A stretch of 64,000 bases of DNA from Ailanthus altissimus. Its lineage: Eukaryota > Streptophyta > Magnoliopsida > Sapindales > Simaroubaceae. Below the pieces are notes generated by a model, which did not search any database, had not been told where the DNA came from, and saw only the letters and a program-made list of their open reading frames with translations. The stretch spans positions 7,447,501 through 7,511,500 of the forward strand of contig OX327703.1 in the NCBI GenBank assembly GCA_946807835.1. The letters are read 5' to 3'. This document shows, in pieces, positions 1-64,000 of the stretch. Position numbers and translations under genes: made by a program. Position 1 is the first letter of the stretch. The number at the start of each line of letters is the position of its first letter.

Positions 1-253
1 CTCACACCATGTAATTCCCTAGTTTTTTCACCTTGCATCCGCAGCCTTATGTCACCAACTCCATGATCTTACAAGTCATGTCATTCCCCATTAGAGCTTT
101 ACCTCTCTTGGCTTTATAGTTGGTAAACATCGATCTGTCGGGACACATATGGATACTGCACCCCGAATCTAGTATCCATTTGCCAGCGTACTTTCCCCTT
201 GAGGCTACCAATGTGTCTACAACTTCGGTATCTTCCTCAGTACCAATTGCAGC
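1..253 (-). pseudogene. copia A aspartic protease fragment
   Basis: Translated on the minus strand, this stretch contains WILDSGCSIHMCP, the copia protease active-site context. The catalytic D-S-G codons are at 161-169. It is followed by a GKALMGND-like segment that precedes the pre-integrase region in this family. It is in a different frame from the gag ORF next door and has an in-frame stop further downstream, so the original gag-pol fusion is broken. The remainder is beyond the left edge. Confidence 0.75.
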
Positions 254-956
254 TCACCCTCCTTGGCCTTTTGATTTCGGACAATCCTTCACAAAGTGCC
301 CTTCCTTATTACAAAAGAAACACTTCTTGAATCTCCTCATTGATTGGTTGCTCTTCCTTCCTTGTGCAAGCAAAACTGCTCCACTCTCGGACTCCGATCT
401 CTTTGTCAACTTTTTTGAGTTCAATGATGCCTTGACGTTATTCATCGTTAAAGACTCTTTTCCATACAGCAGCGTATCCACAAAGCTCCCATAGCTCTTC
501 GGCAACGAACTTAACAGGATAATGGCCTTGTCTTCATCCTCAGTCTTGATGCCCAGTTGCTCAAAACTTATAATGATCTTGTTGAACTCGTCAATGTGAG
601 CTCTCAATGAAGTTCCCTCGTGCATTGTCAGCTGATGTAGTTTCTTTTTCACAAGAAGTCTATTTACTAGAGACTTCTTCATGTACAATGCCTCGAGTCT
701 TTTGTATAGTCCAAAAGCAGTTTCTTCATCACCAACTTCCCTTAATACTTCGTCACTTAACGCCAGGAATAAGGTACTGTGAGCCTTTTTCTGAATCGTG
801 TCCCAATATTTTTTCCCGGACTTTGAGGTTGTCGCCTCATCGCTAGTTGAGTAGCTGACCTCCTCCAAAGCTGAGTCTAGCCCTAACCTTCTTCCTCCAA
901 AGATTGAAGTCATTCATCCCATTGAACTTCTCTATTTCTTACTTGATTGTAGCCAT
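254..956 (-). pseudogene. copia A gag (UBN2-type) with CCHC knuckle
   Basis: The remnant encodes the capsid-like gag of a Tork/TNT1-like copia element. An uninterrupted 219-codon frame covers 254-913, including the UBN2 gag core (LFLALSDEVLREV, ALYMKKSLVNRLLVKKKLHQL, then HIDEFNKII) and the zinc knuckle CFFCNKEGHFVKDC (C-x2-C-x4-H-x4-C). The ancestral start is the ATG at 954-956, eight codons upstream of the conserved FNGMNDF segment. It is followed after five codons by TAA and then by a frameshift before the open frame, so no full-length gag can be made. Homologous to the gag at 60383-61099. Confidence 0.85.
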
Positions 957-993
957 GGTTTAAATACCCCAGATGTGTATTATCGAACCTCTA

Positions 994-1005
994 GCTCTGA
1001 TACCA
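994..1005 (-). other. primer-binding site of copia A (initiator tRNA-Met)
   Basis: The reverse complement reads TGGTATCAGAGC, the standard plant copia primer site complementary to the 3' end of initiator tRNA-Met. It lies three bases from the inner LTR end, which fixes the LTR boundary and the element's minus orientation. Confidence 0.9.
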
Positions 1006-1008
1006 GTT

Positions 1009-1849
1009 TGTTGAAGGGAGGTAACGCCCTTCTCCCTCTCGAGGTTATGTTGAAGCAAAGAACCCGAGATTCAGCCTAGAACCCTAACCTCCTTGCGCAG
1101 CAGAATAACCTGTCAATCAAGCAAACACAACAAGAATCCAAAGCAGAAAACAAAGGAGTACAACACAAACTTACGTGGTTTGGCCAATTGCCTACGTCCA
1201 CGGTGGATCCAAGGATCCTAGCCTCTCTTATTATAACTCCCTAGATATTTTATAAGGAAACCCAATATGAAGAACCCTCAAAAGGACCTAAACGTTTAGT
1301 GAACCCTTGCTCTACCACGAACAATGATCACCCAAACAACGATTTCACCCTAGCGCACACAAGCACTTAATGTCTACCCAGTTCTTCCCCTCTCTTAGAG
1401 TCTCTCTCAATTCTTGATATAAAATCAAGGGTTTACAAGTGTTTATATAGAGTATATTTCGTGCCTATTACCCTATTCCTTGTTGGAGTAAGAGTCCACT
1501 TGTTTTGGAAGTCCAAAACTTCCCAAAACTCGAAATCCCGAACTAAAACGAACTTTTTCACACGTTCTGGCGTTGTGGCGCTCGTCCTTGGGCGCTGCAA
1601 CGCTGGACAAAATCGCGCCCAACGCTGCGGCGCTGAGGACCCAGCATTGCGGCACTGGGCTACTGTCCTGGGCGCCGCGGCGCTCAGCCCTGTAGCTATC
1701 CGCGTTTTCTTGCTCCCTTCGCGTCTTTGAGTCCCGTTTTGCTTCCCCATTCGTGTCCCACATGTCCTAGACTTCTTCATACGTATCTTACACGTTCTAG
1801 ACTTCTTGTAACTCTTCACTTTGGTATTCATCTCAATTCTTGTCCAACA
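1009..1849 (-). repeat. 5' LTR of copia A (841 bp)
   Basis: On the plus strand it runs from TGTTGAAGGG to TGTCCAACA, giving the TGTTG...CAACA terminal inverted repeats expected of copia LTRs. A minus-strand TATATAAA lies at 1442-1449 and is followed by a CTTGTAAAC motif also seen in the LTR of copia C. The segment at about 1560-1700 is unusually GC-rich for this window and is built of degenerate repeats of a GCGCCGCAACGCTGGG-like unit. Small ORFs across it are by-products of that composition. Confidence 0.85.
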
Positions 1850-3477
1850 AAAATTGTTAAATCACCAATTTTTCAACAATCTTTATCTCTTTTTCAATCC
1901 AATAATTGTTTTCACTCTTATTTGTCATACAAACATCATCTCGCTATTTTATAATCTTTGATTCTTTATTCTCGCAAAATTTTTGGTTCACGCTCTTCAA
2001 ATGTTTCTTTAATTCTCAAATGACAATTTCATTCTCTCTTTAATCTATATCTTACTTGGATTATATTATTGAAATAAATAATATAATTATTTTAAGAAAA
2101 ATAGGTTAATTTTTATTAAAGTTTTTTTGTTTATTTTCTTCACATAATAGAGCTTAATAATTATTAAGTTTAACCTTTTTTTTGTTATTTTCTTCGTATG
2201 ATAGAGATTGATAACAATTTCGTTTTATTTTTTTTTTACTTTTTTAATGTTAAATTTGTTAGACTTAGTTAGTTGGCAAATTAGTTTATTTTAAAACTAT
2301 AATATGCTAATATAAATTCATTTATAAAACATATTTTTAAATCTTAAATTAAATTTTAAAAAATTTATTTTTTATAACTGGATTATTTTCTAATTATGTT
2401 ATCTAGTGTTTGTATTAACTATTTATGAGTTGTTTTTATTAGTTTTAACTTGAAAATGAAATTTACTTAACGAAAATTTTTTTATTGAATTTAAATTTGT
2501 GATATGATTTTAATTGTTATATTTTATGAAAATTAATATTATAATTTAAAAATATTTAATATTAATTTACAACCCACTAAAATTTACAAATAACCTATTA
2601 CTAATAATAAAAGTTTAAATTTAAAATAAATTTAAGAAAAATTTAATATTTTATTTTTTAAACAAATACGAATACAAATTTAAAAATATTTATCCTAAAT
2701 CAAATTCGCTATCGTCCCTAACACAGAGGTAGGTAGTGCTAAAAGCACTAAAACAAGGGTTATGAAAATTCGGTTCTCTTCTTGTAAGAAGTAATGCAGG
2801 TTTTCATTACATTACATTCATTAGTACTTTATCTAATCCATCAAGTGCATTAAGTTTTATATGTTCCTATTTCTTGAGACTTTTATTAAGCCACTTGAAA
2901 TGGGCTTTTTTTTTTTCAATGATGGTTAAAAAAAAAAAATTATAGGGGGCAACGTCCTAAGAAGAGAAGCAGAGTTTTAAATTCAATATTGAGAGCTTGG
3001 ATTGGAATGACATCTTGATAATATTCATATCCCAGCTCTCAAGAAGTATGTCTTGAAGGGCAAAAGACATTAAAGATTCAACCCACAAAATCCGAACATC
3101 TGTTGTTCGTAGATGTCCCATTAACATCACCAACACCCAAACCCAACATAAAAAAGTTACTTGAAAAGGTTCGTTCACTATCTGAGCCATTCCAAATCCA
3201 CCAAAAAAAAAAAAGCAAGTTCAGGAAAATATTGCATTTGCCACAAAAGTCATTCCCAGTAAATTAAAAAACATTTTCCTTATTATTGATGCTGTATCCA
3301 GCTGCATGTTCTGCACATATTAAAGAAATTGACAACCAAAATGATGCAAGGCATGAAACACGAACTCTTATCATAAAAGAATAGCAGGAGAGGTACCATG
3401 TGAATAACAAAAGTCCAAGCAGGCTGCAGATGAAAGTTTATAGATCTTTTAGATTTCCTTTAATTCAAGTAGGACTT
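1850..3477. other. AT-rich intergenic stretch and Gemin2 3' flank
   Basis: I see no gene here. 1850-2700 is very AT-rich and low in complexity. 2700-3477 is of more ordinary composition and should contain the 3' untranslated region of the Gemin2-like gene read from the right. Poly-T and poly-A runs occur at about 2910-2940 and 3205. Confidence 0.6.
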
Positions 3478-6400
3478 TCAGCGTTCTAACTGCCCAAAAT
3501 ACTTGCCAGAAATTGTGGCCAAAATATTCAACATTATGACCTCATCATCAACTTCAGACTTCCTGGATCGCAGACTAGCACATTTTCGGAGAAGACTCCG
3601 AACAGCAGCACTAGTGTCGGCATCTAATGGAGTATCAACTGCTGCACATAAAGCAAATAGCCACAAACAATCGCTCCTGGACAATGTGCTCAATGTCTCC
3701 ACTGAGCTTATGCGTTTCCTCAGCATTGATACTCGAGCAACAAAATCCATCCTCGGAATTGCAGATAATGTTGGGCTGTCACCGGAATCATTCGCCTGAC
3801 AAGTTTTAGGACTTTGATCTGCTAGAGAGATTTCATCATCTTCATTAGTTGATACAGATGGCTGGTCAATGGAACTTTTAAGGCTGACAGCATCAAGAGG
3901 GTGATAAGAATGGTCTTCATCAGGGTTCAGGTTATTAAAGTTTTCCACAATAATATTTTCGGAGGACTTGTTTATAACCTGTAGTTGTTGCACTTCACCA
4001 GAGAATTGAGCACTTGAATTATCAAAATCTGACAGAGCCTGCAATCAAGAAAACAGTCAATTCTCTATAATAAGGAATTAGGCAATGCAAGAGAATACAA
4101 CTCTTCCATAGATAAGCTGATTTATATCAGCTTACACCATCAGCTTTTCCTTGGTCATTCCTCAGTTTTCCCATATCTCATCAAGTTTTCTCTATGAAGT
4201 TAAAATTATAGTTGTCAAAAAGATTTTGAGGAAATAAACTGCCACAAGATGGTTTGCTTTCATTCAGCATTTTAAAGCAATTTTGTTCTCATGTCATTAA
4301 TCCAAGAACTGACTAGACCCTTTGCTAATTTCTGCTGGTGACATTTCCAACAGAAAAATAAGTTCCAACATTTTGGACAAACAAAGAAAGAAAGAGGGAG
4401 GGATTATCCAATCGTCAATGTCGCTTTAAGTATGTTGTCCATTCTCAAAAATAGACTTCTCCAAAAACCACATTTAGCATAAATCATTTCAATCTCAATC
4501 ATGATGTAAATATGAAGTACAAAGATATCCAATTATTGAATTATAGGAAAGAAAAGTGGTAGCCGCCATTTTCTAATCTTATGCAATATATTCACCACAA
4601 ATAAACAGAATGCTAAAACTTGTACAAGAGAAACACACCAGTCGCAGCTCTGAAAAATCAACAAGAAATATATCCTCTCACTGTTTCAGTGGCAGTAAAT
4701 GTTCTGGACACTTGGCAATATCAGGAATCTGGGGCATATAAGCAGTCTGTTCTTTCTTACATTTCTGTCTACCAGGCTTGGCCACCTTCACTCTTGGAAT
4801 GTGAGCAGCTTCCCATCTGAGCATACAAAAGAAATTGTTTATATTGGCAATTATAGTTTTGTGTTCAAAACAAATATATGATGACCTGTAAGAGAAAAAA
4901 ACAAAAACAACATTTCAAGATCATACTCGATGCCCTGTTCTGACCCAAAGACAAGAATTATGCCAGTACACTTGTTCTGAACAATAATATGCACTAAAAG
5001 AAATGGTTTTAGAAGACACTTAAGGAGGAATACTGCTAGTTAAATTGATTTATTAAATTCAGACATGATCAAAATTGAGGTGTTGTACATAAACACAGTC
5101 AATAAATTGCAACAATCTGATCAGCTCATCTCGAGTCAAGACTATACAAAGCTCTATATGTTTTACTTTCTGATTTAGATTTGAAAACTTCCCTTCCTTT
5201 TCTATTTTAGCCAAGACAAATGCCATTGCATTGACACTGGTGATTCTGATATAAGCAAAAGTTACCAGGTCAATATGTGATCTTCTGGTTAAAAAAAAAA
5301 AAAACCCTCAAATGTGGTTGTCCATGCGTTACAATAAACAGTAACTACTTTTACTTAATTTATTTAAAATATGGAGAAGCCCCCAAAGGAGAAGATTTAT
5401 TTAATGCCTCATTTTGGTCAATAAATATGGAAGCCAGAAGAAGATTTCATGCGTCTTGGGAGAATTCGTTTAATGTTTGTGAAGTACAGCCAGTGGGACA
5501 CAACATGATATTCGATGGGGTTTATTATAAAGATCAGTTAGATAACAGAACATATTTTATCCCCCTTTTACACTTTTCTACCGTCTACACATTTCTTTGC
5601 AAATTTTTGTGAGGAAGGATCCAAGAATCTTTTAATAGACAGTACTTGTCTTAACTGACTTGCTGTATAAATTGATACTTTTCATAATGTAAGTCATAAA
5701 CCATGATAAAAATGCAGAGGAAGAGACGCACTTTCTGGACATAGGAACCAGAGTACTTCAAGAAAACTCAATCTTCATGGCAGAATACTACTGATGAATA
5801 TCACAAGGTAATATTCCCTCCCACCACCAACCAAAAGAAAAGAAAATTCAAATTTCAAGCTAGTTGCATCATCTGATTTATCAGAAAGCAATCAAGTCAC
5901 ATGATTTTTCAGCTCTCCCTTTTCAAAGATAGAGTTATATCTTCTTAGATTTGACTCATATATGTTCATGTGAAATTAGCCGATCGCATTTGCTCCTTCC
6001 CCACCTCCCTAAGATAGGATGCACCAATTGGAAAACGGAGGAACCTCTTTAGGTTTTCTAAAGCATATCAGTTTCTATGGAGCATTGTTTAGGTAATTGA
6101 CCAAATTAAAGCAGTTATTTTTGGGGTTGCTTCAGCATTCATTTTCATCTGTACCCGAAGAGGGTAAGATCTAGCACAATTAGGCTTTGACAATTCGCTT
6201 GAAAGTGCTAGTCTGTGTAGCTTTAGTTTCAAGATAGAAGGATTCAACTCTTAATGTTGTGCACCTTTGCTTAACTGTGGCACAACAGTTGAAGGGCAAT
6301 TTTTATTTTACTCTTTTTCACTCCTGTGGGGTTGAGGATCCAAGTTTTGGAGTCATTAGATTGGTATCAAACATTTTTACGAGGCCATTAATAATGTTGG

Positions 6401-9400
6401 GTCCAACTTGTCAAGCTTGGCTAGTTAAAACAGATGATAATAGGAGAGAATGAAACTGACACCGAGCATTAGCTGTAGTGCTATTACGCTGGTAAAAGTT
6501 GGAGCACACCTACTGCTTGGTAATTATTTTCAGGAACGGCAATATTTCCCTTGTTTGCCACACAACTTTATCAATGCTGTACTTGCTGTTTCTTTTGTTA
6601 ACTATGGATAATGGAATTTTTCTGGAGCTCATTTTGCCTCACAAATTACATACTTATCTGCATTGAATAACCCTAGTTTTCTTGCAAACCTGGATCATAT
6701 TTAATTTCCCCGATGTTTTGAAAGGGTCAGGAGAACATCAATTTGGAAATTTAAGCAAAATTGGAACAAAACTTAAAAACTATTTTTCTGTGTCAGTCAA
6801 GAAGACATGCAAAGCATCCAAACATCGGGGTTAATTTGAAGATAGGTTGGCAGCCACACAGAATGTGGCTGTAGATATACATTGACTTATAAACCTATCT
6901 GCTCTCTCCCCTTCCCTCTCACACAATTTATATGAGTTGCAAAAATTGGCAAGATGATATGCCCAAGGATGACATCTGAAATTGTTGCCAGAGTTACAGC
7001 TGAAAGAGCTAATATTTAATGGAAAGTCAATGTCACCAGATAGTCAAAGACAAACCTAATCTTTTGTTGTATTCTTCTTCCATATGAGCCCAGTCCAAGA
7101 TAAAAGGCCTCTATCCTTAAGATGGAAGATGGAACTTCTATACCTTAATGCTTATAAGAGTTCTTTTTTTTTTGGTTAAACCAATAAAATAAGTCAAATC
7201 ACAAGAATTAGAAGTAATCAATGGCTAGGTAACAGAGCCAACTCTCCCAAAAATTAACAAGATTTTACGGCAAAAAAGCATCTTTATCATTAGCTAGGGA
7301 ATCTATAATAAGATAATTAAGCATCTACAGTCTCACCTGACACGTCGAAGATACTCTAATCCATCTTCTGGAGGCCCAGAATCAAAATTAGGTTCTCCCT
7401 CTACCAGAAATGCAGGTTTTTTAATGCTGGCATAATCTTCATCACTGTCATAATCCTCACTGCACTCTCCTTCTGGAACAGTGTAGGCTTCACTGTCCTC
7501 GATACTGTACCTACAAGCAGTATCCATGGTATTCAAATTTTCTGCCTCATTATCCTCTGTGTATCCTGCTTCATTTTCCATGTTTTCAGAATCCTCTTGC
7601 CCTGAAAAGAAGCATTTGTCAAATTCTAAAATCGAAGGAATTACAAACCACAAAAAGATCAGACGTCACTGCCATTAACACCGTTGGGTAAAGCAATTAT
7701 TTCCATTCATGAGTATCATCACTTTACAAGTTTCGAATTACAAATGAATGTAATATACCATCATCCACACAACCAACGCATATTTTGCCAAAAAGAAAGA
7801 AAAAAGAAGATTATTCTAAGCTAGTCCAGTCAAGACTTTCCATGTACAAGCACTGTACAAAAGTATAATGCACACAACTAAAATGTGCCTATGTACACAT
7901 ATTAAGGACACATGTTGAAAAGGACTTTTGCAGATTGCTTTAGGCTACTCGTCAATGCACATAGATATTGAAATGGTTCCTTCTTGCCCTTGCAGTGACC
8001 ACACCTGTGACAACAGAAAATGAACCCATCAAATTGACACATTGAAAGGCAAAAGCCAAGCTAAAACAAGGGATGGAGGAAAGTATTTAAGTGCCCCTGG
8101 ACTCCAAGATCATAAAATGAAATTCTTTCTCAAAAGAATCAAGAAAAGAAAACTTCAAAGAAAATAAAGATTCTATGCAGACTAAACTTGAAAAGCTGAA
8201 AAGGGTAAATCAAGGCCAAATCCAAATCCAAGATAAATGCTAACGCAGATTTTTGCCCAAACCAGGAAAAGGAAAGGGAGATCAACTTTTTTTAAAAAAA
8301 TAAAACAATAATTTCGAGAAAACGGAGAATAGTATGTCTTTCATAACAGCAGATAATTTTCAGAAAATGTTGAGTGGATAGCCATTTCCACCACAAAAAT
8401 CAATCCAACTTGAATTGCACTTGGATTCAAGGTTGAAAGGAACAAGAAGTTTCAGTATCTGAAAATTTTAGTTTTGTCACAAACACAAGATGACAAAATG
8501 ACAGAGGTCTAAATATATATGTAACATCAGCTTCTACTAAGTTAAAGGCGGGCTTGCTTGACACCTTAGTCTTCTAGTTGCTTCATGCACTCTCCTGGGC
8601 TCCTAAGCAAGGAGAATCATACACAAACCATCCCTATAAACTCCAATTAACTTCCACTGAGCTCACATTTGAGGCTTAGTTGAGTGCTTCAACCTAGCTA
8701 ATCGTTTTACCAAAATCATATTTATAATTTTCTCACTCATTTGGAGCTACAAAGAATGCCAACTATAGAGACCACCATAGGCTTTAAGCCAGTCAGAGAT
8801 TTGGCAATTTTATCCAGGAGTTTCTTCATAATGAACAGGACCACAGGGTGCCAAACAGGGAGGCCTTCTGCTTTAATTAAGAAGTTTAAGAGACAGCTAT
8901 GGGATTGCCATCTGAAAGGGTTAGAGGGTTGCCATGAAAACTAAGTAATCATAAATAGAAAGTAACAATGACTAAAGCTTATAAACAAAAAAGCAGTAGT
9001 TTTAGGAAGCAAAATTATTGTCAAGGGCAAAAGGGCACCATGTGGGGAAGAGGATGACCAGGGCAACCTAGCTTTAGTTCAGACATTCATTTAGGCTATT
9101 TTTTCCTTTTTCTTTTGACATGGACACGAATTTAGATTATAAAAATAAAATGGGTACAACAATACATCAATTATCCAGGAAGAAGCCATCTGTTTATCAA
9201 AATAAGTCATATTCCACAAGATCAATCAAGCATCTCAACAGAAACACATACATATAACTGTCTACATAACCTAACAAGGTCAAGAATTGACTGCAACCGC
9301 GGCATAACAGCCGTTGTGAGCTTCACAAAGCATCAGACAAAATCCTTACTCTTTCTCCCTTGAGCCTGCATGACTAGATCTATTACAAGCTATTCCTCCT

Positions 9401-11094
9401 AAGTAAGTGTTTCCTGTAAACTGCTCCTCATATAAGAAACTATCATATAAATATTATTAACTCATATCCTCTATTTGGATAGGAGCCCATTTGATTAAAT
9501 TTACATATCATCCAAAACAGACTAAAAGTTTAGCAGAAGTCATTTCTATGCAATTAAACATAAACAAAACAAAATCAAAGGATTGACTTACAGTTCTACT
9601 GTCAAAAAATAAATCAAAACAAATCAAATCAGTGAGTGCTCAAAGTTGTCATCATAAATTATTTTCCACATATCATAATGTCCAAGATCCTTCCCAAGCA
9701 ATAACATGAAGTTTTAAAGACAACAAAACAACATGTGCTAATAACCAATAGAGCCAAAGATATTCAAAAGCAAAAACTGGCGTATAATGATATTTACCAA
9801 GAATCCCAGGAGCCTCTGACTTCCTTGAAAAGCAAAGTCTAGGATCAAAATATACAACATTCTGCTTCTTATGCTTCGAGCTGGCCAGGTTATCATATTC
9901 ATTTATCACCACAGGGCCAAGTCCAGTGTATATTTCCCTCCACATTTTTAGCTGTTGTACAATGTCGACAAACCTCAGAGCCTCCATCTCCATCCTCGAG
10001 TACATAATTTTCACTCTACCCCCATTGTTTAGTCCCCCAACTTGATCTTCCACAATGTGTGTCAAATTATTAAGCCTTGCACTCACCCCCAAAATCTTTT
10101 CCTTCTCTTTTGCCTTCCTTCTCGGTCGTTTTGCCTTCTTTCCGTCCACTTCTTGTTTCTTCTCCTCCTTTCCATTCCTCTTCATCATTTTAACACTATC
10201 CGCTATTCCCACGCCCTTCAAACAGCCATTTCCAGTTTTAGGTACCTGAACAGATTCAATCAATGCTGTATCATCAATTACTTCAATCTTTACAGAATGC
10301 CTAACACTCCCATTGATTAATTTGATATCATCAATTATCTCACTATCATTCTGCACTTCCTCACAATCACTTCGAAGACCAGTAACGTTCCCCACGTGGG
10401 TTTTGTCTTCAAAGGCTGTTCCAAGTTCTAGCTCAGCCAATAGCCGCTTTTTCTCCACCTCCAACAAAGTTTCAGATTTCATTTCTTTTCCAACATCAAA
10501 AGAAGAAATATCCATATTCTCTTGGCTGTCACCTTCAACAAAGGAATCTTTTTCTTCTTTGAACTTATCACATTCTTGAGTTTCAGAGGAACCCACTTCA
10601 ACTTTCATAGAAACTTTCCTTCCTTTGCTAACCAAATCACAAGGCAGGGCTTTTTCCAAATCATTCAGATTCTTTTCAACATTAGCAACACAACCTGCCT
10701 CACAGTTCTCTGTTTCTTCAACTTGCACGCCAAAATCTTTCACCTTTCTATCACATTTAAACACCCCAGAAACCGAATCACAGGCAGAGATCATTTCATT
10801 ATCATAATCAAACTTTTCTTGATTCTCTTTAACACCGGAGACAAAGCAAGAAACACCCAGTTCTTTCTGTGCTTCAGTTAAGTTGCTGCTGGTCTGCAAT
10901 TGATCATTATCACAAGAAGAAGTTACCTTCTTGGAGAAACTGCGAGCGGTTGCCGTGCTTTCTGGGTCTTCTTGTGTTGGAGGTTGGTAAACAATATGAG
11001 AGGATTGTTTTGAATCAACAGAAACAGAGCGTTCTTGTTCTTCTTGTTGCGGTAGAGATGATGTTTCTTTGATATCATCGGCCATTTTCACCAA
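3478..11094 (-). CDS. GEMIN2: Gemin2/SIP1-like protein (SMN-complex), four exons, with an internal TGA
   Basis: Gemin2 partners SMN and clamps the Sm core during snRNP assembly in animals; the plant homologue acts in spliceosome assembly. Exons, read on the minus strand: 11094-9798, 7601-7337, 4816-4639, 4038-3478. All junctions are GT-AG and phases 1-2-0 fit, giving 2301 bases and 766 codons. Residues 1-360 form an acidic, low-complexity N-terminal extension with a Lys/Arg-rich patch near 320. The Gemin2 domain follows: MEALRFVDIVQQLKMWREIY (from about 370), GPPEDGLEYLRRVRWEAAHI across exons 2-3, MPQIPDIAKCPEHLLPLKQ in exon 3, and the helical tail ending LNILATISGKYFGQ. The Trp after LPLKQ is TGA (4678-4680, codon 567), which would remove the last 200 residues. 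A GTGAGA donor-like site overlaps it, but its use would shift frame. Either a nonsense allele, a decaying gene or a base error. ATG codons at 11094 and 11085 are both possible starts. Confidence 0.88.
4678..4680 (-). other. premature TGA in exon 3 of the Gemin2-like gene
   Basis: In-frame TGA at codon 567 of 766. Reading continues in frame after it as EDIFLVDFSELRL up to a good donor (CTG|GTGTGT at 4639/4638) and joins exon 4 (ALSDFDNSS) in phase. The conserved residue at this site in plant homologues is Trp (TGG), so this is a single G-to-A change on the coding strand. Confidence 0.8.
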
Positions 11095-11134
11095 CTAGAG
11101 ATTAGCGAAAGAAAAAGAAAGCAACTGAGAGAGG

Positions 11135-11158
11135 GAGAGAGAGAGAGAGAGAGAGAGC
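11135..11158. repeat. (GA)n microsatellite in the Gemin2 5' leader
   Basis: About a dozen GA units lie 40-65 bases upstream of the start codon on the minus strand, where they read as a CT-rich 5' leader. Such CT repeats are common in plant leaders. Confidence 0.8.
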
Positions 11159-11199
11159 ATAAAACCCTTGCTGAAGAGTGAAGAGTTTTAAAACAGTAA

Positions 11200-11240
11200 G
11201 TGAGAGTTCATCTAGTAACGCCGTTATTTTATAGACAGCA
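11200..11240 (-). promoter_or_regulatory. probable core promoter of the Gemin2-like gene
   Basis: The minus strand reads CTATAAAATAA at about 11224-11234. This TATA-like box would place transcription start near 11200 and give a leader of roughly 100 bases that includes the CT repeat. No other strong TATA lies between it and the start codon. Confidence 0.5.
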
Positions 11241-11577
11241 CAATCGCCGTTCAATTTTATTAATTTGTTCTAGGGTAAATACCATCTGAGTCCCATATAT
11301 TTGACTTAAATTCAAGATAAAGAGATATAATACATTAATTTCATTTTACCCCTTTATGCTTCAAGGTTTCAAATATCATCGTGGAATAGTACACTGAGTG
11401 GAGAAGTTCAATTCTCTATAGCGTAAACTTATATTATTGATTGTAGACCCAACTCTTCGTAGACTACATTGTCTGACCACATTATAAAAAATTTAATTTT
11501 TTAAATTAAATTTTAACTGGTATTGGAGTAAATATTAGGACACTTAACTTAATTTAGCATTCAAGTTCAGACTTTGT
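11241..11577. other. intergenic, no gene seen
   Basis: AT-rich sequence upstream of the Gemin2-like promoter. No reading frame or repeat that I can assign. Confidence 0.5.
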
Positions 11578-12085
11578 TTTTATTATGAGTCGAGCGCTTG
11601 TTATTGACTTAAAAAATTAGTCTGTTAAGTGATATTGCTTATTCGCTTATATATACTCAAGATCCACTAATTTTTATTCAATGTGGGACGCACATTTTTC
11701 TTCACACAATCACGTGACGTCCTGGTCACAATCTCACTCAACCTCAGGAATCAATATAGCATGTATTACCTATCTTCCAGAGTTGGGGGACTCAATATCC
11801 ACATGGCAATTCCTATCAACACTCAAGACACATAATTTTTATAGCCTATTTGACTCATATTACCCATCCCCTAGTGGTATAGGAAACTCGTATCTCACGT
11901 GGCAATCTCAATTAAGGTGATTTTGGAGCACATAAATGAATAAGAATTTAGGTCTGCTCTAATATCAATTGTCACGGCCCGAATGCTTACTATTGACCCA
12001 AAAGACTAATTTGTTAGATAATACTGCCTATCTACCTATATATACCCAAGGTTCACCCAATTTCTATTTGATGTGGGGTGTGACA
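11578..12085 (-). mobile_element. TRIM (miniature LTR retroelement)
   Basis: Two diverged direct repeats of about 116 bp flank a 275-bp centre. The right copy (11970-12085) starts TGTCACGGCCCG and ends GGTGTGACA. The left copy (about 11578-11694) ends ATGTGGGACGCACA. Next to the right copy, 11956-11967 reads on the minus strand as a primer site with two mismatches to TGGTATCAGAGC. Next to the left copy, a pyrimidine run on the plus strand (11695-11702) gives a minus-strand polypurine tract. Total length, tiny LTRs and lack of coding sequence match TRIMs. No clean target duplication was found. Confidence 0.65.
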
Positions 12086-12089
12086 CTGA

Positions 12090-12800
12090 GCAGTCTGGCC
12101 CAAAATAAACTACTTAAGTGGGACTAAACTTGGGACCAAACACTTGAACTTCCATAACTTAGCTCAAGAAGTCTATCTAATAGGACCTGTGTCGAGACAC
12201 GATCACCATTCAATGCCAATGTCAAATGACATATCACTGGAGCTTGAACCCTTACCATGTCATCATGGGCCCACTAAAAGGCATACACGTCAGCACAGTT
12301 CAAATCCAACCACGTCATTATTAGGGCTCACTAAAAGAGCATCTAGGCACCATATTACCTGAGCTACAAATATGAAGATAATATCTAATAAGAGAATTCC
12401 TAAGAAGCCAATAAATAAGAGCCACATCAGCAAACACCAGGATTTTGTCTTTTAATGACACTGTTGACACAGGGAGCAGAAGATATCTAGGAGGTCTAAT
12501 GACCTTCTTGCCCCCTTAAGTGAAAATTTTCAAAATACCCCTTATGATGGAGACGGTTCTTTAATAGTAGTTCGTCATGTGTCGTTCTTAAAGAAAAATC
12601 TTAGACTGACATTCTCCAAACTCGAGTTTATCTCTAAATCTAAAAGGTGGAAGGCATAACTCATAAGTTGAAATTTTGAACAACTTTCTAATAAGAAAAA
12701 ACTCTCATCTTTTTCTTTAAGATTTTCTACATCCTTTATAAGGCAAATAAATATGAATGAATATTCACTACACAACAACCACCTAACTTGAGTGTCATAA
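12090..12800. repeat. decayed LTR fragment related to 44390-45592
   Basis: Several phrases recur in the same order as in the Tat-type LTR at 44390-45592: TAGGACCT, GGCCCACT-like and GCACCTAG segments, GCCACATCAGC, a GAAATGCCC/AAAATACCCC block, and a CTCGTCACGTGT/TTCGTCATGTGT block. It is a diverged copy without recognisable coding sequence. Confidence 0.5.
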
Positions 12801-14417
12801 AGTGGTCTGAGCGGTAACCTTATTTTTTTCCATGTTTCTCAAATTGTTTTAGGTCTCCTCAATCCTTCTAATCTACAACCTAAGTCAACTATTTTTTATT
12901 TGACATTTAATCTACTCTCCACTCAATCTTGAACTCTGTATCAACAAAACAAAGCCCTAACTTAACTCTCAATTATAAATAACTCAACAAATTTAGAATT
13001 TTCAACACTTCCCTTAGACTCGTTAGAGTCGGGCCCTTAAATCAAAAGTCAAAACTCTAACAATTGATATTTTAATAAAATGAAAAATCAAAATACATTC
13101 TATGAATGCATATTGTTCGACATTGCATTCTCCAAGTGGACTTATTACAACACACAAATTTGTTCCTTTGTTTAAGAACCTCCGCTTAGAAAAAATAAAG
13201 ATACAGAAGAAATCTTAAAATTCTTAAAAGAAAAGGTTGAGATTGTTCACTCTTTTGCTAAATTCATCAATTAGCACTCTTTAATAAAAAAAATCATAAC
13301 AAAGAAATACATGGTGTGCATTTCTTTGTATTGAAAGTTAAACTTGGTTTTCTTTTTTCAGGATGAAATACATAGTATGTTTAAAAAATGGCATTCTTAA
13401 ACAAAGAAAAAGAAATATCTATACCTTAAAAATAAAAAAAATTAAGAATAAGAGGCACTTCTTTGTAGCGCCGTAAATACTGATCTAAAAGTGAAAATGT
13501 TTGGTCATATTTTCATAGTTCATTCTCTCTTGCCAAGTTGCACCTAGTTACGAATGGCAAAACATGTACATTCCTTAAAATCTGGAATACTAGCCTTGAC
13601 AACACGAAGCATTATAAATATTTTTCTTTTTTTATGAGTAATTAATCCTCTCATTGTATAATCACCAACACAAAAAAAAATTACTCTCTTGCCAAGTTCA
13701 CTATAATCACCAACTCAAAAGGGTTTTAAGTAATTCATTTCTTTTTTCTTTTATAGCTTAATAAGAACAAAAATTTTACAAGATAAACTACAATTTTTTT
13801 CTTAATAAATAGTCAAAGCTAATATGATCATGTTTGTGCAACAAATGCTTGAGATTTACAAAACGTTTCTTGTACTCAAATAAAATTTTAGGAGAGAATA
13901 GACAAGGGGGAGGAGAGAGTAAAAAAAAATTGATGTTATGGTGAAAATGTTTACGAAAGGGAAAAAAAAAATCAACATTGATGTTAAAAATTGGGACTGA
14001 ACAAATATACTCAGATTAAAAATTGTGTTGAAAATTAAATGAGATTAACGAGTGGAAAATGGACAAAGAAATCAAACAAATGCAGGGCACACAAACACAA
14101 CCCAAACCAATTCAATCGTCAACAAGTTAAAAAAACCCATATGATCACAGATTCACAGTACAGTATCACGGTGTCTTACCAACAACAGACACAAAAGTAT
14201 CAGTGATAGTGAGACGTTACACAATCCAACCCCTACAAATCAGCTCTCTCTTATACCAAATCGAATCTCATGTACGGAAAATTAAAATATATATATATAT
14301 ATTTGTATATATGTAAAATTAAATGTGATCTGAACAAATATGTAAAGCTTATGAAAACAAACTTTAAACAAGCTGCAGAACTTCAAGCAAGCATTGAAAC
14401 AGAATTTCATTTCCTTT
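12801..14417. other. AT-rich intergenic, no gene seen
   Basis: Nothing assignable to a gene. It contains a short (TA)n run near 14287-14302 and must include the 3' untranslated region of the PTI1-like gene at its right end. Confidence 0.55.
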
Positions 14418-17400
14418 TCAAGTCTCTGGAGCTGGAGCTGGGGCCGGAGACTTCAGAAGAGGTTGAAGAGCCTTGACAACAATGCTCATATTTGGCCGGA
14501 ATTCAGCTTCATACTGCACACATAATGCTGCTACGGCTGCCAGCTGCACCACAATTGAAAAGAACAAGATGATGCTCGTTAGTTAGTGCAAGTATTATCA
14601 CCAGATGGACAGAGCAATGTTTTACTACTACAGGTGCCTGAATGCATCAGAGTAATTGAATGACAACAAATGCACGTGTTAGCACAATGTTTGTGAATGT
14701 AAGGGAGAGATACCTTAGCAACTCCTTTGGGAGGATATTCTCCCTTCAGCTTTGGATCTACACATTGTTTAACCTTGTCTTCACTCAATCTTGGAGTAGC
14801 CTGAAGAAAAATAACTGAGTCAGCCCAAATCAAAAGTAAAAAGAACTGGATGAGAGGCAATGAGTTGGGGGGCGGGGGGTGGTGGGGGGGAGGGATAGAG
14901 AAATAATGATGTTAAAAGGTGCACAAATGGACTTACCCAGGTAACGAGACTCTGTTGTCCACGAGGCATGGTGTGATCAACAGGTTTCCTCCCAGTCAGA
15001 AGCTCTAGAAGGACAACCCCAAAGCTATAAACATCACTTTTCTGGGTCAATTGTCCAGTCATTGCATATCTGCAAACCAGTTTAACAAGCCACAAATTAG
15101 TTGTGATTATCCACAGCAAATGTCTTTTTACACCAAAGAAAGATTGTAGACGATAATGTTAAAATGCTTATGATGCAGATATGCATAAGCATTCCCATAA
15201 AAAAATCATTAAGATAGCACTAGCCAGACACAAAGGTCCACAATATTTGCACCCTCACTGGGAAAACATCTCTTATATTTTAAAATTATGTCATAACAGC
15301 ACAGTGTCGTAAGTGTCAATTATCTTTCATGAACACTTAACTGGCACATGTGGTTCTGCAATCAATTTTCATTTATATTTGAAAAATCTTAAAAGAGAGA
15401 GAGGAAAATGTCCAGAGATGTCAGCAAAAGGTGTTTATTCTGGCCTCAGAAACCAAGAAAAGGTGTTGTTATTTTATGAAAACCACTCACTTAAACTGGT
15501 TCCAGATGCAGTCTTATATATCAACCTGAGATGACTACTAATAACCTCAAGTATTTGCCCAACCATATTTATCTAAAGGAGAAACAAAATTATCATAACA
15601 GTCATAACCATACCAAGCTAATGACGGAACCTCTTTGAAGTCATTACCAACTATCTCCATAAGACAATCCAAAATCCAAACAATTCTAGTCCAGAATGTT
15701 GGACTAATTGTACACAACTTAACCTCACTTTCCTTTTTTATTTTCACTCTGTGCAAAGTACTTAAAGTTAACAAAAGGGTATAGTTAAAGTAAAGGCGAA
15801 GGTCATAAGAACAGCAAAGCAAAACCCTCAAAATTTTAACCTTCAGAATCTTTCTCCAGCCTTCTTCATCCCTCCTCTCAATTAGCATCACTTTTAACCA
15901 CAAGCAATTGTTTAATTTTTCAGATGAATCAATATGATTTTAATCCTTTTTAAGGTACCTCCGCTTTATTATTTTAATTTAATAAGTTAGAACCATTCTT
16001 AGATCCTGTTCTACATTTACTTAGTGACATCAGGATAAGTTAAAATTCAAGGTCAAATGGTACATAGGAACTCATCACTAGCAATAGCGTTGTCTTTGAC
16101 AGTTTGTAGCATCAAATGAAACCGAGGATCAAATATGGGAATAATGAATCAAGAACATAGCAAAATAGAAGAGAAGATGTTCAGAAGCATTACTCAGGAG
16201 CATGATAGCCAAAGGTTCCTAAAACTCGAGTAGAATGAAGGCGAGCAGCCATGTCAGGGGCCTGATTTGAAAGGTTAAAATCTGCAATCTTGGCTTTGAA
16301 ATCTTCAAACAGAAGCACATTGCTAGATCTGATATCTCTATGTATTATTGAAGGTTGAACCTTCTCATGCAAGTATTCCAAACCCCTTGCTGCATCGACT
16401 GCAATTCTAACTCGTGTCATCCAGTCAAGCACTGGACCTGGTTGTGCTCCTTGAACTCCCTTTCTACCTGTAATTTCATGAATAAATTTAAATCAGAGCA
16501 TCCTATTTTCTATACAAGCAATTTTAGCTGGTGAATCAACCATGTAAATTAAAATTAAGCAAGGTGCTTGATATACCATGCAATATGTCATGAAGAGATC
16601 CCATCGTTGCAAATTCATATGCAAGCACACGAAGATTTCCTTCAACACAATAACCAAGCAACTCAACAAGATTTTCATGCTTCAATTTTGAAACCACAGA
16701 AACCTGAAACAAAATAGTTGAACAAAAGAAAATAATGCATTGAAAAGGTAATTTTGGTTGTCAATAACAATATATGCTACTATTAGGTTGCAGATATACC
16801 TGAGTCAAAAACTCAACGTTTGATTCAGGCTCAGATGAAACATCAAGCTTTTTTACAGCCACTGCCTTTCCATTTTCTAAGTTTGCATAATAAACTCTTC
16901 CATAAGACCCCTCACCAATCAACGCCTTTGATCCAAAATTGTCAGTCTTTTCTTTCAGCTCATCCAACGATAATGCAGGCACTTCAATAGGCGGTGCTGT
17001 CTTTTGCACTTCAGGTTTCACAGGGGCTGGGGGCCTTTTGTGGTGACCTAAAATTGAGAAAAATGATTTAGATAAGACAAGTATTATAGATACCAACTGA
17101 AACAAGATATAGATTTTTTCTCTTTTTTTATTTTTTTTTCCATTTCATTTCTGTCTAATAAGAGATATCTTCGTGTCTCTTGAGCTATTCATGTATGTTT
17201 CTTACAGATAAAAATGTGAGATAAGTTACTTTTATAAGTCTTCTACTAACGTGAAAATAAAATAGATATCTAATAGCATAATATGCTGTTGGAGTCTAAG
17301 AACTGATAATATTTGTTACTAATCAAATGAGGTTTCAATTTCAAAACAAAATCAGAATCTACTGCATTTATTCTAAATCAAAGACGTCAGCTACAAATTA

Positions 17401-18998
17401 AGCAAAGGAAAAATTATCAACAATGAATTAATTCATAAGGTCAGCATTAGTTTCAAAAACTCCCACCAAAAATCTCAGAAAGTTGTACTCATCTAAGCAA
17501 CAAAATAGCTATCATATTCACCAGTCTATGATCTCTAGTAATTTGCTAATATAGTATTAACATTAAATTCTTGTACAAAAGACAAACATGTGTATGACAA
17601 TTTCCTTATAAATTAAAAAAACTCAGAAAGTAAATACTAAACCAAAAAATGAGTCCATAAGGAACTTCATGACTTTCATTGATCAAGGTTGACTACAGAG
17701 AAGAAGCCAACATAAGCAAGTAAATGCAGTAACCTCAAAATTTCCTATCATATATAGAAACCAAGTGAGAACTGAAAATAAAAGTGAAGGTTATTTATAT
17801 GCTGTAATGATAGCAAGAACAATGTAGATGGTGGTACTGGTGGTCAAAGGAGGTTCAGATTCCATTTTGTAGTTTTCAAAACGTAAGAATTATAAGTGTC
17901 TTCTAACTACTAAATTGCGGTAAAAGCTGATGTGCAAATCGCTTTATCCAAATAAAAAATAATTATCAAGTTCACAACATATATAAGGTTATAAATATAC
18001 TGAAATATACTTGTACAAGATCAATAAACTTAGCAACACTATAAACCTTGCACTACAGAGTTCTGCTTTTCTGACAACTAATTTTAAATTACTAGTAAGG
18101 CAGGAAGACAGCAGCACTTGTTACACAAAATGCAAACACAAAAAGGCCTCAAATGGGACACGCAATCAAAATTACCGATAAATCAGATTCTTATATCTAT
18201 TAATGGAACACTCTACATTTAATAACAAAGCGATATTATAAAAGAGAAAAAAAGTATACCATCTGGATAATTTTTTGGACTTTTGAGGTGCTCGCTTTCA
18301 TGTGCTGGATATGACTCTTCTACTTGACAAGTACAACAGAGCCAGCGACGCATCCTTACTTTCTTCTTCAAATAAAAACCGTCTTCAGGACCTTTTTCCA
18401 AGCGTACAAAGTAACCAGGGGGAGGGGCATGTGTCTGCACATTACCACAAAATATTTGTACAAATTCAATAACAAAGCCTTCTAATTGAAAGAAAATGCT
18501 CACACAAATCAAATTTCTTTCTTAAAAAACAACAATAATAAGAGTACACCAATTTTGCCACCTGCATACACTAAGAAGAACCGAGAGCCAACATTCATAT
18601 ATACACTCAGAATTCAAATTAAGTAACATTAAATCATAAGAGAATAAATTCAGTTGTTTAAAATCCAGGAATGATTGCTGAAATTTCTGAAATACAGTAT
18701 CATAATCAGGAGATCTTATTCAAAATGAATTATCTAATGAAACATAAGTTTTGCACACGCTAATCAAAGGTAAACACAGGGAAACAATAAGAACATTCAA
18801 AAAGAGTGTTATCGCCCAATTCAACGCATGTAAAAAAATATATAAAAAAAAAGTTAAACGAAACCCATTAATTGAGACTCGAATTAAGGGCATATATTTA
18901 TTTTAATTCACCAAAAAGAAACTGAAATTAAGAAATAAAAACAAACAATACCCATTAATTCTTACCGCTGGAGGACGCTTATGATAATCATAGTCCAT
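14418..18998 (-). CDS. PTI1-like receptor-like cytoplasmic kinase, eight exons, 400 aa
   Basis: Ser/Thr kinase of the PTI1 family, which acts downstream of Pto/OXI1-type kinases in defence and oxidative signalling at membranes. Exons on the minus strand: 18998-18966, 18434-18260, 17047-16800, 16703-16577, 16467-16194, 15069-14937, 14800-14714, 14543-14418. All are GT-AG and phases add to 1203 bases. The first exon codes only [11 protein letters not shown]. Residues 44-47 (CCTC after RRW) are likely S-acylation sites. Kinase features: glycine loop GEGSYGRV (114-121), ATP lysine VAVKK (135), HRD (237-239), DFN in place of DFG (257-259, normal for PTI1 proteins), GTFGYHAPE (278-286) and [20 protein letters not shown]. 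The C-terminus ends in a Pro/Ala-rich PAPAPAPET. Length and motifs fit an intact gene. The start is the only ATG that opens the short conserved first exon. Confidence 0.95.
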
Positions 18999-19329
18999 CA
19001 GAATCAAATATGAAAACACGAAAAAGAGTTAACCCCAAAATCGAATTGGGTTCAATCAAAGAACAATCCTCCCCCCAATTGGAAAAAACGAATCAATCAA
19101 AACAAAGAAAAAGGAAAATAAAACCCTTAAAATAGGCAAAACCCAGAAAAGAAATTTAAAAAATAAAAGAAAGAAATTAGAAAGACAAATGGAATGATAG
19201 CGAAAATGAACAGAGAGAAAAAAAAAAACGAAAACGAGAAGAGGCTAATTATAACAGAGACAGATAAGCAAAATTAAGAATAGACAATAGATCTTAAGCG
19301 AAAACAAAGGATCAAAAGCGAAAGATTAC

Positions 19330-19380
19330 CTTATTTCTCCCTCTCTCTCTCTCTGTGTCTCCCTAAATTTGTATATAAGA
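19330..19380 (-). promoter_or_regulatory. probable PTI1-like core promoter and leader exon
   Basis: The minus strand reads TTATATAC at 19371-19378, followed by a GA/CT-rich leader (19339-19355) that ends AAG|GTAATC at 19330/19329, a good donor. I infer a 5' untranslated exon spliced to the exon that holds the ATG. A convincing acceptor just upstream of 18998 was not seen, so the leader intron is uncertain. Confidence 0.4.
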
Positions 19381-21651
19381 AATTTTTAAAATAAATTTCT
19401 GTTCTTTTTAGGGTTTGTGAGAAGGGTTTGTTACTGTTTCCGTTTTTTTTTTTTTTTTTGTTTTTGGTTTTTGGTTTATGGTTTATGGTTATCGTTAGAA
19501 GAAAAGAGACGGATGGGTGTGTATTTGTTTTTGGTTTGCTTAGCTTTAGAGGAATAGGAAAAGCGAAGCAAATGAAATGACAGAGAGGCAACGCGGCTTC
19601 TTTGCTTTTGTTTTCTGTTTCTATTTTCTCTATCTTGCTTTTTTTTTTTAAATAATAATAATAATAAGAGTTTCTAAAAAAATGGGGCGGTGGAGAGAGT
19701 ATTAACAAAAAAAAATTAATTGAAAAAGGAAAAGATAATAATAATTTATTTGATTAAAATATTTTTAAAAAGGAGAATATTTTGTTTATTTAATTAAATA
19801 GAGAAAGTAATAAAATAATTAAAAATTAAATTCGGCATAAAAATGTAATTTACACTCACTTCAGGGGTAACAGTGTTAATATCTCGCGGAGAGAGCAAGG
19901 GATTTTCTTTTCCTTTTTTGGTTTTTTTAATGATTTTGCCAACGAGGTTTGCTTTTGTTTTTGGCCCTCTTTTATTGTTTGTTATTCTCGAATAACAATC
20001 AATGGGTTTTTATTTTAAATAATAGGAATAAATAGTTTTTTAATGGTTTTAAAATGTACTTTCAAAAGCAATCCGTAGAATTAGTTCAAATTTTGAATAT
20101 ATTAGGTTAATAAAAAACTAGTTAAAATTTGTTTTTGCATTAATAACTGAGTTTACTTTTACTTTATTAAAGATGTTAGATTCAAATCTCGTTCATTAAA
20201 AAAAACAATAACTATAATTTCAATAATAGTAGCTTTAATATTGATATTCCAAAGTATGAAAATTGCAAAACTAAATAGAGTAATGACAACTCGATTCTTA
20301 AATGTTTTTATTCTTTTTAATAAGAATATAGTTTTGACTTAAGAATGGGCGTCGGTTAATTGGTAAATTAGACTGAATTAAAATTTTTGATTTGATTCAA
20401 TTTAATTTAAATTTTAATTTAAAGTTTGATTTGATTTTTTTAAACTTAACCAATTTAGTTTTGGTTCGATTTCAATTCGTTTAGTTCAAATTAAAAAAAT
20501 ACATTAAAAATAATAAAATTAAATTAAACTTAATCGATTCTATTGGATTCTATTTAAGTGAGTTTGAATCAATTAATTTTAATTTGTTGAAACTAATCGA
20601 TTTTAATTTCAATTTTAATTAAAATTAAATTGAAATTAATTTTGTCCACTCATAATTTGACCAATTATATCAAATAAATTCGTTCTAATATTAACTTACG
20701 TTGAAATTAAAATATTTTATTAAATTTTATACTTAATTGATTGATCTGATATCTAATATATTTAATATTAATTAAAATCATATGAATATCGAAAATTATA
20801 AATGAGAATCACTTATTGATAACACATAAGATGGGTACAAAGTACATAGTACTACTCTAGGACTAAATATGTATAAAAAAATATTTTAATCACGTTCATT
20901 AAAAAAGAGGACTTGGTTGTTATAACCCCAATATTTGAATGTAAAATTTTGTTAAATTGATATATGTTTTAAAGATTACTTAAAAAAAAAACTAGCATAT
21001 TTCTTTTAAAATTTTAATATAAATTGTATTTTTAAGAAACCTTACTCCTCCAAATAAAAACTAATATTAATTATACGAATTAATTTATATAAACTGACCT
21101 AACACAATGTAATTAAAATGAGTAAATGTAAAATAATAATGCAATAAATGAGAGAACGTTTTGCATTTACTTGTTTAATTATAGTGTCGTATCAATTTGT
21201 GTAAATGAATTTGTATGAATAGTATTATAGTAATGAATATCAACATACAAATTTTAAAAGCTTTAATTGTGGATAATTTAATATACTATTTTAATGAAAG
21301 TCAATTATGATTAACCAATTTTAAAGCTTGTAATAACTGAAATAAAATTGGGATATTAATGCTTGTTTCAGTTATGACCAAAATTAACAACTTAATCATT
21401 TAACATTTCAAAAAGAAAATTCCAGAAAAAAAACTTATTCATTTAAAACATCATGATAAATGCATTAATTGAGACTCCATTATTGGAAGGCATTTTTAGT
21501 TTCATTCCTGAAAACAGTTTTAATTCCCGATTTAGTTTTTATTTCTCTGGAGTTGGAAGACATAGTTTCCAGATTAGTTTTCATTCCTTCAATAATATTA
21601 AAAGAATATTATCGTTTAGTTTTTAGTTTCTATGGTGTTGGATGGCAGTTA
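19381..21651. other. AT-rich intergenic with simple sequence
   Basis: No gene. 20340-20650 is a run of degenerate TTGATTT/AATTTTAATT words, a dispersed low-complexity repeat similar in style to 51380-51660. 21520-21650 contains loosely repeated units of about 60 bases (TTAGTTTT...TTCCTTCAAT...GTTGGAAGAC). These continue across the copia B target site at 43476, which shows that they were one repeat block before the insertion. Confidence 0.5.
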
Positions 21652-21910
21652 TGTTAAAATATTTTATTTAATCTTCTTATTTTTAGTGAATTGGTATAAT
21701 TATTTTTTTATTATTAAATAAAATTATATTATTACATGACTGATGTTAAATTATTTGGAGTATTTTTATTTGATTTATCTTATTAGTTATTACAATATTA
21801 TTAATAAGTTATTTTAGTACACTCATATTTATTAATATATTATTTAAACAAGTGTGACCGTTTATGAATATTATTAGTGACCCATAATGTGATGAGTATT
21901 GTTTATTTTC

Positions 21911-22574
21911 TGTTAGTGTTGTATGCGTGTGCATTATATAACGGGTGAATGTGTACATCATTAAACAATTTAATAATAGCATATCACATATGCAATATAG
22001 CGGAATTAATACACTAAAATAATCTCATTATACTAATGAGATGGAAGTACTCGCCCTTGAAGCGTGCTTTGTACAGTTATAGTTTAGGACTAAATGAAAT
22101 CTTTTGAATTAGAACGGTAGCTTCTTATTCTTAGCTAAAATATTTGTATTGAAGCAACTCTTACTTCAAAATTTCTCTCGGCCCTCTCTATATAAATTTG
22201 TTTACAATTCACTTGTTTGTTTAACAAATGAATTTGGCTCGTATTTAACTTAACAGTGAAATCACTATTTCACTCCTTAACTTTACAAATAAAATAAGGC
22301 TGCTATATATAGTAATATCCGCCACCGTCTTAGCTAATAAAACTTTAATTAGTGATCACCCAGAACAAGCATGACAAGGCATTTCATATTGCCATTTCAT
22401 ACTTTGCAAAATATTTGGTGTCAACTAGCTTATTAGGTGGTTGAATGTAAATAATATTGGTGGCATAAACTTATTCAATTTAATAACTGTAAGGCAACTC
22501 ATGATAAATGAAACATGACAAAAATATTGCCTTTCTTTTATCTTGTAATAGACTGCCACCTTTTGATAAATAAT

Positions 22575-22621
<47 letters not shown>

Positions 22622-24676
22622 AAATCTGTCAAATGGTTCTAAATGTTATGGTCAAATATCATTTGGCTATCAAATGAATGATGCCACCAAATGTTGTTTG
22701 CTTATTCATCCAATTGAAATCAATACATTATATTCATTTTTACAAATTGTTTTGGTTTCAAAATTATTATAAGTAAAATATCAATTACACCCCTTTGGCC
22801 AATTAATTTATTTAGTTAAAATTAATATTAATATTTAATAATTAAATAGGCCAATAAAAATATGTCACGTGTCATACTGAAGGTTGTAATAAAAGATACT
22901 TTACATCAAAGGGAGGCCTTTTCGAGGACTATATGCCACACGAGACCAGACGCAATGACAGGTCTAATCAAGAAGAAAAGATTTATTTTGGAAAGATGAT
23001 TACTCGCCTTATAAACACCGACCAAATCTTTAAGAAAAGGTTGAGTGGCATCATTAAGACTTTTTTTTTTAATCTTTTTAGTATTTACTTCCTGTTCAAG
23101 ATCCCTCCCAAGGTCAATCAGAATTTTGTTAACCCTTGGTCTGCGAGCTTGTACATTAGGCTGCTGCGATAGAGTCGTTCCTTTCAGAAAGGAAAACTAT
23201 CTCCCTGTGGTTTAATTCAAGTTATTCTTTGCAGGAACCGATCTATTGCTTTCTATCTCTTGAGACCATCTTTCTATGATAACACAGATTGCATGTGTAT
23301 TGCATATAGACTGGGTAGTAAGAAAAGAACTTCTTCCCTGTCGATTAGCGGGGGCGTTTCTTTTATCATGAACGGGTAGATCAATCCCGTCTTTATCCCT
23401 AATCTGACCCTAAAAAATTAATGGCATGAGATGTGATATACAATAAAAATGTTAAAGTGGCAAGTTCTACTTGCCGAGATCTTTGGCTTAATACTTAAAC
23501 CTTATGAACTCTCCGAGAGACCCTGAAATAATTCTATTTTCTTTAGAACTTTTCAGATTAAACTATTTAATCCGGTGTGCTACCCTAGTGCACAACAAGT
23601 ACACTTCATATAATAAGACTCCTAGGCTTACACTCGTTTCGTCTTACAGAACTCTTCTGTAAGTCCATAAACATTGCCCTACACACACGTTATGAAAATA
23701 ACAAAATAGCATATTAAACCATACAAGTTGAGGTTAATTCATATTCGTATAATCCCTCCGTCATTAAAATTCTGGAAGAGCGGAGACATAGATCAACACC
23801 GTCAAGTCCCCTATTGCTCAACCATAAACTTATCTCTTCGATTCGTATTTTGATAAACAATGTTCACAAACTCTTTTGCGATATTGTTTATACTATGAAA
23901 AACTCTTTTCCGGGTTAAATGCTTATGGCCATAAGACTTCATGGAATACAACCTTAGAGCATTTGGATATTTGACTCACCCATATGAACTGATGAATCTT
24001 ATATCTACATTCATCGGACTCTATGAGCATCGGACCATACAGCGACACCTAGCGGTCAGACCATGAAAGGTCTCTAACATGTGTGGAACCTAAATATGGT
24101 GAATCACACAAGCCGACGTGGTGCTCAGGTCAAGGGACCACAAATACTACTCAACTCAACTCGAGAAGACCCTCCACTGACGGATTTATGGGATATCTAT
24201 TGGAGGTCTTTATTGAGTCTTATTCAGTATCCAGTTCTCACTGAATACCTGTATATCTATATAAGCTTCCACTAAGCTCATGGTTTGCTAAGATTAACCA
24301 TCTGGATTATCTAGATATAGACATACACTAATCTAAATAAATCGATTCCACTCGACAAACCCTACATTGGTGGAAATAAATCAAAAATATACAATTCGAG
24401 AGTATACTTGCACAATGACATTTCCTAGCAAATCTTGTAACTATTTGCAACTATGTCATTATAAATATATTCCCAGGTCTATGTCCCATTTCAAACAATG
24501 TTCTAACTCTTTAGACCTGATTTAAACTCATTCAGATCAATTTAATGTTCGAAATATTACAAGCATCTTACCTAATAAAATAAATTAGCGATTTAATAAA
24601 ATATTTATTTATTGCATAAATATAAATTACTATATTCATACAAAATTAGGATGGCACATAAGCACAAATTCTAACA
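21911..24676. mobile_element. LTR-like insertion inside the copia B LTR (2766 bp)
   Basis: Begins TGTTAG and ends CTAACA, so it has TG...CA inverted ends. It is flanked by TTTTC (21906-21910) and TTTTT (24677-24681), a five-base target duplication with one change, judged against the uninterrupted 3' LTR. No gag or pol frame is visible. Most likely a long solo LTR or a non-autonomous LTR element. Its start resembles the LTR that begins at 63565 (both contain a GCGGAA/CGGAAGTA-like segment near an ATACAC or ATACGC word). Confidence 0.6.
22577..22617. repeat. (TA)n microsatellite
   Basis: About 20 TA units within the LTR-like insertion. Confidence 0.9.
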
Positions 24677-24992
24677 TTTTTCTATTAAGAGGAGATCTCT
24701 ACTCTCATCCTATATATTATGAGGTGAGCCCATTAAGTTCATAACTTTTGTTGTATAGGGTAGAGGGTATAATTTCTTCTCTCTTTTCTCTTTTATTCTC
24801 TCCTCTCTTGTATCCCTCTTAAACACAAAGAATTGGCAACATAACCAATTCTCACAGCCGCTTAAATTCACCCAAATTAAAGGGAATTCTAATGGCCTAA
24901 AGCTCAAATATGCATTTCAAACTCTTAATACTCATGTGTTGTTGATAAAAATGTTAGATTTTGGGTTTATTGATAAATACATTTTCAACCAT

Positions 24993-25005
24993 TAGTATCA
25001 GAGCC
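24993..25005 (+). other. primer-binding site of copia B
   Basis: TAGTATCAGAGCC directly after the 5' LTR, one change from the initiator tRNA-Met primer site TGGTATCAGAGC. It gives plus-strand orientation. Confidence 0.75.
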
Positions 25006-25588
25006 AAATCGACATTTTTATTCAACAACCATAAGTTAGAATGGTGCCATATTGTGTTAGGTGGCTTAAAACTCCATTTTTAACAAAATAAATTTTTGAC
25101 CGAAATTTATTTTGTGTTCTACGTTGAATATATGGCCTGATCCATTAAATATTTTCAATGATCTATTGATATATGCCATATATTTGATTTTTTTTCACAA
25201 TTTTTTAAGGCAAAAAATGAGTTTTAGATAAAATTTGGGTCAAAACCCATTTTGAAACTCGATTTACAGCCGGGGCGAGAAAGAAAGTGAAATGGATTAT
25301 GCAATCCCTATAAAATATCACAGACCCTTTAATTTATAATTAATTATGATTTGACCCTAAAATTTTAGAAAATTATAAATTGACCTTAATATTTATAATT
25401 AGTTATGATTTAACCCTATATTTTTTAAATAATTACAAATTGACCAAAATATGTTTGATTAATTACATTTTGGCCCTAAATTTTTTGATAATTACTCTAT
25501 GACCTAATATTTATTAGTATTTACAAATTAGCCTATATTGTTGTGATATTTTTTAGTTCAGTCCGCAGTTTTCTGTTTTGTTGGTATT
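25006..25588 (+). other. copia B untranslated leader, left part
   Basis: Non-coding leader of copia B up to the gypsy insertion. 25320-25560 holds a loose repeat of a GACCCTAAAATTTTAGATAATTA-like word (about 50-base period). The leader resumes at 37644. Confidence 0.55.
25584..25588. repeat. target-site duplication GTATT, left
   Basis: Identical to the five bases 37639-37643 after the 3' LTR of the gypsy element. Confidence 0.95.
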
Positions 25589-27026
25589 TGATGAACACTT
25601 GAAATTACACATTTAATAAGAGTTTTACATGATTTTTTTGTATTACTAGTGTATTTAATTTTCTTAACTTAAGTATGTTTACAATATTATACTTAATTAT
25701 CTTATAACTGTTTTGTGGCAGGTTCGGTAAAATGGGCATAACTTTCTACCTAAAGATCCAATTGAGGTGATTCTTATTCCTGTGCAGAGCTGACTCAATG
25801 GGATAACATATTTTATTTCACAAAGCATTGGAAATTCGAGTGTTTAGAGGGTGAAAATTGGCCTAGAACAGAATTGATCTGCAGTACAGGCCCAGTTTGA
25901 ACAGTTATCAGTATTTGGCCCATAACTATAGAAATACGTATCTAATACGTATGAGATAACTCAATTTGGAAATATAAGAGACTTATCTACAACTTTTATG
26001 TTTTGAGTGACAGCTAATTCGGATCACATCAATTCCAAATTGGATAATCAAGTGGGTGCCCAAGTGATAATGAATGCAAATTATTTTGCCACCATTCTTG
26101 ACTTTCATCAACCAAGTGGTTCCCTCCAAATTTGTCTCGATTTATTCATGTTTTTCTATAAATAGGTGGCTTGTTTATGCCTAAAGAATGTAATTAGAAA
26201 GTTAGAATTTAGTTCAAAATACTTTTTCTTTGTATCCATTTCCTTGTACTATTATTTCTCTTGTTTACTATTAAGTCATGTTATTTCTTCTTCCATTTCT
26301 TTTCTTTTCATTTAGTTTTATTATGTCCAAATAATTTTGTTTAAGCTAAGGTGAAAGGGTGAAGCTCTTGGCAAGGTAATAAGATATGTTTAATATTTAT
26401 TCATGAATTTAATGCTTCATTTTTAAGTTATGCAAATTTATATATGATGTATTTATTTTGTTTGTAGAATTAATACCCTTTCTTCTAAAGTGGTGATTCT
26501 TGATTTATTATTGACAAACTTAATACTTGGCACAAAAAATTCTTGAAACCATTTACAAGATTTGGTTTATATAACCTTTCTTGTAAAGTGGGAGTCTTGA
26601 TTTATTGTAGACAAATATAAAGATTGACATAATAAATACTTGAACCCATTTATAAGATTTGGTGTATAATAATTGAAAGAAATAAATACTAATCAATATA
26701 TAAATGATGATGAACCTTAATTGCTATATTTTCCGGTTGGAACCTCCTTTGTGAGAGGATTCCAATTGAGTTATAAAAAAATAAAAAGTTAAATATATTC
26801 TTATTTCTTATGCCAAGAGTGAATCTTCATAACCTTAGCTTTTTATTTGAATTGGTTAATTGAAATAATATTTACAAACATCTTATACTGCATTAATTAT
26901 CTTTAAAGTGTTTATAATTTGTAATTTTAATTCTACTTCCCTGTGGATTGACCCCGTTCTCATCGGGTTATTTATTACTTCGACAATCCTGCACTTGGGA
27001 ATAACTTCTATATTCTGGACGTGTCA
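25589..27026 (+). repeat. 5' LTR of the LOG-carrying gypsy element
   Basis: Starts TGATGAACACTTG and ends GGACGTGTCA. Same length as the 3' LTR (1438 bp) with a few scattered substitutions, mostly transitions. Confidence 0.95.
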
Positions 27027-27032
27027 AGTTTT

Positions 27033-27050
27033 TGGCGCCGTTGCCGGGGA
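27033..27050 (+). other. primer-binding site (tRNA-Asp) of the gypsy element
   Basis: TGGCGCCGTTGCCGGGGA six bases after the LTR. It is complementary to the 3' end of plant tRNA-Asp, the primer typical of the Athila lineage. Confidence 0.9.
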
Positions 27051-27100
27051 GGTAACGTTAATATTTTGTTTTGTTGTTGTTTGTTTGTTTATTTTATTTT

Positions 27101-27385
27101 CATGGAAGGCTGAGCCTCCTAGTCGTTATTTATTATTCGTTTTTTTTTTATTTATTTTTTATTTTCATGGAAGGCCGAGCCTCCTAACGTACTTTATTAT
27201 TATTCTGTTTTTATTTTCGCGGAAGGCTGAGCCTCCTACTCTTTATTTCGTTTATTTATTATTTTTACTTTTTATTTTAGTTTTTTTTAATTTTCATGGA
27301 AGGCCGAGCCTCCTAACGTACTTTACTTTATTTATTATTAGCCTTTTATTTTCGCTTTTTATTTTAATAGAAGGCTAAGCCTCCT
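27101..27385 (+). repeat. five leader repeats with a GGAAGGCYGAGCCTCC core
   Basis: Near-identical 20-base cores at 27101-27120, 27166-27185, 27218-27237, 27295-27314 and 27366-27385, spaced 52-77 bases apart by T-rich filler. The core is an interrupted palindrome (GGA-GGCT/AGCC-TCC). It lies between primer site and gag, where packaging or dimerisation signals of LTR elements are expected. Function not known. Confidence 0.8.
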
Positions 27386-27569
27386 ACTATTTATTTATTA
27401 ACTTTTTATTATATAATCTAACATCATTAATCTAACTTCTAATTATTTATCTTTATTTTGCTTTTAGTTTTACATATTTTATTTACTTGTGTGTAACATT
27501 TTATTTTATTTACCTGTGTTTAATATTTTATTTGTATTATTGTTATTGTATTTTGTTTTGTTTCTTTTT

Positions 27570-29276
27570 ATGAGCGGTTGGTTTCGAGATCCTAATTCTC
27601 ATCGTTTAGTAAAAGGTAATTTCAAAACTTCCTTTGATAATTTGTTAGATTCTCCTTCATCTTCTCATTCTTCACCAAGTAACACCATGAGCGAAAATCA
27701 AATTGAGGGACTCATAGACCTAGGGGACAATCAGTCCCAACATAATGACCATAACCGACCTAGGACACTTAGAGACTATATGAACCCTACACGAACCGGT
27801 GCACCATCTTACTTAATTTTTCCACCGGATGCAACGCATTTTAATTTTAAGCCAGGCATTATCCAACTTTTACCCACTTTTCATGGCTTAGATGCAGAGA
27901 ACCCTTATCTACATCTAAGAGAATTTGAAGAAGTGTGTAACACGTATAATGATCAAAATTGTAGCATGAACACAATTCGACTTAAGCTTTTCCCTTTTTC
28001 TTTAAAAGATAAAGCTAAAACATGGTTACAAAACCTTAGGCCAGGATCCATTTCTTTATGGGAGGAGATGCAACAACAATTCTTGAAAAAGTTTTTTTCC
28101 TCCCATAGAACAAATTCTTTCAAAAGACAAATCACCACTTTTGCTCAAAAACCAGGAGAAGCCCTTTACCAATGTTGGGAAAGGTATAAAGAATTACTTA
28201 ATACCTGTCCCCATCATGGTTTTGAAACATGGAGAGTAGTCTCAAATTTCTATGAGGGCTTAACACCCCAAGTTAGGCAAATGGTAGAAATGATGTGTAA
28301 TGGAACATTTGAGGAAAAAGACCCAGAAGAGGCAATGAACTATCTTGACTTACTAGCAGAAAATGCTCAAAATTAGGACACTGCTGGTACCTGTGAGGCA
28401 CCTAGCAAAAATCAAACCACTACATCTAGTGGGGGTATTTATCATCTTAAGGAAGACCATGACCTTCAAGCCAAATTAGCATCCCTTGCTAGAAAAGTCG
28501 AAACCTTAGAAATGAAAAAGAGTGGTCAAATAAAATCTGTTCAAGAAATTGTGTGTCATATTTGTGAAACCCATGATCACCCTACCAATGATTGCCCAAC
28601 TTTGCCTGCATTTAGGGAATGTCTCCATGAACAAGCGAATGTTTTAAACACATTCAAACGGTCAAACAATAACCCATATTCACAAAACTATAATCATAGA
28701 TGGTGAAATCACCCGAATTTTAGTTGAAGGAATGACACTCAAGCACAGGCTTCGCAACCACCTTTCCAACCACACCAAAACTTTCAAAATCATCAAGGTT
28801 ATGCACCATATGTCCCACCTCCTAGGAAAAATCTTGAAGAAACCTTGCATACATTCATTGAAAAACAAGAGTCTGTTAATTCTCAAAATGCTCAAACATT
28901 TACTGATTTGAAAGATACTCTTGCTAAATTTGCATCTGCACTGAACATTCATGAGAAAGGAAAATTTCCTTCTCAACCACAGCCAAACCCCAAAGGACAA
29001 CATAACTCAAATGCATGTAGTTCAGGAAGCCAACACATGGATCAAGTTAAAGCAGTTATCACTCTTCGGAGTGGTAAAATTGTTGAAAAAGAAATTCCTA
29101 AACCTCATGAGAGCGATGAATCAATCTCTAAGGGCAAGGAAAGTGTTGAACCTACACTTAATGAAGAAAACACCAAACCTTCACCTCCACCCCCATTTCC
29201 TCATGCATTACGTAATACTAAGAAGATGAATCATAATCCTGAAATTTTTGGAAATCTTCAAACAGGTAAAAGTTAA
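27570..29276 (+). pseudogene. gypsy gag polyprotein with CCHC knuckle, three in-frame stops
   Basis: The ATG at 27570 opens the conserved Athila-type gag. The first 295-codon frame includes the Retrotrans_gag core (IIQLLPTFHGLDAENPYLHL, RLKLFPFSLKDKAKTWLQNL, then FLKKFF). A zinc knuckle CHICETHDHPTNDC lies at 28553-28594, and a proline/glutamine-rich tail ends near 29276. Stops TAG 28374, TGA 28704 and TGA 28725 interrupt one frame; each can be explained by a single transition. pol continues in another frame from 29248, so a frameshift also separates the two. Confidence 0.88.
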
Positions 29277-29916
29277 TATTCCTTTACTGGATGCTATTAA
29301 ACAGGTTCCATCTTATGCAAAATTTTTGAAAGACTTATGCACAGTAAAAAGAAAACTGAATGTGAAAAAGAAAGCATTTTTAGCTGAACAAGTAAGTGCC
29401 ATTCTTCAGAACAATAATTCTTTGAAATATAAAGACCCTGGTTGTCCTACAATTTCATGTATTATTGGAAGTCATAAAATTGAACAAGCCTTACTTGATC
29501 TTGGTGCTAGTGTGAATTTATTACTGTATTCAGTTTATCAGCAGCTCAATCTCGGGGAGTTAAAATCAATATCTGTAACTCTTTTACTTGCTGATAGATC
29601 AATAAAAGTACCAAGAGGGACAGTGGAGGATGTCTTAGTTCAAGTTGATAAATTCATATATCCTGTGGATTTTATCGTCTTGGACACAGAACCTGTCAAA
29701 GGATGTAATCCGATACCTGTTATTTTAGGTTGTCCATTTTTAGCAACTTCTAACGCTTTGATTAATTGCAGGAATGGAGTAATGAAGCTTTCATTTGGAA
29801 ACATGACACTTAAACTCAATGTTTTTAATATGTGTAAGCAATCATATGAAGAGGAGGATGAAAGTGAAGAAGGTGATATGATTGAAACGATTGTGGAGGA
29901 TCATATTCAAAAATAG
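29248..29916 (+). pseudogene. gypsy aspartic protease region of pol
   Basis: Retropepsin that cuts the polyprotein. The segment begins with the typical VNIPLLDAIKQVPSYAKFLK linker, then LLDLGASVNLL with the D-x-G-A-S active site of Athila elements, and later VILGCPFLATSNALINC. The frame ends with TAG at 29914, inside what should be a continuous pol. Confidence 0.88.
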
Positions 29917-29937
29917 AGTTCTACCGATCCCTTAGAA

Positions 29938-31629
29938 ATGTGTTTAATAAATTCATTTGAGTCAAATATACAATTAGATCCTGAAATCTCTGACATATGT
30001 TCTTTACTTGACTGTGCACAGGTGATTGAAAATAAAATATGGAAACTAAAGTTTGAAGAATTGGGAGAAAATGAGGATAAAAAGAACGAAATTTCAAAGT
30101 TGGAGTTAAAACCTCTGCCTGAAGGACTGAAATATGCATTTCTTGGAGAGAAACAAACTTACCCGGTGGTAATCGCTTCTACACTCACAAGTGAACAAGA
30201 AGATAAGTTGATTGAATTATTGAAAATGCATAAAAATGCAATTGGGTGGACTTTAAAAGACATAAATGGTATTAATCCTTTGATTTGCACACATAGAATA
30301 CACCTAGAGGATAATGCCAAAACTTCCCAACAACCTCAAAGAAGATTAAATCCACATATGAAAGAGGTAGTGAGAGCTGAAGTTCTCAAATTACTTGAAG
30401 TAGGAATTATCTATCCGATCTCAGATAGTAAGTAGGTAAGTCCTACTCAGGTAGTACCAAAAAAATCTGGAATCACAGTCATTGAAAATGAAAAAGGTGA
30501 GTTAATACCAACTCGAGTCTCATCTAGTTGGAGGATGTGCATAGATTATAGAAAATTGAACTTGGCCACTAGAAAAGACCATTTTCCTTTACCATTCCTT
30601 GATCAGATTATAGAAAGAGTAGCGGGACATCCCTACTATTGCTTTCTAGATGGTTACTCTGGCTATTATCAAATTCCTATAGCACTAGAAGACCAAGAAA
30701 AGACTACATTCACATGTCCTTTTGGAACCTTTGCTTTTAGAAGAATGCCCTTTGGACTTTGTAATGCCCCAGCAACATTTCAGAGATGTATGTTAAGCAT
30801 TTTTAGTGACATGATTGAGCATTATTTAGAAGTTTTCATGGATGATTTAACTGTGTTTGGAAATTCTTTTGATAATTGTCTTGAAAACTTAGAAAAGGTC
30901 TTAAAAAGATGTGAAGAAAAGAGTCTTGTATTGAACTGGGAAAAATGTCATTACATGGTTACTTCTGGAATTATTTTGGGACATATAGTATCTTCTAAAA
31001 GAATTGAAGTGGATAAGGCAAAAGTCGAACTCATTACACATTTGCCTCCACCAAAAACAGTCAGAGAAGTCCGATCCTTTTTAGGACATGCTGGATTCTA
31101 TAGGAGGTTCATAAAAAACTTTAGTACTATATCTAAACCTCTTTGTAACCTCTTAGCAAAAGATGTATCATTTAAGTGGACTCAAGAGTGTCAAAATTCG
31201 TTTGAAAAATTAATTGGCCTCTTAACATCTGCTCCTATCATACAATCTCCTGACTGGTCTTTACCTTTTGAGCTCATGTGTGATGCTAGTGATTACGCTG
31301 TTGGTGCTGTATTAGGACAAAGAAAAGAAGGTAAATCCTATGTAATTTATTACGCGAGTAGAACTTTAAACAGTGCATAAATGAATTACACAACAACTGA
31401 AAAAGAACTACTTGCTGTAATATTTGTATTAGACAAATTTCGTTCTTACTTAATTGGTTCTTCAACTATTGTATTTACTGACCATGCTGCTGTAAGGTAC
31501 TTAATGTCAAAACAGGATGCAAAACCAAGGCTAATTCGATGGATTCTATTGCTTCAAGAATTTATTATCACTATCAAGGATAAGAAGGGAGCTGAAAATG
31601 TTGTTGCAGATCACTTATCAAGACTCACA
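29938..31629 (+). pseudogene. gypsy reverse transcriptase and RNase H region of pol
   Basis: Same frame as the protease. RT motifs in order: MCIDYRKLNLATRKDHFPLP, FLDGYSGYYQIPI, FGTFAFRRMPFGLCNAPATF, the catalytic FMDD at about 30838 (Athila elements often have F for Y), then the thumb and LGHAGFYRRFIKNFS. RNase H follows with FELMCDASDYAVGAVLGQ and ends VVADHLSRL. Stops TAG 30433 and TAA 31378 interrupt the frame at positions where Trp and Gln codons are usual. Confidence 0.92.
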
Positions 31630-33003
31630 CCAGATTCATCAACAGAAATAACACCTATTAATGATTCTTTTCCCGATGAATTTTTATTTTCTACTGTTAC
31701 AATGCCCTGGTATGCTAATATTGTTAATTTTCTTGTAACAGGAGAAATGCCACCTCAATGGAATGCTCAAGACAAAAGAAAATTTTTAACGGAGGTGAGA
31801 AAGTTTTATTGGGATGATCCTTATCTCTTTAAATATTGTCGTGATCAAATATTTCGAAGATGCATACCCGACAATGAGGTAAATAAAGTTATTGAATTTT
31901 GTTATTCTGAAGCATGTGGGGGACATTTCTCATCAAAGAAAACAGCTGCAAAAATCTTACAGTGTGGATTTTATTGGCCCACTTTATTTAAAGATACACA
32001 TGCATTTTGTATAACTTGTGAAAATTGTCAAAAGTTGGGATCAATTTCAAAACGAAACATGATGCCTTTGAACCCCATTCTTGTTATTGAAATCTTTGAT
32101 TGTTGGGGGATAGATTTCATGGGACCATTTCCGTTATCATTTGGATTTACGTATATCTTAGTTGCAGTAAATTATGTCTCAAAATGGATTGAGGCTATTC
32201 CATGTCGACATAATGACCATAAAACAGTCATGAAATTTTTGAAAGAAAATATCTTAAGTCGATTTGGAATCCCTCGAGCCATTATAAGTGATGGGGGTAA
32301 GCATTTTTGTAATAGACCATTTGAAACATTAGTGAAAAAATATGGTATTACTCATAAAGTTGCCACCCCTTATCATCCTCAGACAAGTGGACAAGTTGAA
32401 TTAGCAAATAGGGAGATAAAACAAATTTTAGAAAAAACTGTAAACCCAAATCGCAAAGATTGGTCTTTAAGACTAAATGATGCACTGTGGGCTTATAGAA
32501 CTGCTTTTAAAACTTCATTGGGTATGTCTCCCTATAGGATAGTTTATGGAAAACCTTGTCACTTACCTGTGGAACTTGAGCATAAAGCCTACTGGGCTAT
32601 TAAAACTTTCAATGAAAATCTTGATTCTGCTGGACACATACGTAAATTACAAATAAATGAACTTGAAGAATTGAGAAATGATGCATATGAGAATTGAAAA
32701 ATTCATAAAGCTAAAATTAAAGCCTTTCATGATAAAAAAATTCAGAGAAAAATATTTGACACTGGTCGGAAGGTTTTGCTTTATAATTCTCGACTTCACA
32801 TATTCCCTGGAAAATTAAGATCAAGATGGAGTGGCCCTTTTATTGTGAAACATGTGTACCCTTATGGAACAATTGACATTGAAAATCCTAGAAATGGGAA
32901 TGTGTTTAAGGTAAATGGGCAAAGACTCAAGCCGTTTCTAGAAAACCAAGCTTTTCATGAAGAATTTACGTTCCTGTCGGATCCTTGTTACGAGACCAAT
33001 TAA
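31630..33003 (+). pseudogene. gypsy integrase region of pol
   Basis: The zinc-binding HHCC part ([20 protein letters not shown] ... CENCQK) is followed by the D,D,E core: D in [11 protein letters not shown] in [11 protein letters not shown] in [12 protein letters not shown]. The C-terminal GPF/Y module reads [16 protein letters not shown] at 32695 separates the core from the GPF/Y module. The frame ends with TAA at 33001. Confidence 0.92.
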
Positions 33004-33221
33004 TCTTTGTTTTATATATTTACATATTTATATATATTTATTCTTCTTCTAACATTTTTTTTTTTACTTGCAGGTTAATTTAGTAGTTTTGTTAAAGTTT
33101 TGTTTTGCACCCCGGTTAAGCGGCGGATAACGGTACTCCGTGATATTTCAAATCGGTTTTGTCAGTTTCCCATAATTACTGATATCTTCTCTTCTTCCCC
33201 CTTTTCTTTAAAAAAAAAAAA
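33004..33221 (+). promoter_or_regulatory. post-pol spacer with a splice-acceptor-like site
   Basis: A long T-rich tract followed by ACTTGCAG|GTTAAT (AG at about 33073-33074) looks like a strong plant 3' splice site. In Athila elements env-type genes after pol are thought to be made from spliced RNA, so this site could serve the ORF that starts at 33222. An A-rich run stands just before that ATG. Confidence 0.45.
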
Positions 33222-33659
33222 ATGGATGACATTCTAAAAAATTTGAAAAAGCGTTTTCCCTCATTGCCTCAAAATTCCTTGAAGAAAATTTACCAAGCAA
33301 GATGTGAAAGATTAAGGTTATTAATGATTATGAATATACCTGTTGATTTACGTTGGTTAATTGAAGCCAAAGTTAGATTGACAGGTGAATTTTCAGACTC
33401 ATTAATTTCCTACATGCTTGGCTTAGGTAAAAGCTCTTTTTCAAAAAAACGAAGAGCAAAACGATTAAATGTTTGTTACAAGTGTGCATGCACAACTTGC
33501 AACACACGTTGCCGCACTTTAGGAATGGTGTCTGTAAATCGTGAAGATAAAATTAGGTTCATTAAGGATGGCCTGAGTAAGGAGTCTTTAGATAATATCT
33601 TATCGACTCTTGAGACGCATCCTAGTGGATATGTGCATATTGCAATTCATGAATTATAG
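33222..33659 (+). CDS. cysteine-rich basic protein resembling carlavirus-type nucleic-acid-binding proteins
   Basis: Intact 145-codon ORF between integrase and the LOG gene. The first 70 residues are basic and probably helical. Residues 75-81 (KKRRAKR) form a nuclear-localisation-like patch. A cysteine cluster follows at once (C85, C88, C90, C93, C97; CYKCACTTCNTRC), then a V-x-V-N...I-x-F-I-x-x-G stretch. The order basic RRAK patch, Cys cluster, S/V-N and FI-x-x-G is what I know from the small cysteine-rich proteins of carlaviruses (Carla_C4 family), which bind nucleic acid, enter the nucleus and can suppress RNA silencing. Similarity is partial and was judged by eye; it could also be an unrelated zinc-ribbon-like protein. 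That this ORF is open while gag and pol carry stops is notable but may be due to its short length. Confidence 0.5.
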   Translation: MDDILKNLKKRFPSLPQNSLKKIYQARCERLRLLMIMNIPVDLRWLIEAKVRLTGEFSDSLISYMLGLGKSSFSKKRRAKRLNVCYKCACTTCNTRCRTLGMVSVNREDKIRFIKDGLSKESLDNILSTLETHPSGYVHIAIHEL

Positions 33660-34054
33660 GACATATTCCTAAAAGAACATGAGCGGTACAGTCTCGGGAA
33701 TCTGACTTTAAAAGACCCTGTTTGCCAATTTATAAGAAAATTGGATGGGAAGCCTATCCCCGACCCATAGAGGGCGTTTAAGCCGTTACTGGACGTAAAA
33801 TCAGAGGAAGATGTGAGCCACAATCACAACTACTTGTATATATTTACTATAGCTGTTATTTTTAAATGTTTCATTTCAAACTCAAATGTCTTTTCAATAA
33901 TCAACCACCTATAATCCTTTTTGAAAATTTTACATTTTAAGCCGACAACCCATGTGACTTTTCCAGCTAACAAATTGAAAATTGGTAAAAGGTATTGAAT
34001 CTTGTATTTCAAGCCAATAGCCATGTGATTTAACTTTGCAATACCTTTTGGCTC
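33660..34054 (+). other. spacer between the cysteine-rich ORF and the LOG gene
   Basis: Non-coding. It contains a CCGACCCATAGAGGGC segment, two AAGCCRAYARCCATGTGA-like repeats (about 33940 and 34012), and the upstream region of the LOG promoter. Confidence 0.5.
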
Positions 34055-34062
34055 TATAAATA
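34055..34062 (+). promoter_or_regulatory. TATA box of the gypsy-borne LOG gene
   Basis: TATAAATA, 73 bases before the ATG. The box and the leader after it (CTATAAATACATT...TACAAACTCAAAA) are matched in front of the second LOG gene at 55914, which suggests a private promoter that travels with the gene. Confidence 0.6.
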
Positions 34063-34127
34063 CATTGCATTATTTCTGCATCTTTGTACAAACTCAAAAT
34101 CATTCAAGAGAGAGGGTGAGTGTAATC

Positions 34128-34781
34128 ATGGAAGGATCATCAACTCGTAAATTCACAAAAATTTGTGTCTTTTGTGGATCCAGTCCTGGAAAAACTAGTG
34201 AGTTTATAGAAGCAGCAGAAACCCTTGGTAAGATGTTAGCTGAGCGCAATATTCATTTAGTATATGGGGGAGGTAGTCTTGGACTAATGGGACGTGTGGC
34301 AACCGCTGCACAAAATAATGGCAGTCGAGTTTTGGGTATCATACCAAAAGCTCTAGCTGTTGGAGACATTGTAGGAAAAATAATTAGGGATGAGTTACAG
34401 GTATCATCAATGCATGAACGAATTTCTTTTATGCTTCGTAATGCTGATGCCTTCATAGCTCTACCTGGAGGTTTCGGAACATTGGAGGAAATTTTTCAAA
34501 TTGTCTCATGGGCACAATTGCAAATCCATAAAAAACCCATTGGTTTGTTAAACGTTGATGGTTTTTATAATGGGTTGTTATCTTTTCTTGACTATGCGGT
34601 GGAAAAACAATTTGTCTCATCTGCAGCACGACAGATCCTCATTTCTGCTTCAACTGTTGATTAGTTACTCGATGAACTACAAGCTTTTACACCTCTATCT
34701 GATCCAACAATGAGTCAGATAGATTGGTATACTGATAACAGTGAAAAGAAACGCAGGATAGATTTGACGCTTCGTCTGTAG
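34128..34781 (+). pseudogene. LOG-like: LOG-like cytokinin riboside 5'-monophosphate phosphoribohydrolase, intronless, late stop
   Basis: LOG enzymes cut ribose 5-phosphate from cytokinin nucleotides and so release active cytokinin in one step. The ATG at 34128 opens FTKICVFCGSSPGK, then HLVYGGGSLGLMG, GIIPKAL, SSMHERISFMLR, and the signature LPGGFGTLEE; the catalytic Arg (position 98) and Glu (121) are present. TAG at 34662-34664 (codon 179, where the intact copy at 55982 has Gln) removes the last 39 residues. Reading on in frame, the family's normal C-terminus follows up to TAG 34779, giving 217 residues, the usual LOG length. All core catalytic residues lie before the stop. Plant LOG genes normally have several introns; none is present, so the gene entered the element through RNA. 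It sits in the env position of a gypsy element with its own TATA box and AATAAA. Confidence 0.93.
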
Positions 34782-34875
34782 CCTATCTATTTCTATGTAT
34801 TTTTAAGCTTTTTTGTGTGGCTTGTTTTATTTTTTTTTGTGTGGCTTGTTTTATTTTGTTGCAGGTTTAATTTTC

Positions 34876-34881
34876 AATAAA
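34876..34881 (+). terminator. polyadenylation signal after the gypsy-borne LOG
   Basis: AATAAA in TTTTCAATAAAAG, 95 bases after the ancestral stop. The same word and the following TGTTTCA...GAT..CTTC are found after the second LOG copy at 56690. Confidence 0.6.
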
Positions 34882-36200
34882 AGATGTTTCAGATGATATC
34901 TTCTATATTTTACTCTTTCTATATTTTGACATTGAGGACAATGTCTCAATCTGGTTGGGGGGAGGATAGTTGATATATAATGTTAGTGTTAATTATTTTA
35001 TTTTGTTGTTGTTATCACTTTGTTATGTAAAAAGAAAAAAATTATCATGAATGGCGTGAGTAAAATGTTCATTTATGTATTCTTGAGACGCATTCTAGTT
35101 CTAGAATGGCAGAGTAAAGAGTACATTATAAACTTTTGAAACACATTCTAATTGGTTTATTTTTAATGCATTTTATGTATAATTGTTTGTTGCTTAAGTT
35201 TTTGGTAACTCTTGCGTAAATAAATTTGCTTTACTATCAATGTATGATTTCAAAATTGTTTAGTTTAAATCACTTTCTTTATTTAGGTTACTAAAGAATA
35301 ACTTCTGAAATTATTTCTTGAGAACAATACTAAGCCTTGTGGTAAGATGGATGATTCAATATATATAGCCAAGAGAATTTCCATGTTTAAGTATACATAT
35401 TATTTTCTAAACTCACATATCTTTTGTGAGTGAGTGGAGAGGTTTGAGATAATAGCTTACGAACTTTCATTGATCTTTTGAAATGGTTAATTTTTATTTG
35501 GAATGACATTATTTGGGATGATGAATGATTTGGTTGCTTAGCTGAAGGATAAAAAAAAAAAAAATTAGAAAAGTATTATGGTGATAAATTGCTCTTATGT
35601 TGTAATGATTCCTTATGTCTTTAAAAAAAAAAGAGTAAAAAAAAAAATTTTAAAAAAAAAAAGAAAGAAAAGAAGTCAATTCAGTTCAATAAAGTCTTCA
35701 TTCAATTTTAGAAGACTAAAGTCATTAGGAAGCAATCTTATCAGTGAATTCTATATTCGTAAGATTCGCATTAAATAATTAAAGTCTTGAAGCTGGCATT
35801 TGGCAATAATGGTTTGACTCTAAATATTTGATTTTCCTATCTTTGGATCAATGTTAGTTTGTCTGTCTGTCCTTAAATGTAACTTTTTCTTGAGCGATTA
35901 TCTGTTTTCCAACTCCATGAGTGAAATCCTAAGTCATTAAACAAGTTATTCACCTGTAAGGATATGGAGTTGAGGCTTTTACTTGGAACATTTTTAAGGC
36001 TATATATGTTGTGGTTTGTGGTAAGAAGGCTTTGGCTTAATTCACACACACACAAAAATATTTTTGGAAGTTATGATTGAAATAACCTTTATAGCGATTG
36101 TGATTTTAAAACTGACGTTTTGTTTGAAATACTTAGGTAGTGTTCAAATTTTATTTATGCTCGAATTGCTAGGGACTAGCAATAAGCCAGTTGGGGGGTG
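34882..36200 (+). other. 3' non-coding region of the gypsy element with polypurine tract
   Basis: Contains the Athila-style phrase CATTGAGGACAATGTCTC (about 34932) and ends with the polypurine tract TTGGGGGGTG (36191-36200) directly before the 3' LTR. A-rich runs lie at 35550-35660. Short ORFs here look random. Confidence 0.7.
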
Positions 36201-37638
36201 TGATGAACACTTGAAATTACACATTTAATAAGAGTTTTACATGATTGTTTTGTATTACTAGTGTATTTAATTTTCTTAACTTAAGTATGTTTACAATATT
36301 ATACTTAATTATCTTATAACTGTTTTGTGGCAGGTTCGGTAAAATGGGCATAACTTTGTACCTAAAGATCTAATTGAGGTGATTCTTAATCCTGTGCAGA
36401 GCTGACTCAATGGGCTAACATATTGTATTTCACAAAGCATTGGAAATTCGAGTGTTTAGAGGGTGAAAATTGGCCTAGAAAAGAATTGATCTGCAGTACA
36501 GGCCCAGTTTGAATAGTTATCTGTATTTGGCCCATAACTATAGAAATACGTATCTAATACGTATGAGATCACTCAATTTGGAAAGATAAGAGACTTATCT
36601 ACAACTTTTATGTTTTGAGTGACAGCTAATTCGGATCACATCAATTCCAAATTGGATAATCAAGTGGGTGCCCAAGTGATAATGAATGCAAATTATTTTG
36701 CCACCATTCTTGACTTTCATCAACCAAGTGGTTCCCTCCAAATTTGTCTCGATTTATTCATGTTTTTCTATAAATAGGTGGCTTGTTTATGCTTAAAGAA
36801 TGTAATTAGAAAGTTAGAATTTAGTTCAAAATACTTTTCCTTTGTATCCATTTCCTTGTACTATTATTTCTCTTGTTTACTATTAAGTCATGTTATTTCT
36901 TCTTCCATTTCTTTTCTTTTCATTTAGTTTTATTATGTCCAAATAATTTTGTTTAAGCTAAGGTGAAAGGGTGAAGCTCTTGGCAAGGTAATAAGATATG
37001 TTTAATATTTATTCATGAATTTAATGCTTCATTTTTAAGTTATGCAAATTTATATATGATGTATTTATTTTGTTTGTAGAATTAATACCCTTTCTTCTAA
37101 AGTGGTGATTCTTGATTTATTATTGACAAACTTAATACTTGGCACAATAAATTCTTGAAACCATTTACAAGATTTGGTTTATATAACCTTTCTTGTAAAG
37201 TGGGAGTCTTGATTTATTGTAGACAAATATAAAGATTGGCATAATAAATACTTGAACCCATTTATAAGATTTGGTGTATAATAATTGAAAGAAATAAATA
37301 CTAATCAATATATAAATGATGATGAACCTTAATTGCTATATTTTCCAGTTTGAACCTCCTTTGTGAGAGGATTCCAATTGAGTTATAAAAAAATAAAAAG
37401 TTAAATATATTTTTATTTCTTATGCCAAGAGTGAATCTCCATAACCTTAGCTTTTTATTTGAATTGGTTAATTGAAATAATATTTATAAACATCTTATAC
37501 TGCATTAATTATCTTTAAAGTGTTTATAATTTGTAATTTTAATTCTACTTCCCTGTGGATCGACCCCGTTCTCATCGGATTATTTATTACTTCGACAATC
37601 CTGCACTTGGGAATAACTTCTATATTTTGAACGTGTCA
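36201..37638 (+). repeat. 3' LTR of the LOG-carrying gypsy element
   Basis: 1438 bp, starts TGATGAACACTTG and ends GAACGTGTCA. Followed by GTATT, the right target duplication (37639-37643). Confidence 0.95.
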
Positions 37639-37643
37639 GTATT

Positions 37644-38156
37644 TTGACCCACCAACAGTATACTAGGCTAAACCTTTTGGATTTTGTTGGCATTTTGACC
37701 TGTCAACATTATTGTTTGGTCTAATTTTTAGAGTTTTATTGGCATTTTGACTCGCTAACATTAATTATCCACTATTTTAAGTATTATGGAATAAAGTTAC
37801 ATAACAATTTTGTTGATAAAAGATCATAATTTAGAGTGGTTGTGTACTCATCTGTCATGAGACCAATCATGATAAAATTTTCGGGACTTTTATAGTGTTA
37901 TGCCGATTTTGGGTAGATGTTTAATTTTGTGTTGTGGATTATATATATATATATTTTTACCGAGATCTATACGGGTGTGGTATTACATTATCAGTAAATG
38001 ATTACTTAGTGATGCTTATGTTGGTAAAGAGATTGGTTGGATATTTAGTACTGAGTGACCTTGTTGCTTTGTTGGTGACAGATCATTGCTAGTCTTGTAT
38101 GGAATTGGTTTGCTTTATCTAAGTTTAGAGTTTTTCCATTTTTCTTATATATATTA
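37644..38156 (+). other. copia B untranslated leader, right part
   Basis: Continues the leader after the gypsy insertion. Three GGCATTTTGACYYRYYAACA-like phrases (near 37646, 37690 and 37740) form a short loose tandem repeat. Confidence 0.5.
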
Positions 38157-39150
38157 TTGTTGATGGAGAGACATTTTGAAAAGCACATGAATCATATCGA
38201 TTGCATAATTCTTTTTTACATGCTTACTAATATCATTATTGATTCTTTATCAGTTGATGCTTTGTCATCTCTCCAACTCGCTTTCATTAAGACTTTGACT
38301 AGGACTAATTATGATAATTGGCATGAGTCCATTATTATTTATATGTCACTCATGGACAAAGACTTGGCATTGAGGAAGATCATCCCACTATGCTCACAAA
38401 TGTTAGTACTATTGCTGAGAAAGCATATTGGGTGGCATAGGATCATTCTAATAGGGTATGCCTTAATGTAATGCAGTACATCATTGATAGATCCATTCGA
38501 AATAGCATTACTTCTTGTGAGTATGCCAAGAAATTTTTGAATGCTGTTGGTAGAAACTTTAAGAAAATTGATAAGACTGAAAAAGCCAACTATATGAGGT
38601 TGTTTTCTCATATCGAATATGATGGCATTTTTGGGGGTCAGATAGCATATATTGATAATGACCAACTATCATAAGAAGTTGAAAGATATAAGTGTTTTAT
38701 TGGCAGATGATTTCCTTATTTATAGGATTCTTGAATCGCTTTCACTTTAGTTTGCCAATCTGAAAAATAATTATAACACCCGAAAGGAAGAATTAAACCT
38801 TGATGAAATGATAGCTTATGTAGTTCAGGAGGAGGAAACTTTAAGGAAAGATCAGTCTTACACTGCCATAATGGTTACTCAATACGGTAGGAGTATAAAG
38901 AAAAATCTCTTAAGGGTTACTAGTAAGTCCTTTAAGAGGACAAAATTTAAAAAGAAATCTCTACAATCTAATGTCACTTCCGCTAGTAGATTTAATTTAG
39001 AGATATTTAAAGGAAAATGCTTATTTTGTTACAAGCATGGGCACAAGAAAATGAACTGCTATGAACATAAGGCATGGTTGGAAAAGAAAGATATTTCTTT
39101 TTCCTTTATGATATATGAGTCCAACCTTATTAATGTTCCTTCTAATACTT
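38157..39150 (+). pseudogene. copia B gag with CCHC knuckle, frameshifted
   Basis: Pieces in two frames carry a UBN2-type gag: LTRTNYDNWHESIIIYMSLMD near 38310, a middle part at 38471-38670, and the zinc knuckle CLFCYKHGHKKMNC at 39018-39059. Several stops and frame changes lie between them. Confidence 0.8.
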
Positions 39151-39487
39151 AGTGGTTAGATACTGGTGTGACCATTAATGTTACAAATTCTTTATAGGAA
39201 TTTAGAAGTTGTAGGGAACCCACTGAAGGAGAGTTAATTGTGAACATGTGCAATAGTGTGAAAGCCAATGTTGAACGTATAGGAGTTGTTAGATTGCATT
39301 TGGAATCTGGCCACTTTATTGACTTATCAAATATAACTTATATTCCCTCAATTATGAGAAACTTGATATCTATTTCTTTCTTGGATAAGTGTGGTTATAC
39401 TTTTCATTTTGGTGATAGAAAAAAGTACTTTTATTTTATAATTCCATGCTTGTTAGTTCAGGCATTCTATGTCATGGCTTGTAGATG
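39151..39487 (+). pseudogene. copia B protease and pre-integrase region
   Basis: WLDTGVTINVTNSL at about 39152 is the copia protease active-site context (DTG). It continues to LSNITYIPSIMRNLISISFLDKCG, the usual segment before the integrase zinc finger. A TAG interrupts it after TNSL. Confidence 0.8.
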
Positions 39488-40720
39488 ATTGATTTGTCTC
39501 ATGATATAGGCCAATCTTCTTCTAATGCTCATGTTATGAATGTTGTTGGCTCAAAACATGGGAGAATGAATGATAATTCCTCTATGTTATGGTATAAGTG
39601 TTTGGATCACATTTCGAGACAAATGATGGAAAGGCTCATCAGAGATGGTTTTCTCTATAACTTGGACTTATCTGATTTTGGCACCTGTATTGATTATGTC
39701 AAAGGTAAGCTCACTGCTAAAACCAGGAGAGATAAAACTAGTAGAAGTTAAGAGGTTTTAGAGCTAATACATACAAATATTTATTGGCCATTTACTCCTG
39801 CTGTTATAAGAGGTTATAAATACTTTATCACTTTTATAGATGTCTTTTCTTGTTATGGTCATATTGAGCTTCTTACTAAAAATCTAATTCCTTAAATGCC
39901 TTTAAAGCTTTTAAGGCTATGGTGGAGCTTCAGAAAGGGAAGAAGATTAAGGCAGTAAGATCTGATAGAGGTGGTGAGTATTATAGACGATATAATGAAA
40001 CTGGGCGTAATCCTGGACCTTTTGCTAGATTTCTCCATAAATATGGCATAGTTGCTTAGTATACTATAACTGAGACACCTGAACAGAATGGGATTGCAAA
40101 ATGTAAGAATTGTACTCTTTTAGATATGGTGCAATGTATGCTTAATAACTCCACTTTACCTAATTTTCTGTATGGTGAAGCATTAAGGACTACAACCTAT
40201 ATTCTTAATCAAATACCCACTAAATCAGTGCCTAAAACTCCATATGAATTATAGTCATGCAAGAAACCCAGCTTGCATCATTTTCATGTCTGGAGCTGTA
40301 GAGCAAAAGTGATACCTCATAATCCGTAATTAAGAAAACTTGATTCGAGAATTGTTAGTGGTTATTTTATTGGCTATTGCATAAGCTTAAGGGGTTTTAG
40401 GTTCTACTGTCCTTCACATACTGCTAGAATCATTGAGTCTGATCACGCCATTTATTTTGAGGATGACCATAATAGTGGGAGTTCTAAGTCTCTTGATATT
40501 ACCTTGAGAGAAGATTGTGTGGTTTTGCCTAACTCATTATCTTTGACTCCTATAGTGGGATTACCACATGCTGATCATGATATTGTTCCTCCTCAGTTAG
40601 AGTCTCATCATAATACAATAGATATAATTGTAGAGAATAATACTGATAATATGCCATTGAGGAGATCTAATAGGATAAAGAGACTTGCAATTTTTTATGA
40701 CTATGTGGTCTATTTGTAGA
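39488..40720 (+). pseudogene. copia B integrase
   Basis: GAG-pre-integrase segment MLWYKCLDHISRQMMERLIRDG near 39585. Core fragments follow: ELIHTNIYWPF, VRSDRGGEYY (second Asp), and [11 protein letters not shown], where the usual E-R is changed to C-K. The tail has an LRRSNRIKRL motif near 40650. Stops and frameshifts throughout. Confidence 0.8.
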
Positions 40721-40729
40721 AACATGAGT

Positions 40730-42325
40730 TTGATATTAATATATTCTCGGAACCTGCTACATTTAAGGAGGGAATCAGTAGTTCTGAATCTTTATCTTGG
40801 GTACATGCCATGTATGATGAAATGGCATCCATGTGTCATAATGATGTTTAGGATTTAGTTGATTTGCCAGATGGAAGTAAGCCAATTAGTTGCAAATGGA
40901 TTTTTAAAACTAAAAGAGATGTTAGGGGTTAGGCAGAAAGGTATAAGGCTAGGCTTGTGGCCAAGGGCATTAATTAGAGAGAAGATGTTGATTATAAAGA
41001 AATCTTCTCACCCGTTTCTATTAAGGACTGATTTCAGATTATTATGGCATTAGTAGTTCATTTTGATTTAGAGTTACATCAGATGGACGTTAAGATAACT
41101 TTTCTCAATGAAAGTTTGTATAAAGACATGTATATGGTGTAACGTAAAGGATTTGTTGAAGCTAGTAAAGAACACATGGTATGTAAGCTTAAGAAGTCTA
41201 TTTATTGGCTTAAACAGGTATCCAAACAATGGTATTTGAAGTTTAATGAGATTGTCACCTCTTATGGTTTTCAGAAGAATGTTGTAGATCAATGTATATG
41301 TCTAAGGATTAGTGGGAGCAGTTATGTTTTTTTGATTCTTTATGTTGATGATATATTGCTTGTAACTAATGACACTGATATTTTATTTGAGACAAAACAC
41401 ATGTTGTCCTGTCATTTTGATATGAAGGATCTAGAAGAGACCCATTATGTTTTAAGGATTGAGATTCTATGTGACAGATTTAGAGGTGTTCTTGTATTCT
41501 TTTAAAAGAGTTATATTGAACGTATTCTGAGTAAGTTCAATGTACAGCTATGTGCTTTTAGAAAAGCATCTATTGCGAAAGGTGACATTTTGTCAAGATC
41601 TCAATGTCCATAGAGTGACAATGATAGGAGTCATATAAAGACAATCCTATATGCATCAGTTATAGGTAGTTTGATGTATGCTCAAGTTTGTACATGTCCT
41701 GACATAGCTTATGCTGTGGGAGTACTTAAGAGATACTTGAGCGATCCGAGCATCAATCACTAGAAATCCACAAAGAAAGTACTTAGATATTTACAGGGCA
41801 CCAAAGATTTTATGTTGACATATCCATAATCCAACATTCTTGACTTGGTTGGATATTATGATGTTGATCGGGTTGTCCAAATGATATGAAATTCACTTCT
41901 GATTATATATTCATGATGGCTAAAGGAGCTATTTCCTAAAAAAGTGTCAAGCAGACACTTACAACTTCATCAATCATTAAGGCGGCTACATGTCATGTTA
42001 TAAGGCTACATGTCATGCTATTTGGATGCAGAATATTTTCTCAGGGCTAAATTTTGTGTTGTCCATACCAAAGTAGATGGAGATCTATTGTGATAATTCT
42101 ATAGCAGTTACTTTCTCTTGTAAAACTAGGAGTTCCTCACGCTCAAAGCATATTGATATTAAGTATCTATTTGTGAGAGAGAAAGTTGTTTAATCTTTTG
42201 TTATTTTTGAGCATATTCCTATAGAGCTTATGTTAGCCGACCTACTAACTAAAGGTTTAGCTCCCAAAGTCTTTAGTGAGCATATGACTCATATGGGATT
42301 AATAGAGTCTTTTGTTATAATGTGA
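40730..42325 (+). pseudogene. copia B reverse transcriptase and RNase H
   Basis: RT motifs: CKWIFKTKRD near 40892, HQMDVKITFLN (D of the first motif), LKKSIYWLKQVSKQWYLKF, and the catalytic YVDD at about 41341. RNase H remnants end with MLADLLTKGLAPKVFSEH near 42260. At least a dozen stops and shifts. Confidence 0.85.
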
Positions 42326-42893
42326 TAGTAAGAGCTCTTGATTATGTAAATTAGTTGCAACTATAATATATTTGTGTGATTGTTCACACTTTTATGATTG
42401 CTTGCATATTATGCGGTTAATTTGCCATATATATTGTTATACGTGCATTTTGTGGATATTTTATTATATTGTAAGATTGTAATCTAAGGCATTTAACCCG
42501 TCTCAGTGCACTTTCTTTTATGATTTAGCCTCATTTTAGTTTTAAGGAAACATAGCATCTTAGAGACATTTTGTTGTAGTCTCATTATAGAAAGTTGTGT
42601 GAGTATTCCAGAGATATTTTGTATTAGTCTCATTTTGGTGAGATGCAAAGACCTTATAGAAATAGACATATTAATCACTTTGTCGTATTATTTCTAAATC
42701 ACACTTGTATACTACTATTATGTCACATGTTTATAGGTATTTTGTTGTATGTTGAGCATCCTGTCGGTGCCCATGTAACTTGATGCTTATAGACACATTT
42801 TGGACATTATTGTGTTTTAGGTGATATGCTCACATTAACATCTTTTAATGAAGTCATATATAGACTAATCTGGTACTGAAATGGTTTATGCTG

Positions 42894-42907
42894 TCCAAGT
42901 GGGAGAT
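42894..42907 (+). other. copia B polypurine tract
   Basis: CCAAGTGGGAGAT directly precedes the 3' LTR. This phrase is the classic copia priming site for plus-strand synthesis. Confidence 0.85.
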
Positions 42908-43470
42908 TGTTGAAATATTTTATTTAATCTTCTTATTTTTGATGGACTGGCATAATCATTCCTTTTTATTGTTAAACAAAGTTGATTATTACGTGACTGG
43001 TGTTAAATTATTTAGAGTATTTTTTAACTTATTTTGTTAGTGATCACAATATTGTTAATAAGTCATTTTAGTACACTTATATTTAGTAGTATATTATTTG
43101 GACAAGTGTGACAATTTATGGATATTATTTGTGACCCATAATAGAATGGGTATTGTGTATTTTCCTATTGTAAGGAGGTCTCTATCCTTATCCTATATAT
43201 TATGAGGCTAGCCCATTAAATTCATAATTATTACTGTATATGGTAGATGGTAGAATTTCTTCTCTTTCTCTTTTCTTCTCTCATCTCCCGTATCTTTCTC
43301 AAACATAAAGAATTGGCAACAAAACCAATTCTCATAGTCGCCTAAATTCAGCCAAATTAAAAGGAATTCTAATGGCCTCAAGCTCAAGTATGCATTCTAA
43401 ACTCTTAATACTTATGTGTTGTTGATAAAAATATTAGATTTTGGGTTTATTGAGAAATACATTTTTAACA
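42908..43470 (+). repeat. 3' LTR of copia B (563 bp)
   Basis: Starts TGTTGAAATATTTT and ends TTTTTAACA, followed by the target duplication AGTTA (43471-43475). It is the uninterrupted reference for the split 5' LTR. Confidence 0.92.
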
Positions 43471-43475
43471 AGTTA

Positions 43476-44389
43476 TTGTTTAGTTTTCATTCTTTTAATG
43501 TTGGAAGACAATTATTATGTTGACAGACAATTATGTAATAAATTTGTAATTTGTAATTTATAATTTTATAATTATTTAAAAATTTTACAATGCAATAAAA
43601 AAAAAGTCAGGACACACTTTCGAACATCAAAATTCCATGGACAAAATGAAATCATACACAAATATGTGACAATAATGCAAATCTAAGACAAAATTTTTGT
43701 TAGAAATTGAATAATATACCATTATTATTTTCTAGCCAATCAAATGTGAAATTTAGAACTCTTAAATTTAGTGTTATCTAACTTTTATATTTCTCAAATG
43801 ATGCCATAAAATAACATATTTGACAAAGTTGATACATACTCACAATATTTCAATTTTCTAGTTTCTATCCTCGTAAAATCCACTACAAGGTTTTGAAATG
43901 CTATCAATTGAAATGATCGCTTATTGTGCAATTTGTTTACATAAAAACTAACCATAATTTAGCCAATTGTTGAAATTATTTTAATGGATAAGAGAGACAT
44001 CAATGAGTGGATTGGTGCATAAACAATCGCAAGAACATGATTATGTTTACCTTATTAACAACTTATTTTTAGGTATATTTATTTTAAAAGTTATTCAATG
44101 ATTTGTTAAAATATATATTATTATATATAAGATATATATAATGCATAACATATAAAATTAATATAAATAGAAGAATAAGAAAACTAGCCTTAGGCATAGT
44201 AAAGGTGTGTTAAGGAGTATTGTCTTAAAGTCAAATAGCCATCCTCTTATATGAATATTGATGGATCTATGTGACTCTAATATTCAACTTTATGCTCCCA
44301 ACTACTCTTCTAAATGAGCAAGATCACCAAAATATCTGTAGAGGGGATAGAAAATAGTGACACTTAGTCCAACAGTAAGGAGCCTAATC
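43476..44389. other. intergenic AT-rich stretch with one member of a direct repeat
   Basis: No gene. 43936-44065 is about 85% identical by eye to 47879-48005 in the same orientation (AAACTAACYATAATTTAGCC and following). Confidence 0.6.
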
Positions 44390-46600
44390 CAGTACTCAAG
44401 CTTAAGCTTTCTAAGTACCTAGCTTAGAGGGAGCTGCCTCAGTGGGATTGAGCCTGAACTATAATATTCGAGATTCAATAACTTAACCCATTGAGCTCAT
44501 GTAGTAGGACCTAAGCCATGCCACGTGTCTTCACTCAGTCCCTGTATCAGAGGATACGTCATCCTGGTTCAAATGCCTGCACACGTCAATGCCACTCAAA
44601 TCTTGCCATGTCATTAGTGGGACCTATTGGAGGAATACACTAGCTATCTGTCCTAGAGATAAGGTTAGATAGAGGAATCTTCGAAGGCACAACGAATAGG
44701 TGCCATATCAGCTTAGGCTACCATGTCAGTACAACGCCCATTAAAGGAGCACCTAGATACCACCTCAGCTAGCTATTAAACCTAGAGGATAAGATTGGAT
44801 GAGAAAATCTCTAAAGAACTAATAGCCGAGCATAACGTTAGTAGGACTCAGAGCATTGGTCACTGTTGACACTATAAACAGCAACTGTCTGGGATAGTTG
44901 CGCAATTCAATACTGTTCCCATTGAGCACAGGGAGACAGAGTCAGAAGACCCCTCAATGCTCCTTAGACCTCACCAACTCAAGGCTGACAGGTTAAAAAG
45001 TGACCAATCACATTATACCTAATACTTCAGATGTCAAGAAAAATTAAATGATCCATATGTCTATCCAAAGTGAAATTCTTTGAAATGCCCTTCATGATAG
45101 TACCTGTTTGCCACTAGTAGCTCGTCACGTGTTGCCTTTGAGGAGAGTTCTCCAGCTGACACCCTCTAAGTTCAAGTTAAGTCTTCAGAATGCAAAAGTG
45201 AAGAGAATAATTAGTATTTTCAAAATTCAAATTCTCTCTCTAGTAAGCCAAATTTTTTACCTTCTCTAATCTTTCTTTACTTTCTTTGGGGCAAGTTAAC
45301 TTTAGGGAACCTTTTTCAAAGCATTTTCACTTGATTTGAGCGTCGAAGGGCTGACCTCTGATCCTTATTGTTTTTTGCTTCTCAGGTAACCTTAGGTTCC
45401 ATCAGTCAGTTCAGCTATAGTTTTGAGTTAAGCTATTTCTCAGCCTAATCTCATACGTTCACCATCATCACAGTCATAATCTCATCATTTGGCAATTGGA
45501 GGCCAAAGAACTCAAACTTTCTCATTATCCCTTTTACTCACATGACTTGAGTTAGAGGCCGAGCCTCCCATAGGACAAAAATTAGCCCTAACATTCTGGC
45601 ATCGTTTGTGGAAAGTTAAGAAAAGCCTTGTTTTTAGATGTTACGCCAAGTTTGACTAGCCAATAGTGTGTACAAGCCCTTCACTATTTTTAAAACATCA
45701 AGAGATACAAGGGTCATGTTTAGAAATCCACAAGTTAAGAGAGTGGTTGAAGATTTAGAAGAGCTCGTGCAAAGGTTTCTCAAGCAAGCTAAAGGAAACA
45801 CCTCACGGGGTGCCTGACAGAGATGCTTTGATTATATAGAAGCAGTTCAAAGAATTTGCTAAAGAACTACACCATGCAATAACTAGTGTCGCTGGAGGTC
45901 AGAGAAGGATGGAGAAAGAGATTTGTGGGCCAACTCAGGCCACCTCTACTCACTCTTACCCCGAACAGTCCAAGAGCCACTATTCTAGAGAGCCTAGACA
46001 GAGTGGACAGGCCAACAAGAGTAAATCAGTGCCTCACACCCACAGAGAGCTTTACTCTATAGTAGAATGCCGATCCATAAATGTAAAGGAGAGAGGACTG
46101 AAGCAACATGTTATGAGTGACCTTCGGGACTCCCTCAATGCCAAGCGCCAAGCTCATAAGGAGGCAGAAGACACCGAGGTGAGTACCACCATGGCCAAGC
46201 TTTTGAAGAAAGTTAACAAAATCCAATGAGATTTGGATGACATCTACCGAGCAAAGAATGTTGCCCCTAGTCCAATCTTGATAGTGGAGGCTAGGCCTTC
46301 TTTTATAGAAGGAATCAAGAGTGTTGCCTCCAAAGTTCAGGATACCGTAGATCACTAACTATGAGGGAAAGATTGACCCAGCAGCCCACTTGGAACTCTA
46401 CAGAGATCATATAATCCAAGGAATGAGAGAAGACGCTATGTATTACTTGTTTCCCCACACTTTGTATGAAATAACTCGAGCTTAATTTTGAAGCTTAGAG
46501 CCAGAGTTATTTAGTAGCTTTAACCAGATAGAGGAAAGGCCCAGGATTCTTCCACTTTGATGTATGTAAGATAGGGAGCAAGAACAAAATCGTAATGACC
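44390..46600 (+). mobile_element. decayed Tat-type Ty3/gypsy element: LTR, primer site, gag
   Basis: An LTR (about 44390-45592) ends ATTAGCCCTAACA. After TTC comes TGGCATCGTTTGTGGAAA (45596-45613), a mutated form of the TGGCGCCGTTTGTGGGAA-like primer site of Tat elements. gag remnants follow. One continuous piece is 45909-46227. After it comes YEGKIDPAAHLELYRDH, then YYLFPHTL, then SLEPELFSSFNQ, the Retrotrans_gag core of this lineage. No pol is recognisable, so the 3' part has been lost. The left LTR boundary is approximate. Confidence 0.65.
45909..46600 (+). pseudogene. Tat-type gag remnant
   Basis: Charged N-terminal part (106 codons, 45909-46229) followed, through stops and a frame change near 46355, by the gag core that binds neighbouring subunits in the virus-like particle. 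Recognised from the order DPAAHLELYRD / FPHTL / SLEPELF.SFNQ. Not functional. Confidence 0.6.
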
Positions 46601-46609
46601 CAGGTTTAA

Positions 46610-47300
46610 AGTGAAAAATACCACATTATATGGGAGACTTACTATTATACGATGAAAGTTGACGCTCGATCTGTTGGCAATGTTCAAGGTGACATGCATG
46701 GATTAGTTCTCGGATATAAGACCTAGATATTTTAGAGATGTTGTTGCACTAAGTCTTGTTACGATAGGTGTACACTGTTAATTTGCATGAGGAATTGTAG
46801 TTCCTAACTAGGAATAGATGGTTTGGTTCTCTCACAGGGGTTTTATACTGAATACAAGATTGTAAATAGGAGATTACTCGCCTGTCTAAGATTTAGAGAG
46901 AAAATTATGGAGCCGACAATGATAGCAATAGTGAAAGGAGGGCAAACGTTTGACGTATGAGAAATTGGGTAGTGGTACAATGCTATGGACTTTGCAAACA
47001 TCAACAATGAAGATGCGATAAAGCTTATTTTGGTATATCTGTTTCATAAATTATCCATATAACACCTGTAGAGAGGTTTAGTACTTTATGCTACACATTG
47101 TGGATGATTCGGAGGATTTCAATAATTATCTATTGAGGAATATACCGTGGTCCGCTCTCTATAATTTACTTAGCACAATGTGCTTTAAAAAGTTGAACAA
47201 AGTCAGAATTGGGTCTGCAGATGCCAAAGAGAAAAATAATGTGTTAAGTTTTTCATTTACTTTTCTAGTACGTAATTTTCTTAAAATTAATCACTAATGT
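46610..47300 (+). pseudogene. fragment resembling DUF1985 of Ulp1-type plant transposons
   Basis: NINNEDAIKLILVYLFHKL followed, after a frame change, by DDSEDFNNYLLRNIPWSALYNLLS. The pair of motifs (EDAIKL..LYL, then VDD...FN.YPWGS..Y) is typical of the DUF1985 domain carried with Ulp1-like proteases by plant MULE-type transposons. Stops are frequent. Judged by eye only. Confidence 0.4.
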
Positions 47301-48389
47301 AGTTCTTTACTTTTACCAAGTAATTTTTTTTTGTTGTTCTTAATTAATTATTAGGTATAGATATACGAGGTCATATTAGTCTGTGGGGAAGTATTTGTAC
47401 GTCGAGTCATTGACTGCTTCCTTCGTATGTTAAACTAAGCGAACATAGGGACTATAATTGAAAAAATTATGAAAATGTTTTATAAGCATGAGCATGTATA
47501 TTGTGCTTTACTCTATTTCATTGCATTTTTTAATATTATATTATAACTATCAACTGCTTCGTTTCTAATTCTGATACATAAATTCTTAACGGCTGATTTT
47601 GTAAGCTATTATGGTACATCACAGGTTAGTACCATAAGAACATGAATTACAAGAAGAGGCTATCAAGAGGCTCCGAAACTTGGGGATACCGTTGGGGATT
47701 TATATTGAGTACTTGCCATATACAGGTTATGTACAGTCCCAATAAGCTCCTTTCGATCTAGTCATCCTAACAGGGATGTGATGTGGATGTGGATGTAGTC
47801 GATGGTCCGAAAGTCTCTAAAATAACAATATAAACTCTTAACGATTTTACTTATTGTAATTTTTAACATTCATGAAAGTAATTTATTTACATAAAAACTA
47901 ACTATAATTTAGCCAATAGTTGAAATTATTTTAACGTATAAAAGAGACATCAATCAGTGGCATTGCTGCACAATCAATCATGAAAACACAATTATGTTCA
48001 TTAGTATTTTCTAACACGTAATGATTTACATGCCCTAATTACTCCTGAGGCACACATATAAGATAGTATACATTTTTAAGTTAGGACATGCCATTTTTTT
48101 TTTGTGTAGATAATACTCTAGTTACATCAACATTATTTAAATACTTAGTGCAAAGCACTATAACTTCTTCCAAAATGTAATCACTTAACATTTTGGAAGT
48201 TGAGTAGTTGAAATTATGCATATGTAGTTGAGATTAACATTTTGCATCAACATACAACTCTTTGTGTAGTTGAGATTACGCATATAACCCTTTAACATTT
48301 TCATGTAACTTTTAAAGAGATACATCCATCACATGTAAATACGTCATAAAGTTCCACTTATCTAGTGAGGTGTATAGCACTTGTCAGGG
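47301..48389. other. intergenic with second copy of a direct repeat
   Basis: No gene. 47879-48005 repeats 43936-44065. The region 47590-47830 may still belong to the transposon fragment on its left. Confidence 0.5.
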
Positions 48390-48505
48390 GATTAAGTTTA
48401 ATGTCCAAACATCCAACGTAAAAGACTAATTTATTAGGTGGAGTGACTCTTCTCTTTATAAATCTTATTATCTTTTCACTTCTCTCCAATGTGAGACAAT
48501 AACTC
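48390..48505. repeat. TRIM-like LTR fragment
   Basis: AAAAGACTAATTTATTAGGTGG ... TATAAATC ... CCAATGTGAGACA matches the layout and several words of the small LTRs at 11578-11694 and 11970-12085. Likely a solo LTR of a related miniature element. No flanking duplication was checked. Confidence 0.4.
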
Positions 48506-50406
48506 AATAATTTTTTTCTTGAACAAATCTCCTTTGATAGAAGCAACACCGACCCCTTCTTTCGATACACTAAGTCTATCTTTTTTTTGAACCTTGGAAT
48601 TTTTTTTTTAAAACTCGAGAACTTAATTTTAATACCATTTATTAAGGGTTAGATATATCTAAGATGGAGAGAAATGCTTTTCTAGTAAGCATAAAGTTGT
48701 CCTAATATCAATTTGCATTTAATTAAGAGAAATGCATCTTCTACATTTGTTACATAAAGCATTGAACAAGAACAATGCTCTAGTGATAATGTCTCGGTAA
48801 ATAATTAAGTGTAATGCTCTCGTTTGATTACGATAAGGATGTGAGCGCAATAAATATTTTGTGTCAATGAAAGAAATTTTTTACTATGTGTCAACCTACA
48901 AGACATTTTTTCTTTGCTTTAAATTATACAAGCTTTATATCTTTTTACACAACATTCAATCATATTAAGTAGAAAAATCTTTTATTGTCCATATTAACCC
49001 AACCTTTAATGTGAAAGGATTGTTGTCGATCAACATCAAAGGCTTTAACTTTGTCTCCTACAATGTTTTAAGATAATCAATCAAGAATGCTAAGCACACA
49101 TCAATATTGTCGCCTGGTTCTTTGGGCCTAAATATTCAACAATGTCAACATCTTAATTTCCTTTATCATGCACAATTAAATAAGTTTATAAATCACCACT
49201 GAATTACACAGTTAGGAAGGTGAGTAAAGTATTTTAAAAAAATTAAGTGCAAATGTGGAGATGAGTGTAACACAATTTAAATTAAATGAATAAGTAATTG
49301 AAACAATTAAATACAAGTAAATAATTAAAGATTTCCCTAAAAATTATTGTAGTGTAAAGATTTCCCTAAAAATTATTCAATTATTTATTGAACAAAGTCA
49401 ATATTGACAACACCCTTGACCTTAAAGATTGCCAAAGCCATTGAAAGCAGTACTTACTTGCTTGCTTTCTATGCCAAGATTATTTGATTGTTACTGTAAA
49501 TAAAGTTACAAGACAAGACATCCAAATCATAAATGTCATTTATGGACCACATTTTGAATGGTAATTTATAAACTCCAATCGGAAATGGCCATACCGGTGT
49601 AATTAGCAAATTTTTTAAATGAAAGGGATATGCAGCTATTTTATAAATAATTTTTTTTTCATATTCCTATCGACGGTAAAATTTGTGTATTCTCAATTTA
49701 AGTTAAGAATTTGAATTTCGTTAAAATTTGATGGGTAATTTTAATTTTTTTAATTATTAGGAAAATATTTTTAATCCGTTTAGTTATTTGAAAGAGTTAT
49801 TTAATTAATTATATTATCATTAATTGATATTTAAACTGAAATATTATAATTATTTAAAAGTTGAGATTGAGATTTGAGATGTAATACTTATAAAAAAATT
49901 GACATAAATTTATAAACTAGCTTGATGATGAAAAATATTTTTTGAAATAAAATTTTGTATTTTAAGTAGTATTTGAATTTTTTTTCAATGTTATGAGATA
50001 GTTATAATATTTGAAAATATATTAATCTAGATTTAAAGTAGTGTTCAAAATTTTCTGTTGTAAATGATAGTATTTGAAACTCACCAAGAGAATCATTTAT
50101 ACAAGAAAAAAAAATTGGGGTGAAAATTTATAAAGAGAGGAAGATTAAAGCAAAATTGGAGAGACATGTATTATTATTTCAAAATTTTCATATAATTTGA
50201 GAAAATCAATCTTAAAATTAGGAAACTCAACTCTTTTGTAGAAGAGAGAGACAATTCTTATAAGAAGGGATAAAAAAAAAAACAGCCCTCGCAAAAAAAA
50301 AAAAAAAAACCAATACAAAAATACTATCACATAAATTCATGCATCCTCTACCTTTACAATATAACCAATACAATTTTAAAGTATTACTCAGTTGATGTTT
50401 ATATAT

Positions 50407-50450
<44 letters not shown>
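50407..50450. repeat. (AC)n(AT)n microsatellite
   Basis: About nine AC units followed by about thirteen AT units. Confidence 0.9.
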
Positions 50451-50453
<3 letters not shown>

Positions 50454-51379
50454 ATTGCCTTTAACCAAGTCAATTTGACTCTATGCTTTCAAAAACCTTC
50501 AGCTCTACGGGTGTGTGTGCTTTTTTTTAAGTATTTGTTGTATTTATTTATTTATTTTTCATAGTTATATTATAAAAAGTTTATAATATTTTCATTTTTG
50601 TTTGCTAGGTCGCCTGCTCATAGGTGACTAAAAGAAGAAACTCTTTCACGAGAGGAAACTAAGAACAAAATTTTCCGGGATACCAAATAAGAATTTTCAA
50701 AACGAAATTAAGTAAAAAAAAAAAAATGGGAAACCCAGATAGATGTTTACAATGCTCGATTTTTTTTTATTTATTTAAAAAAGTCTTTCTCCATTTAACA
50801 ATCTCAGAAATTCCCTTTTTCAAATTTCAAGTGATGTTGTCGGATAACAATTTTTTATTGCTAGAGAAATCGTGACATTATATGACCATGTTTCTTCTCA
50901 GCCTTGCAAGAGTTTGCAGGCAATTTATTTATTTATATATGTTTTTTTTTCGTTTCCTTTGGAATGAGTTTCCAGGCAATTGTTGAAAAGAATTCCAAAA
51001 CAAAAGAAAAAACAATTGGTATGGTTGAGTTTGTGCAATGAGGCTAAGACAACTGTGCTTATTCTTGGTTTATTCATCCATTTTCTATGAGAGTTTGGTT
51101 CTTTGTTGTCGTCGAAATCACTTGTTTATTTCAAAGAACAACAACGATAGTTTAATTACTTGTCAAAAGATATCGACCTTTATTTCGGTTAATAATTTCG
51201 TTTTACCCTTTAATAAATTGATAAACATAAACTTATTCTTATTTTTGTTTTTATGACATGTCATTAACACGCCTTCTTTTTTTTTTTTTTGGCACCTTAT
51301 CAATGCATTTCATTTCATTAATTGTTGACTACTTCTAATAAATAATAACTAGTTTGCCTTATAAGAACTATTTTAATTA

Positions 51380-51660
51380 AGGGTGAGTAATCAGTTCAGT
51401 TAACTGAAAATTGAATTGAATTGAATCGTATTTTTTTAATTTAGTTTGATTTGATTTAATATTTAATTTAACATTCAATTTAATTTATTTAAAATTGATT
51501 GATTTGATTCAAAATGAAAAAATGACACTAATTTTTTTTAAAAAAAATCAAAAACTAAATTAAACCACTTCAATTTTATATACTTTTGAACCAATCGATT
51601 TTGATTTGGTTCTAGCCCAAATCAAAACCGAACATTGCCCAATCCAAATTTTGACCAACA
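51380..51660. repeat. low-complexity TTGATTT/AATTGAAT repeat
   Basis: Degenerate short words of the ATTTGATTTGATT and CCAAATCAAAACCG type, a common dispersed plant simple repeat. The stretch at 20340-20650 is of the same style. Confidence 0.6.
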
Positions 51661-52856
51661 GAATAACACTTAATTTTTTAGTGTTGAATTCACAGTTTTT
51701 GTTATATTTTTAATTTCATGAAGAAAGAGAAAAAAAAATAAAATAATTTTGAGTGGTCCAATTTTTTTTAATATTTTTAATTTTATGTAGAGAGAGAGAG
51801 AGAAAAATGAAAAGATAAAATAATTTTGAGTGGCCCAATTTCATATTTTTTTTATAAAAGTTTTAAATTCATAAAAAGAGAAAGAGAAATAAAAAAATAA
51901 AAAAATATTGAGTGGCACAATTTTATTTATTTTTTATATTTTTAATTTCATGAAGAAAAAAAAAGAATGGAAGAAGGAAAGAAAAAAAATATAAAAATAA
52001 AATTGTTATTTTATTGGTTAAAATGGTCAATATAAAGACAAACAATCATTTATACTAGTTATAACTGGTCAATGGTTTAATTTTAACGGTCCAGTTAACA
52101 AAATGAAAATATATTGATGATGTACCATAAAAAAAAAAAGGAAATGTGCCAAAAGAGTAAAACAAATTAATCCTTTTATTTATTAATTTATTCCTTTTCA
52201 TTATCCCCTATTTTGTCAACCAACAATATAGAGGAAGCCCTCTTTGATATGATCTTACATAGAACTTTTGCAATTTTATTCTTATGAATTTATTTACTGA
52301 TTTTAAACATTGATTTATGTGTGAAAATTTGATGTAGAAAACATAGAAACCAATGTAACAACATCAAATTGATTATTATTACATTCATAAATCAATATAG
52401 CTGATATATATAGAAAACATATTGATAACAAATATAACAACATCAATCAACAGTAAGCAATGTGACAAGTCAATGATGTTTGACACGAAAGTGGGTTTTA
52501 CAGGCCCATATAATTATAATTACCAGAATGTCATTATTATATTAATTTATTTACCAAAATTAATTGCCATATGTTGTGTGAGTAGTAAGATTGGTCGAAT
52601 ATGGTTGATAATGGTTAAAAAAAGCTTGTATATAAAGCTGAAGTAGAACTCGCAAATCAACTTCTTTAGAGTGATATAATATGTGAAAATATTGATTAAA
52701 AATTATTGAAATATAATTTGAGGATTAATCTAAATGTGTAGGATGTACACGGATCGAAGACGAATGTGAAAAGAGGTAAAAAGTGAAGAAGGCGCACCAT
52801 GCGACCAGCGCCGCAGCGATCAGGAGTAGGCACCGCGGTGCCCAGAACAGAACCTC

Positions 52857-53743
52857 TGTCACGCCCCAGACCCAAAAGATCTGGCACACGACATCACTTA
52901 CATTCATTTTAATTTCTTTCAGAATTATAGCAATTGAATTATGACTGGGACAATTAGTAAACCGGAGATACGCAGAGTTTTCTCAGAGATTAACACTCTA
53001 CTACGTCACCAGTAGCAACTTTGTTACCGGAAGCCCAAAATATATTTATTGCAAATTCTTACTTAAAATCAATCCATTACTACACTTGGTGAAACTTAAA
53101 CTAAATTCAACCACACACAATAAAATAATACATAAGTATTTATTCAATAGGAACAAATCAAATATCTTATCCCACGTGTCTCCAAATGAAACACTTAACA
53201 ACCTAACAACTTAGGGAACCCAAGGAATAGCAGAAGCCTTGCCAAATCCGCTAAGCACACATGTACCTTATTTACCTGAAATCACTATAAACTATAATGA
53301 GTATAAAACTCAGCAAGCATACTAGTTTTTCATATATCAAATACAAATACATATATGTACACAATGCATATGTATGATATGCTGTGATCAATTAAAATCA
53401 TAATCTTATCAAATCACATATCATGTAAGCGCTTACACATTCTTTCAAAACACATAATAGGAATACCATCACTCAACTACTACTTAGTAGGACTTACATA
53501 TCACATATCACATAATGAGCCAAATGTCACTCGTAGGTGACATACCGTATGAGAGGAATAGTACAAGTGAGGTCTTGAAATTACACACATATAATGCTTA
53601 TGCCCGAAGGTAAAAGCCAAACCCTCACCGTGATCATCGGTGAGTCCTCTCACATGCACCAATACGCCACCACACGAATGTGATGACTCACACTTCCTTT
53701 AGGTACCAATAGGATCCTCCATACATACGGAACACATAACATA
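52857..53743 (-). repeat. partial gypsy LTR copy, left (887 bp)
   Basis: From TGTCACGCCCCAGACCC onward it matches 57080-57988 almost base for base (one 22-base difference, 52902 against 57130-57151). Similarity stops at 53743 within GGAACACATAACATA. In the minus-strand element this is the R-U5 end of the 3' LTR; the U3 part is missing. Confidence 0.85.
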
Positions 53744-54023
53744 ACTCATACGTCATAATATCATTCACTACCTTGATATCATTCAAAAAAAAAATGTAGC
53801 ATTTCTACGCAACTAAGTTGTCATTCAAATCAGAATATTGAAAGCATTATCTTAAACGATCAAAAATCAACTTCAATAAAAAGACCTTTAGTTCAACTGA
53901 TTCTTAAACTATAGATCTTAACATTATATCTCTTACTTTAACTCTTAAAAAAAATAGTCCACCTTATTGGACATCATTTTCTCATTGAGATTGACATGTC
54001 TGCTTTTTTTTTTTTCTTTCTAA

Positions 54024-54230
54024 TATGCTCAGTTTCAAACAGAAGAGATTCTACTAGCACAATTACTGCGATGGCAAATATGGTTTTTCAACTATTCCTT
54101 TAACGTCATCCACGTAAAAGAAAAGGACAAAACGATTATTGATTTTCTTTCACAAAACTCTATAAATAGCCTAAACCTCATAATCACTTTTCTAGCAATA
54201 AAGAAAACCAACCCTCTTACCATCTTCATA
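54024..54230 (+). pseudogene. endogenous pararetrovirus pol fragment (end of RNase H)
   Basis: After TAA at 54021 the open frame encodes a short piece with RWQIWFFNYSF...VIHVK...DFLSQ, the end of the RNase H domain as in Caulimoviridae. No integrase follows, unlike in LTR elements, where RNase H is succeeded by integrase. Everything upstream of this piece is missing, so this is a truncated relic of a plant pararetrovirus. The frame runs without a stop into the ORF at 54231. Confidence 0.6.
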
Positions 54231-55391
54231 ATGAATCCCATTATCATAACTTCTCCTGTTCCTTTTACTCCACCACAATTTCCAGACCTAATCAGAACCA
54301 GAACACTCCATTCCCGTGCTAAAGAATTCATCAGACACTACGCCATCTTGGCAGTTCAAGAACACGGCCTCACAGTTCTTGGTGGCCCTTCGTTCAACTT
54401 GGAATACCATTTCTTTCACCTGCACTATTTTTTCCCATTTTCTCAATGGTCCAAATCTGTCCTTTACTTGTTATGGTACCTATTGGATCTGTATACAATC
54501 GCCATGGAATTCCCATTACTTAGAACCGTCCAAAAAATAGAAAAATGTGATGAAGATCATCCAGCCCTGATTTTTCTCCAATGGTTTTACCCAAAGACAT
54601 GGTGGATAACTAAATTTCAACACATGATTACAAACAACACAAATGCTGCAGTCCCTAGACAACATCTTTGGTCTGTTTTACTTCTCCAACGAAAGGGAAT
54701 GATTGTTTCAGATCATGAAATCCATTATTACCCCACTGTCAAGGATTACCTCACCTTTACCCTTTCACTAAAGGGATCAATTAAGCTCTGGCCTGAAGAA
54801 GTAATCCAGCAAAAGAGAGAACTTGAAAGAATTCTTGCTCAAGAAAACCAGATAATTCCTCCATCCGTTTGGATCTCCCCAGAAGATGCTACACCTTGGG
54901 AACAGGTTGAAGATGACTTTGTAGAAGAACTGAATTTTGCCAATATACTTAAATTCCAACAAAGACAAAAACATCATCTTTCACATCATAGAAACACAAA
55001 TTACTCTACCCACCATCACCATATCCCAAACATGACTTATTATGCCAGATACAGACAAGAAATCGATAACCTTCACCAATGGCCTCAGCCACATGTCCCG
55101 ATAGAACCTACTCAATCTCAGCCAGTTGTCCCGACAGAACCTTACCAACACCAACCCAATCTTGACTTATCCCTCTTTCAAGACTCCCAACCTTATCCAA
55201 CCGACACCCAAATCCAAGAGGAAGCCAGCACATCCCTCATCCAGACCAGCTCACCTGGAGAAGATCAAGATATGGTAGACCCACATTCCACTCAGCCAGA
55301 GCCCTCATTCAATGCATGGGAACAACAACTCCATAAGTTCCTCTCTCACGGATATGACACAGATGAAAGTGACCAAGGAGACTCATTTTGA
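54231..55391 (+). CDS. 386-aa ORF downstream of the pararetrovirus RNase H tail, unknown function
   Basis: Uninterrupted ORF in the same frame as the RNase H tail. I do not recognise a domain. Residues about 1-200 are rich in aromatic residues and look folded (HFFPFSQWSKSVLYLLWYLL; later FLQWFYPKTWW). A Glu/Arg-rich helix follows near 195-215, a His-rich stretch near 245-265, a Pro/Gln-rich low-complexity part, and an acidic end (DTDESDQGDSF). Some endogenous Caulimoviridae, such as florendoviruses, have a second ORF of unknown function after the polyprotein; this could be a diverged form. It could equally be a gene of the element that also carried the LOG copy 590 bases downstream. No stop in 386 codons in a relic suggests that it is either recent or maintained. 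Confidence 0.6.
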   Translation: MNPIIITSPVPFTPPQFPDLIRTRTLHSRAKEFIRHYAILAVQEHGLTVLGGPSFNLEYHFFHLHYFFPFSQWSKSVLYLLWYLLDLYTIAMEFPLLRTVQKIEKCDEDHPALIFLQWFYPKTWWITKFQHMITNNTNAAVPRQHLWSVLLLQRKGMIVSDHEIHYYPTVKDYLTFTLSLKGSIKLWPEEVIQQKRELERILAQENQIIPPSVWISPEDATPWEQVEDDFVEELNFANILKFQQRQKHHLSHHRNTNYSTHHHHIPNMTYYARYRQEIDNLHQWPQPHVPIEPTQSQPVVPTEPYQHQPNLDLSLFQDSQPYPTDTQIQEEASTSLIQTSSPGEDQDMVDPHSTQPEPSFNAWEQQLHKFLSHGYDTDESDQGDSF

Positions 55392-55913
55392 CCTACATTG
55401 CTGTTTCTATTTTCACAGAAACTAAATCTGCGTTGCTCTATCACATCAAAGAGAGACTGACTACTGCTTTATCTTTATGTCAAGTGTGCTTTATCTTTCT
55501 TGATATCTTCTTTTAATCTATCCAAAAATCAATGTTAAGATCACAAAAATCTTTGTAATTAATAAAGTTAATTTGGCCTCATGTCCAAAGTCCAATTGTT
55601 AGCTCAAAAAGTCTTCAAGTCATTGATGTATTGTCGGCCATTAGTGCCAAAATGGCTAAGTCCCTAAATTCATAAAATAGGCCTTTATTGACTTTTCTTA
55701 ATTATCTTACCTAACTCATCACGCTTCCGACACAATTTTTATCACACTTACATATCAACATATATTTATTCAAGATTTTGCGGCCTATTGTCCCTTATAA
55801 AATGATAAAGTAAAACTGATTCTTTTTTTTTTTTTGCCTCACAAGAATCGAGAAAAATATATACTTGAACATACTTACACATATGCTCCATAGCTATTAT
55901 CAATTTGTTTCTC
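55392..55913 (+). other. spacer between the unknown ORF and LOG2
   Basis: Non-coding, AT-rich, with an AATAAAG near 55560 that could serve as a polyadenylation signal for the ORF on its left. Ends in the LOG promoter. Confidence 0.45.
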
Positions 55914-55921
55914 TATAAATA
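55914..55921 (+). promoter_or_regulatory. TATA box of the second LOG gene
   Basis: TATAAATA, 68 bases before the ATG, within CTCTATAAATACATTATTTTTGC. The leader is alignable to that of the gypsy-borne copy (TACAAACTCAAAA, CATTCAA, GGGTGAG), while sequence further upstream is not. Confidence 0.6.
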
Positions 55922-55981
55922 CATTATTTTTGCATCCTTATACAAACTCAAAAACATTCAAAGATTAGGGTGAGCGTAATA

Positions 55982-56635
55982 ATGGAGGAAACCTCAGCTC
56001 GTCGATTCACAAAAATTTGTGTCTTTTGTGGATCCAACCCTGGGAATACTGAAGAGTTTACAAAAGTTGCAGAAAATCTTGGTAAGGTATTAGCTGAGCG
56101 AAATATACATTTAGTATATGGAGGAGGTAACCGAGGGTTAATGGGGTCTGTGGCAAAAGCTGCATACAATAAAGGTAGTCGAGTTTTGGGTATCATTCCA
56201 AAACCTCTAGCTATTGAGAATATTGTAGGAAAAACAGTTGGGGATGAGTTACAAGTCTCATCTATGCACGAGCGAATGGCTCAAATGCTTAGGCATGCGG
56301 ATGCTTTCATAGCTCTACCAGGAGGTTTCGGGACCTTGGAGGAAATTTTTCAAATTGTCTCATGGGCACAATTACAAATCCACCAAAAACCCATTGGTTT
56401 GTTAAATGTTAATGGTTTTTACGACGGGTTGATATCTTTTCTTGACTATGCAGCGGGAACACAATTCATCCCACTTCTAGCACGACGGATTCTTATTTCA
56501 GCTCCAACTGTTGATCAACTAATTGATCAATTACAGTCTTTTATTCCTCTGTCTAATCCAACATTGCATCAGTTAGATTGGTCTACTCATAACAGTCAGA
56601 AGAAGCGCAAAATAGAATTAAATCTCACTCTGTAG
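55982..56635 (+). CDS. LOG-like: LOG-like cytokinin riboside 5'-monophosphate phosphoribohydrolase, intact, intronless
   Basis: 217-residue enzyme that would convert cytokinin nucleotides to free-base cytokinin plus ribose 5-phosphate in the cytosol or nucleus. Motifs: KICVFCGSNPGN (12-22), LVYGGGNRGLMG (44-55), GIIPKPLA (70-77), SSMHER with catalytic Arg98, LPGGFGTLEE (112-121) with catalytic Glu121, and SWAQLQIHQKPIGLLN. Length is that of plant LOG proteins. It is in one exon, unlike chromosomal LOG genes, so it derives from an RNA copy. About 76% identical by my count to the copy at 34128 over 178 residues without gaps. Leader, polyadenylation signal and a downstream retroelement phrase are also shared. 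It lies on the plus strand between two LTR copies of a minus-strand gypsy structure. The ATG at 55982 is the counterpart of the ATG at 34128; the frame is open for four codons upstream but offers no ATG. Confidence 0.94.
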   Translation: MEETSARRFTKICVFCGSNPGNTEEFTKVAENLGKVLAERNIHLVYGGGNRGLMGSVAKAAYNKGSRVLGIIPKPLAIENIVGKTVGDELQVSSMHERMAQMLRHADAFIALPGGFGTLEEIFQIVSWAQLQIHQKPIGLLNVNGFYDGLISFLDYAAGTQFIPLLARRILISAPTVDQLIDQLQSFIPLSNPTLHQLDWSTHNSQKKRKIELNLTL

Positions 56636-56689
56636 CCTCTATTGTATTTTTGTTGCTGCTATTGTTGTTATGTTGTTGTTTTTCTTTTC

Positions 56690-56695
56690 AATAAA
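56690..56695 (+). terminator. polyadenylation signal after LOG2
   Basis: AATAAA in TTTTCAATAAAAG, 55 bases after the stop. It is followed by TGTTTCAATTGATGTCTTC and CATTGAGAAAATTATCTC, a decayed match to the CATTGAGGACAATGTCTC phrase behind the gypsy-borne LOG. Confidence 0.65.
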
Positions 56696-56779
56696 AGTTG
56701 TTTCAATTGATGTCTTCAATACTCTACTTCTCTATATTTTTTCATTGAGAAAATTATCTCAATTTGCTCTATCACATGC

Positions 56780-57059
56780 AAATTATCATTATAAGATATT
56801 CAACATCACTCTTACTAAGCATATTAGTCATAACTTAAAAAAAATCTAAATAGTAACATTAAGATCCACAAAGTACCATTATCCACAACATAAACATTCT
56901 TAGCAGCTCTTGGATACTGTGTCATCTTCACAAAATCATACAAAATTTAATGAATATGTCAAACTTTTACATAACAAAGTTACAAATACAATCCTAAGGA
57001 TTTGGCATCTGCTCGGTTCCCTTGACTCGACACTTAAAAGTCTACAGAATCATATCTTA
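56780..57059 (-). other. leader remnant of the minus-strand gypsy structure
   Basis: Sequence left of the primer site, where the leader and gag of the minus-strand element would begin. No gag is recognisable; the internal domain appears lost or replaced by the LOG2 block. Confidence 0.45.
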
Positions 57060-57071
57060 GCTCTGATACCA
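57060..57071 (-). other. primer-binding site of the minus-strand gypsy structure
   Basis: The reverse complement reads TGGTATCAGAGC and stands eight bases from the LTR that starts TGTCACGCCCC at 57080, so that LTR is the 5' LTR of a minus-strand element. Confidence 0.85.
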
Positions 57072-57079
57072 ATAAAAGC

Positions 57080-59798
57080 TGTCACGCCCCAGACCCAAAA
57101 GATCTGGCACACGACATCACTTACATTCATTCAATAATACTTAAACATTCATTTTAATTTCTTTCAGAATTATAGCAATTGAATTATGACTGGGACAATT
57201 AGTAAACCGGAGATACGCAGAGTTTTCTCAGAGATTAACACTCTACTACGTCACCAGTAGCAACTTTGTTACCGGAAGCCCAAAATATATTCATTGCAAA
57301 TTCTTACTTAAAATCAATCCATTACTACACTTGGTGAAACTTAAACTAAATCCAACCACACACAATAAAATAATACATAAGTATTTATTCAATAGGGATA
57401 AATCAAATATCTTATCCCACGTGTCTCCAAATGAAACACTTAACAACCTAACAACTTAGGGAACCCAAGGAATAGCAGAAGCCTTGCCAAATCCGCTAAG
57501 CACACATGTACCTTATTTACCTGAAATCACTATAAACTATAATGAGTATAAAACTCAGCAAGCATACTAGTTTTTCATATATCAAATACAAATACATATA
57601 TGTACACAATGCATATGTATGATATGCTGTGATCAATTAAAATCATAATCTTATCAAATCACATATCATGTAAGCGCTTACACATTCTTCCAAAACACAT
57701 AATAGGAATACCATCACTCAACTACTACTTAGTAGGACTTACATATCACATATCACATAATGAGCCAAATGTCACTCGTATGTGACATACCGTATGAGAG
57801 GAATAGTACAAGTGAGGTCTTGAAATTACACACATATAATGCTTATGCCCGAAGGTAAAAGCCAAACCCTCACCGTGATCATCGGTGAGTCCTCTCACAT
57901 GCACCAATACGCCACCACACGAATGTGATGACTCACACTTCCTTTAGGTACCAATAGGATCCTCCCTACATACGGAACACATAACATATACCAATCCCGA
58001 AGGAAAGGCCACACATAAAGGCTCCACAAATCACATAAAATGCCTACTATGTTAACAGTGAGTTCAAGTACCCTCAAAACACAAAATATTTCTCATGGAC
58101 ATATTACACTTCAAAAGCTTTCTTTGTTAAACATATCTTATTTTGAAAGCTCACTTTCAAAAAACACATGTATGTCCATGCTCAATGTCAATGCTCACAT
58201 TCATAAACATATATTTACATTTCATATCAAAACATACTTTGACATAACATAAACATATTCTTAACCATATTTACAAAATCATTCATAACACTTACTATGT
58301 TTATTGTGATTCCAGTAAAAAGTCTAGTATACTTACCTCTTAACACTTTCAGCTACAAGACTTAAATCTCCTTAACCTATCAATGGAGATTAATCCTTTC
58401 ATAAGCCTCACAATTCACACAAAATACTTTAAATAGCTTACAAAATTATACACAATGCATTTATCACATCAAATTGGTCTAAATACCTGGTTTCTCAAAA
58501 CCTGTCATTTTGACCACTTACACTTAACAAAATTTTCTAATACATCAAATGATGTCCAATTACTCCGAAATCAGAATATATCATTCTTGACTCATATATA
58601 CCTCTTATATATGAATATTATATGAAAATTCCTACACAATCCATTCCATACACACCATCAAATCCAAACTACAAACCTGACAGGATCAAGATACTTACTG
58701 AACAGTATTCAATCTCCAAATTTTATAAAATCATATACTAACTCAAAAATTATAAAACTACCACATAATTACTCTTAACACATATCTCAGTCCATGATAA
58801 ATATTTCTCTTCCAAATCACTGCCAAAAATATTTTAAAACTATTTTATTCCATAGCTTTAAAAATCTGTTAATCAAATACTGTAATGAGCGGATATACTT
58901 TAGAAAATCATAACATTTCAACCATATTGATCTAAATTCTCAATTCCGAGTATATCATATTAGACATATAAAATTATCATATTCCACAAATTCGTAATTT
59001 TTGAAGATCATTCAGTAGGACAAACATTGTTCGTCACTGTATCATACTGTTTACATAGGAAATTTCCAGAATTTCAGGGTCAGTTTGGTAAATTCACAAA
59101 ACATTCAATTTCTGGAATTTCGAATCGATTCAAAGTCTCAGATGATCCTAAACATGTCTAATTTCATATACTCAAAATTCAAAACCAGAATCGAATCACA
59201 ACGATTTATAAAATTCTTGGATCAAGAGACTATCAAGCAGAAATTCTACAATCCATCATAATTTATCAAACTATCTTATATCTCATCATCAATTTTCAAA
59301 ATATCATACGAAATACACATCAAATCCTCAATTATACATATTTCCAGAAATCAAAACTTAAAGAAATTAACATAATTAACATCAATAAATTGAGAAATAA
59401 TTGTGATATACCTCTTAAAATTCAAAATTCCAATTTCTTCTTCTTTTTCTTCTCCTTCTTCTCTTTCTCTCCCCTCTTTTTCTCTCTTCTCTCTCTCTAA
59501 AAGAGGTAGCTCGACCAAAATGAGAGAATTAGGGTTTTAAAAGTGTATTTTTATACTAAGTGGTTAATTTTTGGTATTTACGAATTTACCCCCAAAACTT
59601 TCAAAGTATTACAATTTGGTCCCTAAAATAAATCTAAAGTCTTGCAATTAAACCCAATGCTAATAGTATCACCTTAACCTATACAAACACTACTAATAAC
59701 AATATATAAATCAAGTATCACCAACATACAAATAAAATACGTATATTTATACATATATAAATAATTATTCTTACCAGTCGTGGATACTGGTTACTACA
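57080..59798 (-). repeat. 5' LTR of a Tekay-like gypsy element (2719 bp)
   Basis: Read on the minus strand it begins TGTAGTAACCAGTATCC and ends GGGGCGTGACA, the end style of Tekay/Del chromovirus LTRs. A minus-strand TATAAAAATA at 59546-59555 followed by a CCCTAATTCTCTC and GA-rich leader marks the probable promoter. The first 909 bases (57080-57988) are repeated at 52857-53743. The right end is followed by copia C LTR sequence, but I find no matching five-base target duplication at the two outer ends. Confidence 0.75.
59546..59555 (-). promoter_or_regulatory. TATA box of the Tekay-like LTR
   Basis: TATAAAAATA on the minus strand, about 30 bases before a TCTCTCATTTTGG/GA-rich leader. It would drive the minus-strand gypsy RNA. 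Confidence 0.5.
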
Positions 59799-60350
59799 AT
59801 TCAGCACCACGACGCGAGGAATCTAGCGCCGCAACGCTTAGCAGAAGTGCCCTAGCGCTGGAACGACGAGATCCCAGCGCCGCAGGGTTGGATGTGGGAA
59901 CAATATTCCGAAATTAGGAAACTTCCTAATTTCATCTCTCACTTGTTTCAGGACTCCCTAATACGACTCCTACACGTATAAGGAAAACCTAAGACGTCCT
60001 AAGGCCTATATAAAGGCTATCAATTGGCTTGTAAACACATATCGGTGATCAATAATAATCTTAGTGATAATTCTTAGTGGTTCTTTGTGAGAGAAAATCC
60101 CTAGAAGGCAAGAGAGAGTTTTCTTTGTGATCTTTCTTGTAATAGGCATATTTTGTGGATGCCTTGTGATTCATAATAGAGAAGAGTGTGATCTTGATCC
60201 GCCGTGGATGTAGACAAGTTGCCGAACCACGTAATTCTTTGTGTGTTCTTATTCTACCCCTTTCTCTCTTTTATTTCTTAATAACTTATTCTGCATTATT
60301 ATATTACTTAGGTGAATTGTTTAGCTTGTTTGTGTGCTTCCACTTCAACA
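59799..60350 (+). repeat. copia C 5' LTR, right part
   Basis: Contains GCGCCGCAACGCT, GCGCTGGAACGAC and GCGCCGCAGGGTT repeats, a TATATAAA box at 60007-60014 followed by GGCTTGTAAACAC as in copia A, and ends CCACTTCAACA. Confidence 0.8.
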
Positions 60351-60353
60351 AAT

Positions 60354-60365
60354 TGGTATCAGAAC
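60354..60365 (+). other. primer-binding site of copia C
   Basis: TGGTATCAGAAC, one change from the initiator tRNA-Met site, three bases after the LTR. Confidence 0.85.
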
Positions 60366-60382
60366 TTTGGTTCTAAGCAGAC

Positions 60383-61110
60383 ATGGCCACACCCAAGTAT
60401 AAGGTAGAGAAATTCAATGGTATGAATGACTTTAATCTGTAGAAGATGAAGGTTAAGGCGTTGTTGGTGAGCCAAAGACTTGGTTCAGCATTAGAGGAGA
60501 CTGCAGCTCCATCTAGTGATGAAGAGAAGACGCTAGAGTCATCTAGAGTAGAAGCGGAAAGGAAGGACATTCAAGAAAGAACTCATAGCATAATCGTTCT
60601 GTCATTAAGCGATGAAGTACTAAGGGAAGTAGCAGGTGAGACAACGGCAATAGATCTTTGAAAGAAGCTTGACTTTCTTTATATGAGAAAATCGTTGGCC
60701 AACAGACTACATATAAAGAAGAAACTGTATCAGCTGTCCATGTCAAAGGGGACGCCGATGAAAGATCATATAGACGCCTTCAATAAGATCATCCTTGATC
60801 TTGAGTCTATCAACATCAAGATAGAAGATGAAGATAGAGCAATTATCCTGCTGAGTTCACTCTCCAAGAGCTATGAGAGTTTTGTTGATACGCTACTCTA
60901 CGACAGAGAGAGTTTAACGATGAGTGATGTGAAATTATCATTAAACTCAAAGTTATTAGAAAAGCAGGCTGAGGGCAATGCAGAAAGTTTATCTGTAAGA
61001 GGAAGGCCCTCATATAGAGATGGGAAGAAAAAAGGTTCAAGGTCAAGTTTAGGACTCCTAGAAAGTGCTATTGCTACAAGAAAAATGGGCACTTCATAAA
61101 GGACTGTCCT
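60383..61110 (+). pseudogene. copia C gag
   Basis: The ATG at 60383 opens MATPKYKVEKFNGMNDFNL followed by TAG where Trp is usual. Gag then continues through LSDEVLREV, another in-frame stop at 60658, ANRLHIKKKLYQLSM, DHIDAFNKIILDLE and SFVDTLLYDRESL. The zinc knuckle (about 61066-61107, CYCYKKNGHFIKDC) lies in the pol frame and has lost the C-x2-C spacing. Homologous to the copia A gag. Confidence 0.85.
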
Positions 61111-61614
61111 GAGAAGAAAGCACAGGATAAGAAGAAAGCGGATGCTGCGCTTGCCTATGATGATAGCTATGACAGCGCAGAGATACTCGTCGCTACTGAT
61201 TGTATAAACTCTGAACAATGGGTTTTAGATTCTAGTTGTACTTTTCACATGTGCCCGCACAAGTCTTGGTTTATAAATTTTTAGCCTATTAGTGGTGGTA
61301 AGGTCTTAATGGGTAATGACGTTGCATGTCAGATGATGGGAATTGGTAGTGTTAAGCTTAGGCTGCATGATGGGCGAGTGAGAGAGTTGACAGATGTTAG
61401 GTATGTTTCTGATTTGAAGAGAAACTTGATCTCACTAGGGACTTTAGACTAGAATGGGTGTTCCATAAGGATTGACGGAGGGATTTTAAGAGTTTTGAGA
61501 GGTTCCATGGTGGTGATGAGAGGAGAGAAGCACAAAGGTGTTTATGTGCTTAAAGGTGAAGTCGTGAGTGGTTCTGTACTATTCTCTATAGATGATGAAA
61601 GTATGTAAACTAAG
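61111..61614 (+). pseudogene. copia C protease and pre-integrase region
   Basis: WVLDSSCTFHMCPHKSWF at about 61219: the active-site D-S-G has become D-S-S (61228-61236), so the protease would be inactive even if translated. It continues with GKVLMGNDVACQMMGIGSVKL and LTDVRYVSDLKRNLISLGTL, and three in-frame stops. Confidence 0.82.
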
Positions 61615-62598
61615 TTGTGGCATCTTAGACTGGCACACCTAGGCGAGAGAAACCTAAAGGAGTTATATAGCCAAAAGGTCTTTGGAGATGATAAGTTCCA
61701 GCCCTTCGAGTTTTGTGAGCATTGTGTGCTAGGGAAAGCATATAGAGTGAGGTTCAGTACCAGCGAGCATAAGACTAAGGGGACTCTTGACTACATACAC
61801 TCGGATCTTTGGGGACTAGCTCAGACAGCTACTTGTGGTGGTGCTAGATATTTTCTCAGCGTGATTGATGACTATTCGAGGAAGCTGTGGGTCTATATGT
61901 TGAAGAGCAAGGATCAAGTATTTGATGTGTTCAAGACTTGGAAGGCTCTTGTTGAAAATCAGACTAGCAAAAGGGTAAAGAGGCTTAGGACTGACAACGG
62001 CCTCGAGTTTTGCAACAGAGAGTTTGATGGGTTTTGTGCTAAGTATAGGATTGCAAGGCATAGAACAGTAAAATCAACACCGCAGCAGAATGGGGTAGCT
62101 GAGAGGATGAACATGACCCTATTTGAAAGGGTTAGATGCATGCTTACCAATGCGAAGATGTCCAAGACATTCTGGGGAGAAGCTGTAGTGACTGCTGCTT
62201 ATTTAATAAACAGAAGTCCCTCCTCAGCAATTGACTTCAAGACGCCAGAAGAGAAATGGTCTAGCAATCCTCCGAAGTATGACCATCTTAGAATATTTGG
62301 TTACTCTGCCTTTGTACATGTTAAGGAGGGGAAGTTGGAACCTAGAGCTATCAAAGGGGTATTCATAGGATATCTCGAAGGAGTAAAAGGATACAAGGTG
62401 TGGTGTAAAGACTTAACACCACCAAGGAGTATCATAAGCCATGATGTGACGTTCGATGAGATGACGATGCTGAAAACCTCCCAAGTAGATGAGAAAGAAG
62501 AACTTGTGACCAAGGAAAACCCAACACCCGAGTCAATAAAAGTTGAAGTAGCACCTGAAAATGGATTTGATATGCCCCCTGATCAACACTTCAACTAG
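61615..62598 (+). pseudogene. copia C integrase
   Basis: One open stretch of 327 codons. It holds the zinc-binding segment WHLRLAHLGERNLKEL ... FCEHCVLGK, then the catalytic core with D in DYIHSDLWG, D in RLRTDNGLEF and E in QQNGVAERMN, followed by FWGEAVVTAAYLINRSPS and the VFIGY segment. The core triad is intact, but the flanking domains are broken. Confidence 0.9.
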
Positions 62599-63564
62599 GA
62601 AATCCTTGAACATGAACCAAGAACATAGGCGAGTTCCTCTAAGTCCACCCAAAAGAAGACTAGAACTCTTGAGTTAAAACTTGAAGAGTACCAGCTTGCT
62701 AGAGACAGGCTAAAGAGAACAATTAACCCACCAGTCAGGTATGCACAAGCAGACTTAGTTGCTCATGCATTTAATTCTGCTTACACTCTTAAGTATGATG
62801 AGCCTAGGACATATGGTAAGGCTATGAAGAGTAAAAACAAGAAAGAATGACAGCAGGCCATGGAAGAAGAAATTTGTTCTCTTAGGAAGAACAATACCTG
62901 GAAATTGGTGGAGAGACCTCAAAAAAAGCTAGTCGGGTGCAAGTGGGTGTATAAGGTAAAGGAGGGGATACCGGGGATTGAGCCTACGAGATTTAAGGCT
63001 AGGTTAGTAGCACAAGGTTTTACTCATAGAGAGGTAGTCGATTTTCATGAGATATTCTCTCCAGTTGTCAAGCACACATCTATTAGGATTTTGTTAGCTA
63101 TGTGTGCAAACTTTGATTTACATCTAGAGCAGATGGATGTAAAGACAACTTTTCTACATGGAGAGCTTGAAGAAATAATATATATGGCACAGCCGCAAGG
63201 GTTTGAGGAGCCCGGTAAAGAAGATCATGCTTGTTTGCTAAAGAAGTCATTATACGGGTTAAAGCAATCACCTAGACAGTGGTATAAGAGATTTGATGAG
63301 TTTATAATGGCTTGTAGCTTTAGTAGGAGCAAGTATGATAGATGCGTGTACTTCAAGAACATGAGTTGTGGGATGATGTATTTGCTTCTATACATCGATG
63401 ATATATTGATCGTATGCAAGAATATGGAAGAAATACAGAAGCTCAAGAAGCAGTTAAGTGGCGAGTTTGAAATGAAGGATTTGGGAGCAGCGAAGAGAAT
63501 TTTGGGTATAGACATTGTGAGGGAAAGAAGAGATGTTATCTTCTTATCCCAACAACGATATATA
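62599..63564 (+). pseudogene. copia C reverse transcriptase, cut by an insertion
   Basis: The linker has stops at 62596 and 62848. The RT frame from 62860 contains WKLVERP, CKWVYKVKEG, FKARLVAQGF, LEQMDVKTTFLHGEL, KSLYGLKQSPRQWYKRFDEF, the catalytic YIDD at about 63391, and EMKDLGAAKRILGIDI. The frame is cut after LSQQRYI at 63564 by foreign LTR sequence. RNase H is outside the window. Confidence 0.9.
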
Positions 63565-64000
63565 TGTTGTGTGATATGGTGTGTGATGTGTATAATTTCA
63601 AAAATTAAATACGCAACGGAAGTATTCATACATATTAAACAATATGTAACATATTCAATCATGTATGATCATTCAAGTACATATATATATATCTCATATA
63701 TATATATTTCATGCATGATATAAAATGAATAACAAATAAATAACCTACCCGGATATGAAGGTAGCTTTACAAATCTTTAAGAACTCCAAGCTTCAATTTT
63801 ATTGAGCTCACCTTGAAGTGTTCCCTTGCACAATTCTAGTTCACAACTAAATCCGGTGGGATTGTGAAGCTAGAATAGCAGCCTTGAATTTCCAGCAAAT
63901 GATTGTTTTAACACTTAAAACAATTTGTCCTTATGATTACTACCAAGAGATGAGAAGAATTTGGTGTTTTCTATAGTTCTTTACAACTCTATATGTTGTA
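63565..64000. mobile_element. start of another LTR element inserted in copia C
   Basis: Sequence changes abruptly inside the RT to TGTTGTGTGATATGGTGTG, a plausible LTR end, and shows no coding sequence to the right edge. It may be related to the LTR-like insertion at 21911. Its second end and orientation are outside the window. Confidence 0.5.

Follow-up and report, generated by a model that had tools for sequence, protein, structure and literature searches.

The element examined here appears to belong to a retrotransposon lineage that has kept a hormone-activating enzyme as a gene of its own; to our knowledge, transposons rarely retain host-type enzymes for long. It lies in a 64,000-nucleotide stretch of the Ailanthus altissimus genome (the window, C21:7447501-7511500), in which a frame for the cytokinin-activating protein LOG is found inside an LTR element. 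An earlier reading made from the letters of the window alone (the sequence-only reading) had proposed that the element captured a LOG transcript and carries it in the env position. The window was searched against the genome assembly (37 contigs, 939,062,666 bases), and the element is probably a defective copy of an abundant Athila-type lineage that has long carried LOG, together with an NABP-like gene, as a genuine accessory block.

A young gypsy element with a LOG frame

The LOG-bearing element is a Ty3/gypsy element of 12.05 kb (25589-37638; Table 1). The sequence-only reading had described it as complete, with LTRs of equal length and a GTATT duplication, and this was borne out, since LTRs of 1438 bp, GTATT on both sides, a primer-binding site and domains from gag to integrase were all found. 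The domain order PR-RT-RH-INT, in which the protease match is below the curated cut-off, and the paired 1438-bp LTRs with the GTATT target-site duplication are those of Ty3/gypsy elements, and the extra ORFs (NABP and LOG) between integrase and the 3′ LTR are as in the Athila lineage. The label 'Athila-type' is based on the primer-binding site and the layout and not on a comparison with reference elements in an RT tree; the primer-binding site TGGCGCCGTTGCCGGGGA is presumably of the tRNA-Asp type. The two LTRs are 98.3% identical, with 24 differences (13 transitions and 11 transversions) and no gaps, and the K2P distance between them is 0.0169. This corresponds to an age of ~0.65 million years if a rate of 1.3e-8 per site per year is assumed, or ~1.2 million years if 7e-9 per site per year is assumed. 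As gag-pol is open in pieces only, with the coding frame interrupted at several sites, the window element is a young, structurally complete, but coding-defective copy.

The LOG frame is intronless, lies between integrase and the 3′ LTR, matches PF03641 (E=2.1e-38) and contains the PGGxGTxxE motif. An intronless LOG of 217 residues had been proposed; the intronless frame was confirmed but the full length was not, as a stop codon at 34662-34664 ends the frame after 178 of the 217 codons, and a further 38 codons of homology lie beyond it. The TATA box (TATAAATA) and the AATAAA ascribed to this LOG were both located where expected (Table 1).

A direct repeat of 205 nt (24785-24989 and 43265-43469, 89% identity) flanks the LOG-bearing element, and its copies are perhaps remnants of an older element that the LOG-bearing element entered. 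Just inside the 5′ LTR, a 67-nt repeat is present in four imperfect copies (27065-27325, spacing 52-77 nt), which fall inside an ORF at 26908-27378. Frames resembling those of a copia-type element (gag, integrase and RT pieces, judged by eye) were also seen at 60683-63723 of the window.

Table 1. Features of the two LOG-carrying elements (positions in the window)
Feature	Position	Strand	Remark
LOG-bearing gypsy element
Target-site duplication GTATT, left copy	25584..25588	none
5′ LTR, 1438 bp	25589..27026	+
Primer-binding site TGGCGCCGTTGCCGGGGA	27033..27050	+	after 5′ LTR
gag piece	27489..28376	+	Retrotrans_gag match
Aspartyl protease region	29248..29916	+	match below Pfam curated cut-off
Reverse transcriptase and RNase H start	30535..31380	+
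RNase H end and integrase	31381..32697	+	H2C2, rve
Pyrimidine-rich stretch ending CAG, splice-acceptor-like	33059..33073	+	upstream of NABP
NABP-like zinc-finger ORF, 145 aa	33222..33659	+	cut short by stop; Viral_NABP/Carla_C4
TATAAATA (TATA box) 5′ of LOG	34055..34062	+
LOG frame, 178 aa then stop	34128..34664	+	homology runs on to 34781
AATAAA 3′ of LOG	34876..34881	+
3′ LTR, 1438 bp	36201..37638	+
Target-site duplication GTATT, right copy	37639..37643	none
Second element
Truncated 3′ LTR	52857..53743	-
ORF386, orphan frame	54231..55391	+	antisense within the element
TATAAATA 5′ of LOG2	55914..55921	+
Second LOG (LOG2), intact, 217 aa	55982..56635	+	antisense to carrier element
Primer-binding site TGGTATCAGAGC	57060..57071	-
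5′ LTR, ~2.72 kb	57080..59798	-

An NABP-like gene precedes LOG

A further ORF between integrase and LOG, overlooked in the sequence-only reading, matches Viral_NABP (E=4.8e-6); the block order in the lineage would be integrase, NABP-like zinc-finger protein, LOG and 3′ LTR. A protein search with this NABP gave 564 candidates, 543 of which pass E 0.01; full-length relatives in the protein database are often 182 aa long, and the named relatives among the 120 matches listed are from Acer, Populus and Xanthoceras. When 60 relatives chosen from these 120 were scanned, Viral_NABP was matched in 58 and Carla_C4 in 54 (E up to 0.01); the first NABP member clears the curated cut-off for Viral_NABP but not that for Carla_C4. 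The homology is limited to the basic and zinc-finger part.

The AlphaFold model of NABP is weak (pLDDT 61.7), and a Foldseek search of BFVD with it returned no matches at E up to 0.001 (best E 0.28). At E up to 10 the same weak model gave 32 matches, 29 of them named. We take 22 of these 29 to be plant flexivirus proteins (best E 0.28), nearly all of which are named as nucleic-acid-binding proteins or silencing suppressors. The comparison of this predicted fold with viral proteins is suggestive at most. According to excerpts of PMC12172455, carlavirus proteins of the NABP class suppress silencing, and one of them, CVB p12, additionally acts as a transcription factor that causes hyperplasia; by analogy, we infer that the retrotransposon NABP may have a silencing-suppressor role.

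The NABP-LOG pair is shared by two diverged families

The genome search with the window LOG gave 6057 first-look candidates and that with LOG2, the second LOG of the window, gave 6204, which were unscored except for the best 150 of each LOG type. All 150 scored places were 96-100% identical to the window LOG (the window itself included) in the first search and 97-100% identical to LOG2 in the second. The search with NABP gave 4890 candidates, of which the best 150 were scored. Hundreds of near-identical LOG copies, dispersed in the genome and mostly with open frames, are still present.

Forty family-A loci were read, two of them repeats of others. The results showed that NABP lies 5′ of LOG in all 38 distinct loci (in two pieces in four of them); loci L061 and L062 likewise carry NABP upstream of LOG. 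In family B (L054-L060), which is ~25-30% apart from family A in protein (LOG ~70% and NABP 72-76% identical to family A), NABP and LOG follow in the same order in seven of seven loci; integrase was found upstream, at the expected place, in four of these and was not found within the stretch read in the other three. The sequence-only reading had asked whether other elements carry LOG at the same place, and they do, in agreement with its view of LOG as cargo in the env position. This retrotransposon context was established in the Ailanthus genome only. Arrival of LOG as a separate, later insertion into a finished element was considered and rejected on its position and the NABP neighbour common to A and B; such an event appears unlikely, because NABP and LOG follow each other in the same order in both diverged families, downstream of integrase where this was found.

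The signals around the two genes recur as well. Among the 38 family-A loci, 32 have the CTCTATAAATA (TATA) motif in front of LOG, as do the six family-B loci (of seven) in which the LOG start could be placed. An acceptor-like pattern precedes NABP in 36 of the 38 loci of family A, and an acceptor-like site ending in TTCTTCAG is readable in the five family-B loci (of seven) in which this stretch was inspected. AATAAA was absent from the 255 bases searched downstream of LOG in six family-B loci.

A comparison of dN/dS across copies had also been proposed. Between families A and B (NG86), LOG gave dN 0.22-0.23 and dS 1.69-1.82 in three pairs, an NG86-based ratio of ~0.13 that is only approximate because dS is near saturation. 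NABP gave dN 0.17-0.18 and dS 0.77-0.88 in four pairs (ratio 0.19-0.23, or 0.10-0.14 by YN00). For integrase, compared between the window and four family-B loci, dN was 0.19-0.21 and dS was too large to compute; the dN of LOG and NABP between the families resembles that of integrase. LOG2 compared with family-A LOG gave dN 0.15-0.16, dS 0.44-0.49 and a ratio of 0.30-0.34, and compared with family-B LOG a ratio of 0.22 (NG86) or 0.13 (YN00). Within families the ratio was 0.43 for LOG and 0.25 for NABP in A, 0.32 for LOG and 0.37 for NABP in B, and 0.08 for LOG2; these values were not relied on, because picking copies by protein score biases dN downwards. Among family-A copies picked in this way, a stop was lacking in 27 of the 40 distinct LOG rows and in 30 of the 33 NABP rows that are full-length and ungapped. 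On these sequence comparisons, NABP and LOG both look long maintained by the retrotransposon lineage.

A second LOG in an unrelated element

LOG2, likewise overlooked before, matches PF03641 (E=1.3e-39). A 0.9-kb block that begins immediately upstream of the TATA box is common to LOG2 and the window LOG, at 77% identity. The carrier of LOG2 is a different LTR element, the primer-binding site of which (TGGTATCAGAGC) is presumably of the tRNA-Met type. This second element looks non-autonomous, because the frames of at least 120 residues listed for its copies L009 and L012 are confined to LOG and pieces of ORF386, one of these being extended. In L013, CCGGA stands on both sides of the LOG2 element, the first LTR being short by about half a kilobase, and in L012 no substitutions separate the LTRs over 2342 aligned bases, the first LTR being incomplete because the stretch ends within it. 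In three loci (L009, L010 and L011) LOG2 elements lie in tandem arrays with common LTRs, at offsets of 6.45-6.71 kb and with repeats 99.9-100% identical.

In the LOG tree, LOG2 sits with family-A LOG in a four-row clade (support 100/98). The simplest reading is that the LOG cassette moved between unrelated elements after the split of A and B; as to direction, we infer that the unrelated non-autonomous LTR element later took up a relative of the family-A cassette, which was then amplified along with its new carrier. A LOG2 query of viral_contigs gave no relative.

In both the window and L012, ORF386 is an open frame. A protein search with it gave one homologue (P0241, 91%), and no Pfam family was matched at E up to 1. 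The stretch upstream of ORF386 resembles, by eye, the end of a pararetroviral RNase H; an origin of ORF386 as a caulimovirid remnant was considered on this ground and set aside as unproven, given the lack of a Pfam family and the single homologue.

Retro-LOGs and host LOGs

The tree was built from 119 LOG rows, namely three sequences of our own and 116 database rows of 195-245 aa (from 120 listed, three longer and one shorter being dropped), with four PDB-derived outgroups. All 119 rows group together in a single clade that excludes AtLOG3 and AtLOG8, the only plant host LOGs in the tree, with a support of 99/96 from a bootstrap that had not settled. The named database rows among those listed are from Xanthoceras, Reevesia, Diplodiscus, Populus and Paulownia, genera that we take to represent the Sapindales, Malvales, Malpighiales and Lamiales. 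The retro-LOG clade also contains three Populus models named LOGL10 (P0032, P0052 and P0105), which are annotated as host genes but may be cargo of transposons. Five pairs of equal-sized contigs in the LOG and NABP match lists were considered as proof of linkage elsewhere; two were long enough (4511 and 8723 bases) to contain the two genes in full, and the pairs were not used as such.

A putative host LOG was found on contig C24, with an N-terminal piece at 25566763-25566960 and a C-terminal piece at 25566108-25566329, 433 bases apart compared to the 126 bases (42 residues) expected. A pair on C13 is spaced in the same way and has a stop in each piece. This spacing, taken from match positions alone, fits an intron, and the statement of the sequence-only reading that chromosomal LOG genes have introns is upheld to that extent, the two host pieces being too widely spaced for one exon. 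On the same two pieces, identity to AtLOG3 is 62-76% for host places and 56-62% for retro places, a modest gap; for an old retro-LOG branch, the tree is the stronger argument of the two sequence comparisons. Of the proposed capture of a LOG transcript, the cargo status stands, while a recent capture of a local transcript is doubtful, because the retro-LOGs form a clade apart from the two host LOGs compared.

Catalytic and pocket residues of the LOG proteins

For CgLOG, Arg99 and Glu122 have been proposed as catalytic residues and Met96, His97, Lys100, Glu125 and Trp129 as the prenyl pocket, a pattern from which the pocket of bacterial MmLOG also departs (excerpts of PMC4979012). Among the 119 rows (CgLOG numbering), Arg99 is retained in 115, Glu122 in 116 and both in 112, and all three of our own sequences have both. 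Trp129 is retained in all 119 rows and the PGGxGT motif in nearly every one. Lys100 was found in ten rows and Glu125 in 11: both are kept in ten (K/E), Glu only in one (M/E), and both are lost in 108. Our own LOG sequences lack the pocket pair Lys100 and Glu125, the residues at these positions being I/Q in families A and B and M/Q in LOG2. Membership of the LOG fold family is untouched by this change, because it is a pocket feature and MmLOG departs too (excerpts of PMC4979012). The concerted loss of the pair suggests that the side-chain pocket of an otherwise catalytic enzyme has been remodelled, and it may mean another substrate.

Discussion

The long-carried accessory block that we favour has to be weighed against readings in which LOG has no role or a different one. 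LOG could be a passive hitch-hiker, transduplicated by chance and functionless, its conservation mirroring a few recently amplified masters. Gene scraps are often carried by plant elements, 13 of 40 distinct family-A LOG rows contain stops despite their choice by protein score, the window copy is also broken, and the within-family-A ratio for LOG is not a low one, even with a sampling that biases it downwards. Set against these points are the low ratio between A and B with a dN like that of integrase, the presence of both catalytic residues in nearly all rows and the TATA box retained in both families, and we regard a functionless LOG as unlikely. Repeated capture, in which elements in different plants independently took up local LOG transcripts, would agree with the occurrence of relatives in several plants, with an outgroup of two plant host LOGs and with the modest identity gap to AtLOG3; it is very unlikely, as all rows fall in one clade and 108 of 119 have lost both pocket residues in common.

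The pocket change itself bears on what the protein does. The retro-LOG may keep the fold but act on a shifted nucleotide substrate, or it may have lost hydrolysis and serve, for example, as a binding protein aiding the element. The two proposed prenyl-pocket residues have changed together in most rows, as this would predict; the catalytic residues Arg and Glu, like the PGGxGT motif, persist in nearly every row, and the MmLOG pocket differs too (excerpts of PMC4979012), so this reading is possible, though doubtful.

If the block has been kept for its products, NABP would be translated from a spliced transcript via the acceptor-like site, and LOG would be expressed from its own promoter, independently of the full-length RNA. 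The LOG protein would be an active phosphoribohydrolase on cytokinin-like nucleotides, with a changed side-chain pocket, and could raise active cytokinin in cells expressing the element; cytokinin could in turn favour dividing meristem or germ-line cells, where new insertions become heritable. NABP would bind nucleic acid and, by analogy with the carlavirus proteins, may blunt host RNA silencing. A full host-manipulation module, in which a virus-type zinc-finger protein (anti-silencing or transcription factor) and a LOG with its own promoter drive division and heritable transposition, and in which the cassette spreads between elements, is a tentative extension that we consider rather unlikely.

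An abundant retrotransposon lineage appears to have kept together an enzyme that activates a hormone and a nucleic-acid-binding protein of virus-like type. If the copies are active, plant development could be affected by mobile cytokinin genes numbering in the hundreds or perhaps thousands, and hormone-based manipulation of the host by a retrotransposon becomes a directly testable question. For annotation, this is a warning that transposon cargo may lie behind the LOG-like models in Populus (LOGL10), Reevesia, Paulownia and Xanthoceras.

Steinbauerova et al. reportedly described LOG-like ORFs in two Athila-like elements in 2011. According to excerpts of PMC9289625, which cites that work for LOG/YgdH gypsy elements, YgdH (LOG) occurs in the consensus sequences of gypsy elements from Citrus and Populus. 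The sequence-only reading knew of no described LTR element with LOG cargo, and this claim to priority fails because LOG in Citrus and Populus gypsy elements has already been published (excerpts of PMC9289625). As far as our search extends, the NABP-LOG pair, its conservation and the presence of LOG in two unrelated element types are new: no description of the pair was found in the open-access literature on extra retrotransposon genes (titles, abstract starts and counts), and excerpts of PMC7264820 mention neither LOG nor 'nucleic acid binding'.

The Citrus and Populus elements and the window element have LOG/YgdH as an extra Ty3/gypsy domain in common, whereas the excerpted account of the former (PMC9289625) makes no mention of an NABP partner, a promoter, a selection test, a pocket change or a second carrier. 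A comparable case is the AlkB RNA demethylase of gypsy elements in Phalaenopsis, likewise an enzyme of host type that a gypsy lineage has captured and retained; the enzyme is a different one, and the elements are Tat/Ogre-like and were confined to Phalaenopsis in that screen (excerpts of PMC9289625). The retrotransposon NABP resembles the NABPs of carlaviruses and betaflexiviruses in its basic stretch and cysteine cluster, but differs in its length of 182 aa, its own N- and C-terminal parts and its location in a retrotransposon. The retro-LOG and the plant LOG AtLOG3 (PDB 2a33) both belong to PF03641 and have the catalytic Arg and Glu; compared to AtLOG3, the retro-LOG is intronless, is 51-54% identical over the stretch aligned in full-length matches, and has the pocket Lys and Glu replaced in our own families.
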